Positions 1-39,582 of a stretch of DNA of 39,582 bases are shown one piece after another. Numbering within the stretch: position 1 is the first letter of the stretch; each line of letters opens with the position of its first letter. The notes below the pieces were generated by a model. It worked only from the letters and a program-made list of their open reading frames with translations. It was not told the DNA's origin and made no database searches. Origin of the DNA: a virus. The position numbers and the translations under genes were made by a program. The stretch is from the IMG/VR virus record IMGVR_UViG_3300045950_000315, positions 1 through 39,582 of that record, one strand, 5' to 3'.

Positions 1-270
1 GAGGTCCGCCGCCACGCCGGCACCGACGCCGCCCACATCTACGGCGGCTTCCTCGCCCATCTCGCCGCCTGGTGCGAGCAGAAGCGCATCCCCTACCAGG
101 GCGTTCCGGTCGGCGCGATCAAGCGTCACGTCACCGGCAAGGGCAATGCCGACAAGCAAGCGGTGATCGCGGCCGTCAAGGCGCGCGGCTTTCCGATCGC
201 GGACGACAACGAAGCCGACGCCGTCGCGCTACTGCTGTGGGCGGCCGAGACCGGCGGGGGCGTGCGATGA
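1..270 (+). CDS. RuvC-like crossover junction endonuclease, C-terminal fragment
   Basis: The reading frame is open from the first base to a TGA at 268-270 (89 codons); the N-terminal half lies outside the window. The fragment holds the phage-type RuvC C-terminal pattern: a helix with AHIYGGFLAHL, the segment PVGAIKRHVTGKGNADK, and DDNEADAVALLLWA, whose acidic residues correspond to the last metal-binding acids of the RNase H-like RuvC fold. Such enzymes cut branched DNA during phage recombination or before packaging. The stop overlaps the ATG of the next gene (ATGA at 267-270), so the two are translationally coupled. The family call is from sequence memory; the fragment is too short to confirm all four active-site acids. 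Confidence 0.75.
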   Translation, partial: EVRRHAGTDAAHIYGGFLAHLAAWCEQKRIPYQGVPVGAIKRHVTGKGNADKQAVIAAVKARGFPIADDNEADAVALLLWAAETGGGVR

Positions 271-464
271 GATGGCATCCGAAAGGCTACGGCGGCAAGC
301 GCCGCGCGCCCGAAGAGATCAAACGCGATGGCTGGAAAGAGCAGGGCGTCCTGGTGGTCGCCGAGGACGACCAGCGCCTTACTTGGCCGGAGCGCGAACT
401 GGTGAAGCAACTCGGAGCCAAGCTCTACGGCCCACGTCCGGCGAAAGAGGCATGCCATGGCTGA
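267..464 (+). CDS. Small phage protein of unknown function
   Basis: A 65-residue basic protein starting MRWHPKGYGGKRRAPEE. The ATG at 267 overlaps the stop of the RuvC-like gene, and its own stop region overlaps the start of the DUF6362 gene at 457. It has no membrane segment and no cysteine pairs (a single Cys near the end). A longer open frame extends upstream to 72, but that part is out of frame with the RuvC-like protein and low in complexity, so the 267 start is preferred. Proteins of this kind recur between a RuvC-like gene and DUF6362 in alphaproteobacterial prophages. The role is unknown; position suggests early or pre-packaging functions. Confidence 0.65.
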   Translation: MRWHPKGYGGKRRAPEEIKRDGWKEQGVLVVAEDDQRLTWPERELVKQLGAKLYGPRPAKEACHG

Positions 465-900
465 GCAGCGATGGACTGCCTCGCTGGTCGAGGAGCGCAT
501 GGTGGAGGCGGCGGACACGCTCAAGCGCCTGCCCGAGGAGCGCGTGCGCGGCTACTTCAGCACCTGGCCGCCGGTGATCCGGGATTATTGGGAGGCGTTC
601 GGCCGGGAAGATGTCCGCCTTCGACGCGGTCCGCCCTCGGCCGCCGCCATCGATCGCATGGACGAAGCGCTCGCCTGGCTTGCCTGGCTCGATCCCGCGG
701 AGGCCAGAATCGTCTGGCTGCGCGCATCGGGGGAACGGTGGAAGACGGTGTGCTGGAAGGTGGGACTGGCCCGCACCGCTGCCCATCAGCACTGGATGTA
801 CGCCCTTTGCGTCATCTCCTGGCGGCTCAACGGGCGGCTGCTGCCGCACAACGTCTCGAGGCGGCGCGTGATCGAAGAGACCCAGGCAGCGAACCAATGA
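457..900 (+). CDS. DUF6362 family phage protein
   Basis: A 147-residue protein, MAEQRWTASLVEERMVEAAD and onward, mostly helical, with the conserved-looking centre RIVWLRASGERWKTVCWKVG followed by HQHWMYALCVISWRLNGR. The region around 90-125 resembles a DNA-binding helix-turn-helix (a sigma-like ARTAAHQHW stretch), which would fit a regulator or small packaging protein. This is inferred from pattern only. It overlaps the preceding gene by 8 bases. In related prophages the next gene is usually a ParB-domain methyltransferase; here a 2 kb insert carrying hipBA lies between them. I recognise the family as DUF6362, with no known biochemical function. Confidence 0.75.
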   Translation: MAEQRWTASLVEERMVEAADTLKRLPEERVRGYFSTWPPVIRDYWEAFGREDVRLRRGPPSAAAIDRMDEALAWLAWLDPAEARIVWLRASGERWKTVCWKVGLARTAAHQHWMYALCVISWRLNGRLLPHNVSRRRVIEETQAANQ

Positions 901-908
901 GTAGCATC

Positions 909-937
909 GCGAAAACTGTTCGGCGAACACTTTTCGC
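909..937. promoter_or_regulatory. 29-bp near-perfect palindrome, probable operator
   Basis: Nine bases after the DUF6362 stop lies an inverted repeat centred on base 923. The outer arms are GCGAAAA / TTTTCGC and the inner arms TGTTCG / CGAACA, with only one mismatched pair among 14. The symmetry and AT-rich outer arms suit a dimeric repressor site or a cruciform. A stem-loop in RNA is also possible, but no T-run follows. It is not the alphaproteobacterial LexA direct repeat (GTTC-N7-GTTC). The region 938-1037 holds no gene I can support. Confidence 0.5.
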
Positions 938-1037
938 GCGGACAGATTCGCCGAAAATCGCTAACCTCGGCGCTATCCTCGGGAGAGGCGCGCGCGGGGC
1001 TTCAGCCCTCGTCAACAGGGAGTTGAGGCATGTGATA

Positions 1038-1071
1038 AAACGGCTGTCATCAGCCGCAAGTACAGCCGTTT
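1038..1071 (-). terminator. Inverted repeat downstream of hipA, possible terminator
   Basis: Arms AAACGGCTGT (1038-1047) and ACAGCCGTTT (1062-1071) form a perfect 10-bp stem with a 14-base loop. Read on the minus strand it lies 14 bases after the hipA stop, and the stem ends in TTTTAT, a short U-rich tail. It may end hipBA transcription and, from the other side, DUF6362 transcription. The T-run is weak, so the call is tentative. Confidence 0.45.
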
Positions 1072-1085
1072 CATAACATCGCCCG

Positions 1086-2357
1086 TCAGGCGCCCCCCGT
1101 AGACGCAAAGCGATCGACTACGCGCCTGGTCTCGCGATCGATGGTTTCGATCACCTTGGCGAGCACGGGCCGATCCTTGCCTTCCGCAGAGAACCGTCGT
1201 TGCACGTCGCGCGCAGCTTCGGGCAGCGCTCGGGCAAGATCGAGTAGCCGGCGGCGGACCTGCGGGAATCCGAGGCCCGCATCCTTGGCGAAGCGTTCCC
1301 AATGGCGCGGATGGATCGCGCCGGTCTCGTCTTGGCCACCGATTTTCATGGCAAGTCGCGGCGAGAGGCCAGGGTACACGTCCGTCGAGACCACGTCGTA
1401 CAGCGGCGCGAGCTGCAGGCCATCCTCGGCGAACAGCAGCGAGTAGTTCTTGCCGTGCGCGTCTTGATTGCCGATGAAGAGATTGAACAGAACGGCGTCG
1501 AGGAGACGAGCCAAATCCACCACGGGACGCACGGCCGCGTTCCGCACGAGATCGAAGCACTGGCGCAAGCCTGGGCCGCCCTCGGATTGGTATTTCAGTT
1601 CCGGGACGATTCCGAGAGCCTGGCAGAAATCCTCCTGGTGCAGCCGGCGAACGGTCCCGTCCGCTCCGCGAACTCGGTCATAGCGGGCAACGAGAAGAAA
1701 GGGACGATCACCGACCGAGCGAATCTCGGCCGAGACGGCATTGAGCCCGGCCGCTTTGGCAAGCGCGAGGCAGAACCCCTCGTTGAAGACCGTGTCTTCG
1801 AAGCGCCGGATGGGCGGCTTCAGAATGTGCGTGCTTGGTGCGCCGTGAAGAGGCAGGGCGACCCGCCCGTCAACGAGGAGAACGGGAAGCTTGTCCTGCG
1901 CGCCGGCGAGGCTCAAGCGCACGCCTTCTTCGCCGGCGAGCAGGGGCCGATCAGGAAGCACATCGAGAATGCGCTTAAGCTCGCTGTCATCGAGAGGCCT
2001 GTAGTCGGCATCTTTGGGAACGAGCGGTGGCATTTCGCCAGAATGAACGAGTGTGATCGCGCCGGCGCATTCGCCGCCGATCCGGTCGAGCAGCGCAAAG
2101 TCGTTGCGATCCGAGACGCCGAGCGCCCTTGCCACGAGTTCGCGCTTCTCGGCTTCCGGCAGGAGGCCTGCAAAGAAGGGGCGTGTTTCCCGGTGATTGA
2201 AGGCCTCGGATCTCAGCGGAAGAGACCGCGAGATCGGAATGCTTGCGGGATCGGCGAGCCAAGTCTCGTGATAGGTGAAACGAAGCTGGCCGGAGTCGTC
2301 CTGCACCAGCGTGCCCACCCGCCGCCGCTCGAAATAGACCTCGAGCTCACGTGCCAT
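1086..2357 (-). CDS. hipA: HipA-type serine/threonine kinase toxin
   Basis: A 423-residue protein close to the usual HipA length. The N-terminal HipA domain covers about 1-110, and the kinase part follows. The P-loop/autophosphorylation segment SLAGAQDKLPV is at 149-159, HILKPP at 177-182, the catalytic loop GNQDAHGKN at 296-304 (Asp299), and the metal-binding Asp321 is in APLYDVVST. All key residues expected of an active kinase are present. HipA family kinases phosphorylate aminoacyl-tRNA synthetases (GltX in E. coli) and slow growth; the target here is unknown. It overlaps hipB by 11 bases, so the two are co-transcribed. It lies antiparallel to the phage genes, as a cargo module. Confidence 0.93.
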   Translation of the reverse strand: MARELEVYFERRRVGTLVQDDSGQLRFTYHETWLADPASIPISRSLPLRSEAFNHRETRPFFAGLLPEAEKRELVARALGVSDRNDFALLDRIGGECAGAITLVHSGEMPPLVPKDADYRPLDDSELKRILDVLPDRPLLAGEEGVRLSLAGAQDKLPVLLVDGRVALPLHGAPSTHILKPPIRRFEDTVFNEGFCLALAKAAGLNAVSAEIRSVGDRPFLLVARYDRVRGADGTVRRLHQEDFCQALGIVPELKYQSEGGPGLRQCFDLVRNAAVRPVVDLARLLDAVLFNLFIGNQDAHGKNYSLLFAEDGLQLAPLYDVVSTDVYPGLSPRLAMKIGGQDETGAIHPRHWERFAKDAGLGFPQVRRRLLDLARALPEAARDVQRRFSAEGKDRPVLAKVIETIDRETRRVVDRFASTGGA

Positions 2358-2616
2358 GAGCGCGGTCCTTGTCCTTTAGTGTGGGCGGCATCGTCAGATC
2401 GAGGGAGATGCCGAGCGTTCGGAGCACCTGAAGCACCTTGCCGATCTGGGCCGTGGGCTTGCCTTGCTCCAGCTCGATGACGAAACGACGGTTCGTGCCC
2501 GAGGTGAGCGCGAGCTGATCCTGCGTCACGCCGAGCGCGCGGCGTGCCTCGCGCACTGCGTTGCCTAAGCTCTTGCTGTCCGTGATCTTCATCGCCTTGT
2601 TCCCGAACGGGAACAT
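2347..2616 (-). CDS. hipB: HipB-type antitoxin, XRE helix-turn-helix repressor
   Basis: An 89-residue protein with one XRE/HTH_3 domain at about 14-70 (LGNAVREARRALGVTQDQLA, then a recognition helix around SGTNRRFVIELEQGK). It is upstream of and overlaps hipA, the usual hipBA order. The family binds HipA and represses its own promoter. The first ATG at 2616 has a ribosome site (AGGG, about 7 bases upstream on the minus strand), and its first codons lie inside operator 1. A second ATG at 2592 (MKITDSKSLG) would give 81 residues and clear the operator. I favour 2616 for its better ribosome site. Confidence 0.9.
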   Translation of the reverse strand: MFPFGNKAMKITDSKSLGNAVREARRALGVTQDQLALTSGTNRRFVIELEQGKPTAQIGKVLQVLRTLGISLDLTMPPTLKDKDRAHGT

Positions 2617-2713
2617 AACGCCCTGCCTGGCCTTATTCGGCGCGAATGTTCCCGAGCGGGGACATTACCCTGGCATTGCCGGGCCATCAAGAGGAATGTT
2701 ACCGAACGGGAAC
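2599..2713. promoter_or_regulatory. Three HipB operators, 49-50 bp apart
   Basis: Three copies of the inverted repeat GTTCCCG-N2-CGGGAAC occur at 2599-2614 (perfect), 2648-2663 (GTTCCCGAGCGGGGAC) and 2698-2713 (GTTACCGAACGGGAAC). The starts are 49 and 50 bp apart. Site 1 covers the hipB start codon, site 2 overlaps the -10 box of the predicted promoter, and site 3 lies just upstream of the -35 box. This arrangement is what autorepression by a HipB dimer with DNA looping or cooperative binding would need. Assignment to HipB is by position. Confidence 0.8.
2662..2690 (-). promoter_or_regulatory. Predicted sigma70-type hipBA promoter
   Basis: On the minus strand, TTGATG (2690-2685) and TAATGT (2667-2662) are separated by exactly 17 bp, giving good -35 and -10 matches. 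Transcription would start near 2655, about 40 bases before hipB. Operators 2 and 3 flank and overlap it. Confidence 0.65.
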
Positions 2714-2838
2714 ACGGCTTCCACGCGCGAAGGCGCAAAAATCGGCCTAACCATTTGAAATCTCGGGTCCTCCCGGCCGCAAAGCGTATGCTGGCGCCCT
2801 GGGCCCGGAAGTTCGCTACCGACAGCCCTAAAATCCGA

Positions 2839-2966
2839 GTTACCAGTTACCACCCCGCCACCGCCGGCGCGCGCGCAAAACCGCGCCGTACCCGAGGGTT
2901 GCCTTTCCGCTCGGGTGGTAACCCGCCCCGGTAACCGCCCGCCGGTTACCACCCGCCGGTTACCAC
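2839..2966. repeat. Array of GGTTACC/GTTACCA boxes upstream of the methyltransferases
   Basis: This stretch holds GTTACCA twice in tandem (2839-2852), the inverse TGGTAAC (2916-2922), the palindrome CGGTAACCG (2929-2937), and a perfect 14-bp tandem repeat CCGCCGGTTACCAC (2939-2952 and 2953-2966). All share a GGTWACC core in both orientations. The last copy ends 25 bases before the ATG at 2992. The array looks like a multi-site operator or iteron set. One possibility is control by the ParB-domain proteins encoded downstream. The rest of 2717-2991 holds no gene I can support. Confidence 0.6.
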
Positions 2967-2991
2967 TCCATCGATCCGGAATTCGAAGCCC

Positions 2992-4374
2992 ATGACGCCA
3001 CGGCTGCCCGACGCGGTCGAGCAATGGCCGATCGCGCGCCTGCGCCCCTATGCGAGCAACCCGCGCACGCATTCGGACGAGCAGGTGGCGCAGATCGCCG
3101 CCAGCATCGTCGAGTTCGGCTGGTCCAATCCGATCCTCGCCGCCGGCGACGGTACCGTGATCGCCGGGCACGGACGGCTGGAGGCGGCGCGCAAGCTCGG
3201 CCTCGACACGGTGCCAGTGATCGTGCTCGACCACCTCACGCCGGCGCAGCGCCGGGCCTACGTCATCGCCGACAACAAGCTCGCGCTCAATGCGGGCTGG
3301 AACGAGGAAGTTCTCGCCGCCGAGCTGCACGCCCTCAACGGCGACGGCTTCGACCTGGGGCTGACCGGCTTCGACGAGGCCGAGCTCGACCGCCTGCTGT
3401 CGCCGCTCGGCGACGAGGGGCAGGCCGGAGAAGACGCAGGCGGCGAAGACGCCGACGAAGCGCCCGAGCCGCCCCGCGATCCGGTGTCGCGCCAAGGCGA
3501 TCTCTGGAGCCTCGGCGAGCATCGCCTGCTTTGCGGCGACGCCACGGATGCCAAGACCGTCGCCCGACTGATGGCCGGCGACAAGGCGGCGCTTCTGTTC
3601 ACTTCGCCGCCCTATGGCAATCAGCGGGACTACACGACCGGCGGCGTCCCCGACTGGACCACACTGATGACCGGCGCGTTCCGCCATCTGCCGACCGCGC
3701 TGCGCGACGACGGCCAGGTGCTGGTCAACCTCGGACTGATCCACCGGGACAACGAATGGGTGCCCTATTGGGACGGCTGGATCGCGTGGATGCGCGAGCA
3801 AGGCTGGCGCCGGTTCGGGCTCTACATCTGGGACCAGGGACCGGCGTTGCCGGGCGATTGGAACGGACGCCTGGCGCCGAGCTTCGAGATCGTCTTCCAC
3901 TTCAACCGCCAGGCGCGCAAGCCCAACAAGATCGTGCCCTGCAAGTGGGCGGGGCACGTCAACGACGCCCATGGTGGCATGCGCAACCGGGACGGCAGCG
4001 TGGGCGAATGGACCCACGCCGGCCAGGGCGTGCAGGACATGCGCATCCCCGACAACGTGATTCGCATCACCCGCCACAAGGCGCGAGGGATCGAGACCGA
4101 GCATCCGGCCGTGTTCCCGGTGAAGCTGCCCGAGTTCGTCATGCGCGCCTATTCGGGCGCGGGCGACATCGTGTTCGAGCCGTTCGCGGGCAGCGGAACG
4201 TGCATCGTCGCGGGGCAGCGCACCGGTCGCATCGTGCGGGCGATCGAGCTCGCCCCCGAATACGCCGACGTCGCGCTGCTACGCTGGAAGCATCTTTTTC
4301 CCGAGGTGCCGGCGACGCTCGACGGCCGTCCCTTCGACGACGTGGCCGCGGAGCGCAAGGCCGCCCGATCATGA
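2992..4374 (+). CDS. ParB-domain DNA methyltransferase 1, predicted N4-cytosine type
   Basis: 460 residues. A ParB/Srx nuclease-like N-terminal domain (about 9-95, with the AGHGRLEAAR box at 58-67) is joined through an acidic linker (140-165) to a beta-class N4/N6 amino-methyltransferase. The catalytic box is TSPPYG (204-209) and the SAM-binding box FEPFAGSGT (395-403) comes later, which is the beta-class order. SPPY rather than DPPY usually marks N4-cytosine enzymes, so m4C is predicted, not shown. Such solitary phage methyltransferases protect phage DNA from host restriction. It overlaps the next gene by ATGA at 4371-4374. Confidence 0.88.
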   Translation: MTPRLPDAVEQWPIARLRPYASNPRTHSDEQVAQIAASIVEFGWSNPILAAGDGTVIAGHGRLEAARKLGLDTVPVIVLDHLTPAQRRAYVIADNKLALNAGWNEEVLAAELHALNGDGFDLGLTGFDEAELDRLLSPLGDEGQAGEDAGGEDADEAPEPPRDPVSRQGDLWSLGEHRLLCGDATDAKTVARLMAGDKAALLFTSPPYGNQRDYTTGGVPDWTTLMTGAFRHLPTALRDDGQVLVNLGLIHRDNEWVPYWDGWIAWMREQGWRRFGLYIWDQGPALPGDWNGRLAPSFEIVFHFNRQARKPNKIVPCKWAGHVNDAHGGMRNRDGSVGEWTHAGQGVQDMRIPDNVIRITRHKARGIETEHPAVFPVKLPEFVMRAYSGAGDIVFEPFAGSGTCIVAGQRTGRIVRAIELAPEYADVALLRWKHLFPEVPATLDGRPFDDVAAERKAARS

Positions 4375-5633
4375 CCGATCTCCGCTTCGCCCCGTCGGCC
4401 GTCGAGCTCGTGCCCATCGAGCGGCTGCTGCCCTATGCCGGCAACGCGCGAATCCACGACGACGACCAGATCGCCCGGATCGCCGCGTCGATCGCGCGCT
4501 TCGGCTGGACGGTGCCGGCGCTCGTCGACGAGCGCGGCGTGCTGGTCGCCGGCCACGGCCGGCTGCTCGCCGCGCGCCACCTTGGGCTCAAGGAGGTGCC
4601 GGTCATCCGGCTCGATCATCTCACCGACGCGGAGGCCCGCGCCTATCGCATCGCCGACAACAAGCTCACCGAGATCGCCGGCTGGGACGAGGAAGCGCTG
4701 GCCGCGGAGCTGGCGCGCCTCGGCGAGGACGGTTTCGATCTCACGCTGACCGGCTTCGGCGAGGAGGAAATCGGCCGCCTGCTCGACGGGCGCGGCAGCG
4801 ACGACGGCGACGCAGATGACGAAGGCGAAGTTCCCGAGCCGCCGGCCGATCCCGTCACACGGTCCGGCGATCTCTGGCTGCTCGGCCCCCACCGCCTGCT
4901 CTGCGGCGACGCCACCGTCGCGACCGACGTGGAGCGGCTGCTCGGCAAGACGGTTCCGCACCTGATGGTGACCGACCCGCCCTACGGCGTCGATTACGAT
5001 CCCGGCTGGCGCAACGAGGCCGGGGTTTCCGCCACCGCCCGCACCGGAAAGGTGAAGAACGACGACCGCGCCGACTGGCGCGAGGCCTGGTCGCTGTTCC
5101 CGGGCGACGTCGCCTACGTCTGGCACGCGGGCGTTCATGCCCGCACGGTCGCCGAGAGCCTGGAGGCGTGCGGCTTTCGCATCCGCTCCCAGATCGTCTG
5201 GGCCAAGCCGCGCTTCGTGCTCGGCCGGGGCGACTACCACTGGCAGCACGAGCCCTGCTGGTACGCGGTGCGCGAGGGGGCGACCGGCCACTGGCAGGGC
5301 GCGCGCGACCAGTCCACGGTCTGGTCCATCGGCGCCAGCGAGGAGGACGAGGCGACCGTCCACGGCACCCAGAAGCCGGTGGAATGCATGCGCCGGCCGA
5401 TCCTCAACAACAGCGCCAGGGGCGATGCCGTCTACGAGCCCTTCTGCGGCAGCGGCTCCACCCTGATCGCCGCCGAGAAGACCGGCCGCGTCTGCCTCGG
5501 GATCGAAATCGATCCCCGCTACTGCGACGTCGTCGTCGGGCGCTGGCAGAAGCTCACCGGCGGCAAGGCGGTCCTGGAGTCCGACGGCCGCGCATTCGAC
5601 GAACTCTCAACCGACTCCCGGCCCGCCACCTGA
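4371..5633 (+). CDS. ParB-domain DNA methyltransferase 2, predicted N6-adenine type
   Basis: 420 residues, built like its neighbour: ParB-like domain (about 10-100, AGHGRLLAAR at 60-69), acidic linker (142-158), then a beta-class methyltransferase with TDPPYG (201-206) and YEPFCGSGST near the C-terminus. DPPY is typical of N6-adenine enzymes. The N-terminal halves of the two proteins are clearly related (SNPRTH/GNARIH, GFDL-LTGF). They probably arose by duplication, with different target chemistry in the C-terminal halves. Translation is coupled through the ATGA overlap. The role is presumably anti-restriction or epigenetic control of phage genes. Confidence 0.88.
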   Translation: MTDLRFAPSAVELVPIERLLPYAGNARIHDDDQIARIAASIARFGWTVPALVDERGVLVAGHGRLLAARHLGLKEVPVIRLDHLTDAEARAYRIADNKLTEIAGWDEEALAAELARLGEDGFDLTLTGFGEEEIGRLLDGRGSDDGDADDEGEVPEPPADPVTRSGDLWLLGPHRLLCGDATVATDVERLLGKTVPHLMVTDPPYGVDYDPGWRNEAGVSATARTGKVKNDDRADWREAWSLFPGDVAYVWHAGVHARTVAESLEACGFRIRSQIVWAKPRFVLGRGDYHWQHEPCWYAVREGATGHWQGARDQSTVWSIGASEEDEATVHGTQKPVECMRRPILNNSARGDAVYEPFCGSGSTLIAAEKTGRVCLGIEIDPRYCDVVVGRWQKLTGGKAVLESDGRAFDELSTDSRPAT

Positions 5634-5644
5634 TCGGGTCCGCC

Positions 5645-6664
5645 TTGAATGACCTGGCTCTACATCCCGCCCCGGATTTTGGCGGCCGGAGCGAACGGCT
5701 CCTGTTCGGGCTCTCGCTCTGTGCCGGCGCCGGCGGGCTCGACCTCGGTCTGCATGTTGCCGTCGACGGGTATCGAACTGTGGGTTACGTCGAGCGGGAA
5801 GCCTATGCCGCGGCCGTCCTCGTGGCCCGGATGGAAGACGCGGCCCTGGATCCGGCTCCTGTCTGGGACGACCTTGCCACCTTCGACGGCCGCCCGTGGC
5901 GTGGCGCGGTGGACATCGTGCTTGCGGGCTATCCGTGCCAGCCGTTCTCGGTCGCCGGACGGCGGCGGGGCGCCGACGACCCGCGCCATCTCTGGCCGCA
6001 CGTCGCGCGCGTCGTCGGCGAGTGCGAGCCGTCGTTCGTGTTCCTGGAGAACGTCGCCCATCATCTCCGCCTCGGATTTCCCGAGGTCGCCGGAGACCTG
6101 GTCGGCATGGGCTACCGCCTTGCGGCGGGACTCTTCACTGCGGCGGAAGTTGGCGCGCCCCATCGGCGCGAGCGATTGTTCGTCCTCGCCCACCGGGATC
6201 ACGGCGACCCACTGGCCGACCCCGCGCGCCTGCTCAGGCGAGCGGTCGAGCGGCGGCAACCGGACGGAGATGCTGCGCCTGTGGCCGACGCCGCGCGCGG
6301 GCGAGGGCGAGAAATGGAGCGCCGGCCGGCAGCGCGACGACAGTCTCCAGTTGCGATCCCGGCAGTGGGCGACGCCGACGGCGCGCGACCATCGCTCGGT
6401 TCGCGCCGGCCCCGCGACGCTGGCGAAGAACAGCCGGCCCCTGTCGGAACAGGCGGGGGCCTTCCATTCCCGCCCGGACCGGCCGACGCCGACGGATGGG
6501 CCGAGTACCTGCGCCGGCGCCCGGACGCTCAACCCGCTGTTCGTCGAGGCGCTGATGGGCTGGCCCATCGGGTGGACCGGCTTCGGCTCTGCGGCAACGG
6601 AGTGGTCCCGCTGGTCGCGGCTCATGCGTTCCGAACTCTCGCAACTGAACTCTCCGCCCCTTGA
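5645..6664 (+). CDS. Cytosine-C5 DNA methyltransferase (Dcm-like), catalytic frame
   Basis: The Dcm motifs are LSLCAGAGGLDLGL (motif I), AGYPCQPFSVAGRR with catalytic Cys98 (motif IV), FLENVAHH (VI) and RRERLFVLA (VIII). With no ATG or GTG nearby in this frame, the start is taken as TTG at 5645, 11 bases after the previous stop. This frame stays open to 6664 and ends in a good motif X (CGNGVVPLVAAHAFRTL), giving 339 residues. However, from about 6200 the third codon positions lose their GC bias while the frame one base ahead gains it. The 3' half is therefore ambiguous; see the entry at 6198. A +1 frameshifted product is an alternative. Confidence 0.75.
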   Translation: MNDLALHPAPDFGGRSERLLFGLSLCAGAGGLDLGLHVAVDGYRTVGYVEREAYAAAVLVARMEDAALDPAPVWDDLATFDGRPWRGAVDIVLAGYPCQPFSVAGRRRGADDPRHLWPHVARVVGECEPSFVFLENVAHHLRLGFPEVAGDLVGMGYRLAAGLFTAAEVGAPHRRERLFVLAHRDHGDPLADPARLLRRAVERRQPDGDAAPVADAARGRGREMERRPAARRQSPVAIPAVGDADGARPSLGSRRPRDAGEEQPAPVGTGGGLPFPPGPADADGWAEYLRRRPDAQPAVRRGADGLAHRVDRLRLCGNGVVPLVAAHAFRTLATELSAP

Positions 6665-6683
6665 TGGAAGAACGGACCGGTGA
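6198..6683 (+). other. Overlapping +1 frame at the 3' end of the C5 methyltransferase
   Basis: In this frame the codons have strong GC3 bias and encode protein-like sequence typical of other phage methyltransferase C-termini: HWPTPRACSGERSS, WATPTARDHRS and LNPLFVEALMGWPIGWTGF. The stop at 6681-6683 overlaps the GTG of the next gene as GTGA, again suggesting a used frame. There is no well-placed start codon of its own. The frame is open back to an ATG at 5649, but that upstream part lacks Dcm motifs. Either a one-base indel or programmed +1 frameshift between about 6190 and 6212 joins the catalytic half to this end, or both frames are used. Confidence 0.55.
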
Positions 6684-6895
6684 AGCAGTCCCGCCGCATG
6701 TCAATGGCGGAGGCCGTCGCCAACGTGCTGGTGGGATACGGTATCGCCGTCGCCACCCAGGCGATGGTGTTCCCGATGTTCGGGCTGCAGGCGAGCATCG
6801 AAGACAACCTGCTCATCGGGGCGATCTTCACCATCGTCTCGATCGTCCGCGGATACACGCTCCGGCGGCTGTTCGAGGCCCTGCGGCGGGCATGA
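6680..6895 (+). CDS. DUF7220 family small membrane protein
   Basis: 71 residues beginning with GTG at 6680, overlapping the methyltransferase +1-frame stop. Two hydrophobic segments are visible, at about 10-31 (AVANVLVGYGIAVATQAMVF) and 41-58 (DNLLIGAIFTIVSIVRGY), followed by a basic C-terminus (LRRLFEALRRA), so it is probably an inner-membrane hairpin. I recognise the pattern SRRMSMAEA...NVLVGYGIAV as DUF7220, which commonly follows methyltransferase genes in alphaproteobacterial prophages. The function is unknown. The next 144 bases hold an AT-richer patch with inverted repeat CGGATAA (6924-6930) / TTATCCG (6975-6981), a possible control region. Confidence 0.75.
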   Translation: MKQSRRMSMAEAVANVLVGYGIAVATQAMVFPMFGLQASIEDNLLIGAIFTIVSIVRGYTLRRLFEALRRA

Positions 6896-7039
6896 TCGCG
6901 GCGTCCCCGCGCCCCGGTCCCGCCGGATAATCAAATGATCAGAATCTGCCGAAAACAGCAATCGGATTAACGGCTTATCCGCTTGGCTCCCGGCGCCCGC
7001 AGCGTCTTCATGTGGGCCATCAACATCGGAGATGCCGCC

Positions 7040-7261
7040 ATGACCAAGCGCCGCGACAACACCAAGGCCCTCGACGCCTTCATCGCCAAGAAGGCCGAGA
7101 TCGACGCCATGCTCGTCCGTCTGCGGGACTTGAGCGACGACCATTTCGACGTCAGCCCGGACGAGGTCAATTGGGGCCACGTCGGGACGCTTGGCCACTA
7201 CGCCGAATTGCTCAAGCGGATCACCGACAGCGCCTTCAAGGAGGGCGAGCACGCCGAATAG
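7040..7261 (+). CDS. Small conserved phage protein, unknown function
   Basis: 73 residues from ATG 7040, with GGAG at 7028-7031 as ribosome site. The frame is open further upstream to 6983, but those residues (MAPGARSVF...) look non-coding. The protein begins MTKRRDNTKALDAFIAKKAE, has a helical N-terminal half, then the motif NWGHVGTLGHYAELLKRITD. It is soluble, with no cysteine. Such proteins recur next to DUF3489 proteins in alphaproteobacterial genomes and prophages. No function is known to me. Confidence 0.65.
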   Translation: MTKRRDNTKALDAFIAKKAEIDAMLVRLRDLSDDHFDVSPDEVNWGHVGTLGHYAELLKRITDSAFKEGEHAE

Positions 7262-7280
7262 CCAGACATTGCTCCGCTCG

Positions 7281-7307
7281 GCCCCGCTCGGGTCCGCCCG
7301 GCGGGGC
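7281..7307 (+). terminator. GC-rich hairpin after the 7040-7261 gene
   Basis: GCCCCGC (7281-7287) pairs with GCGGGGC (7301-7307), and inside it CGGG pairs with CCCG. A second small hairpin, GCGCGG/CCGCGC, lies at 7322-7339. No T-run follows, so it may be an attenuating or RNA-protecting structure rather than a true terminator. Confidence 0.35.
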
Positions 7308-7362
7308 TTCGGGTGGTAGGGGCGCGGGATCGTCCGCGCTCCTTGACCCGAAGGAGACTTCC

Positions 7363-7860
7363 ATGACGAACAAGCTCACCGCCACCCAGCAGTCGCTTCT
7401 GAAGACCGCCGCCGGCTGCGAGGACCGCGCCATCCGCTGGCCCTCGAATCTCCGGGGCGGCGCCCGAACGAAGATCATCGCCTCCCTCGTCGACACCGGT
7501 CTCGCCCGCAATCGAAGCGGCAGTCTGGTCGTCACGGACGATGGCATGCGCGCCGTCGGCGTCGAGCCCGCGTCCGCCCCCAAGGCCAAGCGCACCGGCC
7601 GAGCCAAGGCCGGATCGAGGCAGGGCGACGCCAAGGCTCCGCGCGCGACCCGCGCCGACAGCAAGCAGGCGCGGCTGATCGAGATGCTGAAGCGCAAGGA
7701 GGGCGCCAGCATCGACGAGATCGTCAAGGCCTTCGGCTGGCAACCCCACACGGTGCGCGGGGCCATTGCCGGGGCGCTCAAGAAGAAGCTCGGCCTCGAG
7801 GTGACCTCGGAAAAGGTCGAGGGACGCGGTCGGGTTTACGCCATCCGGGCGGAGGGCTGA
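7363..7860 (+). CDS. DUF3489 domain protein
   Basis: 165 residues from ATG 7363, with AAGGAG about 7 bases upstream. The N-terminal part (1-70) looks like a small winged-helix fold (TATQQSLLKTAAGCEDRAIRW... SLVVTDDGMRAVG). A basic, Ala/Lys-rich linker (70-105) follows, then the DUF3489 region (SKQARLIEMLKRKEGASIDEIVKAFGWQPHTVRGAIAGALKKKLGLEV). That region reads as a helix-turn-helix, so DNA binding is likely. Its role in the phage is unknown; a regulator of late genes is one possibility. Three bases separate it from the next gene. Confidence 0.8.
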   Translation: MTNKLTATQQSLLKTAAGCEDRAIRWPSNLRGGARTKIIASLVDTGLARNRSGSLVVTDDGMRAVGVEPASAPKAKRTGRAKAGSRQGDAKAPRATRADSKQARLIEMLKRKEGASIDEIVKAFGWQPHTVRGAIAGALKKKLGLEVTSEKVEGRGRVYAIRAEG

Positions 7861-7863
7861 GCC

Positions 7864-8190
7864 ATGGCGAGGAAGCCCGAATACACCGTACACCTCGTCG
7901 AAAGCCCGGCAGGACAGGCGGCCCTTGCGGCCCACGGCCTCACCACCAGCGACCTCGCCCGCGCCGTCGTCGAGTTCCAGAAACGAGAGCGAGTCCGTGT
8001 CGGCACCCTGATCGGCGTCAACCAGGACGGCTTCTTCGGCTCGACCCGCGAGGGCTGGCGGCCGGACCAGCCGGATGCTTTCGCCGAGCCGCTTCTCAAC
8101 ATTCCCTGGGTCCAGATCCTGGAACTCCTCGATCGGGTGCCGGACGGCACCACGGGGGAGTTCCTGGAATCGGGCGGCAATCGGCATTGA
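7864..8190 (+). CDS. Hypothetical phage protein
   Basis: 108 residues, MARKPEYTVHLVESPAGQAA and onward. The start lies three bases after the DUF3489 stop. It has a short N-terminal strand/helix region, a RERVRVGTLIGVNQDGFFG segment, and a C-terminal helix ending in GGNRH. There is no signal peptide, membrane segment or recognised motif. Codon bias and tight spacing support it as a real gene in an operon with its neighbours. I do not recognise the family. Confidence 0.6.
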   Translation: MARKPEYTVHLVESPAGQAALAAHGLTTSDLARAVVEFQKRERVRVGTLIGVNQDGFFGSTREGWRPDQPDAFAEPLLNIPWVQILELLDRVPDGTTGEFLESGGNRH

Positions 8191-8199
8191 GAGGCAACC

Positions 8200-8436
8200 A
8201 TGAAGGATATCCAATCCGCCCTCGTGGGCCGCCGCATCGTCGAAGTGCGCGCGATGAGCATGCGCGAGCTCGAGGCCGAGGGATGGCCGCCCGACGAGAC
8301 CGTGCCGGTCCTCGTCCTCGACAACGGCGCCATCCTTTTCCCGTCCCGCGACGAGGAGGGAAACGGCCCGGGCGCGCTGTTCGGCGCGACGGCGCGCAAG
8401 CAGGGATTCCGCGTCCTCGCGCCGGAGCGCGCCTGA
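8200..8436 (+). CDS. Small conserved phage protein, unknown function
   Basis: 78 residues, MKDIQSALVGRRIVEVRAMS and onward, with a beta-rich pattern (VPVLVLDNGAILFPSRDEEGNGPGALFG). This resembles a family of short phage proteins found beside terminase genes. Upstream GAGAGG serves as a plausible ribosome site. It is the last of the small-gene cluster, and a strong stem-loop at 8470-8497 follows. No function is known to me. Confidence 0.65.
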   Translation: MKDIQSALVGRRIVEVRAMSMRELEAEGWPPDETVPVLVLDNGAILFPSRDEEGNGPGALFGATARKQGFRVLAPERA

Positions 8437-8469
8437 CACGCGGCTTCCGCCGCCGACCGGCCGAACGGG

Positions 8470-8497
8470 TGCCGCCGGGACCAGCGTCCCGGCGGCA
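8470..8497 (+). terminator. Strong 12-bp hairpin before the packaging genes
   Basis: TGCCGCCGGGAC (8470-8481) pairs perfectly with GTCCCGGCGGCA (8486-8497) around the 4-base loop CAGC, and TTCGTTTCG follows. This is the strongest small hairpin seen in the phage part. The T-run is interrupted, so termination may be partial. It separates the small-gene cluster from the terminase operon. Confidence 0.6.
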
Positions 8498-8538
8498 TTC
8501 GTTTCGGCGCGGCGCTTTCGTTCTTCCGGAGACTCCAG

Positions 8539-9114
8539 TTGGGACTGTCGATCCGCGCCTACGCCCGCCATCGCGGCGTGAGCCACGTCGCCGTGCAGAA
8601 GGCGATCAAGGCGGGCCGCATCCCGGTGGAGCCTGACGGCACCGTCGATCCGGCGAAGGCGGACGCCGCCTGGAAGCGCGCGACCGACCCCGGCCGAACC
8701 CGGAAGTCCGAGACCACGAAGGCCGCTGCCGGACCGGCCTCAGGTCCGCGCGTCAAGCCGGTGAGCGAAGCGGCGCTGGGTTCGGTGCGCGAGACCCTCA
8801 AGGAGCAGGGCCTGCCGGCGGGCAAGATCAGCTTCGTCGAGGCCCGCACGGCGCACGAGATTGCCAAGGCGCACCTCGCCCGCCTGCGTCTCCAGCGCAT
8901 GAAGGGCGAGCTGGTCGACCGCGCCCGGGCGACGGCGCTCGTCTTCCGTCTCGCGCGCGAGGAGCGCGACGCCTGGGCCAACTGGCCGGTCCGTGTCGCG
9001 GCCCTGATGGCCGCCGCCCTCGGGGTCGACCCGCACACCCTGCAGACGGCGCTGGAAGCGCAGGTGCGCGCCCATCTCGCCGATCTGGCCGAGGTCCGGC
9101 CGGAGTTCCGGTGA
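8539..9114 (+). CDS. Terminase small subunit-like protein
   Basis: 191 residues starting from TTG 8539, chosen because GGAG sits 8-11 bases upstream and the protein begins with a helix-turn-helix (LSIRAYARHRGVSHVAVQKAI). This N-terminal winged-helix resembles lambda Nu1, which recognises the packaging site. A Lys/Ala/Gly linker follows (50-75), then a helical C-terminal region (100-191) that probably assembles the subunit and contacts the large subunit. It lies directly upstream of the large subunit, as in lambda. About 125 bases separate the two genes; they hold TGTCGA/TCGACA elements with no further support. Confidence 0.75.
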   Translation: MGLSIRAYARHRGVSHVAVQKAIKAGRIPVEPDGTVDPAKADAAWKRATDPGRTRKSETTKAAAGPASGPRVKPVSEAALGSVRETLKEQGLPAGKISFVEARTAHEIAKAHLARLRLQRMKGELVDRARATALVFRLAREERDAWANWPVRVAALMAAALGVDPHTLQTALEAQVRAHLADLAEVRPEFR

Positions 9115-9239
9115 AGGCCGCGGGCCGCTGCCGCGATGTGTCGACGCCATCGACCGATGGCCGGGACATGTCGATGAAACCGCAAACTTCGACATATGGC
9201 CCAGGACCGGGCCGTAGCCTCCAGCCCCGTTGACCGATC

Positions 9240-11195
9240 TTGGAACAGCTCCTCGCCTTCGAAGGAGCGGACGACCTCGTCCGCTCCTGGCGGGACGGGC
9301 TCATGCCCGATCCCACGCTCGCCGTCTCCGGGTGGGCCGACCGCCACCGGGTGCTCTCCCCGCGCGGTTCCGCCGAGCCCGGCCGCTACCGCACCTCGCG
9401 CACCCCCTACATGCGCGAGATCATGGACGCGCTCTCGCCGGCGCATCCGGCCCACCGGATCGTGGTGATGAAGGCCGCGCAGGTCGGATTCACCGAGGCC
9501 GGCAACAACTGGATCGGCTACGTCATCCATCACGCGCCGGGGCCGATGCTCGCCGTCCAGCCGACGGTCGAGCTTGCCAAGCGCTTCTCGCGGCAGCGCA
9601 TCGATCCGCTGATCGCCGAGAGTCCCTCCTTGCGCGAGCGGGTCAGGCCGGCGCGCTCGCGCGATGCCGGCAACACGATGCTCTCCAAGGAGTTCCCGGC
9701 CGGCATCCTGGTCATCACCGGCGCCAACAGCGCGGTCGGCCTGCGCTCGATGCCGGCGCGGTATCTGTTTCTCGACGAGGTCGACGCTTATCCGCCCTCG
9801 GCCGACGAGGAGGGCGACCCGGTGGCGCTCGCCGAGGCCCGCACCCGCACCTTCTCCTGGCGCGCGAAGGTGTTCCTCGGCTCGACGCCGACCATCCACG
9901 GCGTCTCGCGCATCGAGCGCGAGTACGGGGCGTCCGACCGCCGCCGCTACTTCGTGCCGTGCCCTTCCTGCGGGCACATGCAGTGGCTCCGGTTCGAGCG
10001 CCTGCGCTGGGACAAGGGCAAGCCCGAGACCGCGCACTATGTCTGCGAGGTCTGCGAGGGCCGGATCGAGGAGCACCACAAGACCGCCATGCTGGAGGCG
10101 GGCGAGTGGCGGGCAACGGCGGAGGCGCAGGATGCCGGCACCATCGGCTTCCATCTCTCCGCGCTCTATTCGCCGATCGGCTGGATGAGCTGGGTGGAGA
10201 TCGCGCGCATGAGCGAGCAGGCGGCGACCGACGAGGCGCGGCGCAGTTTCAAGAACGGCGTGCTGGGCGAGACCTGGGTCGAGACCGGCGAGGCGCCCGA
10301 CTGGCAGCGCATCTATGAGCGCCGCGAGGCGTGGCCGAACGGCACGGTGCCGGCCGGCGCGCTCTTCCTCACCGCCGGCGCCGACGTCCAGAAGGACCGC
10401 ATCGAGGTCGATGTCTGGGCGTGGGGCCGTGGCCTGGAAAGCTGGCTGATCGATCACATCGTCATCGAGGGCGGCCCCGAGAAGGCCGAGACCTGGGCCG
10501 AGCTGGACAAGCTGCTCGGCCGCACCTGGGTGCACGCCGGCGGGACGGCCATGAGCATCGCCCGCCTCGCCATCGACACCGGCTACGAGACTCCCGCCGT
10601 GTACGCATGGGCGCGCAAGGCCGGGTTCGGCCAGGTGGCGCCGGTCAAGGGCGTCGAGGGCTTCAACCGCTCGGCGCCGGTCTCGGGCCCGACCTACGTG
10701 GACTCGACCGAAGGCGGCAAGAAGGTCCGGCGTGGCGCCCGGCTCTGGACCGTCGCCGTCTCCACCTTCAAGTCGGAGACCTACCGATACCTGCGGCTCG
10801 ACCGCCCGACCGACGAGGAGCAGGCGGAGGGCGCGCGCTTCCCGGCCGGGACGGTGCATCTGCCGTCGTGGACCGATGCCGAGTGGGTGAAGCAGCTGGT
10901 CGCCGAGCAGCTGGTCACGGTGACGACCCGGCGCGGCTTCGCTCGGCTCGAATGGCAGAAGCTGCGCGAGCGCAACGAGGCGCTGGACTGCCGTACTTAC
11001 GCCCGCGCCGCCGCCTGGATTCTCGGCGCCGACCGCTGGGCGGAGGCCAAGTGGCGCGACCTGGAAAGCCAGGTAGGTGTCGCCGCCGTCGATTCCGAGA
11101 GCGCAAGCGATACCGACGCGGCCCCCAGCGCCGGCCTCGTGCGCCGCCCGATCCGCAGGGGCCGCAAGGTGTTCCGCTCCTCCTACATGTCGTAA
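9240..11195 (+). CDS. Terminase large subunit, lambda GpA family
   Basis: 651 residues, the usual GpA length. An ATPase domain is at the N-terminus: Walker A-like KAAQVGFT (78-85), Walker B YLFLDEVDAY (175-184), and the coupling-type segment FLGSTPT soon after. A zinc-binding pair CPSC ... CEVC at about 240-270 follows. The C-terminal nuclease part contains GADVQKDRIEVDVWAWG, with the acids expected of the RNase H-like fold. It cuts the concatemer and drives DNA into the prohead. The start is TTG 9240, as the conserved WADRHRVLS region needs about 30 residues ahead of it; ATG 9303 is an alternative. Confidence 0.95.
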   Translation: MEQLLAFEGADDLVRSWRDGLMPDPTLAVSGWADRHRVLSPRGSAEPGRYRTSRTPYMREIMDALSPAHPAHRIVVMKAAQVGFTEAGNNWIGYVIHHAPGPMLAVQPTVELAKRFSRQRIDPLIAESPSLRERVRPARSRDAGNTMLSKEFPAGILVITGANSAVGLRSMPARYLFLDEVDAYPPSADEEGDPVALAEARTRTFSWRAKVFLGSTPTIHGVSRIEREYGASDRRRYFVPCPSCGHMQWLRFERLRWDKGKPETAHYVCEVCEGRIEEHHKTAMLEAGEWRATAEAQDAGTIGFHLSALYSPIGWMSWVEIARMSEQAATDEARRSFKNGVLGETWVETGEAPDWQRIYERREAWPNGTVPAGALFLTAGADVQKDRIEVDVWAWGRGLESWLIDHIVIEGGPEKAETWAELDKLLGRTWVHAGGTAMSIARLAIDTGYETPAVYAWARKAGFGQVAPVKGVEGFNRSAPVSGPTYVDSTEGGKKVRRGARLWTVAVSTFKSETYRYLRLDRPTDEEQAEGARFPAGTVHLPSWTDAEWVKQLVAEQLVTVTTRRGFARLEWQKLRERNEALDCRTYARAAAWILGADRWAEAKWRDLESQVGVAAVDSESASDTDAAPSAGLVRRPIRRGRKVFRSSYMS

Positions 11196-11201
11196 CCGCC
11201 C

Positions 11202-11411
11202 ATGACCCTCGACGAACTCAAGGCCGAACGCGAGCGGGTGCTGGCGCGGCGCAACTCCCTCGTCAGCCGCGTCTCGGTCGGCGACCGCAGCGTCCAGTAC
11301 GACCTAGCCCAGGCCGACAAGGTGCTGGCCGACCTGGAGCGGCGCATCGCCCAGCTGGAGAAGAGGGGGCCGCGCCGCCGGATTCTCGTCTACGCCGACA
11401 AAGGACTCTGA
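11202..11411 (+). CDS. Head-tail joining protein gpW
   Basis: 69 residues, almost the same length as lambda gpW (68), and between terminase and portal as in lambda. The pattern TLDELKAERERVLARRNSLVSRVSVGDRSVQYD...LERRIAQLE matches the gpW fold of two helices around a small hairpin. In lambda it caps the packaged head and is needed before FII can bind. The start is six bases after the terminase stop. Confidence 0.85.
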   Translation: MTLDELKAERERVLARRNSLVSRVSVGDRSVQYDLAQADKVLADLERRIAQLEKRGPRRRILVYADKGL

Positions 11412-11413
11412 TC

Positions 11414-12904
11414 GTGCTCGCATCGTTCCGCCGCCGCATCGGCGCCTTCATCGGCGGCTTCGAGGCGGGGATGGGCAACCGCCGGCTGAAGGCCTTCCAG
11501 CCCTCGCGCGCCCATCTCAACACGCTGATCGCCGCCGCCGGTCCGGACATCACGGCGCGCGCCCGTCACCTGATCCGCAACAACGGCTACGCGGCGAACG
11601 CCATCGAGAGCTGGGCCGGCAACGTGGTCGGCGCCGGCATCAAGCCGTCGTCGCTGATCGGCGATGCGGAACTGAAAGCGCGCGTGCAGACGCTGTGGCT
11701 GGCCTGGACCGACGAGTCCGACGCCGAGGGCTTCACCGATTTCTACGGCCTGCAGCGCCGGGCGGTCCGCGAGGTCTTCATCGCGGGCGAGGTGTTCTTC
11801 CGCTTCCGGCCGCGCCGCCCCGGGGATGGCCTGGCGGTGCCGCTGCAGCTGCAGATGATCCCCTCCGAGATGCTGCCGCTGTCGCGGACCGAGACGCTTC
11901 CCAACGGCAACGTCATCCGCCAGGGCATCGAGTTCGACCGCATCGGCCGGCGGGTCGCGTACCACTTTCTGCGCCGTCATCCCGGCGATGTCACCGATCC
12001 CGGCCTGGTTGGCGAGACGGTGCGCATCCCCGCCCCCGAAATCGTGCACGTCATCGATCCGGTGGACGCCGGACAGCTGCGCGGCGTGTCCCGCTTCGCG
12101 CCGGCCATCGTCAAGCTGTTCCTCCTGGACCAGTACGACGACGCCGAGCTCGACCGCAAGAAGGTGGCGGCGATGTACGCCCTCTTCGTCACCACCCCGG
12201 CGCCGGGCGAGCCCTTCGATCTCGCCGAGGAGACGGAGCCGGATGGCGAGCGGACCATGGACGTGCAACCCGGGCAGGTGGTCATGCTGGAGCCGGGCGA
12301 GGAAATCCAGACCTCGGCGCCCGCCGATGTCGGCGGTTCCTACGAGCCGTTCCAGTACCGCACTCTGCTGCAGGTCTCCGCCGCCCTCGGCGTGCCCTAC
12401 GCCTATCTCTCGAACGACATGCTGAAGGCCAACTATTCGAACTCGCGCCTGGCGCTGCTCGAGTTCCGCCGCCGGGTCGAGGCCTGGCAGCACTCGGTGC
12501 TGGTTTTCCAGCTCTGCCGCGCCGTCTGGCGGCGCTGGATGGATGCGGCCGTGCTCTCGGGCGCGCTCGACATTCCGGAGTACGACCGGCGCCGGGCCGA
12601 GTATCTCGCCTGCTCGTGGCTGCCGCCGCGCTGGGAGTGGGTCGATCCCCTGAAGGACGCGCGCGCCGAAATCGAACAGATCGATGCCGGCCTCAAGAGT
12701 CGGACCCAGGCCATCGCCGAGCGCGGCTTCGACGCCGAGCAGGTGGATGCCGAGATCGCCGCCGACAAGGCGCGGGAACGGTCGCTCGGACTCGTCTTCG
12801 GCAAGGTTGAGCCGCCGTCCAGCGATCCATCGCAGGAAGGGATCGAGGATTCCGGCGAACCGCCTCCTTCGTCCTCTGAGCAGTCATCCGGTATCCGATC
12901 ATGA
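11414..12904 (+). CDS. Portal protein, lambda gpB family
   Basis: 496 residues from GTG 11414, two bases after the gpW stop. Features of the lambda portal family: an N-terminal ARARHLIRNNGYAANAIESW segment, the DESDAEGFTDFYGLQRRAVREVFIAGEVF region, PAPEIVHVIDP, and the C-terminal pattern ALGVPYAYLSNDMLKANYSNSRLALLEFRR. The last 40 residues are Ser/Pro/Glu-rich and probably flexible. The dodecameric portal is the entry point for DNA. It overlaps the protease gene by ATGA at 12901-12904. Confidence 0.95.
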   Translation: MLASFRRRIGAFIGGFEAGMGNRRLKAFQPSRAHLNTLIAAAGPDITARARHLIRNNGYAANAIESWAGNVVGAGIKPSSLIGDAELKARVQTLWLAWTDESDAEGFTDFYGLQRRAVREVFIAGEVFFRFRPRRPGDGLAVPLQLQMIPSEMLPLSRTETLPNGNVIRQGIEFDRIGRRVAYHFLRRHPGDVTDPGLVGETVRIPAPEIVHVIDPVDAGQLRGVSRFAPAIVKLFLLDQYDDAELDRKKVAAMYALFVTTPAPGEPFDLAEETEPDGERTMDVQPGQVVMLEPGEEIQTSAPADVGGSYEPFQYRTLLQVSAALGVPYAYLSNDMLKANYSNSRLALLEFRRRVEAWQHSVLVFQLCRAVWRRWMDAAVLSGALDIPEYDRRRAEYLACSWLPPRWEWVDPLKDARAEIEQIDAGLKSRTQAIAERGFDAEQVDAEIAADKARERSLGLVFGKVEPPSSDPSQEGIEDSGEPPPSSSEQSSGIRS

Positions 12905-14178
12905 CCGATCTCCCTCACGTCGCGTCCCGGCTGTTCGGGACGCCCTTGATGATCGCGCGGCCCAAGCTCGATGCGATCCTGGGCGTGCTCGGGCCGCGCC
13001 TAGCCGGTCACGCCCTGGAGCCCATGGACATCGGCACCGCCCCCACTCGGACGCCGGAGATCATGCCCGAGGGCATCGCCATCGTGCCAGTCACCGGCAC
13101 GCTGGTGAGCCGCTCGGGCTATCTCTCGGCGGCGAGCGGGCTCACGTCCTATGGCGATATCGGCGACGCCGTCGAGGCCGCCGCGCTCGATCCGCGCGTG
13201 CGGGCCATCGTGCTCGACATCGATTCTCCCGGCGGCGAGGTGGGCGGGCTGTTCGATCTGGTCGAGCGGATCGAGGCGCTGCGCAAGGAGAGCGGCAAGC
13301 CGGTCTGGGCAGTCGCCGGCGAGGCGGCGCTCTCGGCGGCCTACGCCATCGCCACGGCCGCCGATTGCATCTACGTCACCCAGACAGGCGAGGCCGGGTC
13401 CATCGGCGTCGTCGCCGTGCATGTGGACGAGAGCGGCGCGGACCGCATGGCGGGACTGTCCTGGACCTTCGTTCACGCGGGCGAGCGCAAGATCGACGGC
13501 AATCCCCACGAGCCGCTCAATCCCCGCGCCCGTGCCGACGTCCAGGCCGACGTGGACCGGCTCTACGACCGCTTCGTGGCGCTCGTCGCCCGCAACCGCA
13601 GACTTCCGCCCGAGTCCGTCCGCGCCACCGAGGCCGCCGTCCATCGCGGCGAACTGGCGGTGAAGGCCGGACTCGCCGACCGGGTCGGCACGCTCCGCCA
13701 GGCCCTCGCCGACCTCGACATCACCCTTGCCCCCAAATCCGTACCGCGCGGCAAGACCGCGCGTCCCACCGAAAGCCGAAAGGAGGCTTCCATGCAGACC
13801 GCCGATTCCATTTCCGAAGAACCCGTGTCTCCCGCGCCCGACCTGTCCGCCGAAGCTCGAAGAGCGAAGGCGGATGCCGCGCCCGTCCAGGGACCTGCCG
13901 TCAATGTCCCCGACGTGATGCAGGTCGAACAGCGGCTGCGCGGCGAATACGCGGAACTGGCCGCCGTCGCCGCCCAGGCCGCGCGCTTGGGGCTAAAGGT
14001 CGATGCCGCCGAGGCCATGGCCAAGGGCGTGCGGGCCGACGCGCTTCGACGCTCGGTGCTCGACGAACTGGCCGCCCGGTCGGACGCCGCCGACATCGTC
14101 GCCACCGCGCCGGCCGCCGCACGGCTTGCCGAAAGCCCCATCGTCAAGCGCGCCAAGGAAGCCGCATCCCGCACCTGA
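12901..14178 (+). CDS. S49-family capsid maturation protease with C-terminal scaffold domain
   Basis: 425 residues. The protease domain (about 55-290) has the S49/SppA pattern: IDSPGGEVGG (108-117), the nucleophile Ser145 in EAALSAAYAIA, TGEAGSIGVVAVHVD (162-176), and Lys197 in HAGERKIDGNP as general base. This is the Ser-Lys dyad of the lambda gpC type. The region after about 300 is charged, Ala-rich and helical, like a scaffold. An internal start at codon 298 with its own strong ribosome site can produce that part alone. The protein cleaves scaffold and head proteins during prohead maturation. Confidence 0.93.
   Translation: MTDLPHVASRLFGTPLMIARPKLDAILGVLGPRLAGHALEPMDIGTAPTRTPEIMPEGIAIVPVTGTLVSRSGYLSAASGLTSYGDIGDAVEAAALDPRVRAIVLDIDSPGGEVGGLFDLVERIEALRKESGKPVWAVAGEAALSAAYAIATAADCIYVTQTGEAGSIGVVAVHVDESGADRMAGLSWTFVHAGERKIDGNPHEPLNPRARADVQADVDRLYDRFVALVARNRRLPPESVRATEAAVHRGELAVKAGLADRVGTLRQALADLDITLAPKSVPRGKTARPTESRKEASMQTADSISEEPVSPAPDLSAEARRAKADAAPVQGPAVNVPDVMQVEQRLRGEYAELAAVAAQAARLGLKVDAAEAMAKGVRADALRRSVLDELAARSDAADIVATAPAAARLAESPIVKRAKEAASRT
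13792..14178 (+). CDS. Nested in-frame scaffold protein (Nu3-like)
   Basis: Inside the protease gene, in the same frame, the perfect Shine-Dalgarno AAAGGAGG (13779-13786) stands five bases before ATG 13792. Translation there gives a 128-residue protein (MQTADSISEEPVSPAPD...), acidic at first and then helical and basic at the C-terminus (PIVKRAKEAASRT), a layout typical of scaffolds. Lambda makes its scaffold Nu3 in the same way, from within gene C. Expression here is inferred from the ribosome site and the lambda parallel. Confidence 0.75.
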   Translation: MQTADSISEEPVSPAPDLSAEARRAKADAAPVQGPAVNVPDVMQVEQRLRGEYAELAAVAAQAARLGLKVDAAEAMAKGVRADALRRSVLDELAARSDAADIVATAPAAARLAESPIVKRAKEAASRT

Positions 14179-14203
14179 TCCGTCCTGACCAAGGAGAAAC
14201 CCC

Positions 14204-14593
14204 ATGCCCGTCCTCGTCGCTCCGCCCACCCTGGGCGATCTCTTGAAGTACGAACTGAACGCCGGCTACTGCCGCGAGACCGTCATCCTCAAGGGCGGCA
14301 CCAGCTACCCGCTGGGCGCCGTGCTCGGAAAGATCGCGGCGACGGCCAAGTACCGCCTCTCGCCGGCCGCCGCCGTCGCCGGCGACGAGGGCGCGGAGAC
14401 CGCCGTCGCGGTGCTGACCCAGGCAGTCGACGCCAGCGCCGGCGACGCCATCGGCGTCGCGGTGGCGCGCGGCCCCGTCATCGTCTCCGATGCCGCGCTC
14501 GCCTTCGACGCCTCCGTCGACCAGGCGGCCGAGAAGGACGCCAAGAAGACGCAGCTCGGCCAGGCCGGACTCGTCGTCCGCGCCGCCGCGTAA
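14204..14593 (+). CDS. Head decoration protein, lambda gpD family
   Basis: 129 residues from ATG 14204 with AAGGAG 7 bases upstream. The family pattern is visible: LGDLLKYELNAGYCRETVILKGGTSYPLGAVLGKI, then AVLTQAVDASAGDA and ARGPVIVSDAALAFD, the beta-rich HDPD fold. Trimers of such proteins clamp the expanded capsid. It lies between scaffold/protease and major capsid, as in lambda. Confidence 0.9.
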   Translation: MPVLVAPPTLGDLLKYELNAGYCRETVILKGGTSYPLGAVLGKIAATAKYRLSPAAAVAGDEGAETAVAVLTQAVDASAGDAIGVAVARGPVIVSDAALAFDASVDQAAEKDAKKTQLGQAGLVVRAAA

Positions 14594-14598
14594 TCGTT

Positions 14599-14693
14599 CG
14601 GCGGCTTAGGGCCGCCGGACGTCCCGACCTCTCCTCGCATCCGCGCCCTGCCCGACCGGAGCCGATCCCGGCTCCGCGTGGACGCGCGCGTCC
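14599..14693 (+). terminator. Three successive hairpins between decoration and capsid genes
   Basis: CGGCGGC/GCCGCCG (14599-14605 and 14611-14617), CGGAGCCG/CGGCTCCG (14657-14664 and 14669-14676) and the perfect palindrome GGACGCGCGCGTCC (14680-14693) occur in 95 bases. None has a T-run. Their position just before the most highly expressed gene suggests mRNA stabilisation or processing rather than full termination. Confidence 0.4.
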
Positions 14694-14719
14694 ATTCCAG
14701 TCCTTGGGAGATCCCGACC

Positions 14720-15742
14720 ATGACCGTCATGACCAATCCGTTCGACGCCGGCGGCTACTCGCTCGCCGAGATGACTCAGGCCATCAACATCCTGCCCAAC
14801 GTCTATACGCGCCTCGGGCAGATGGGCCTCTTCCGCTTCGAGGGCGTGACCCAGCGCTCCGTCGTCATCGAGCAGGCCGAGGGCGTGCTCAACCTGCTGC
14901 CCACCGTGCCGCTCGGCGGCCCGGCCACGGTGGCCAACCGCGACGCCAAGTCGATGCGCTCCTTCACCATCCCCTGGATCCCCCACGACGACGCCGTCAC
15001 CCCCCAGGACATCCAGGGCGTGCGCGGCTTCGGGGTGGCCGACGCCGCCGATCCGCTGGCGACCGTGATGGAGCGCAAGCTCACCCGCATGCGGGCCAAG
15101 CACGCCCAGACCCGCGAGTACATGGAGATCAACGCGCTGCGCGGCATCGTCAAGGACGGCGCCGGCACCACCCTCTACGACTACTTCGGCGAGTTCGGGT
15201 TGCAGCAGCAGTCGGTGGACTTCGCGCTCGGCACCGCCGGCACCGGCGTCCAGGCCAAGGTGCGCGACGTGCTGCGCAAGGTTGAGACCGGGCTCAAGGG
15301 CGAGACCATGACCGGGGCGCTGGCGCTCGTCAGCCCGGAGTTCTTCGACAAGCTGATCGGCCACGGCAAGGTGGAGGAGGCTTACAAATACTACTCCTCG
15401 ACCGGCGCCCAGCCGCTGCGCGACGACGTCCGCCGGCGCTTTCCCTTCGCCGGCATCATGTTCGAGGAATACAACGCCACCGTCACCCTCTCGACCGGCG
15501 CCACCGAGACCCTGATCCCGGCCGGCGAAGGCATCGCGTTCCCGCTCGGCACCATGGACACGTTCGTCACCTACGGCGCGCCCGCCAACCTGATCGAGAC
15601 GGTCAACACGGTGGGCCTGCCCATGTACGCCCGGCAGATCGCGCGTCCCGATGGCAGCGCCATCGAGGTCAAGACCGAGGCCTCGATCCTGCCGGTCAAC
15701 AAGCGCCCGCGTCTCGCCGTGCGCATCCACACCAGCAACTGA
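14720..15742 (+). CDS. Major capsid protein, lambda gpE family
   Basis: 340 residues, matching the gpE length of about 340. The start at ATG 14720 follows GGGAG by ten bases; a second ATG at 14729 (MTNPFDAGGYS) is also possible. Characteristic segments include SLAEMTQAINILPNVYTRLGQMGLF, RSVVIEQAEGVLNLLPTVPLGGP, DDAVTPQDIQGVRGFG and the C-terminal AIEVKTEASILPVNKRPRLAVRI. It forms the HK97-fold shell. Confidence 0.95.
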   Translation: MTVMTNPFDAGGYSLAEMTQAINILPNVYTRLGQMGLFRFEGVTQRSVVIEQAEGVLNLLPTVPLGGPATVANRDAKSMRSFTIPWIPHDDAVTPQDIQGVRGFGVADAADPLATVMERKLTRMRAKHAQTREYMEINALRGIVKDGAGTTLYDYFGEFGLQQQSVDFALGTAGTGVQAKVRDVLRKVETGLKGETMTGALALVSPEFFDKLIGHGKVEEAYKYYSSTGAQPLRDDVRRRFPFAGIMFEEYNATVTLSTGATETLIPAGEGIAFPLGTMDTFVTYGAPANLIETVNTVGLPMYARQIARPDGSAIEVKTEASILPVNKRPRLAVRIHTSN

Positions 15743-15783
15743 TTCTGCTTCTCCAAGGCTGCGCAGGGCACGTCCTGAGCAAC

Positions 15784-16098
15784 ATGACTGTCTTCGCTGA
15801 CGCCATCGCCGACCTGTTCGCCGACCCGAACGTCGCCCGCGACGCCGTCTGGCGTCCGGGCGGAACCGGCGACGGGATCCCGGTCCGGGCGATCGCCCGC
15901 CGTCCGGACCGGGAGGTCGAGTTCGGCGATATCGCCGTGCACATGGCGACGGCGGTGTTCGAGGTGCGGGTCTCCGAGGTGCCGAACCCGGCCGAGGGCG
16001 ACACGATAGCCCTCGGCGGCGAGACCTTCGTCGTCCAGGGCGAGCCGGCGCGCGACGCCGAGCGGCTGGTCTGGACACTGGATTCGAGGCCGGCGTGA
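15784..16098 (+). CDS. Head-tail joining protein (FII-like)
   Basis: 104 residues, MTVFADAIADLFADPNVARDAVW and onward. The length, position after the capsid gene and strand pattern (VPNPAEGDTIALGGETFVVQGEPARDAERLVW) fit the phage head-tail joining family that includes lambda gpFII. It would fill the head-tail interface after gpW. It overlaps the next gene by four bases (GTGA at 16095). Confidence 0.75.
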   Translation: MTVFADAIADLFADPNVARDAVWRPGGTGDGIPVRAIARRPDREVEFGDIAVHMATAVFEVRVSEVPNPAEGDTIALGGETFVVQGEPARDAERLVWTLDSRPA

Positions 16099-16748
16099 GA
16101 CTCCAGGCTGCCATCGAGGGCGACCTGAAGCGCTTCCTGGCCGAGGAGGTAAAGGCGGCCGAGGAAGCGGTGACGGCTGGCGTCCGCGAGGGAACCGATG
16201 GCCTCAAGCAGGACCTGCGCCGTCAGATCGCCGGCGCCGGGCTGGGGCAGCGTCTCGCCAACACCTGGCGAAGCGAGGTGTACCCGAAGGGCGCCCGGAG
16301 CATCCGCGCCGCCGGGCTGGTGTTCAGCAAGGCGCCCAATATCGTGCGCGTCTACGAGGAAGGCGCCGTCATCCGCTCGAAACATGGCTTCTTCCTCGCG
16401 ATCCCGACCCCGGCCGCCGGTCGATTCGGCGACGGCCGGCGGAAGATGACTCCCGGCTTGTGGGAACGGATGCACGGGGCCCGGCTGCGGTTCGTCTACC
16501 GGCGGCGCGGGCCGTCGCTGCTTGTGGCCGACAACAGGCGGGCTCGCGCCGGCAGGCGCGGCGGCTTCGCCAAGGCGAGCGAGAGGGCGCTCCGAACTGG
16601 ACGCGGCCTCGTGACGGTGCCCATGTTCCTGCTGGTGCCACAAGTGACGCTTCGCAAGCGCCTCGACGTCGCGGGCGCAGCCGTCCGCTGGCAGGCTCGG
16701 TTACCCGAGCTGGTGCTGCGCCACTGGCAGCACAAGAGAGACGAATGA
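16095..16748 (+). CDS. DUF6441 family tail protein
   Basis: 217 residues from GTG 16095, overlapping the previous stop. An N-terminal helical region (1-55) is followed by NTWRSEVYPKGARSIRAAGLVFSKAPNIVRVYEEGAVIRSKHGFFLAIPT, a pattern of the phage family DUF6441. In this position lambda has gene Z, a minor tail protein needed for tail completion, so a similar role is likely. The gene ends just before a reversed accessory gene. Confidence 0.75.
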   Translation: MRLQAAIEGDLKRFLAEEVKAAEEAVTAGVREGTDGLKQDLRRQIAGAGLGQRLANTWRSEVYPKGARSIRAAGLVFSKAPNIVRVYEEGAVIRSKHGFFLAIPTPAAGRFGDGRRKMTPGLWERMHGARLRFVYRRRGPSLLVADNRRARAGRRGGFAKASERALRTGRGLVTVPMFLLVPQVTLRKRLDVAGAAVRWQARLPELVLRHWQHKRDE

Positions 16749-16761
16749 GAGAGGCGCGTCG

Positions 16762-17334
16762 TCACGGTTCGGAAAACCATGGCGGAGCTTCTAGAGCTTG
16801 ACGAAGCGGAGTCCGAACGAAGGCGGGTGCCCGCCAGATGTATTCGGCGGCCTTCACCTTGCCGATTGGGTCAAGGGTCTGGAGATATGAGACCGCAGCG
16901 GGGATCGAGAACTGCTTTCCGGTCTTTTCTTTGAAGTTGCTCGCAAGGGCCGTCCAAATGACAACGTCAAGAACCTTCTTTTCGGACCATCTGCGGATTG
17001 CCTCAAACGACTCTTCGTCGGAATGGTTGGCGTTCTCCGTCTCGCGGTAGACGTACCCAATATTCTTCAACGTAGTACCCTCGCGACACCGCAAATCAGC
17101 GATGGCATCCTCCGGAGAAGTACGCTTGCTTATGCAATACGCCACGCGCGTCGTCATCTCAGCCCTCGGATCGATCACCAAAGTCAAGGCGCGAGCTCGA
17201 GACTCCGAAATCCGTGAGAACTCAAGTTTGATCTCCGGTCCGTCGAATAACCACTCGTCATGCCAACGGGCGAAATCACCTTCTTGATCCCACAGGAGAG
17301 AGCCCCAACCGAGGATCGCAATCTTCCGTTTCAT
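16762..17334 (-). CDS. Reversed accessory gene 1: GGCT-like protein of unknown function
   Basis: 190 residues, MKRKIAILGWGSLLWD and onward. The N-terminal ILGWGSLLWD loop followed by a strand-rich region (LEFSRISESRARALTLVID) resembles gamma-glutamylcyclotransferase-like folds. Similar uncharacterised bacterial proteins share DVVIWTALASNF and VRTPLRQALEAPPW. A catalytic role is not established. It is antiparallel to the tail genes on both sides, fits tightly between their ends (13 and 69 bases) and is richer in A/T than they are. It therefore looks like a moron with its own expression. The start at 17334 has AGAGGT 14 bases upstream. Defence or exclusion is an inference from placement. Confidence 0.7.
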   Translation of the reverse strand: MKRKIAILGWGSLLWDQEGDFARWHDEWLFDGPEIKLEFSRISESRARALTLVIDPRAEMTTRVAYCISKRTSPEDAIADLRCREGTTLKNIGYVYRETENANHSDEESFEAIRRWSEKKVLDVVIWTALASNFKEKTGKQFSIPAAVSYLQTLDPIGKVKAAEYIWRAPAFVRTPLRQALEAPPWFSEP

Positions 17335-17403
17335 TATTTGGGTACCTCTTTGTCCACGCCTCACCCGACATCGCACGGACGTATCCCAGGATAAGCAATA
17401 ATT

Positions 17404-17832
17404 ATGTCGCGACGCGAATCTATCCTCACGGCGCTCACCGAGGCACTGCGCACGAACCACTCGGCGCCGGTCCGGCGCAACGAGCCGCTGCCGGAGAAAG
17501 TGCCGGCGGGCGGGCTCGTGGTGCTCCGCGACGGCGACCCGGGCGAGCCCGAGGTTCTGCTCTCGCCGCCCATGTATCTCTGGCAACACCAGGCCGAGGT
17601 CGAGGTCGTCGTCCAGCAGGCGCCGGCCGATGCCGCGACGGCCGCGCTTGACGATCTGCTCGCCGAGGTCGGTTCGGTCCTCGCCGCCGACCGCACCCTG
17701 GGTGGCCTGGTCGACTGGGTCGAGTGGGGTGCGCCCAGGACCCGCGACCTCGCCATCGATGGTGCCGCCGGCCTCAAGGCCGCCGCCGTGACCGTGACGC
17801 TTCACTACGCCTCCAGCGATCCGCTGGCCTGA
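17404..17832 (+). CDS. Tail completion/terminator protein (lambda gpU-like position)
   Basis: 142 residues, MSRRESILTALTEALRTN and onward. The N-terminal helix, then VPAGGLVVLRDGDPGEPEVLLSP, and the YLWQHQAEVEVVVQQAP and AVTVTLHYASSD strands give the alpha/beta pattern of minor tail proteins that cap the tail tube. Position between DUF6441 (Z-like) and the tail tube matches lambda U. The ribosome site GGATAAG lies within the promoter region of the reversed gene upstream. Confidence 0.7.
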   Translation: MSRRESILTALTEALRTNHSAPVRRNEPLPEKVPAGGLVVLRDGDPGEPEVLLSPPMYLWQHQAEVEVVVQQAPADAATAALDDLLAEVGSVLAADRTLGGLVDWVEWGAPRTRDLAIDGAAGLKAAAVTVTLHYASSDPLA

Positions 17833-17955
17833 GAGCGGTGACCCCGACACTCACATGTGTATTTGCGAGGTTACCTGGTTCGTAAATAAGCCACCGTCCT
17901 ATCTAACAAGAGAACCAACGCCACGGCGCGCGAAAAGCGTGGTGGGGCGGAGGCG

Positions 17956-18477
17956 TTATGTTTCACCCGAAGCGCGCTCCAGCGCCTCACGGGCTTGTTC
18001 GATGATGGGGACAGCCGCCTTCATCTCGGCTTTCAACCGCTCAAGATTTTCGGGCGGAACCTGAACATGCCGAGGGCCCGTCTGAGGTGGTACGCCGATC
18101 AGGAAAAGCCTCGCTGTATATGTTCGGAGATAAAGGTACGCGGTCATTACCTTATGCACCTCCAACTCCGTTAGCAGGCCAAGTCTAGGTACGAATGACC
18201 TAAATGCGTCGTCCATCGGATCGGTCGGCACAAAGGCTCCCTTTTGTCCATTCGTGGGGAGCTTTTCGAGTGATGCCAAGTTTCCTCGCAGCGAGTCGCC
18301 ATTGACCTTGAGCTCTGCAACAAGAGCAGCGCGCAGCGTTGCGCGCTCATGTTCGATCTCGTGGCGGCGTTGATCGCGGGAGATCTTCGCATTGACCAAG
18401 AGAGTGACAATAACACCCGCGAAACCAATGCCGCCGACGAGTAGGGTTTGATAGCTGTTGAGCCAGTCCAGGTTCAT
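17956..18477 (-). CDS. Reversed accessory gene 2: membrane-anchored protein of unknown function
   Basis: 173 residues from ATG 18477. One transmembrane helix is at about 12-33 (LLVGGIGFAGVIVTLLVNAK), followed by a highly charged helical stretch (ISRDQRRHEIEHERATLRAALVAELKVNG) and a soluble C-terminal domain ending in EALERASGET. It is probably anchored in the inner membrane with the body in the cytoplasm. It is antiparallel to the tail genes and richer in A/T. An in-frame ATG at 18555 would add 26 residues but overlaps the tail tube start. I do not recognise the family. Superinfection exclusion is one possibility from topology and context. Confidence 0.65.
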   Translation of the reverse strand: MNLDWLNSYQTLLVGGIGFAGVIVTLLVNAKISRDQRRHEIEHERATLRAALVAELKVNGDSLRGNLASLEKLPTNGQKGAFVPTDPMDDAFRSFVPRLGLLTELEVHKVMTAYLYLRTYTARLFLIGVPPQTGPRHVQVPPENLERLKAEMKAAVPIIEQAREALERASGET

Positions 18478-18554
18478 TGGCTGAGCATAGCAAGCGCCAG
18501 TCGCAGCGTCATGCCGCCTCTGCTTTCGTGGAATACAAAAATAGGAGTCATCCA

Positions 18555-19502
18555 ATGGCCCGTGCCTATGGCGCGAACGCTCAGCTTCTGGCCGCGTTCG
18601 AAACCGACTACGGCGTTGCCCCGCCTGCGGGGTTCGTCCGTTTCCCCTTCGTCTCCTCGTCCCTCGGCTCCGAGCAGGGGCTGATCGAGAGCGACATCCT
18701 GGGCCAGGGCCGCGACCCGGCCGCGCCGTCGCGCGACGTCGTCAAGGTCGAGGGCGATCTCGTGGTGCCGGTCGATCTCCGCTGCTTCGGCCATTGGCTG
18801 AAGGCTCTCCTGGGCGTGCCGGACACCACCGGCGCGGCGCCGGGGCCATTCGCCCACGAGTTCGGCTCGGGCGTGCCTTCCCTACCGAGCCTCGCGGTCG
18901 AGATCGGCATGCCCGAGGTGCCGGCCTTCTTCCTGATCGGCGGCGTGCGCCTCAACTCCATGCAGCTCAACTTCCAGCGTTCCGGCCACGCCAACGCAAC
19001 CTTCAACGCCATCGGCCAGGGCGAAACCCGCAATGCCGCCTCCCAGGGCGGGGTTCCGGCGACGCTGCCGTTCAAGCGCTTCGGCCAGTTCCAGGGCCAG
19101 GTGAAGTTGGACGGCACCTCGCTCGCCAACCTGACCGGGGCCAGTCTCGCCTATACGAACAACCTGGAGCGCATCGAGACCATCCGTTCGGACGGCAAGA
19201 TCGACGGCGCCGACCCTACCATCGCCGCGCTCACCGGCGCCATCGAGGTCCGCTTCGCCGACACCGCGCTGCTCGACAAGGCTACTGCGGGCGACCCGGT
19301 GACCCTCGAGTTCGCCTACGTCATCTCAGGCAGCGAGAAGCTCGCTATCGAGGCCCACGAGGTCTACCTGCCCAAGCCGAAGCGGACCATCAGCGGCCCG
19401 GGCGGCGTGCAGGCGAGCTTCGAATGGCGGGCGGCGAGGAACGCCACGGCCGGCCGCATGATGACGGCAACCCTCACCAACGATTTGGAGAGCTACGCAT
19501 GA
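18555..19502 (+). CDS. Major tail tube protein
   Basis: 315 residues from ATG 18555, with ATAGGAG upstream. The pattern is that of phage tail tube proteins: an N-terminal ARAYGANAQLLAAFETDYGVAP, long beta-rich segments (VKVEGDLVVPVDLRCFGHWLKALLG; GQVKLDGTSLANLTGASLAYTNNLE), and a C-terminal strand region (VQASFEWRAARNATAGRMMTATLTNDLE). It stacks as hexamers around the tape measure. The stop overlaps the next start (ATGA at 19499-19502). Confidence 0.88.
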   Translation: MARAYGANAQLLAAFETDYGVAPPAGFVRFPFVSSSLGSEQGLIESDILGQGRDPAAPSRDVVKVEGDLVVPVDLRCFGHWLKALLGVPDTTGAAPGPFAHEFGSGVPSLPSLAVEIGMPEVPAFFLIGGVRLNSMQLNFQRSGHANATFNAIGQGETRNAASQGGVPATLPFKRFGQFQGQVKLDGTSLANLTGASLAYTNNLERIETIRSDGKIDGADPTIAALTGAIEVRFADTALLDKATAGDPVTLEFAYVISGSEKLAIEAHEVYLPKPKRTISGPGGVQASFEWRAARNATAGRMMTATLTNDLESYA

Positions 19503-19987
19503 TCCGCTTAGGCAACCGCGAGCCGGTATGGCTCGGTCTCGCCGACGGCGTGAGGCTCAAGGTCCGCCCGATCACCACGCCGGCCTACGCCATGATCCAG
19601 GCCCAGACCGAGAAAGTCTACGAGGACTGGGCCCAGAACAGAGCCGAAGCCGAAGGGCTCGATCCGGAGGACCCGTCCGTGCGCCGGGGACTGATGCGCG
19701 CGCTGATGATCAAGGGCCTCGCCCTCTACGCCGTCATCGAATGGGAGGGCGTCGAGGCCGCGGTCTCCGACGAAACCATCGCCGCCTTCGTCGACGAGCA
19801 CCCGCTGCTGGCGGCGCTGTTCTATCACCGCTATCTGGCGCCGCTCGAAGACCGGGCCGCCGAGGGAAACGCATCCGGGCCCGCGCCGCATGGCACTTCG
19901 GCGGCGGGCCCGGATACTGCCGCGGCTGCCGGGAAAGCGACCTTTCCTGCGGCAACGCCTGCCCCTACCGAAGCCACGAGCCTCTGA
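19499..19987 (+). CDS. Tail assembly chaperone, gpG-like
   Basis: 162 residues from ATG 19499. The folded part (1-120) includes EPVWLGLADGVRLKVRPITTPAY and ALMIKGLALYAVIEWEGVEA. After residue 124 this frame becomes Ala/Pro/Thr-rich and loses GC3 bias. That change coincides with a slippery heptamer at 19864, so the C-terminal 38 residues are probably just the unshifted tail. Lambda-type G proteins coat the tape measure and recruit tail tube subunits. It lies directly upstream of the tape measure, as expected. Confidence 0.85.
   Translation: MIRLGNREPVWLGLADGVRLKVRPITTPAYAMIQAQTEKVYEDWAQNRAEAEGLDPEDPSVRRGLMRALMIKGLALYAVIEWEGVEAAVSDETIAAFVDEHPLLAALFYHRYLAPLEDRAAEGNASGPAPHGTSAAGPDTAAAAGKATFPAATPAPTEATSL
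19864..19870 (+). promoter_or_regulatory. Programmed -1 frameshift heptamer GGGAAAC
   Basis: In the chaperone frame the bases read G GGA AAC, a perfect X XXY YYZ slippery site, one base from lambda's GGGAAAG. Slipping back one base moves ribosomes into the open frame that ends at 20208, giving a G-T fusion. The GC-rich sequence just downstream may form a stimulatory structure. Confidence 0.85.
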
Positions 19988-20208
19988 CCGAAGCGGGCTG
20001 GCAGGCCTGGGACGTACTGCTGCGGGTGGCCGGGCAGCTTCGTTTTGCTCCGAATGGCGCCGTGACCGGCATCGACTTAGGCCTCGCCCTGCATATGGCT
20101 GAGGTCCTCGGCTACTACGTCGCCGTCGTCGCAGACCTGCTGCCCGAAGCGGAGGCCGGACTTCTGGAAGGCCTCGCCCGTCTGCGCGCCGGGAACGATC
20201 CATCATGA
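19870..20208 (+). CDS. gpT-like frameshift extension of the tail assembly chaperone
   Basis: This is the -1 frame segment translated only after slippage at 19864-19870; it has no sensible start of its own. It encodes 112 residues with strong GC3 bias, including a possible zinc-binding cluster (YCRGCRESDLSCGNACPY) and EPLTEAGWQAWDVLLRVAGQLR, a recognisable T-domain pattern. The full G-T protein would be about 236 residues. T domains bind tail tube monomers while G binds the tape measure. The stop overlaps the tape-measure start (ATGA at 20205-20208). Confidence 0.82.
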   Translation, partial: RIRARAAWHFGGGPGYCRGCRESDLSCGNACPYRSHEPLTEAGWQAWDVLLRVAGQLRFAPNGAVTGIDLGLALHMAEVLGYYVAVVADLLPEAEAGLLEGLARLRAGNDPS

Positions 20209-22787
20209 GCGAACGGCACTTATATATACGTCTCGCGGTCAAGGACGGTGAGACCGTCCGCCGCGCGCTCACGCAGCTGGGCGAGGACGGCAGCCGGGCG
20301 CTGGCCCGCATCGAGCAGGCATCCAAGCCGGCCTCCAAGGGACTGCTGGCGCTGAACGAGGTCACCTCGGCGGCGCGGGTGCGCCTCGAGGGCTTCGCCG
20401 GCAACCTGGGCGGGGTCGGCTCGGCCATGCTGCGCCTGGGTCCGGCCGGTCTCGTAGCCGGAGCGGCGCTCGGCGGTCTCGCCGTCGCGCTGGGCAAGGG
20501 CCTCCACGAGATGGAGACGGCGCAGCAGTCGCTGCTGCGTCTCGAAGCGGTGCTCAAAGCGACCGGCCATGCCTCGGGGCTCACCGGCAGGGAGCTGAAC
20601 GATCTCGCCGACGCCATGGAGGCCTCCACCATGGCCACCGCCGAGGGCGTGATGGACGCCGCGTCGGTGCTGGCGACCTTCCGCTCGGTCTCCGGCGACA
20701 CTTTCGTGCGTGCCATCAAGGCGGCGCAGGACCTTGCCGCCGTGTTCGGCCAGGACCTGCGCTCCTCGGCCGTGCAGCTCGGCAAGGCGCTGGAGGACCC
20801 GGTCGAGGGCATCACGGCGCTGAAGCGCGTCGGCGTCACCTTCACCGCCGGGCAGCGTGAGATGATCGCTGCCATGGTCGAGGCCGGCGACGTCGCCGGC
20901 GCGCAAGCACTAATACTGGAGACCCTGGAACGGCAGGTCGGCGGCGCGGGCGAAGCGGAAGCCGGCGGACTCACCGGCGCCACCCATCACCTCAAGGCCG
21001 CCTGGGGCAACCTGCTTGAGGAGATGGCCAAGACCCCCATGGTGGGAGGCGTGGTCGAAACCACGCTGCGCGGCCTCACCGGGTTCTTCCACGACATCAA
21101 AGACTGGTTCAAGGGCCCGGATATCGGGAGCCAGGTCGCGGCCAAGGTCCGCGAGCTGGCGGAGGCCGAACGGCGTCTCGCCGAACTGCAATCGGGCAAG
21201 GTCGTCTGGGATCCGTCCTATGGCCTCCGGATCGAGATGGCGACACGGGTCGCCCAGGCCACCGTGGACCGGCTCAAGTCCGAGATCGATGGTCTGATCG
21301 CCAAGGGACGCGCCGAGGTCGAGGCGTTCGAGGCGGAGAAGAACAGGGCCGAGAGCGGACGCCGCCAAGCCGAGGGGGAGCGCAACGCCGAGACCATCGC
21401 GGCGCGCATCAAGGCGCTCGAAGTCGAGAAGGTGAAGGCGGCGGTGGATGCGGCGGAGAAGATCGCCGCCGTCAACGACCAGCTCGCCCGCGACATCGCC
21501 GCGGCCGAGAAGAAGCGCGGCCGGCCCGGCATCCTGGACGCCGACGTCGAGCGCGAGATCGGGCTCTTGCGCGACATCGCGGCGCGCAAGATCGAGGCGG
21601 TCGAGAAGCCCTTGCGCGAGGCCGCCGAGCGCACCGACGCCCAGGCCCGCAAAGCGATCGCCGACCTGGAGCGCCAGCTCAAGGCGCCCTTCGATCCCCG
21701 CGGCGCCGCGATCGAGCAAGCGCTCGGCCGCCTGCCGGAGGGCGCGTCGGAGGAGCAGCGCGCCGAGGCCGAGCGGCTCGCCGGCGCTCTCCACGACCAG
21801 AAGCAGGCCATCGAGGAACTGAACAAGGAGCTCGAGGCGGAGGCCAAGCTCCGCGAGAAGGGCGCCGAGATCACGAAGCGCCATCGCACGGCGGAAGAGG
21901 AGTACCGCGACGTCCTGGCCGAGTTGGACAAATTGCTCGCCAACGCCGCCATCGACCAGGAGACCTACGCGCGGGCAGTGGAGGAAGCCGAACGGCGCAA
22001 GCTCGATGCCTCCCGCGAATGGCGGGATGGCGCGGTGCGGGCCATCCGCGACTACGTGGACGAATCCACCGATGCCGCCCTGGTGGCCGAGCGGGGCATG
22101 ACCCGGGCGCTGGAGGCCAGCGAGGATGCCTTCGTCAAATGGGCCTCGACCGGAAAGCTGGCGGCGCGCGATCTGTTCAATGCCGTGGCCGAGGAGGCGC
22201 TCCGCGCCGCCTGGCGCCTCTCGGTCGCCAAGCCACTCGGCGGCTTCCTGGAGGGACTGTTCTCCTCCATCGGCGAGGGGCTGGCGGGCTGGTTCACCGG
22301 CGGAAGCAGCGGCAGCTCGCCGGCTCCGGCCGATCCCAACCTGATCCTGGAGGCCCATTCGGGCGGCGTGGTCGGGTACGACAGTCTGCGTCGCCGCGAC
22401 GTCGACCCGGTTCTATTCCGGGAGGCCGAACGGCTCCACGGCGGCGGATTCGCAGGGCTGCGGCCGGGCGAGGTGCCCGTCGTCGCCCTGCGCGGCGAGG
22501 AAATCGTCACCCGCGACGATCCCCGGCACCGCTTCAACCTGATGCGTCTGCCGGCGGCGGACGTGGCGGCGCCCACGGTGGTGGTGCAGCCGACCGTCTA
22601 CAACACCGTGCCCAACGCCCAAGCCCGCACCGAAACGAGGCGCGGCCCGGCCGGCGAGGTGCTGATCGACGTGTTCGTCGAGCAGATGGAAAACCTGATG
22701 TCCCGCCGGATCGGTCGTGGCGAGGGGCTGGCGCCCACGCTTGAGCGCCGCTACGGGCTCAACCCGGCGGCGGGAGCATACCGATGA
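20205..22787 (+). CDS. Tail tape measure protein, lambda-type
   Basis: 860 residues. The N-terminal region (1-120) carries a hydrophobic stretch (LGPAGLVAGAALGGLAVALG). Next is a tape-measure core with FRSVSGDTFVRAIKAAQDLAAVFGQDLRSSAVQLGKALEDPVEG. A long charged coiled-coil region runs from about 310 to 610 (many E/K/R/A heptads). The C-terminal part is Gly-rich and hydrophobic (LGGFLEGLFSSIGEGLAGWFTGG) and ends with GRGEGLAPTLERRYGL. It sets tail length and helps DNA pass into the cell. Overlap with the G-T frame is four bases. Confidence 0.93.
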   Translation: MSERHLYIRLAVKDGETVRRALTQLGEDGSRALARIEQASKPASKGLLALNEVTSAARVRLEGFAGNLGGVGSAMLRLGPAGLVAGAALGGLAVALGKGLHEMETAQQSLLRLEAVLKATGHASGLTGRELNDLADAMEASTMATAEGVMDAASVLATFRSVSGDTFVRAIKAAQDLAAVFGQDLRSSAVQLGKALEDPVEGITALKRVGVTFTAGQREMIAAMVEAGDVAGAQALILETLERQVGGAGEAEAGGLTGATHHLKAAWGNLLEEMAKTPMVGGVVETTLRGLTGFFHDIKDWFKGPDIGSQVAAKVRELAEAERRLAELQSGKVVWDPSYGLRIEMATRVAQATVDRLKSEIDGLIAKGRAEVEAFEAEKNRAESGRRQAEGERNAETIAARIKALEVEKVKAAVDAAEKIAAVNDQLARDIAAAEKKRGRPGILDADVEREIGLLRDIAARKIEAVEKPLREAAERTDAQARKAIADLERQLKAPFDPRGAAIEQALGRLPEGASEEQRAEAERLAGALHDQKQAIEELNKELEAEAKLREKGAEITKRHRTAEEEYRDVLAELDKLLANAAIDQETYARAVEEAERRKLDASREWRDGAVRAIRDYVDESTDAALVAERGMTRALEASEDAFVKWASTGKLAARDLFNAVAEEALRAAWRLSVAKPLGGFLEGLFSSIGEGLAGWFTGGSSGSSPAPADPNLILEAHSGGVVGYDSLRRRDVDPVLFREAERLHGGGFAGLRPGEVPVVALRGEEIVTRDDPRHRFNLMRLPAADVAAPTVVVQPTVYNTVPNAQARTETRRGPAGEVLIDVFVEQMENLMSRRIGRGEGLAPTLERRYGLNPAAGAYR

Positions 22788-22795
22788 AAGATCGG

Positions 22796-23566
22796 TTACT
22801 CAAGAATTGTACCTCCACCACGTTCCCATACCATGGCCCAGAATTGCTGGCTCCAGTCGGTCTGGTGCCCGTCCAGATACCGGGACTTGCCAAGCGCCAC
22901 ACGAAGCCGGTTGATCAGTGCCGCAAATTCCGTGTCGCTCGGGTTAGCGGCCATCCATATTCGTCCAAGTGTGAACGTCAAAATCGCATGGAACAGCGTG
23001 ATCCGCGTCGCTTTCTGGGGGTCATAGGCGCGGGGCGTCATTTCGATCAGTCCATGCCAAGACTGCTCTGGACCGCGCTGTGTTTCAGTCAAGCCATGAA
23101 GGCGGAGCTGCCATTGTGCCAAGTTGCGGCCATAGTGGGCGTAGGGCTGAACGGCTGCTGCGAACTCTCGCATGAATGTAGACCACGGCTCTTTCCAAAG
23201 TCCGACGCCGTATTGAGGCCAGACATTACTCTCCAGCCATGCTCGCAGCTTACCCGGATTTAGCTTGTCCTCTTCCCAATTGATAAGCGTGGCTTCTGCT
23301 TCTGCGTGGCCACAAACTCCGAGTTCGACGATGGCAGTCGCTTCAATACATTGCCGGGTCAGGGCAAGGGCGTTCGCATGCATGCCCTCCCGATTGGCCC
23401 GGTTTGCGAGCAACAAACTGTCTAACATGAACCAGTGCGCCAGCATCGGCGTGGATCGAACCTGAGGAGCCATTGGGAGGTCAGAAACCGATTTCGATAT
23501 CCGCTGCATAACTTGCGGAGTAGCGGTTTCACTGATCGTAAACCACTCGGGTATTGGTCGTTCCAT
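22796..23566 (-). CDS. Reversed accessory gene 3: protein of unknown function
   Basis: 256 residues, MERPIPEWFTISETATPQVM and onward. It looks soluble and largely helical; notable stretches are ALALTRQCIEATAIVELGVCGHAEAE and RITLFHAILTFTLGRIW. The helix with ANRANREGMHANALALTRQCIEA recalls helical proteins found in some abortive-infection loci, but I cannot assign a family. It sits antiparallel between tape measure (9 bases away) and the next tail gene, has lower GC than both, and has its own predicted promoter at 23619-23648. It is best read as a third moron. Confidence 0.68.
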   Translation of the reverse strand: MERPIPEWFTISETATPQVMQRISKSVSDLPMAPQVRSTPMLAHWFMLDSLLLANRANREGMHANALALTRQCIEATAIVELGVCGHAEAEATLINWEEDKLNPGKLRAWLESNVWPQYGVGLWKEPWSTFMREFAAAVQPYAHYGRNLAQWQLRLHGLTETQRGPEQSWHGLIEMTPRAYDPQKATRITLFHAILTFTLGRIWMAANPSDTEFAALINRLRVALGKSRYLDGHQTDWSQQFWAMVWERGGGTILE

Positions 23567-23618
23567 AGCATTGACATTTCTGAGAGGCGAATTGGCGGGG
23601 CTGAGTTCACTTCGTTGC

Positions 23619-23648
23619 AGTGTAGGGCATCCGCTTTGCTAATTCCAA
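23619..23648 (-). promoter_or_regulatory. Possible promoter of reversed gene 3
   Basis: On the minus strand TTGGAA (23648-23643) and TACACT (23624-23619) are 18 bp apart, each matching four of six consensus bases. The position, about 55 bases upstream of the ATG, is suitable. The region 23567-23707 is AT-richer than the flanking phage genes. Confidence 0.4.
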
Positions 23649-23707
23649 ACGCCCCTTCTCGTTCCTGCCTCAGCCACTGGAATATCCGTATTTGAGCTTG
23701 AATAGCC

Positions 23708-24187
23708 ATGACCGTCTCCTGGCCCACCACGCTGCCGCTGCCGACCGTGGAGGGCTACGGCATCCGCCCGGGCGAGGCGATCCTGCGCACCGAGATGGAG
23801 GCGGGACCGGCCCGGCAGCGCAAGCGCTTCACCCAGGTGCCGACCCGCATCGCGGTGCGCTGGCTGATGCGGCGCGAGCAGTTCGCCCTGTTCGAGGCCT
23901 GGTATCGCTGGCACGCCAAGGAGGGCGGCGAGTGGTTCGAGATTGATCTTCTCGGCGGCATCGGACTGGGGGTGCACGAGGCCCGCTTCACGCGCCAGTT
24001 CGAGGCGCGGCTCAAGGGCGGTGTCCTGTGGGAGATCACCTCCGAACTGGAAATCCGCGAGCGGCCGGTGCTCTCCGAGGACGCGCTGGCCATCGCTCTC
24101 GACAGCGATCTCGCGGCGCTGTTCCGCGACGTGAACGCACTCCATGCACTGATCCATTCCGGGCTGCCAGACCCCTACGCCTGGTGA
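23708..24187 (+). CDS. Minor tail protein (gpM-like position)
   Basis: 159 residues, MTVSWPTTLPLPTVEGYGIR and onward. Conserved-looking features are QRKRFTQVPTRIAVRWLMRREQFALFEAWYRWHAKEGGEWFEIDLLGG and the C-terminal ALHALIHSGLP. Proteins like this follow the tape measure in alphaproteobacterial siphoprophages. The position matches lambda gene M, a tail-tip protein. The fold cannot be seen directly. It starts 35 bases before the fibre gene. Confidence 0.7.
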   Translation: MTVSWPTTLPLPTVEGYGIRPGEAILRTEMEAGPARQRKRFTQVPTRIAVRWLMRREQFALFEAWYRWHAKEGGEWFEIDLLGGIGLGVHEARFTRQFEARLKGGVLWEITSELEIRERPVLSEDALAIALDSDLAALFRDVNALHALIHSGLPDPYAW

Positions 24188-24222
24188 GTCCGGTCCGCTT
24201 CCGACTCCGGAGTTAGAACGTC

Positions 24223-25296
24223 ATGACGCTGCAAACCGACCTGCAGGCGGCGGTCGCCAAGACGACTGCCGCCGCCGACAAGCTGCACCAAGTGGTGCAC
24301 GGCGATTCCGGCAGCACCGTTGAGACCGAGAACGGCCCGGTCAAGACAGTGGCGAAGACCATCGCCGACAACGAGGCGGTCATCGCGGCCAGCCGCGTCG
24401 AGCTCGACCAGAAGGTGGCCGATGCGGGCGGCAGCGCGGTGGCGGCCGCCGCTTCCGCCGACGCGGCCTCGGCAAGCGCCGGCGAGGCGGCGATCCATGC
24501 CGCCAAGATTCCCGACCCGGCTCCAACAGATTCGCTCAAGAGCATCCGGGTCAATCTCGCTGGCACGGCCTACGAGCTGGCGCCGGGCGGGGGCGACGTC
24601 GTCGGACCCGCGGGTGCGGCGGACGGCGCGCTCGCCCGTTTCGATGGTGCGACCGGCAAGCTCTTGAAGGCCGGCGGGCCGGCCCAGACCAGCGAGATCG
24701 CAGACGGCGCCGTCACCACGGCGAAGCTTGCCGACGGGGCGGTGACGGCGGACAAAATCGCCCCCGGCGCGGTCGACCTCACGACGAGGGTCGCCAAGGC
24801 CGGCGACGCGATGACGGGCGATCTTTCGCTTCCAAACCTGATCGCGAGCGGCACCGTGCGCTCGGGCGCTGCCGGCGACGATGCCCGCTCGACCGGATTC
24901 AAGATCGCCGACGGCACGGACATCGGCGAACTCAACCGCTCGAACCAGTACTACGACGACCGGGTCAACAACTGCTCAGGCTATCTCCCCAACGGCAACT
25001 GCCTGGGCGACCCGCAGTGGACGCCGCCCGACGGCAACTGGTGGACCTGGGGGCTCGGCTTCTCCCCCGGGAACCCCAGCGGCTACGACTTCGCCGGCGG
25101 CCAGCAGGTCACCAACCAGCCGGTCTCGGTCGGCTTCGTCTACGGCTCCTACGCGCTTGCCGCCGACGAGATCGGCGGGGCCGAGCACCGGCGCAACTAC
25201 AACAACTGCAACTGCGGCGGGTTCAACTGCTACTCCAACTGCAATTGCAACTGCAATTGCGCCTGCGACTGCAACTGCGCCTGCGGCGACGGGTGA
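24223..25296 (+). CDS. Tail-fibre-like protein with Asn/Cys-rich C-terminal tail, probable radical SAM substrate
   Basis: 357 residues from ATG 24223 (GGAG about ten bases upstream). An N-terminal attachment-type region with helix (1-95) comes first. Next is a fibre part with GPAGAADGALARFDGATGKLLKAGG and short repeats (DGAVTTAKLADGAVTADKIAPGAV), then AKAGDAMTGDLSLPNLIASGTV, a common fibre motif. A Gly/Asn/Trp-rich domain follows (230-320; NNCSGYLPNGNCLG, PDGNWWTWGLGFSPGNPSGYD). The last 33 residues contain 11 Cys and 11 Asn, largely alternating. No signal peptide or cleavage site is visible. The next three genes follow closely and include two radical SAM/SPASM enzymes, so the tail is the likely substrate. 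Modification is an inference; metal binding by the Cys run is the alternative. Confidence 0.82.
   Translation: MTLQTDLQAAVAKTTAAADKLHQVVHGDSGSTVETENGPVKTVAKTIADNEAVIAASRVELDQKVADAGGSAVAAAASADAASASAGEAAIHAAKIPDPAPTDSLKSIRVNLAGTAYELAPGGGDVVGPAGAADGALARFDGATGKLLKAGGPAQTSEIADGAVTTAKLADGAVTADKIAPGAVDLTTRVAKAGDAMTGDLSLPNLIASGTVRSGAAGDDARSTGFKIADGTDIGELNRSNQYYDDRVNNCSGYLPNGNCLGDPQWTPPDGNWWTWGLGFSPGNPSGYDFAGGQQVTNQPVSVGFVYGSYALAADEIGGAEHRRNYNNCNCGGFNCYSNCNCNCNCACDCNCACGDG
25195..25293 (+). repeat. Asn-Cys repeat segment encoding the putative modified tail
   Basis: Codons 325-357 of the fibre gene. Cysteines occur at every second residue from NCNCNCNC through ACDCNCAC, after NNCNCGGFNCYS. At DNA level AACTGCAATTGC is repeated exactly in tandem (25237-25248, 25249-25260), and degenerate copies follow (GCCTGC, GACTGC, AACTGC). 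Two alternating Asn codons are used, so repeat slippage and codon drift both shaped the segment. Confidence 0.85.
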
Positions 25297-25302
25297 TCCG
25301 CC

Positions 25303-26190
25303 ATGATCGAACCGTTCAACCGGCACTTCTTCGGGCTGAAGGTGCCGCTGCTGGTCCTCGTCCTGCGCGAGGCCCGCAAGGCGAGCTTCCGCTCCTTCCG
25401 CGAGCTGCGCTCGGACGTCGAGCATGCCAATCCCGTGACCGCCGACGAGGCGAAGCGCCTGGTCGCGGCCCACGCCGCGCCATGGCCGTCGGTCCTCTAT
25501 CCGCGGCGCGCCATTCCGGGTGGACTCCTGAGCAAGCGGCTCAAGGACCGCGTCTACGAGGAGCTGGGCGGGGTCTGCCTCGACCTCGACGGCATGCTGG
25601 GCAAGGGAGAGTGGACCGACCGCGCCAACTGGGTGTTTCCGCTCGACCGCGCCGGGATTCCTCTCGCACCCTTCAACCGCTACGTGGCCTCGCGCGAGAC
25701 CAAGGCCCGCACGCCGAGGCTGCTCGCGCTCGCCGACCGCAACTGCTCGCTTCAGGTCTACGTGCCGTTCGCCTCCTGCGATCTCGACGGCTGCAGCTTC
25801 AGCATTGCGCTGCACCCGGACCACGGCCTGATCGGAAATCTCGATCCAGGCACGGAGGTCGCCTACGAGGAGGTGCTGGCGGGCGCGCAGCAGGCGTTTC
25901 CGGGCATCGCGCTTTCGACCGACACCCTCGACCTCGCGCCCGATGCTTACGCGATCGTGACCGCGAGGCTTGTGACCTCGGCCGGCAAGCCGATCCGGGA
26001 CGCGGACGCCGAGCTCTACCTGGAGCATACGGGCGGCTATCTCCCCAAGCTCCGCGTGACGACCATGGACGGGGAGGCCCGGTTTCGGGTCGGCGCGCTC
26101 GGGCTCGAACCGGGCGATTCGTTCCGGGTCAAGGCGGGCTTCCGGCACTACTCGGGCGTCGCCGAGCTCGCCTTCCGGGTGGTCGGATGA
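25303..26190 (+). CDS. Unknown protein with Ig-like C-terminal domain, in the radical SAM cluster
   Basis: 295 residues, six bases after the fibre stop and overlapping the next gene by ATGA. The N-terminal part (1-110) is basic and helical (FGLKVPLLVLVLREARKASFRSFREL). The middle (110-215) has RNCSLQVYVPFASCDLDGCSFSIAL with a Cys trio. The last 80 residues (ARLVTSAGKPIRDADAELYLEHTGGYLPKLRVTTMDGEARFRVGAL) read as a bacterial Ig-like or carboxypeptidase-regulatory beta-sandwich. It could be a virion component next to the fibre, or a partner presenting the substrate to the maturases. I do not recognise a named family. Confidence 0.65.
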   Translation: MIEPFNRHFFGLKVPLLVLVLREARKASFRSFRELRSDVEHANPVTADEAKRLVAAHAAPWPSVLYPRRAIPGGLLSKRLKDRVYEELGGVCLDLDGMLGKGEWTDRANWVFPLDRAGIPLAPFNRYVASRETKARTPRLLALADRNCSLQVYVPFASCDLDGCSFSIALHPDHGLIGNLDPGTEVAYEEVLAGAQQAFPGIALSTDTLDLAPDAYAIVTARLVTSAGKPIRDADAELYLEHTGGYLPKLRVTTMDGEARFRVGALGLEPGDSFRVKAGFRHYSGVAELAFRVVG

Positions 26191-27218
26191 CGCGTCGGCT
26201 CAACATCTTCCTCGGCTACGCCTGCAACTTCTCCTGCGGCTACTGCCTGCAGGAGATGGGCGCCCCCGACGCGGTCAGGCGCGCCCATCCCGTCGAGCCC
26301 TTCATCGAGCGGGTGGTTCCGTTCGTGAGGGAGCACGGCATCCGGCGCGTCGACTACTGGGGCGGCGAGCCGCTCCTCTATTGGGACAGGATCGCGGCGA
26401 TCCACTCGGCGTTCGTGGAAGCCGGCATCGCCTTCGACTTCGTCCGCATCACCACCAACGGCAGCCTGCTCGCGCCCGAGCACGTCGACCGGCTCAACGA
26501 GTGGGGCATGCATGTCGTCGTGAGCGATCACGGCGCCTTCGGCCAGCCCAACTGGGACATGGTGCGGCGCTTGCGCCGCTCCAGCGTGTCGTTCCTGTTC
26601 ACCGCCGAAACTCCCCGTATCTGGCCGCTGTTCGAGAAGCTGGAGCGGCTGGAGGAGAAGTACGGCCGCCCGTTCTGGCCCTACGCTCATTGGGTCCGCG
26701 CCACCCAGGGCTGCGATCCGCGCTATCGGTTCGACCACGCATCTCTCGACCGCCACGTCGAGCACCTGTGGGAGTTGGCCCGGCTCCGGCTCTCCGGTCA
26801 CCGGCATGCGCGTATCTTCTTCGACGGCCACCTCGAGGAATGGCGCGCGGGCCTCGCCCGGGCGGACGAGGACGTCGAGCCCCTGTGCCACGGCCATGAC
26901 CATCTCTCGGTCGACCTCGCCGGCAACCGCTACGCCTGCCACCACGGAGTGAAGACCGGCTATCGCACCGGGCATCTGTTCGACGGCTTAGGTCCCCGTG
27001 ACGGGGCCGAGCGGGTGGCGCTCGACCGTGCCTGGCGCTGGGTGCGGAGCGAGGACTGCCGCGCCTGCCCGATCCGGAGTTGGTGCCGGGGCAACTGCCA
27101 TCTCTCGCAAACCCACGAGATCGACTGCCGGCTCTCGCGCGAGAAGCACCGCGTGTTCGCGTGGCTGGATTCGCGGGAGAACGGTCCCTCCGACCGCAAT
27201 CGTATCGAGGTCCCCTGA
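26187..27218 (+). CDS. Radical SAM/SPASM maturase 1
   Basis: 343 residues from ATG 26187. The radical SAM cluster motif CX3CX2C is CNFSCGYC (Cys13, 17, 20) near the N-terminus, and the SAM-binding YWGGEP is at 57-62. The C-terminal SPASM set is complete: Cys234-X11-G-X4-Cys251, then Cys291-X2-Cys294-X5-Cys300-X3-Cys304, and Cys314. Those cysteines bind two auxiliary 4Fe-4S clusters in enzymes that install thioether or C-C links in peptides (AlbA, PqqE, anaerobic sulfatase maturase types). No peptide-binding RRE domain is obvious. Three bases separate it from the second maturase. Confidence 0.9.
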   Translation: MTRRLNIFLGYACNFSCGYCLQEMGAPDAVRRAHPVEPFIERVVPFVREHGIRRVDYWGGEPLLYWDRIAAIHSAFVEAGIAFDFVRITTNGSLLAPEHVDRLNEWGMHVVVSDHGAFGQPNWDMVRRLRRSSVSFLFTAETPRIWPLFEKLERLEEKYGRPFWPYAHWVRATQGCDPRYRFDHASLDRHVEHLWELARLRLSGHRHARIFFDGHLEEWRAGLARADEDVEPLCHGHDHLSVDLAGNRYACHHGVKTGYRTGHLFDGLGPRDGAERVALDRAWRWVRSEDCRACPIRSWCRGNCHLSQTHEIDCRLSREKHRVFAWLDSRENGPSDRNRIEVP

Positions 27219-27221
27219 TCC

Positions 27222-28628
27222 ATGTCGGAAACGCTGGAATACCGGCTCGCCATGGCGGGCCGGAACGGATACGTGCGCCATCTCCTCTACCGGCCGCACG
27301 TCTCGGAGCTGGTCTGGGAGGACACGGGCGAGCGCGTGAGCCTCGCCGCCGTCGGCATGGACTACGCTTCGAACCAGCGCGATTGGAAGCCGGCGTTCCC
27401 GGTCTCGCCCGCGAACCCGGCGCACAAGAGCCGGAACGTCCGCGTCCTCAAGATCCAGATGGGGCTCAAGTGCAACTATGCCTGCGCCTATTGCAACCAG
27501 GCGAGCCAGCCGCATGAGGTGCAAGGCGGGATCGAGGACGTGCGCGCGTTCCTGAAGAGGCTCCCCGAGTGGTTCGATAGCGGCGAGCGGGGCGACGGCA
27601 AGGGCGTGCGCATCGAGTTCTGGGGCGGCGAACCCTTCGTCTACTGGAAGGCGCTCAAGCTGCTCGGAAGCGCGCTCCGCAACGCCTATCCCAAGGCCGA
27701 GTTCAACATCGTCACCAACGGCTCTCTGATCGACGACGAGAAGATCGACTGGCTGGACGCCCTCGGCTTCGGCGTCGGCGTCAGCCACGACGGACCGGGC
27801 CACAAGACGGCGCGCGGGCCCGATCCGCTCGAAGACCCGGTCCGCCGCGCCGCCATCCGCAGGCTCTACGACCGGCTGTTCCCGAAAGGACGCATCGGCT
27901 TCAACTGTGTGCTCACGCGCGACAACCGCTCGCTGGTGGCGATCCGGGAGCACATCGGCGCCCGGCTCGGCATCGATCCCGCCAACGTGCCGCTGACGTC
28001 CGAGGAGCTGCTGCTCCCCTACGACGCGGGCGGCATGGCGTTGTCGCCCAAGACATCCGAGGACCACGACCGAGTCCTGCAGGAGGTCTGGTGGGAGGCG
28101 GTGACGGGCCGCTCCATGCCGGTCGGCGCGGTGCGACGCAAGTGCGAGGACTTCTTCCGCTCGCTGGCCGAATCCCGGCCCTCGGCCTCCCTCGGCCAGA
28201 AATGCGGCATGGACCGGCCCGAGCACCTGGCCGTCGATCTCAAGGGCAACGCGCTCACCTGCCAGAACACCAGCGCCGCGACCAGGCACCGCATCGGCTC
28301 CGTATATGGCGCTCAGCGCGCGCAAGACCGCCGCGAGGCGTTCGAGGACATCCGGCTTACGACCGCGCATCACTGGTCGACGCGCGAGGAATGCGTCCGC
28401 TGTCCCGTCGTCCAGCTCTGCAAGGGGGCCTGCCTGTTCCTCGAAGGCGATCTCTGGCGGCAGGCCTGCGACAACAGCTTCACCTGGAACCTCGCCCTGC
28501 TCGCGATCTCGCTCTACTGGCTCACGCGCCTCGTGCTGGTCGAGATCGAGGGCCCGATCATGCGCCGTCCCGATCTTCCCAACCGTATCCCCGTCATTCG
28601 CCAGCCGGCCGAACAAGCCGCTGTCTGA
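27222..28628 (+). CDS. Radical SAM/SPASM maturase 2
   Basis: 468 residues. An N-terminal extension of about 75 residues (YRLAMAGRNGYVRHLLYRPH..., WKPAFPVSPANPAHKS) precedes the radical SAM motif CNYACAYC (Cys84, 88, 91) and FWGGEP (133-138). The C-terminal SPASM cysteines are 328, 347, 391, 394, 400, 404 and 416, with the classical CX2CX5CX3C centre (CVRCPVVQLCKGAC). A hydrophobic helix follows (NLALLAISLYWLTRLVLV). It is clearly divergent from maturase 1, so the two probably catalyse different steps or modify different residues. The extension could be a substrate-recognition domain. Confidence 0.9.
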   Translation: MSETLEYRLAMAGRNGYVRHLLYRPHVSELVWEDTGERVSLAAVGMDYASNQRDWKPAFPVSPANPAHKSRNVRVLKIQMGLKCNYACAYCNQASQPHEVQGGIEDVRAFLKRLPEWFDSGERGDGKGVRIEFWGGEPFVYWKALKLLGSALRNAYPKAEFNIVTNGSLIDDEKIDWLDALGFGVGVSHDGPGHKTARGPDPLEDPVRRAAIRRLYDRLFPKGRIGFNCVLTRDNRSLVAIREHIGARLGIDPANVPLTSEELLLPYDAGGMALSPKTSEDHDRVLQEVWWEAVTGRSMPVGAVRRKCEDFFRSLAESRPSASLGQKCGMDRPEHLAVDLKGNALTCQNTSAATRHRIGSVYGAQRAQDRREAFEDIRLTTAHHWSTREECVRCPVVQLCKGACLFLEGDLWRQACDNSFTWNLALLAISLYWLTRLVLVEIEGPIMRRPDLPNRIPVIRQPAEQAAV

Positions 28629-28634
28629 CCTCCC

Positions 28635-29258
28635 ATGCCCGATCCCGCTCTTTCGGCGGCCATCCGCGAGGCCTACGCCTCCGCGCCGGCCGACGTCATC
28701 GTCCTGCATACCCTGGAAATCTGGCACCCGGCCTTCGTCGAGGAGGGCGTCGCCAGGCCGATCCGGGTGGTGCGCAACTTCGAGGACACCGCCACCTGGC
28801 TGTCCTTGGGCGGAGCCGAGGTGCAGGCCGTGCTGGGCGGGCTCGATGCGGAGGCTCGCCGCAAGGTCGGGCTGGTGGCGCGGCTGGAGGGGGCTGCGCC
28901 GCGCGATGCCGGGTTGCTGGTCCCCTTCGTGGCGCTCGGCTTCGATCTGGAACTGCCGCCCGTCGACACCATCCCGGTGCCGGAGATCGTCGTCACGTTG
29001 GACAACGTCGGCCGCGAGATCGCGAAGCATCTCGACGCCGCGGCCGTCAGCCAGGAGCGCATCGAGGTCATGTACAGGCCCTACCTCTCGACCGACATCG
29101 AGGGGCCGCAGATGGACCCGCCCATGACCATGACGCTCTCCGAGGTCGAGGTGGATGTCTTCCGCGTCACCGGCCGGGCGCGCGTGCTCGACATCGGCAA
29201 CAAGGCGTTCCCGAGCGAGATCTACACCACCCGGAAATATCCCGGACTGCGGCGATGA
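28635..29258 (+). CDS. DUF1833 family tail protein
   Basis: 207 residues, MPDPALSAAIREAYASAPADVIVLHTLEIWHPAF and onward, a pattern I recognise as DUF1833. It occurs in siphoprophage tail tips next to the NlpC-type gene, the place of lambda gene L. The rest (LVPFVALGFDLELPPVDTIPVPEIVVTLDNV) is beta-rich. It overlaps the next start (ATGA at 29255-29258), so transcription continues from the radical SAM genes into ordinary tail genes. Confidence 0.82.
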   Translation: MPDPALSAAIREAYASAPADVIVLHTLEIWHPAFVEEGVARPIRVVRNFEDTATWLSLGGAEVQAVLGGLDAEARRKVGLVARLEGAAPRDAGLLVPFVALGFDLELPPVDTIPVPEIVVTLDNVGREIAKHLDAAAVSQERIEVMYRPYLSTDIEGPQMDPPMTMTLSEVEVDVFRVTGRARVLDIGNKAFPSEIYTTRKYPGLRR

Positions 29259-29668
29259 ACTCCCTTCACTGGGCATCCGCCTACATCGGCCTCCCTTGGG
29301 CGGCCGACGGAGAATGGCCGGACTCGTTCCACTGCTGGGCGCTGGTGCGACACGTGCAGCGCGAGCGGTTCGGGCGCGAGCTGCCCGCCATCCCCAACCC
29401 CGACGACCTGCTCGCCATTGCGCGGTCCTTCCGCGACCACCCGGAGCGCCGGCGCTGGGACCTGATCGAGACGCCTCAGGAAGGCGACTGCGTGCTGATG
29501 CGCCAGGCCCGCTACCCGGTTCATGTGGGCGTCTGGATGGACGTCGACGGAGGTAAGGTGCTGCACGTCGTGCGCGACAAGGGCGTGGTCGCCCAGTCGC
29601 GTGAAAGTCTCGCCGCCCACGGCTGGCGGATCGAAGGTTATTACCGTTTCATCGGAGACGACGGATGA
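29255..29668 (+). CDS. NlpC/P60-like tail tip peptidase (lambda gpK-like)
   Basis: 137 residues. The catalytic cysteine is probably Cys27 in SFHCWALVRHVQRERFG, with His90 in YPVHVGVWM and possibly His104 completing the site. The length fits a single NlpC/P60 domain without the JAB domain found in lambda K. Such tail-tip enzymes cut peptidoglycan during entry. It overlaps both neighbours by four bases. Confidence 0.82.
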   Translation: MNSLHWASAYIGLPWAADGEWPDSFHCWALVRHVQRERFGRELPAIPNPDDLLAIARSFRDHPERRRWDLIETPQEGDCVLMRQARYPVHVGVWMDVDGGKVLHVVRDKGVVAQSRESLAAHGWRIEGYYRFIGDDG

Positions 29669-32007
29669 ACCGCCCCGGAGTCGTGGTGCTGGTCCGCAAC
29701 GCCTTCCGGCCCGAGCGGGACCGAGAGGTGGTGCCGGTGCCCGAGCCGGCCACCATCCGGGACTGGCTCGATGACCGTGGCATCGGGGAGTTCCACCAGC
29801 CCACCGTCTGTCTGGTCAACGGCCGGGCCGTGCTGCGCGCCGAATGGCCGCTGCTGGTCATCCGTTCCGGCGACGTGGTCTGCTTCGTGGCGCTTCCCCA
29901 TGGTGGCGGCGGAGGCGGGGGCGGCGGCAAGAACCCGCTCCGCACCGTGCTCATGGTCGCCGTCATGGTGGCGGGCGTGGTCGCCGGGGCCGCTCTGGGC
30001 GGAGCGCTCGCGGGCGCGCTCGGCTTCGAGGCCGGCGCGGCGGCCTTCGGTTCCGTCACCTGGGGCCAGATCTTCGGTGGCGTGATCTCGGGCGCGGTCA
30101 ACATCGCGGGCGGCGCCCTGATCAACGCGCTTGTTCCGGCGCCAAGCCCATCGCGGCCCTCTGCCGATTGGGGCCTGGGGAGCATCGGCAGCCCGCCGAG
30201 CCCGAGCCCGACCTATTCGCTCCAGGCCCAGGGCAACCAGGCACGCCTGGGCCAGCCCATCCCGGTGGTCTACGGCCGCCACCTGATCTATCCCGACCTC
30301 GCCGCCGAGCCCTGGCAGGAGTACCAGGGCAACGAGCAGTACCTGCACCAGCTCCACGTCATCGGCCAGGGCCACTACCAGATCGAGGCGATCCGCATCG
30401 AGGACACGGACATCGGCAACTTCGCCGAGGTCCAGTACGAGATCGTCGAGCCGGGCGGCGCCGTTGCCCTGTTCGATCCTTCCGTCACCACCGCGCCCGA
30501 GGTGGCCGGGCAGGAGCTGCAGGGCCCGAACCAGCTTGGCGCCGGCGAGACGGGCTGGGTGGGGCCGTTCGTCTCGGCTTCCGCCGAGACTAAGGCCAAC
30601 CATCTCGGCATCGACATCGTCTTCGCCCGCGGCCTCTACTACGCCAACGATGCTGGCGGCCTCGACAGCCGATCGGCGAACTGGGTAGTCGAGGTCCGCG
30701 CCATCGACGACGACGGCCTGCCTCTGGGCGACTGGTTGCAGCTGGCGGCGGAGACTCACTCGGCCGCCACCAACACGCCGATCCGTCTCAGTTTCAAGTA
30801 CGCGGTCGCGCCGGGGCGCTACGAGGTGCGGCTCAAGCGCACCGACGACAAGGACCTGTCGTCCCGCGCCGGCCACGAGATTCGCTGGGCGGGGCTCAAG
30901 GCCTGGCTCCAGGACGAGCCCGACTATGGGCAGGTGACGCTGCTCGCGATCCGCATGCGGGCCACCGACAATCTCTCCCAGCGCACCTCGCGCATGGTCA
31001 ACTGCATCGTGACGCGCAAGCTGCCGGTCTGGTCCCTAGGCGGATGGTCGGCCCCGCAGCCGACCCGCTCCATCGCCTGGATCCTCGCCGACGTGGCCCG
31101 CGCCAGCTACGGCGCGGGGCTGGCGGATTCGCGCATCGACCTTGCCGGTCTCGCGGCCCTGGACGCGCTGTGGGAGCAGCGGGGCGACCGCTTCGACGGC
31201 GTCTTCGACACGAGCATGACGGTGTGGGAGGCGCTGACTCGCATCGCCCGCTGCGGCCGCGCCGTGCCCATCCAGCAGGGGGGCGTGGTGCGGGTGATCC
31301 GCGACAGCCCGCAGAGTCTGCCGGTGGCCCTGTTCGGGCCACGCAACATCGCGCGCGGTTCCTTCCGCATCCGCTACGTCATGCCGGGCGAGGAGACGGC
31401 GGATGCGGTGACCGTCGAGTTCTTCTCCGCCGTCACTTGGCGGCCAGACGAGGTGACCGCCAAGCTTCCGGACTCCGCCGAGGAGAAGCCGGCCCGGCTT
31501 CAGCTGATCGGCTGCACGGACAAGGACCACGCCGGGCGCGAGGGCCTCTACATGGCCGCCGCCAACCGCTACCGGCGCCGGCTGATCTCGTTCCAGACCG
31601 AACTCGAGGGCCTGATCCCCACCTATGGCGATCTCATTGCCGTCGTCCACGACATGCCTCGCTGGGGCCAGGGCGGCGAGATCGTCGGCTGGGACGGGGC
31701 GACGCTCGCCACCTCCGAGCCGCTCGAATGGGCGGAAGGACAGACGCACTACATCGCGCTCCGCCGTCCCGACGGCTCCATCGCCGGGCCGTATCCGGTG
31801 CTGCCGGGGGAAACGCCCTGGCATGCGACACCCCAATCGCCCCTCGATATCGAGCCCTATCTCGGCGGCGAAGCCGAACGCACCCACTACGCCTTTGGCC
31901 CCTCGGACGCCTGGAGCCTGTTCGCCCGCGTGCTCGCCATCCGACCACGCGGAGAGCGGGTCGAAATCGCGTGCGTCGGCGAGCACGACGCGGTGCACGT
32001 GAACTGA
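29665..32007 (+). CDS. Tail tip host-specificity protein, gpJ-like with gpI-like N-terminus
   Basis: 780 residues. The first 75 residues resemble a ubiquitin/MoaD-like domain (VVVLVRNAFRPERDREVV...GRAVLRAEWPLLVIRSGDVVCFVALP). A nine-glycine run (80-88) and a long Ala/Gly hydrophobic segment follow (VLMVAVMVAGVVAGAALGGALAGALG), as in lambda gpI. The J-type part then begins: GNQARLGQPIPVVYGRHLIYPDLAAEPW ... WILADVARASYGAGL ... VVRVIRD. It lacks the long fibronectin and receptor-binding extension of lambda J, so host binding may rest on the fibre encoded at 24223. Confidence 0.88.
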   Translation: MNRPGVVVLVRNAFRPERDREVVPVPEPATIRDWLDDRGIGEFHQPTVCLVNGRAVLRAEWPLLVIRSGDVVCFVALPHGGGGGGGGGKNPLRTVLMVAVMVAGVVAGAALGGALAGALGFEAGAAAFGSVTWGQIFGGVISGAVNIAGGALINALVPAPSPSRPSADWGLGSIGSPPSPSPTYSLQAQGNQARLGQPIPVVYGRHLIYPDLAAEPWQEYQGNEQYLHQLHVIGQGHYQIEAIRIEDTDIGNFAEVQYEIVEPGGAVALFDPSVTTAPEVAGQELQGPNQLGAGETGWVGPFVSASAETKANHLGIDIVFARGLYYANDAGGLDSRSANWVVEVRAIDDDGLPLGDWLQLAAETHSAATNTPIRLSFKYAVAPGRYEVRLKRTDDKDLSSRAGHEIRWAGLKAWLQDEPDYGQVTLLAIRMRATDNLSQRTSRMVNCIVTRKLPVWSLGGWSAPQPTRSIAWILADVARASYGAGLADSRIDLAGLAALDALWEQRGDRFDGVFDTSMTVWEALTRIARCGRAVPIQQGGVVRVIRDSPQSLPVALFGPRNIARGSFRIRYVMPGEETADAVTVEFFSAVTWRPDEVTAKLPDSAEEKPARLQLIGCTDKDHAGREGLYMAAANRYRRRLISFQTELEGLIPTYGDLIAVVHDMPRWGQGGEIVGWDGATLATSEPLEWAEGQTHYIALRRPDGSIAGPYPVLPGETPWHATPQSPLDIEPYLGGEAERTHYAFGPSDAWSLFARVLAIRPRGERVEIACVGEHDAVHVN

Positions 32008-32049
32008 CGGGGGACGCTGGTCCCTACCCCCATGAAACGGAGGACAGCC

Positions 32050-32379
32050 ATGGTCTGGCGCAACCTGCCGCCGGAGATGCAGCAGACGCTCGCCGGCTTC
32101 GCCTGGGCGCTGTGGTGGGCCTTGATCGGCCGCGGGCTCTACCACGCCAATCTGGTGCGCCAGGGCCGGCGGCGCTTCTGGTCCTGGACCCTCGTCTGGG
32201 AGCTGATGATCGCCATCGGCATGGGCGTGGTCGCCGGCGGCGCGGCCGAATGGCTCGAGCTCAAGGGCATGACGGCGGCCGGGTTCATCGCCGCCGCTTC
32301 GTACCTGGGCCCGCGAACCATCGAGGCCGTCCAGGCCTGGGCCGAGCGCAAGGCCGGGATCGACGATCCCCGCGCCTGA
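32050..32379 (+). CDS. Phage holin, LydA-like
   Basis: 109 residues from ATG 32050, chosen because GGAGG lies six bases upstream; an ATG at 32032 is in frame but lacks a ribosome site. Hydrophobic segments are at about 14-32 (FAWALWWALIGRGLYHA) and 46-66 (WSWTLVWELMIAIGMGVVAGG), with a third at 75-90 (MTAAGFIAAASYLG). The C-terminus is charged. It probably forms membrane lesions to release the endolysin. It is the first of two holin-like genes. Confidence 0.75.
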   Translation: MVWRNLPPEMQQTLAGFAWALWWALIGRGLYHANLVRQGRRRFWSWTLVWELMIAIGMGVVAGGAAEWLELKGMTAAGFIAAASYLGPRTIEAVQAWAERKAGIDDPRA

Positions 32380-32407
32380 CCCTTTCCCGACGTTCCTCAC
32401 CACCACC

Positions 32408-32432
32408 GGCCGCCCATCGAGGCGGTCTTTTT
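32408..32432 (+). terminator. Rho-independent terminator between the holin genes
   Basis: GGCCGCC (32408-32414) pairs with GGCGGTC (32421-32427), including one G-U pair, around a six-base loop, and five T follow (32428-32432). This is the clearest intrinsic terminator in the window. It would reduce transcription into the second holin and endolysin, so it may time lysis or need antitermination. Confidence 0.75.
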
Positions 32433-32449
32433 CGTCTCTGGAGGTCACC

Positions 32450-32905
32450 ATGCTGACGCTGATCGGCTCTCTCCTTGGCTTCGTCTCCAGCCTGTTCCCC
32501 GACCTGCTCAAGCTCTTCCGCGAGCGCCAGGACCGCCAACACGAGCTCGCGATCCTCGATCGCCAGATGGAGATGATGCGCTCCGGCCACCAGCAGCGCC
32601 TGGAGGAAATCCAGGTCCAGGCCGATATCGCCGAGTCCCAGGCCCTCTACAAGAGCGCCGTTCCCACCGGCGTGAAATGGGTGGACGCGCTCGCCGGCAC
32701 GGTGAGGCCGGTCATCACCTACGCCTTCTTCGCGCTGTTCGCGGCCGTGAAGGGCTCCGCCCTCTACGTGCTGATTGCTGTCGAGGGGATGCTGCTCGCC
32801 CAGGCCCTGCCGCAGATCTGGGATCCGGAGACCCAGGCCCTCTTCGCCGCCGTCATGAGCTTCTGGTTCGGACAGCGGGCTCTGCAGAAGGCGCGCGGCC
32901 GGTGA
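32450..32905 (+). CDS. 3TM-type holin (GTA holin family)
   Basis: 151 residues with GGAGG nine bases before ATG 32450. An N-terminal hydrophobic segment (4-21) is followed by a charged coiled region (LFRERQDRQHELAILDRQMEMMRSGHQQRLEEIQVQADIAES) and two further membrane segments at about 87-112 and 125-143. The TGVKWVDALAGTVRPVITYAFFALFA stretch is typical of the 3TM holin family first described in gene transfer agents. It lies four bases before the endolysin. Confidence 0.82.
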   Translation: MLTLIGSLLGFVSSLFPDLLKLFRERQDRQHELAILDRQMEMMRSGHQQRLEEIQVQADIAESQALYKSAVPTGVKWVDALAGTVRPVITYAFFALFAAVKGSALYVLIAVEGMLLAQALPQIWDPETQALFAAVMSFWFGQRALQKARGR

Positions 32906-32909
32906 CGCT

Positions 32910-33410
32910 ATGCGCCACGTCACCGACAAGGGCCTGGCGCTGATCAAACGCTTCGAGGGATTCAGCGCCACGCCCTATCTGTGCCCGGTGGGCTGGTGGA
33001 CCATTGGCTGGGGCGCGGTGCGCGGTCCTGACGGCCAGGTGGTTACCGCCGTCACGCTGCCGATCACCGAGGAGGAGGCCGAAATTCTCCTCCGCCGCGA
33101 TGTCAGCCTCGCCGAGCGCGCGGTGTCGCGGCTGATCTCAGTGCCGCTGGCGGGCGGGCAGTTCGACGCGCTGGTGTCGTTCACGTTCAACCTCGGCGCC
33201 GGAGCGCTCCAGCGCTCCACGCTCCGGCGGAAAGTTAACCGTGAAGATCACGGTGCCGTGCCGGAAGAGCTCCGAAAGTGGGTATGGGCCGGAGGGAAGC
33301 GGCTGCCGGGGCTGGTGAAGCGGCGCGAGGCGGAGGCAGATATTTATACCACATCGGAGTCACGACAATGTCCGATTGATGTCCAGCAGCATTCCGAATG
33401 GGCTCGTTGA
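32910..33410 (+). CDS. Endolysin, T4-type lysozyme (GH24)
   Basis: 166 residues. The catalytic triad pattern E-8aa-C-5aa-T is present: Glu16 in KRFEGF, Cys25 and Thr31 in CPVGWWTIGWG. GQFDALVSFTFNLGAGALQRSTL and RKWVWAGGKRLPGLVKRREAEADIY are family hallmarks. There is no signal or SAR segment, so release depends on the holins. The last 17 or so residues (TTSESRQCPIDVQQHSEWAR) are unlike the usual family end and coincide with a fall in GC, suggesting the original C-terminus was replaced at a junction near 33345. Confidence 0.88.
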   Translation: MRHVTDKGLALIKRFEGFSATPYLCPVGWWTIGWGAVRGPDGQVVTAVTLPITEEEAEILLRRDVSLAERAVSRLISVPLAGGQFDALVSFTFNLGAGALQRSTLRRKVNREDHGAVPEELRKWVWAGGKRLPGLVKRREAEADIYTTSESRQCPIDVQQHSEWAR

Positions 33411-33469
33411 GCATGGCGGATGTGATCGGTGTCGGCATGGGTAGCCTGGGCGAAGTCGCGTGATTCGCC
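33411..33469. other. Junction between endolysin and type III locus
   Basis: The 59 bases between the convergent endolysin and res genes contain only very short frames (a 21-codon frame starting at 33379 and a 16-codon frame at 33413) with no supporting features. No hairpin terminator or obvious att core is seen. This may be the edge of the prophage. Confidence 0.3.
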
Positions 33470-36466
33470 TTAACCAGGTTTCTTCGCCGTATGGGCGCTG
33501 TTGAGAACGTCCTCGACTGAGCGTGCCACGATGTACTCGGCCGGCGATGCGCTCACGCGCAAGGCATTGAAGTGCGCCCTGCCACAGGCGATTTTCGCGC
33601 CTTCGCGGTCGCGTAGGTCGTCGACGAACAAGCTGCTCTTCGTCTCCACGACAAAATAAAGCCGCTCGCCGGCATCGGTCTGAATGAGCACCGCCCAGTC
33701 CGGATTATAGCTGCCCAGCGGCGTGGGAACTGTAAACCAGCCGGGAAGCTTGGCGTAGACCTTGACAGCTTCATTCTTCTCCAGCCCGTCCGCAAAGGTG
33801 GCCTCGGTATCGGAGTCGTAAACCACCTGCTCGTAGACCGATTTCTTCGTCTCGGCGAGCATGTTCTTCAGATAGCCGGTCAGTTCCTCCCGCTCGAACA
33901 GCTCCTGCGCGTAGTAATACTCGTCGCCCAGGCGTTGGTATTTAATACCGTCCACCACGGCGAGCCGTTTGCAGCGGGTGATCGCCTCGGCGGCCAGTTC
34001 GATGAACTGCTGTGGGTTGCGCTTGAAGTCGTCGATCCGCCCGCTGCCAACGAGGACGCGGTGGATGGTGCGGCGCGTGAGCTGCGTGCGGTCCTGCAGG
34101 TCGGTGAGCAGGTCAGGGAGCTCAATATCGGACTCGTCAAGCAGAACGGTCGCCGCTCCCTCGCGCTCCGTAGCCTCCACACCCGCCTTGCCGATGGCGA
34201 TTTCAGCCTTGCGCCATTGCAGGCGCGTCTTGACGATGGGCGGCGCATCTTTCAAAGCACGGATGCAGCTCTCGATCAGCTTCTCGTTGTCGAACTTCAC
34301 CCTGTATGTGGTCTTGTGCTTGATGCGGTCCCACAGCGCTTTGAACTCGGGGCTGAGCAGCACTTCCTTGCGGACTCGCACCTGCTGGCGCTCGTCGGCG
34401 TTCTTGATCTCCAACCGGCCGGAGAGCTTGCGGAGAATATCGGCGATCTGGCCGAGCTGCCCCTTGAACGGTTCGGGGACGGTAAGCGTCCCATCTTTCA
34501 GTGCCTTCCTCAATGAGTCCTGCACCTTCCCCTTGGCGTCGATGTGGCCCGCCGCCTTGAGGTGCTCCCACAGCACCTTCGATTGCTCAAAGCCTAGCGG
34601 CGCTGCCTTGCCGTCCTCGCCCGTCACGGCGATCGCGGCGAACTGGTGCGCCTCCACAATGCCGAAGCGGATGCCGGTGTCGGCCTCGATTTCCTTCTGC
34701 AGGTTCTCGGCGAATTGCTCGAAGCGTTCGGTGGCGATGACCGTGAGCGTGTTGACCTCGAAGCCGCGTCGCCGCTCGCCGTTCTGGTTGACGCACAACC
34801 GCAGTCCGCGGCCGATGGTCTGCCGTCGCTCGCGTTCGGTCCGAATATCGCGCAGAGTGCAAATCTGAAAGACGTTCGGATTGTCCCAGCCCTCCTTTAG
34901 GGCCGAGTGGGAAAAAATAAACTTGAGCGGGGTCTCGAAACTCAGGAGCTTTTCCTTCTCCTTCATGATCAGGTTGTAGGCCCGCTCCGCGTTGTCGCGG
35001 TTGGCCTGGGTATTGTCCTCGGTGTCGGTCCAGCCCCCCTTCTTATCGATCGAGAAGTAGCCGTTGTGGACGTCCTCAGCTGCGCGGTCGAGGTCCACTT
35101 CCTGGAATAGGGTGTGGTAGTCCGGGTGTTTGGCCAGCCGCCGATACTCCTCCTCGAAGACACGGGCGTAATCGCCCTTCACTTGGTTGCCATCGGCGTC
35201 GTACTGACGGTACTTCGCCACCTCGTCGATAAAGAATAGCGAGAGCACCTTGATACCCTGCGGACGCAGGCGCTTCTCCTTGTCGAGATGCTCTTTGATG
35301 GTGCGGCGGATCATCTCGCGCTGGACCGCCAAAGCATCCACATCGCCCCAGGCCTGGCCCGGCTTCAGGTAGTGTTCGCCGCCGGGCACACGCAGCTCCA
35401 TGAATTCGCCACCTTTTCCGACGCGGATTTCGCCGATCCGACAGTCGCGGTAGATCGCGCGCTTGGCGGTTTGCTCCAGGTCGTCCCCGTCCTGAACCGT
35501 CATCTCCTGCCGCCGCACCTCACCGGCTATGTCCACATCCAGTTCCACCCTGGCGGAAATGCTGCCGCGCTTGTTGGCGACCGAGACAAGCCGCACGTAA
35601 GGCTTGTTGTGTGCGTCTTCCACCGTGGCCGATGCGACTTCGATCTGTTTGACCAGCCTCCTCTCGTAGGCGTCCACAGCGTCGAGCCGGTAGACCATGT
35701 GGTGCTTGTCGACGTGGGTGGCCGAGTAGCGCAGAGTGCAGAGCGGGTTCATGGTGTCGAGGGCCGTCTTGCCGGCACCGGTCAGGCCACCGTCGACGCT
35801 TTGCGGCTCGTCCACGATCACGATCGGCCGGGTCGCCTTGATCAGGTCGATGGGCTTCTCGCCGCCGGTCTTCTCGCTATCCTTGTAGAGGTTGTTGACG
35901 TCCTTCTTGTTGATGGCGCCGACCGTCACCACCATCACCTGAATGTGCGGGCTGGTGGCGAAGTTGCGCACCTGACCGAGCTTCGACGAATCGTAAAGGA
36001 AGTAATCGAAGGGTGTGCCGGCATAGAGTCCCTTGAAATGGTCCTCGGTGATCTGAAGTGTCTTGTAGACGCCCTCCTTGATCGCCACCGATGGCACCAC
36101 GATGACGAACTTGGTGAATCCGAAACGCTTGTTCAATTCGAAGATACTGCGCAGGTAGACGTAAGTCTTGCCCGTTCCGGTCTCCATCTCCACCGTGAAG
36201 TCGCCCGAGGCCAATGACTCCGAAGGCGGCAGACCGTTGCGAAGCTGGATAGCATTGAGGTTCTTCTGGACCTCATCGTCGAGCAGCGTCAGCCGGTTAC
36301 CGATGCCGAGGTCGCTTTCGGCGAAGGCCAGCGCATGTTGGGCACTCAGTGCGTCACGGGTGACCGTGAATTCCGTCCGGCAAATTTCCTGCCCACGGAA
36401 CAGGTCACAGACCGCCTCGATGGCCTGGAGCTGGAAGTCAAGGTTGGGTTCGAAGTGGAGTTTCAT
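33470..36466 (-). CDS. res: Type III restriction enzyme, Res subunit
   Basis: 998 residues, the normal Res length. Helicase motifs: Walker A METGTGKTY (94-102), DEPQ box in IVIVDEPQS (215-223), FSHSALKEGWDNPNVFQ, and motif VI QTIGRGLRL. The C-terminal PD-ExK nuclease is intact: Pro922-Asp923 in YNPDWAV and Glu941-Thr-Lys943 in VVETKSS. With Mod it hydrolyses ATP and cuts DNA carrying two inversely oriented unmodified sites. It is separated from mod by a PLD-type gene. It is convergent with the phage late genes; whether it is phage cargo or host DNA cannot be told from the sequence. Confidence 0.95.
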   Translation of the reverse strand: MKLHFEPNLDFQLQAIEAVCDLFRGQEICRTEFTVTRDALSAQHALAFAESDLGIGNRLTLLDDEVQKNLNAIQLRNGLPPSESLASGDFTVEMETGTGKTYVYLRSIFELNKRFGFTKFVIVVPSVAIKEGVYKTLQITEDHFKGLYAGTPFDYFLYDSSKLGQVRNFATSPHIQVMVVTVGAINKKDVNNLYKDSEKTGGEKPIDLIKATRPIVIVDEPQSVDGGLTGAGKTALDTMNPLCTLRYSATHVDKHHMVYRLDAVDAYERRLVKQIEVASATVEDAHNKPYVRLVSVANKRGSISARVELDVDIAGEVRRQEMTVQDGDDLEQTAKRAIYRDCRIGEIRVGKGGEFMELRVPGGEHYLKPGQAWGDVDALAVQREMIRRTIKEHLDKEKRLRPQGIKVLSLFFIDEVAKYRQYDADGNQVKGDYARVFEEEYRRLAKHPDYHTLFQEVDLDRAAEDVHNGYFSIDKKGGWTDTEDNTQANRDNAERAYNLIMKEKEKLLSFETPLKFIFSHSALKEGWDNPNVFQICTLRDIRTERERRQTIGRGLRLCVNQNGERRRGFEVNTLTVIATERFEQFAENLQKEIEADTGIRFGIVEAHQFAAIAVTGEDGKAAPLGFEQSKVLWEHLKAAGHIDAKGKVQDSLRKALKDGTLTVPEPFKGQLGQIADILRKLSGRLEIKNADERQQVRVRKEVLLSPEFKALWDRIKHKTTYRVKFDNEKLIESCIRALKDAPPIVKTRLQWRKAEIAIGKAGVEATEREGAATVLLDESDIELPDLLTDLQDRTQLTRRTIHRVLVGSGRIDDFKRNPQQFIELAAEAITRCKRLAVVDGIKYQRLGDEYYYAQELFEREELTGYLKNMLAETKKSVYEQVVYDSDTEATFADGLEKNEAVKVYAKLPGWFTVPTPLGSYNPDWAVLIQTDAGERLYFVVETKSSLFVDDLRDREGAKIACGRAHFNALRVSASPAEYIVARSVEDVLNSAHTAKKPG

Positions 36467-36503
36467 AAGGTATTCATCTCATCGATAATTTGCCGTAGAT
36501 ATG

Positions 36504-37580
36504 TTAATACCAACCGTAGGATCGGGTCGACGTTCTACCCCACGTTCCCAGCGCAGCAGAACGACCAACGATTTCGCTCGCGTCGGCTCCCGGCTTGAGA
36601 AGCCGTATTCGCAACGGCGCGCCGCCTGGCGGACCCTGTTCAACAATTGCGAGCCCATCTTTATGCGCTCGTGCCCACGCCACTCCAGGGACCTCGTTTG
36701 GAACATTGAAGCGAAACATGCCGTTGTGTTTGTAGAACTTGTACTGCATAGAACGCGTGTTCCCATCATCAGGGCAGTAGACGTCGATTCGTCCATCCGC
36801 CTGAACGTGGGCGCGAATTAGCTGACTGACGACCTTGCCCGCGTTTCTCGGGAACTCAACCTGAAAGCGATACTCACCGGTAAACGACTGAAGCCCTGCC
36901 CACGCGGCAGCAGCGAAGTCAGCACGGAGTGCCGGCCGGGCAGGAGGCTTCTGCCTCTGTAGATCAATCGGCTTGGACGGAACAGGCCGCGAATCGTTGA
37001 TCCCTAAATCGGTCAATTCGGATATTGTTCTGCGTCGCGTATGCTCAGCAAATCTTGCGGCGTAGTGGCGGAGTTCAGCATCGGTCGCTGGAACGGCAGA
37101 GTTCCACAGCTCTGCAAAAGCGTCCGAAGCTGATACCAGACAGCCTTCGGCGTCTGCCACGAGACCACACTCAACATTCTTGCTCAATCCGCCGATTGTA
37201 AGGTTTGAGGAGCCGACGTACATTGAGCACAATTTTCGGATTGTCCCGTTTCGGGAAAATTTCTGACCGGCCACGATAAGCTTCGGATGGAATATCCCTA
37301 CAAGGGGCCTTCCTAGGCGAATACTCCAGCCTTGGTCTCGCGCCGTATATAGCGCTTCCGGGTGAGTAACGGCGTTGTCGGTTCCGGCGATCAGTCGACA
37401 CTCTGGGTTTCCGCATCGCCGCAAAATCTCAATAACTCGTTGCACTCCTTCGACGGATACAAAGGCTGCAGCGATTCCGACGACACGCGGCCGCTCGCGG
37501 ACAAATGATAAGCGCAGCATGTCCCCATGTTGTCTATCCCCAGCGCCGCTCAGTACGATTTGCTGTGTCATCTGTTCCAC
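36504..37580 (-). CDS. PLD-family (HKD) nuclease-like protein within the type III operon
   Basis: 358 residues from GTG 37580; an ATG at 37571 is nearly as good. The PLD half-site is His98-X-Lys100 in IFHPKLIV, then GSSNLT (123-128) and Glu137 in NVECGL, as in BfiI/NgoFVII-type restriction nucleases that dimerise to form one active site. The C-terminal half (230-358; RFQVEFPRNAGKVVSQLIRAHVQADGRIDVYCPDDG) may bind DNA. Gaps of 94 and 37 bases separate it from mod and res on the same strand, so co-transcription is likely. Its base composition is more A/T-rich than res and mod. It could be an accessory nuclease or an inserted defence gene. Confidence 0.8.
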   Translation of the reverse strand: MEQMTQQIVLSGAGDRQHGDMLRLSFVRERPRVVGIAAAFVSVEGVQRVIEILRRCGNPECRLIAGTDNAVTHPEALYTARDQGWSIRLGRPLVGIFHPKLIVAGQKFSRNGTIRKLCSMYVGSSNLTIGGLSKNVECGLVADAEGCLVSASDAFAELWNSAVPATDAELRHYAARFAEHTRRRTISELTDLGINDSRPVPSKPIDLQRQKPPARPALRADFAAAAWAGLQSFTGEYRFQVEFPRNAGKVVSQLIRAHVQADGRIDVYCPDDGNTRSMQYKFYKHNGMFRFNVPNEVPGVAWARAHKDGLAIVEQGPPGGAPLRIRLLKPGADASEIVGRSAALGTWGRTSTRSYGWY

Positions 37581-37674
37581 TCTCTCGCGCGCTGTGGCAC
37601 GCAGTCAGAGTCTGAGGTATAGGGGCGATCACGGGCCACCGGCCGCGTCCCAGCAGATTCATCGTCGTTCCTCA

Positions 37675-39582
37675 TTACAGACTCCGCAGGATGACGAGTC
37701 CGTACTGCTGCAGAATTGCCACAAGGTTGGTCTTAACCACGTCGTCGGCGAAGGCGCTGTCGCGAAAAACGCAGGTAGTATCGCCTGCTGGTGCGAGGGC
37801 CTTGTGCCACTCGACAATGCCTAACGCGAGCGGTTCGACATGGTCGCGGACGATCTTCTCGGCTAGGCAGGCGATCAGAACACCGCCGCCGATGCTATAT
37901 ACGATCTTGCCGGCAATAGCCTTCTTTTCGATGGGAACGCAGAGGTCGAGACCGAGCTTGAGTAGAAGCTCATAAAGGATGTCCGCCTCGGTGCGGTCGG
38001 TTTTCAGGTGCTCTACGGAGGCTTCGAGCGTCTGCGCGAGGTTGTCGCGGTCCGGCTCCCACGCCCGGATGTTGCTTGAGGCAAGCTTGAAAACGCGAAA
38101 GCCGAGGTCGCCGGCAAACATCGGGCTTTCGTCCTTGACCTTCTCTCCGGCGCGGCGGAGGCGCTCCTTGGTCAGCTCAGCAATGTTGCGAGGCTTGCCG
38201 ATTTTGTCGCAGAAGTCGGCGGCAGCCTTCTGCCCAGTGTCTTGTGGGTCAAGCGACTCTGGTAGTTGCACCAGTATGTATCTCCGGTTCCCACTATCCG
38301 CTGCGTTCTGCTTCATGACGGCGTGTGCGGTCGTTCCGGTGCCCGCGAAAAAGTCCATCACAATGCCTTCGCCGTCGTCCCCATGTTCGAGCATGCGCTG
38401 AATCAATAGTGTTGGCTTCGGGGTATCGAACACTTTCTCGCCGAATAGCTCCTTAATCTCCCTGTTCGCCTGATCTGTGTGACTCGCATACTCATGCGTC
38501 CACAGGTTGATAGGGGTCATCCCCTGCCGCACTTCCGACAGGAACGTCTTGATGTCTGGCACATCGCGAGTGCCATCTTTCCCCCAATACAGTCGACCTT
38601 CCGCCAAGAGGGTCTCGAAGACTTTCCGTTCGTAGCGCCAGGCTTTCCGCTCAGGGTTGACCACCTTGCCCGTTTTCGGATTTATTATTGGATAGCACAA
38701 GTTCGGACGGCGCTCAGGCGCGACTTGGTTCAAAAATGGCGTCGCTTTCCATGGACCTCGCGGGTCATTGTCCGGATTAGTAAAGCGAGCGTTGGCTGCG
38801 TCATCGCGCTTCAATAGATTCACAGCGAAGGCATCGCTCTTCTGATAAATACAGACATGATCAATGACGGACGTGAAGTCGTCAGTGTTGTTGCTCCGTG
38901 TGTATCGTTTCTGCCACTCTACCTGAGCCACGAAGTTCTCTTCGCCGAAGATATCGTCGAGCAACATCCGTAGTCGAGGTAATTCACCGTCATCAATCGT
39001 GATGAAAACGGCCCCGTCTTTTCTGAGCAACGCACGCGCAACCTTTAGCCTCGGATACATCATGTTAAGCCAGTCTGTGTGGAAGCGACCGGAGGATTCG
39101 GTGTTTGAACTGATCTTCTTTCCTCCTTCTACCTGCCCAGTCAACTCTAGATAGTTCTTTATGCTGTCCTTGAAGTTGTCCGGGTAGATGAAGTCCTTTC
39201 CAGTGTTGTAGGGCGGGTCAATGTAGATAAGCTTGATCTTGCCGGCATAGCTCTTCTGCAAGAGCTTCAGCACTTCGAGGTTGTCGCCCTCGATCATCAG
39301 GTTCTGGGTCGTGTCCCAATCGACGCTGTCCTCCGGACAAGGGCGGAGCGTTCCGGTCGAGGGCATGAGGGCGAGCTGGCGGGCGTCGCGCTTGCCATGC
39401 CAGGTGAGGCCATATTTCTCCGCTCGCTCGTCCACGGCGCTACCGAGAAGCTGTTTGAGCACCTCGAAGTCCACCTTTCCCTCGGTGAAGGCTTCCGGGA
39501 ACAGCGCCTTGAGTTGCTCGACGCTCTCGGCAAGGACGTCGGCGCTTCGGGTCTCGGGATCGGCGGCGGAAAGCTTCTTCAT
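37675..39582 (-). CDS. mod: Type III DNA methyltransferase, Mod subunit
   Basis: 635 residues; the ATG is exactly at the right edge of the window, and MKKLSAADPETRSADVLAESVEQLKALFPEA is a normal Mod N-terminus. Catalytic DPPYNTGKDF starts at residue 122, and the SAM-binding box DFFAGTGTTAHAV lies at about 410-422, giving beta-class order. The variable region between (200-370) is the target recognition domain. Members methylate adenine on one strand of an asymmetric site. The C-terminus (YSIGGGVLIACLAEK, CVFRDSAFADDVVKTNL) is typical and complete. The promoter lies outside the window. Confidence 0.95.
   Translation of the reverse strand: MKKLSAADPETRSADVLAESVEQLKALFPEAFTEGKVDFEVLKQLLGSAVDERAEKYGLTWHGKRDARQLALMPSTGTLRPCPEDSVDWDTTQNLMIEGDNLEVLKLLQKSYAGKIKLIYIDPPYNTGKDFIYPDNFKDSIKNYLELTGQVEGGKKISSNTESSGRFHTDWLNMMYPRLKVARALLRKDGAVFITIDDGELPRLRMLLDDIFGEENFVAQVEWQKRYTRSNNTDDFTSVIDHVCIYQKSDAFAVNLLKRDDAANARFTNPDNDPRGPWKATPFLNQVAPERRPNLCYPIINPKTGKVVNPERKAWRYERKVFETLLAEGRLYWGKDGTRDVPDIKTFLSEVRQGMTPINLWTHEYASHTDQANREIKELFGEKVFDTPKPTLLIQRMLEHGDDGEGIVMDFFAGTGTTAHAVMKQNAADSGNRRYILVQLPESLDPQDTGQKAAADFCDKIGKPRNIAELTKERLRRAGEKVKDESPMFAGDLGFRVFKLASSNIRAWEPDRDNLAQTLEASVEHLKTDRTEADILYELLLKLGLDLCVPIEKKAIAGKIVYSIGGGVLIACLAEKIVRDHVEPLALGIVEWHKALAPAGDTTCVFRDSAFADDVVKTNLVAILQQYGLVILRSL

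Follow-up and report, generated by a model that had tools for sequence, protein, structure and literature searches.

In the ranthipeptide and sactipeptide maturases (CteB/thermocellin, AlbA, SkfB, and PapB), a SPASM enzyme adjoins a Cys-rich substrate. Radical SAM chemistry also underlies the maturation of quinohemoprotein amine dehydrogenase, in which QhpD joins Cys to carbons of Asp/Glu within a functional protein and not a peptide product, and of proteusins such as polytheonamide, whose alternating Asn-rich core is processed by the epimerase PoyD plus a 2OG oxygenase. The peptide epimerases known so far depend on a free Cys that donates hydrogen, and anSME enzymes recognize CxPxR/CxAxR motifs. 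To our knowledge, radical SAM maturation is confined to small peptides and a few enzymes and has not been described for virus particles, nor do we know of any description of viruses remodelling their own particle tips; a search of the open-access literature, in which absence is not proof, found no publication tying radical SAM enzymes to phage fibres. In AlbA, seven Cys serve the two auxiliary clusters; in CteB, cluster I retains an open site; and in anSME, each of the two is fully ligated (PMC6231123).

The locus described here lies in a viral DNA stretch of 39,582 nucleotides, hereafter called the window. As in the ranthipeptide and sactipeptide systems, the gene for a Cys-rich candidate substrate adjoins a SPASM enzyme gene. 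What we propose to be modified here, however, is the C-terminal end of a phage tail fibre rather than a short precursor, the phage enzyme lacks N-terminal RRE-like helices, and the cassette has no transporter or protease. Instead of the short precursor, cleaved leader, peptidase, and exporter of a RiPP cluster, we found a 357-aa fibre with tail genes as neighbours. A phage-encoded cassette that matures the tail-fibre tip is the best explanation of these data, and one that we consider fairly probable.

A four-gene cassette in a tail operon

The four genes are tightly packed, with a 6-base gap between the fibre and P0002, a 4-base overlap of P0002 with enzyme A, and a 3-base gap between enzymes A and B, and the following tail gene begins at 28635 (Table 1). 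This order and spacing had been reported in an earlier note on the same DNA, as had an Asn-rich fibre end with 11 Cys and, in each enzyme, a CX3CX2C motif with seven SPASM Cys; all coordinates hold, the 11 Cys fall within the last 33 residues, and the enzyme motifs were confirmed by residue positions and model cut-offs. The note's further statement that the flanking tail genes are co-oriented is correct for the lambda-like genes (tape measure, phrog_384 virion protein, DUF1833, NlpC/P60, and J-like protein) but not for an upstream ORF of unassigned function (22796-23566), which is on the opposite strand. As in a phage tail fibre module, the fibre-like protein is encoded within the tail operon.

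Table 1. Positions of the cassette, its motifs, and neighbouring tail genes in the window
Feature	Position	Strand	Basis or remark
Upstream virion protein (phrog_384)	23708..24187	+	E 4.3e-39; places cassette in tail operon
P0001, tail-fibre-like protein, proposed substrate, 357 aa	24223..25296	+	PHROG tail fiber families, best E 2e-7
Candidate recognition domain of fibre, ~103 aa, conserved, GFKIADGTDIGELNR...	24895..25203	+	Just before tract
Asn/Cys tract, fibre C-terminus, 11 Cys in 33 residues	25195..25293	+	Homologous tracts in other loci
P0002, conserved partner protein	25303..26190	+	Homologues in other loci; AlphaFold2 model
P0003, radical SAM/SPASM enzyme A, accessory	26187..27218	+	PF04055, TIGR04085 over cut-off
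Enzyme A CX3CX2C cluster motif (C13, C17, C20)	26223..26246	+	Sequence
P0004, radical SAM/SPASM enzyme B, core enzyme, phrog_1802 family	27222..28628	+	phrog_1802 E 4.8e-53
Enzyme B CX3CX2C cluster motif (C84, C88, C91), invariant	27471..27494	+	Sequence, family alignment
Enzyme B SPASM domain, seven invariant Cys (C328-C416)	28203..28469	+	Sequence, family alignment
DUF1833 minor tail protein, downstream, lambda gpL-like position	28635..29258	+	PF08875 142.7 bits
J-like tail tip protein, downstream	29665..32007	+	phrog_469 E 1.2e-153; phrog_31 E 7.9e-114

The Asn/Cys tract and its partners across loci

The final 33 residues of the fibre, NYNNCNCGGFNCYSNCNCNCNCACDCNCACGDG, include 11 Cys and 10 Asn; against a Cys background of 1.1% in eight other window proteins, the binomial probability of at least 11 Cys in 33 residues is 3.5e-14. 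Across loci, identical tract peptides are encoded by mixed codons (AAC/AAT, TGC/TGT), showing that what is kept is the protein sequence of the tract, not a DNA microsatellite, and ruling out a DNA repeat artefact. Alternation is strictly two-residue, with Cys constant and the Asn position variable: spacer residues in 156 unique tracts are N (66%), A (19%), and D (10%), Asn and Asp together making up 76%, and bulky or charged residues are otherwise nearly absent.

Starting from the second enzyme and counting loci with at least 4 kb of upstream and at least 1 kb of downstream flank (n = 166), we found a same-strand, C-terminal (Asn/Ala/Asp-Cys)n tract in 147 loci, upstream of the enzyme every time; after clustering at 80% identity, 80 of the 93 clusters carried one, and the closest viral set had it in 53/53. 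A search seeded with tract DNA, and therefore blind to the enzyme, recovered the enzyme in 31 of 36 loci, and the five others look spurious. On viral contigs, the fibre domain preceding the tract was found only together with tract and enzyme (25/25 domain-seeded loci with enough flank). Tracts on the opposite strand were counted in 8/53, 9/65, and 8/48 loci, a control that is not clean since the tract's antisense itself reads as Cys/Ser repeats. When tail-less loci were inspected individually, seven proved to have variant tracts that the strict tract pattern had overlooked; one of these, in Magnetospirillum, reads GGYCSYCSYCTCACSDCSC. Of the 166 relatives, 17 had no recognisable tract and no P0002; they are mostly isolated cases or members of two small bacterial-contig clades (Bacteriovorax-type and Variovorax/Ramlibacter-type). 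The co-occurrence of such tails and enzymes in other phages, as the earlier note predicted, is strongly supported from these three search directions, and the contrary pattern it named, enzymes regularly lacking a Cys-rich fibre, was not seen in phages among the relatives examined.

At least 10 unrelated protein bodies bear the tract, and a single enzyme may be accompanied by three tract proteins (L138, L175, and L292) or by two (L100, L149, L246, and L279). The tract is therefore the common element and, judged from these sequence comparisons, very probably the enzyme's substrate. Several tract proteins had no recognised tail-fibre match, so that their designation as fibres is based on position; among isolated phages, searches with the fibre body returned only short and weak matches.

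P0002 is a newly recognised common partner of the cassette, with homologues in 126 of the 166 enzyme-seeded loci, mostly directly downstream of the tract gene. Its sequence had no match in Pfam, NCBIfam, PHROGs, or PDB sequences. In its AlphaFold2 model (pLDDT 95.6), the C-terminal part (~201-295) is a predicted Ig-like beta-sandwich, to which all PDB matches in Foldseek were limited, the N-terminal part having no PDB-like fold. The conservation of P0002, together with the metal binding of CxC-rich peptides elsewhere, could suggest that the tip formed by the tract binds metal or disulfides, with the enzymes acting on P0002 or another tail protein. We regard this as improbable: P0002 is missing from 23 tract-plus-enzyme loci, including that of phage JWF, which rules it out as sole substrate. 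Given these absences, and the variability of both fibre bodies and the genes between tract protein and enzyme, the tract is the enzyme's most constant partner.

The cultured Achromobacter phages JWF and 2-1 carry relatives of the cassette in the same arrangement. Bacterial isolates with cassettes include Limnohabitans and Thalassobacter stenotrophicus CECT 5294. The JWF 'radical SAM domain-containing protein' (phrog_1802) shares the enzyme family and the order fibre, middle protein, enzyme, but, unlike the studied locus, that of JWF encodes a single enzyme, includes a Hint domain, and has no detectable P0002. phrog_1802 is filed under 'other', its annotation recording no fibre link, and the JWF enzyme relative bears the deposited name 'anaerobic sulfatase-maturating enzyme'.

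Enzyme resemblances and candidate chemistries

Both enzymes exceed the cut-offs for radical SAM (PF04055; A 42.6 and B 36.0 bits vs 29.5) and SPASM (TIGR04085; A 37.2 and B 34.6 bits vs 27), with SPASM Cys at C234, 251, 291, 294, 300, 304, and 314 in enzyme A and at C328, 347, 391, 394, 400, 404, and 416 in enzyme B. Enzyme A begins at the radical SAM core, without an N-terminal domain. Known maturase equivalogs in NCBIfam did not approach their cut-offs (best 69.4 bits vs 518.7); QhpD (TIGR03906) was among the best NCBIfam matches for both enzymes (57.4 and 50.7 bits vs a cut-off of 453), and its substrate and setting are unrelated to the phage cassette. A viperin-like defence enzyme was ruled out, the match being confined to the shared core. 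Campylobacter CP220-like phages were not considered further, as the radical SAM match there covers the core only and the gene context is different.

The AlphaFold2 model of enzyme B (pLDDT 90.8) has the thioether-forming CteB (5why) as its top PDB match, with Foldseek TM-scores to CteB and anSME that are similar (0.5-0.65). EpeE C223A mutants appear among these fold matches. Enzyme B has seven SPASM Cys like AlbA, a single Cys at the first SPASM position like CteB, and, among 32 diverse family members, ten invariant Cys (the three plus the seven), none spare. Resemblance to SPASM enzymes settles neither regiochemistry nor reaction type, and by analogy we give a thioether cross-link about an even chance of being the product.

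Oxidation of Cys to formylglycine or another oxidised form, with aldehydes that bond host-surface amines or cross-link fibres, would be the anSME-like outcome. anSMEcpe does match enzyme B in fold and in full-length sequence (E about 1e-15), and the deposited name of the JWF relative points the same way, but anSMEcpe has one extra auxiliary-cluster Cys and another substrate motif: the first SPASM position holds two Cys in anSME and one in the enzyme B family and CteB, so that the seven invariant Cys of enzyme B would not saturate both auxiliary clusters as in the fully ligated anSME (PMC6231123). The tract also lacks CxPxR/CxAxR motifs, and we think this outcome improbable.

Scarcely more likely is epimerisation, in which alternate tract residues would become D-amino acids and form a D/L beta-helical needle at the tail tip in the manner of polytheonamide-type proteusins. 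Strict two-residue alternation, Asn richness, and the joint presence in many phage relatives of radical SAM and 2OG-Fe(II) enzymes, resembling proteusin tailoring, speak for it, as does the epimerase EpeE among enzyme B fold matches; EpeE is ranked under CteB and anSME, however, and the constant tract residue is Cys, with Asn the variable one. Moreover, the cassette lacks a Nif11/NHLP leader, and enzyme B has no conserved Cys outside its ten cluster ligands that could serve as the free donor of EpeE and PoyD.

Cassette variants and a proposed route to a modified tip

A second enzyme of the P0003 kind was found in 14 of 147 tract loci and 2OG-Fe(II) oxygenases in 93 of 147, the oxygenases occupying the slot of the second radical SAM enzyme in many relatives; as neither is universal, the final product may differ among phages. 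The tract of some relatives, JWF and 2-1 among them, passes without a break into a Hint self-splicing domain. A C-terminal follower is thus probably lost in these cases; in JWF, cleavage at the Hint Cys would give a tip ending ...NCDCNCNCS. The earlier note's proposal of no cleavage therefore fails as a general rule, although most loci have no Hint. The proteolysis implied by Hint, and the frequent service of SPASM enzymes to bacteriocins, could also point to a RiPP-like antibacterial cargo borne on the fibre and released from it rather than a structural element. This is very unlikely: no transporter is present in the cassette, Hint is absent from most loci, and its position after the tract means that cleavage detaches the follower while the tract stays joined to the fibre. 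Overall, the earlier interpretation is partly supported.

For maturation of the fibre tip, we propose that the fibre is synthesised bearing its C-terminal (Asn/Ala/Asp-Cys)n tract, which the SPASM radical SAM enzyme(s) from adjacent downstream genes would modify in the host cytoplasm before or during assembly. In each turnover, a 5'-deoxyadenosyl radical would abstract a hydrogen from the acceptor, most likely the Asn/Asp beta-carbon, and a tract Cys near auxiliary cluster I would form a thioether at that carbon. The result would be a compact knot, redox-stable and resistant to proteases, with which to contact the receptor or penetrate the surface, its end trimmed by the Hint domain in some relatives. 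Because no RRE domain is visible in enzyme B (its model has three strands and no helix ahead of the core), we place the recognition element in the fibre itself, probably the conserved pre-tract domain, and/or P0002; the presence of that domain fits the earlier suggestion of the fibre as a built-in leader. A virion location of the modified fibre is predicted, as is the benefit to the phage.

More broadly, many tailed phages probably combine a portable C-terminal (Asn/Ala/Asp-Cys)n tag on unrelated fibres with a dedicated modification line, comprising a core SPASM radical SAM enzyme, an optional second one or 2OG-Fe(II) oxygenases, P0002, and an optional Hint, that would give the infecting particle a covalently modified, probably cross-linked tip. 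These sequence patterns suggest that viruses chemically remodel their own particle tips. The cultured phages JWF and 2-1 make this hypothesis testable now. If true, it would assign a role to viral genes, numbering in the hundreds, that are filed as 'other', would supply a naturally occurring portable peptide tag together with the enzymes dedicated to it, and would place non-canonical chemistry in the host-contacting part of the virus, with a bearing on how receptors are recognised, how stable the particles are, and how the cell surface is penetrated.

Cassette and surrounding operon

The structural operon of the 39.6 kb virus record is lambda-like, with genes for portal, protease, tail terminator, tape measure, minor tail proteins, NlpC/P60, and a J-like tip protein. 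It contains a four-gene cassette, bordered on one side by a virion protein (phrog_384) and on the other by a minor tail protein (DUF1833). Intergenic gaps, counted across the cassette genes and the next gene, are 6, -4, 3, and 6 bases. The tail-fibre-like protein carries 11 Cys among its last 33 residues (background Cys 1.1%), and each enzyme combines a radical SAM motif with seven Cys in SPASM. Also located inside the tail operon, on the strand opposite to the tail genes, is a 256-aa ORF with no match in Pfam, PHROG, or PADLOC searches, possibly an inserted moron gene. Elsewhere, the virus encodes a ParB-like and DNA methyltransferase fusion protein (phrog_498, E 1.1e-149) and a phage-borne type III restriction-modification pair. 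The latter consists of a 998-aa REase_III (1382.9 bits) and, lying at the edge of the window, a 635-aa MTase_III (758 bits), separated by a 358-aa unknown protein.

Coordinates of cassette genes, in order, and of other features (L, collected loci, with coordinates counted within each locus)
Feature	Location	Strand
Fibre P0001	window 24223-25296	
Unknown protein P0002	window 25303-26190	
Radical SAM enzyme A (P0003)	window 26187-27218	
Radical SAM enzyme B (P0004)	window 27222-28628	
256-aa ORF	window 22796-23566	minus
Type III pair with 358-aa protein	window 33470-39582	minus
ParB-like/methyltransferase fusion	window 3024-5630	
Radical SAM genes near small tract protein	L091:3054-10408, L122:243-5585	
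Tract, then Cys-containing C-terminal region	L196:2-937, L378:7001-7646, L342:8290-9177	
Hint directly after Asn-Cys tract of tail fibres	L003:5712-7160, L004:5790-7229, L218, L219, L235, L324	
Oxygenases between tract fibre and radical SAM enzyme (examples of many)	L209:4747-6798, L232:6369-6992, L248:6294-7001	
Tail-less enzyme B relatives, bacterial genome contigs	L273:4355-6688, L267:4264-6729, L227, L257	

Co-occurrence of tract and enzyme

Loci were collected from three seeds; the methods are independent of one another but the sequences are not, as the resulting sets have some contigs in common. With enzyme B or A as seed, viral and genome collections and two annotated phage records together contributed 166 loci in which enzyme B has flanks of at least 4 kb (upstream) and 1 kb (downstream). 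A tract, the C-terminal (Asn/Ala/Asp-Cys)n repeat, was scored where a same-strand gene ended in (xC)n, with n of at least 3 and Asn among the x residues, or where a tract directly preceded a Hint domain. Such a gene was present in 147 of these loci, always upstream of the enzyme, including 53/53 in the closest viral set, and in 80 of 93 enzyme clusters (80% identity clustering, hand-found variant tracts included). Searching DNA for stretches that encode C-x-[ST]-N-C-N-C-N-C recovered at least 36 tracts at protein C-termini that had 6 kb or more of downstream sequence, the true number being larger; among the 36 listed, 31 had a same-strand enzyme, and the other five were short or internal ORFs, unlike tail genes. 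When the fibre domain preceding the tract served as seed, tract and enzyme were found in all 25 loci with enough flank.

Neither tract nor P0002 was detected in 17 of the 166 enzyme loci. On a quick, preliminary tree, most of these exceptions form two small clades of bacterial genome contigs (Bacteriovorax-type and Variovorax/Ramlibacter-type), with the remainder scattered, and they may be cousins acting on other substrates. The Variovorax/Ramlibacter-type relatives adjoin a large, unrelated unknown protein of ~780-820 aa. Bacteriovorax-type relatives adjoin a second radical SAM-like protein.

Likely substrate, possible chemistry, and variable partners

Three observations make the tract the likely substrate. 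The protein bodies that carry it can be sorted into ten or more groups with no detectable similarity between them (a low estimate, given single linkage). A single enzyme accompanies three consecutive tract proteins at L138, L175, and L292, and two at L100, L149, L246, and L279. Between fibre and enzyme the gene content differs from locus to locus, while tract and enzyme B form the constant pair. Tracts comprise 3 to 11 repeats, with spacer residues of Asn (66%), Ala (19%), and Asp (10%). At two loci, 3-4 radical SAM genes lie near a small tract protein (HIFFDDYSTACNCNCNCNCTRGIL). At three others the tract is succeeded by a further Cys-containing region (SVICTELYSQGYM... or SKIICAKLY...), which might represent another, third type of follower.

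Exactly ten Cys are invariant among 32 diverse members of the enzyme B family, of which three belong to the SAM cluster and seven to SPASM; AlbA likewise has seven for two auxiliary clusters (PMC6231123). Auxiliary cluster I of CteB has an open site where the substrate Cys binds, and anSME clusters show full ligation (PMC6231123). In alignment with anSMEcpe, enzyme B lacks one Cys, at the first position of SPASM, a feature it shares with CteB. Its modeled structure (pLDDT 90.8) most closely resembles CteB, followed by ChlB and anSMEcpe. Together, Cys count, missing ligand, and modeled fold favor, without proving, thioether over formylglycine formation. Epimerase activity is also disfavored, short of proof, since enzyme B has no spare conserved Cys. 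RRE-like helices were not seen ahead of the core in the enzyme B model, and recognition would therefore probably proceed via the fibre domain or P0002.

In the isolated Achromobacter phages JWF and 2-1, the start of a self-splicing Hint domain (C-F-P-A-G-T) directly continues the tract (PF05203, 47.5 and 46.6 bits versus a cut-off of 32.1). Rhodospirillaceae, Burkholderia paludis, and viral contigs have similar junctions, most of which score below the Pfam threshold; L350, flagged by pattern only, is probably not a real Hint locus. Hint loci usually lack P0002. The predicted Hint cut after the tract would be expected to leave the tract on the fibre and remove the follower.

P0002 homologues occur in 126 of the 166 loci, mostly straight after the tract gene. 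Its structure is predicted with high confidence (pLDDT 95.6), full-length structural matches being uncharacterized phage proteins and PDB matches being limited to the C-terminal Ig-like half. In 93 of 147 tract loci we found 2OG-Fe(II) oxygenases (PF13759, PF13640) or a third family, the latter grouped with them by position and a His/Asp motif only. These oxygenases and a second radical SAM enzyme (14/147) are largely mutually exclusive: 13 of the 14 loci lack an oxygenase, as do 7/7 second-radical-SAM clusters (Fisher p 0.01 at 80% clustering, 0.05 at 70%).

Hosts and relation to known systems

Cassette-bearing contigs were assigned to Limnohabitans, Burkholderiaceae, Rhodospirillaceae, Magnetospirillum, Roseobacteraceae, Bradyrhizobium, and others; some of the contigs come from metagenome bins and may have been misassigned. 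Several carry recognizable tail genes, so the cassettes in bacterial contigs would fit prophages.

The enzyme class and the logic of a SPASM enzyme plus a Cys-rich peptide are already known. In the open-access library searched, nothing tied radical SAM enzymes to phage fibres or virion maturation. Of the defining features of RiPP clusters that were tested (a short precursor, an RRE, and an exporter), the cassette has none. Because these features fail and, to our knowledge, no described kind matches a viral cassette of several enzymes that would modify the tip of a virion fibre, we rate the proposed system, chemistry aside, as new.

Follow-up and report, generated by a model that had tools for sequence, protein, structure and literature searches.

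The closest described counterparts of the locus reported here are the sactipeptide and ranthipeptide systems (CteB/SCIFF, PapB, GggB, TrnC/TrnD), in which a SPASM enzyme is likewise found beside a substrate with a Cys-rich C-terminal segment. The likeness extends to the fold of one of the enzymes described below, P0004, which is closest to that of CteB, and to the presence of two radical enzymes, for whose cooperation TrnC/TrnD of thuricin CD provide a precedent (according to the account in PMC12093266). Here, however, the segment ends a large fibre-like protein of 357 aa, P0001, rather than the short leader-core peptide typical of RiPP precursors, and no NCBIfam cut-off of a named maturase was reached by the enzymes. 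In addition, Cys occupies every second residue, and the difference from the CX3D and CX5C spacing of ranthipeptides, pointed out in an earlier note on this DNA, holds. No protease or exporter gene was seen in the cassette within the window, by which we mean the entire 39,582-nucleotide stretch of viral DNA analysed (IMG/VR record IMGVR_UViG_3300045950_000315).

QhpD, with its substrate QhpC, and the anaerobic sulfatase maturase are also SPASM enzymes acting on a protein, and their profiles show similarity to the enzymes found here. Their substrates are enzyme subunits. They differ from the present case in having neither a substrate with a repeated X-Cys tract nor a phage context; QhpD makes single or multiple thioethers in QhpC, as described in the accessible text of PMC8172795. 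Among phage fibres, the HxH iron-binding tips of the T4 gp37 type resemble the tract in carrying alternating ligand residues, but the ligands are His and not Cys, they form separate pairs instead of a tract, and no maturation enzymes are described for them in the accessible part of the source (PMC11705849). Hint/BIL autoprocessing domains provide another point of contact, as a Hint-like domain lies directly behind the tract at 10 loci; this is nevertheless a minor variant, and most fibres, including P0001, end at the tract itself. No published description of radical SAM maturation of a phage fibre was found in a search of the open-access literature. The enzyme superfamily and the logic of RiPP maturation are known; the kind of target would be new, with a proposed substrate that lacks leader-core organization and enzymes that stay below named-family cut-offs.

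In the window, P0001 is followed on the same strand, almost without gaps, by P0002, P0003 and P0004 (Table 1), and the tail genes are of lambda type (terminase, tape measure, DUF1833, NlpC/P60 and gpJ-like). We refer to P0001 as tail-fibre-like on the basis of short PHROG matches, the best being to phrog_892 (E 2e-7, residues 155-185); the tail-fibre matches are short and weak to moderate. The protein had no match in Pfam and none among named phages in a tblastn search (E 1e-5), and its C-terminal domain is common to many phage loci. Elsewhere in the window, a HipAB-type pair near the contig start consists of a HipA-like toxin kinase (1086-2357, minus strand; PF07804, PF13657) and its HTH partner (2347-2616, minus strand), and an ORF at 2992-4374 (plus strand) has a ParB-N domain fused to a DNA methylase, with the next reading frame resembling, by eye, a second copy. 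The other contig end is occupied by a restriction-modification-like set on the minus strand, composed of a type III restriction-like subunit (33470-36466; RE_endonuc, ResIII), a protein whose PLD-like match falls just short of the cut-off (36504-37580), and an N6/N4 DNA methylase (37675-39582).

Table 1. Coordinates of the tract-bearing gene, its repeat features and the genes that follow it in the window
Feature	Position	Strand	Remarks
Tail-fibre-like protein P0001, 357 aa	24223..25296	+	C-terminal end formed by the X-Cys tract
Strict (X-Cys)8 tract NCNCNCNCACDCNCAC	25237..25284	+	From the codon listing; pattern conserved in relatives
First NC block, NCNCGGFNC, preceding the tract	25204..25230	+	NCNCGxFNCxTNCNC is the usual form in relatives
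Two more Asn-Cys pairs in the C-terminal domain of P0001	24970-24975 and 24997-25002	+	
Exact 12-bp tandem repeat AACTGCAATTGC, two copies	25237-25248 and 25249-25260	+	
P0002, accessory protein with Ig-like C-terminal domain	25303..26190	+	Most relatives have it between fibre and enzyme
P0003, second radical SAM/SPASM enzyme	26187..27218	+	PF04055 E 9e-11; SPASM TIGR04085 E 3e-9, above cut-off
P0004, radical SAM/SPASM enzyme, phrog_1802 family	27222..28628	+	Constant partner of the tract; PF04055 E 1e-8; TIGR04085 above cut-off; phrog_1802 E 5e-53
Tail-tip genes behind the cassette (context)	28635..32007	+	DUF1833 28635-29258; NlpC/P60 29255-29668; gpJ-like 29665-32007

The codons of P0001 from 25195 to 25293 read N Y N N C N C G G F N C Y S N C N C N C N C A C D C N C A C G D G and are followed by a stop at 25294-25296, the C-terminus of the protein being NYNNCNCGGFNCYSNCNCNCNCACDCNCACGDG. 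The tail had been described in the earlier note as alternating Asn-Cys; Cys is indeed found at every second residue between 25237 and 25284 (16 residues, 8 Cys), but since X is Asn in five units, Ala in two and Asp in one, the tract is properly (X-Cys)8 and not pure Asn-Cys. No Rfam match and no tRNA was found, and an RNA element was rejected. In 103 distinct tails the longest run comprises 4 to 11 X-Cys units, confirming the expectation that tail length would vary among relatives, and over 630 units X is Asn in 63.5%, Ala in 20.5% and Asp in 10.8%. In these 103 tails, Asn precedes 394 of the 498 Cys residues that lie in this region of the fibre but not in the runs, as compared with 167 of 4373 Cys in the remaining long ORFs of these loci, and the repeated unit therefore seems to be the dipeptide Asn-Cys, with or without spacers.

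An arrangement of this kind could serve metal binding: in a trimeric fibre, the alternating Cys of the three chains would face the axis, where they would hold iron or some other metal in a column, much as His-X-His does in T4 gp37, while the radical enzymes would act otherwise. An extended strand needs alternation to place every Cys on one side, tract length changes by whole X-Cys units, and tail-fibre tips with HxH iron sites are known (accessible text of PMC11705849). We nevertheless regard a metal tip as unlikely, as HxH fibres are not linked to maturation enzymes in that part of the source, whereas the tract is nearly always tied to a radical SAM gene (see below), and the preference for Asn before Cys outside the runs is not explained by axial metal binding. 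His-X-His is absent from P0001, as read by eye.

The carriers of the tract are diverse. The 150 residues preceding it fall into 6 clusters (blastp E<1e-4), representing several fibre types; relatives range from 122 to over 700 aa; and in other viruses the tract also occurs on unrelated small proteins, accompanied by distant radical SAM genes. The common element is therefore the tract and not the fibre. Its longest run lies at most 20 residues from the stop in 107 of 125 tails. Among the 18 remaining tails, 8 have a second run near the stop and 10 run into a Hint-like domain, which starts at the tract end and in all 10 has a Cys or Ser where the Hint nucleophile is expected. For two of these, JWF and 2-1, PF05203 scored above cut-off; seven others stayed below it, and the Hint-like domain of L025 had no Pfam match; the Hint N-terminal block with nucleophilic Cys/Ser is found in relatives only. 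Cleavage by these domains, if real, would turn the internal tracts into C-termini.

Several variants were also observed. In two loci (L045:5209-6063 and L052:5210-6064) the tail is NCMSYCSYCSYCSYCTYCNCNCDC, with Tyr-Cys at every three residues merging into the X-Cys tract. Three tandem fibre paralogues, each with an Asn-Cys tract and one extended by a different C-terminal domain, are found in L080:3333-5562. A downstream ORF in L160:4080-4604 ends in CQxCQGCQ-type repeats, with periodic Cys near the tract-bearing gene. In another virus type (L094:5097-13250 and L103) the tract is carried on proteins of 67-79 aa, next to what look by eye like several radical SAM-like genes and an Ig-like ORF.

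Relatives of the locus were collected from both directions. Scanning IMG/VR with P0004 yielded 440 relatives, the best 80 of which, together with Achromobacter phages JWF and 2-1, make up 82 viral loci, and scanning bacterial genomes with the family profile yielded 116 relatives, represented here by the best 80, from alpha- and betaproteobacteria and a few other groups. The main counts include loci with at least 5 kb upstream, and a locus was scored positive if a same-strand ORF no more than 6.5 kb upstream contained at least 4 X-Cys units, ORFs open at a contig end being accepted. Such a tract was present upstream of the P0004-like enzyme in 53 of 55 viral loci (among the best 80 of 440 plus JWF and 2-1) and in 47 of 63 bacterial-genome loci (among the best 80 of 116), although these are not independent trials because the loci are related to one another. 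Outside the main count, with less than 5 kb upstream, the tract was seen in 16 of 27 viral and 9 of 17 genome loci. The Cys periodicity is thus retained in related fibres that are accompanied by the enzymes, the point on which the earlier note had staked its reading.

The exceptions are few among the viruses: one of the two misses is a locus in which the region is broken up (L028), and the other ends in NCNCNCSNC (L077). The 16 misses in genomes comprise four with three-unit tracts (L222, L231, L254, L256) and twelve without any tract, several of which look cellular and apparently lie outside phages (e.g., L232, L265), while L276 is phage-like and has kept the enzyme and an Ig-type protein without the tract. 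In L232, a Bacteriovorax MAG, the enzyme is located beside a PqqD-like protein and what look by eye like transporter-like genes, in an apparently non-phage setting; Variovorax L265, with other large neighbours, L270 and L275 are also apparently non-phage enzyme relatives without a tract. Runs of at least 4 X-Cys units elsewhere, in ORFs of at least 60 aa on both strands, numbered 4 in 1.54 million strand-bases of the viral loci and 4 in 1.58 million strand-bases of the genome loci. The tract upstream of the enzyme is far beyond chance, and this frame control, in which runs elsewhere are very rare in comparison with those upstream of the enzyme, rules out a chance or wrong-frame origin.

In the opposite direction, a DNA-level scan of viral contigs for CNCNCNC returned at least 120 stretches, and the test set was restricted to matches that share the reading frame of an ORF of 60 residues or more, lie close to its C-terminus and are followed by 3 kb of DNA or more. 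Among the matches listed, a radical SAM gene of the P0004 kind was found nearby for 37 of 38 such proteins, the sole exception being a 64-residue ORF that looks spurious (L185). The other listed matches, mostly short chance frames taken without the downstream-length filter, had the enzyme near in only 2 of 65 cases, and both (L102 and L156) are real tracts missed by the filter. When less than 3 kb was available downstream, 11 of 17 listed C-terminal CNCNCNC proteins had no enzyme in the DNA covered. With 53/55 and 47/63 in one direction, and 37/38 against 2/65 in the other, tract and enzyme each predict the presence of the other, and their association in a conserved module is strong and well supported. 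Achromobacter phages JWF and 2-1 retain the pair, which also occurs in numerous contigs from alpha- and betaproteobacteria and in some MAGs assigned to other phyla; loci L243 and L262 lie in (pro)phage regions of the environmental isolates Limnohabitans parvus II-B4 and Nereida ignava CECT 5292.

The earlier note had attributed the growth of the tail to repeat expansion, on account of an exact 12-bp tandem repeat. The repeat is there, AACTGCAATTGC being present twice at 25237-25260, where it had been placed. However, when the last 34 codons were replaced at random by synonymous ones, 2793 of 5000 such versions had an exact 12-bp tandem repeat as well, so that the repeat is not by itself evidence of expansion at the DNA level. 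Moreover, in 44 dissimilar tails, for all of which the reading frame was re-derived, adjacent Asn-Cys units share the same codons in 25 of 107 cases, against a mean of 36.1 in shuffles that keep the codons of each tail, with only 7 of 2000 shuffles as low; a larger, redundant set of tails with a re-derivable reading frame deviates in the same direction (73 of 256 identical vs 86.5). At lags 2 and 3, units share codons slightly more often than in shuffles (221 and 61 of 2000 reached the same level), and an older 12- or 18-bp duplication may therefore have occurred. The DNA of the tract looks unlike a recently grown repeat, identical neighbours being avoided, and the pattern is maintained at the protein level with alternating codons; the codon divergence of adjacent Asn-Cys units perhaps reflects selection against slippage. 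We therefore rejected repeat expansion as the main cause, given that the 12-bp repeat is expected from the protein and identical neighbouring units are avoided. For the same reason, and despite the exact repeat in the window, it is extremely improbable that the tract is a by-product of slippage without any function in the protein: its reading frame and C-terminal position are conserved over many loci, and it is tied to the enzymes.

The assignment of P0003 and P0004 to the radical SAM superfamily is straightforward. PF04055 scored above cut-off for both, with the CX3CX2C motif present, and in alignments of 16 sequences the radical SAM cysteines of P0004 (C84, C88 and C91) are invariant. The SPASM motif has the form CX9-15GX4C - CX2CX5CX3C - C. 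Its seven Cys and one Gly are likewise invariant in P0004 across alignments of 16 sequences (C328, G342, C347, C391, C394, C400, C404, C416), the pattern can be recognized by eye in P0003 as well, and TIGR04085 is above cut-off for both. None of the named NCBIfam maturase families (PapB, SCIFF, QhpD, nif11 and others) reached its cut-off with either protein, the best scores being 50.9 bits for P0003 and 69.4 bits for P0004, vs cut-offs of 425 and 518.7. The best of these sub-cut-off profiles include the thioether maturases PapB, SCIFF and QhpD, but because they also include non-thioether enzymes (anSME, MoaA and cyclophane maturases), sequence does not fix the type of bond.

The structural model of P0004 (pLDDT 88.7) finds its closest solved fold in the thioether-forming CteB, with Z of 23.5 and 22.6, rmsd of 4.4 and 4.0, and 358 and 356 aligned residues; the next folds by Z are ChlB (20.6), anSME (20.0), TigE (19.3), SkfB (15.7), SuiB (15.6) and the epimerase EpeE (13.7). 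The CteB-like fold thus favours thioethers over epimerisation, although a shared fold alone does not fix the reaction. The first 66 residues are modelled as three strands with no helix of at least 4 residues, and no complete precursor-recognition element (RRE) was seen in P0004; since this region aligns with the start of CteB, the N-terminus may possibly form a partial or reduced RRE.

The genes between the tract gene and the P0004 homologue are less uniform. Clustering of the intervening ORFs gave a P0002-like cluster of 82 proteins and a cluster of 17 second radical enzymes of the P0003 kind, the latter often being replaced in relatives by 2OG-Fe(II)-oxygenase-like proteins. In a cluster of 63, the tested members match the 2OG-Fe(II) oxygenase model PF13759 weakly and below cut-off (E 2e-5 to 0.05); a cluster of 14 matches PF13640, above cut-off for one of the two members tested; and a third cluster, of 19, has invariant H-x-D, H and R without a match to a 2OG-oxygenase model, and is assigned here, from these residues, as putatively 2OG-oxygenase superfamily-like. 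The partner clusters differ, so that the first radical enzyme is the fixed element and the second step an interchangeable one. In jumbo phage FLC6, radical SAM and 2OG-Fe(II) genes are close in gene number, with similarity to RSF1, in the passages of PMC8066314 that mention them.

Such a combination of enzymes brings to mind a change without cross-links, epimerisation in particular, in which every second residue would be converted to the D form, giving an alternating D/L stretch and a pore-like helix as in polytheonamide, while the oxygenases would hydroxylate X. The polytheonamide pathway includes an oxygenase, and its product forms a pore-like helix. Polytheonamide contains 18 D-residues made by the radical SAM enzyme PoyD (accessible text of PMC5808125), and the pairing of radical SAM enzymes with 2OG-oxygenase-like partners, together with the strict alternation and the Asn-rich composition of the tract, resembles that pathway. 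Yet epimerisation would not demand Cys, and P0004 is closer to CteB than to the epimerase (Z 23.5 vs 13.7), which makes this reading quite unlikely.

P0002 had no match in Pfam, NCBIfam or PHROG. Its AlphaFold model (mean pLDDT 90.5) is Ig-like in residues 199-295, resembling a GH2 Ig domain (Z 13.8, rmsd 2.1, 94 aligned), intimin (Z 11.7) and the neck protein of phage Chi (Z 11.4, rmsd 2.3, 90 aligned); on these grounds P0002 was rejected as an enzyme, a rejection that covers mainly the C-terminal domain. The frequency of P0002-like proteins between the tract gene and the enzyme could mean that the radical enzymes target P0002, another protein or a host molecule, and that the tract is an unmodified thiol or disulfide adhesive, as free thiols could bind surface proteins. 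This, however, appears very unlikely: tract and enzyme also occur without a P0002-like gene between them (e.g., L258, L259 and L262, the last with an Ig-type ORF upstream by eye), and the tract is the only feature common to unrelated proteins.

Overall, we consider it fairly probable that the radical SAM/SPASM enzymes encoded directly behind the tract use it as their substrate, in a RiPP-like maturation of the fibre tip that most likely introduces thioether cross-links. This interpretation draws on the two-way association, the complete SPASM signature of P0004, its CteB-like fold, and the presence of thioether maturases among the best NCBIfam profiles; gene proximity is no proof of an enzyme-substrate relationship, and the thioether chemistry itself is perhaps an even bet. 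The fibre would be made with a C-terminal (X-Cys)n tract, in which X is mostly Asn, Ala or Asp, and P0004 would bind this tract before or during folding of the fibre. Aided by P0003 in the present virus, and by 2OG-Fe(II)-oxygenase-like proteins elsewhere, P0004 would then modify the tract ahead of infection, setting thioether rings from Cys to neighbouring X residues. With X as the acceptor, the alternation would permit odd spacings only, such as Cys(i) to X(i+3) in a four-residue ring, and a thioether from Cys to i+3 (Cys31-Gly34) is described for streptosactin in the accessible text of PMC8172795. The matured tract would form the distal tip of the fibre, a stiff polycyclic cap resistant to proteases and oxidation that meets the host surface, and its C-terminal position suggests that it may have a role in adsorption. 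In those cases where the tract is inside a longer protein, the Hint domain at its end would excise itself, exposing the tract as a C-terminus.

More tentatively, and with doubts outweighing our confidence, the module may represent a portable adhesin-tip cassette of tailed phages in several bacterial phyla, in which any fibre provided with a C-terminal (X-Cys)n tag would receive a polycyclic peptide cap from phage radical SAM enzymes and interchangeable oxygenases; some tips would first be released by a Hint domain of the hedgehog type, which might leave at the C-terminus a reactive thioester able to bond to the host surface. If so, the virion adhesin would carry an enzymatically made chemical key, a structure for which we found no description. 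If the tract is modified, host recognition in a large group of environmental phages would depend on chemistry hidden from sequence-based predictions of receptor binding, and phages would constitute a new source of cross-linking maturases for proteins that bear a short tag at the C-terminus. For phrog_1802, a phage radical SAM family so far uncharacterised, the tract provides a candidate substrate that can be tested, and isolated phages as well as bacterial isolates with prophages are available as test systems.
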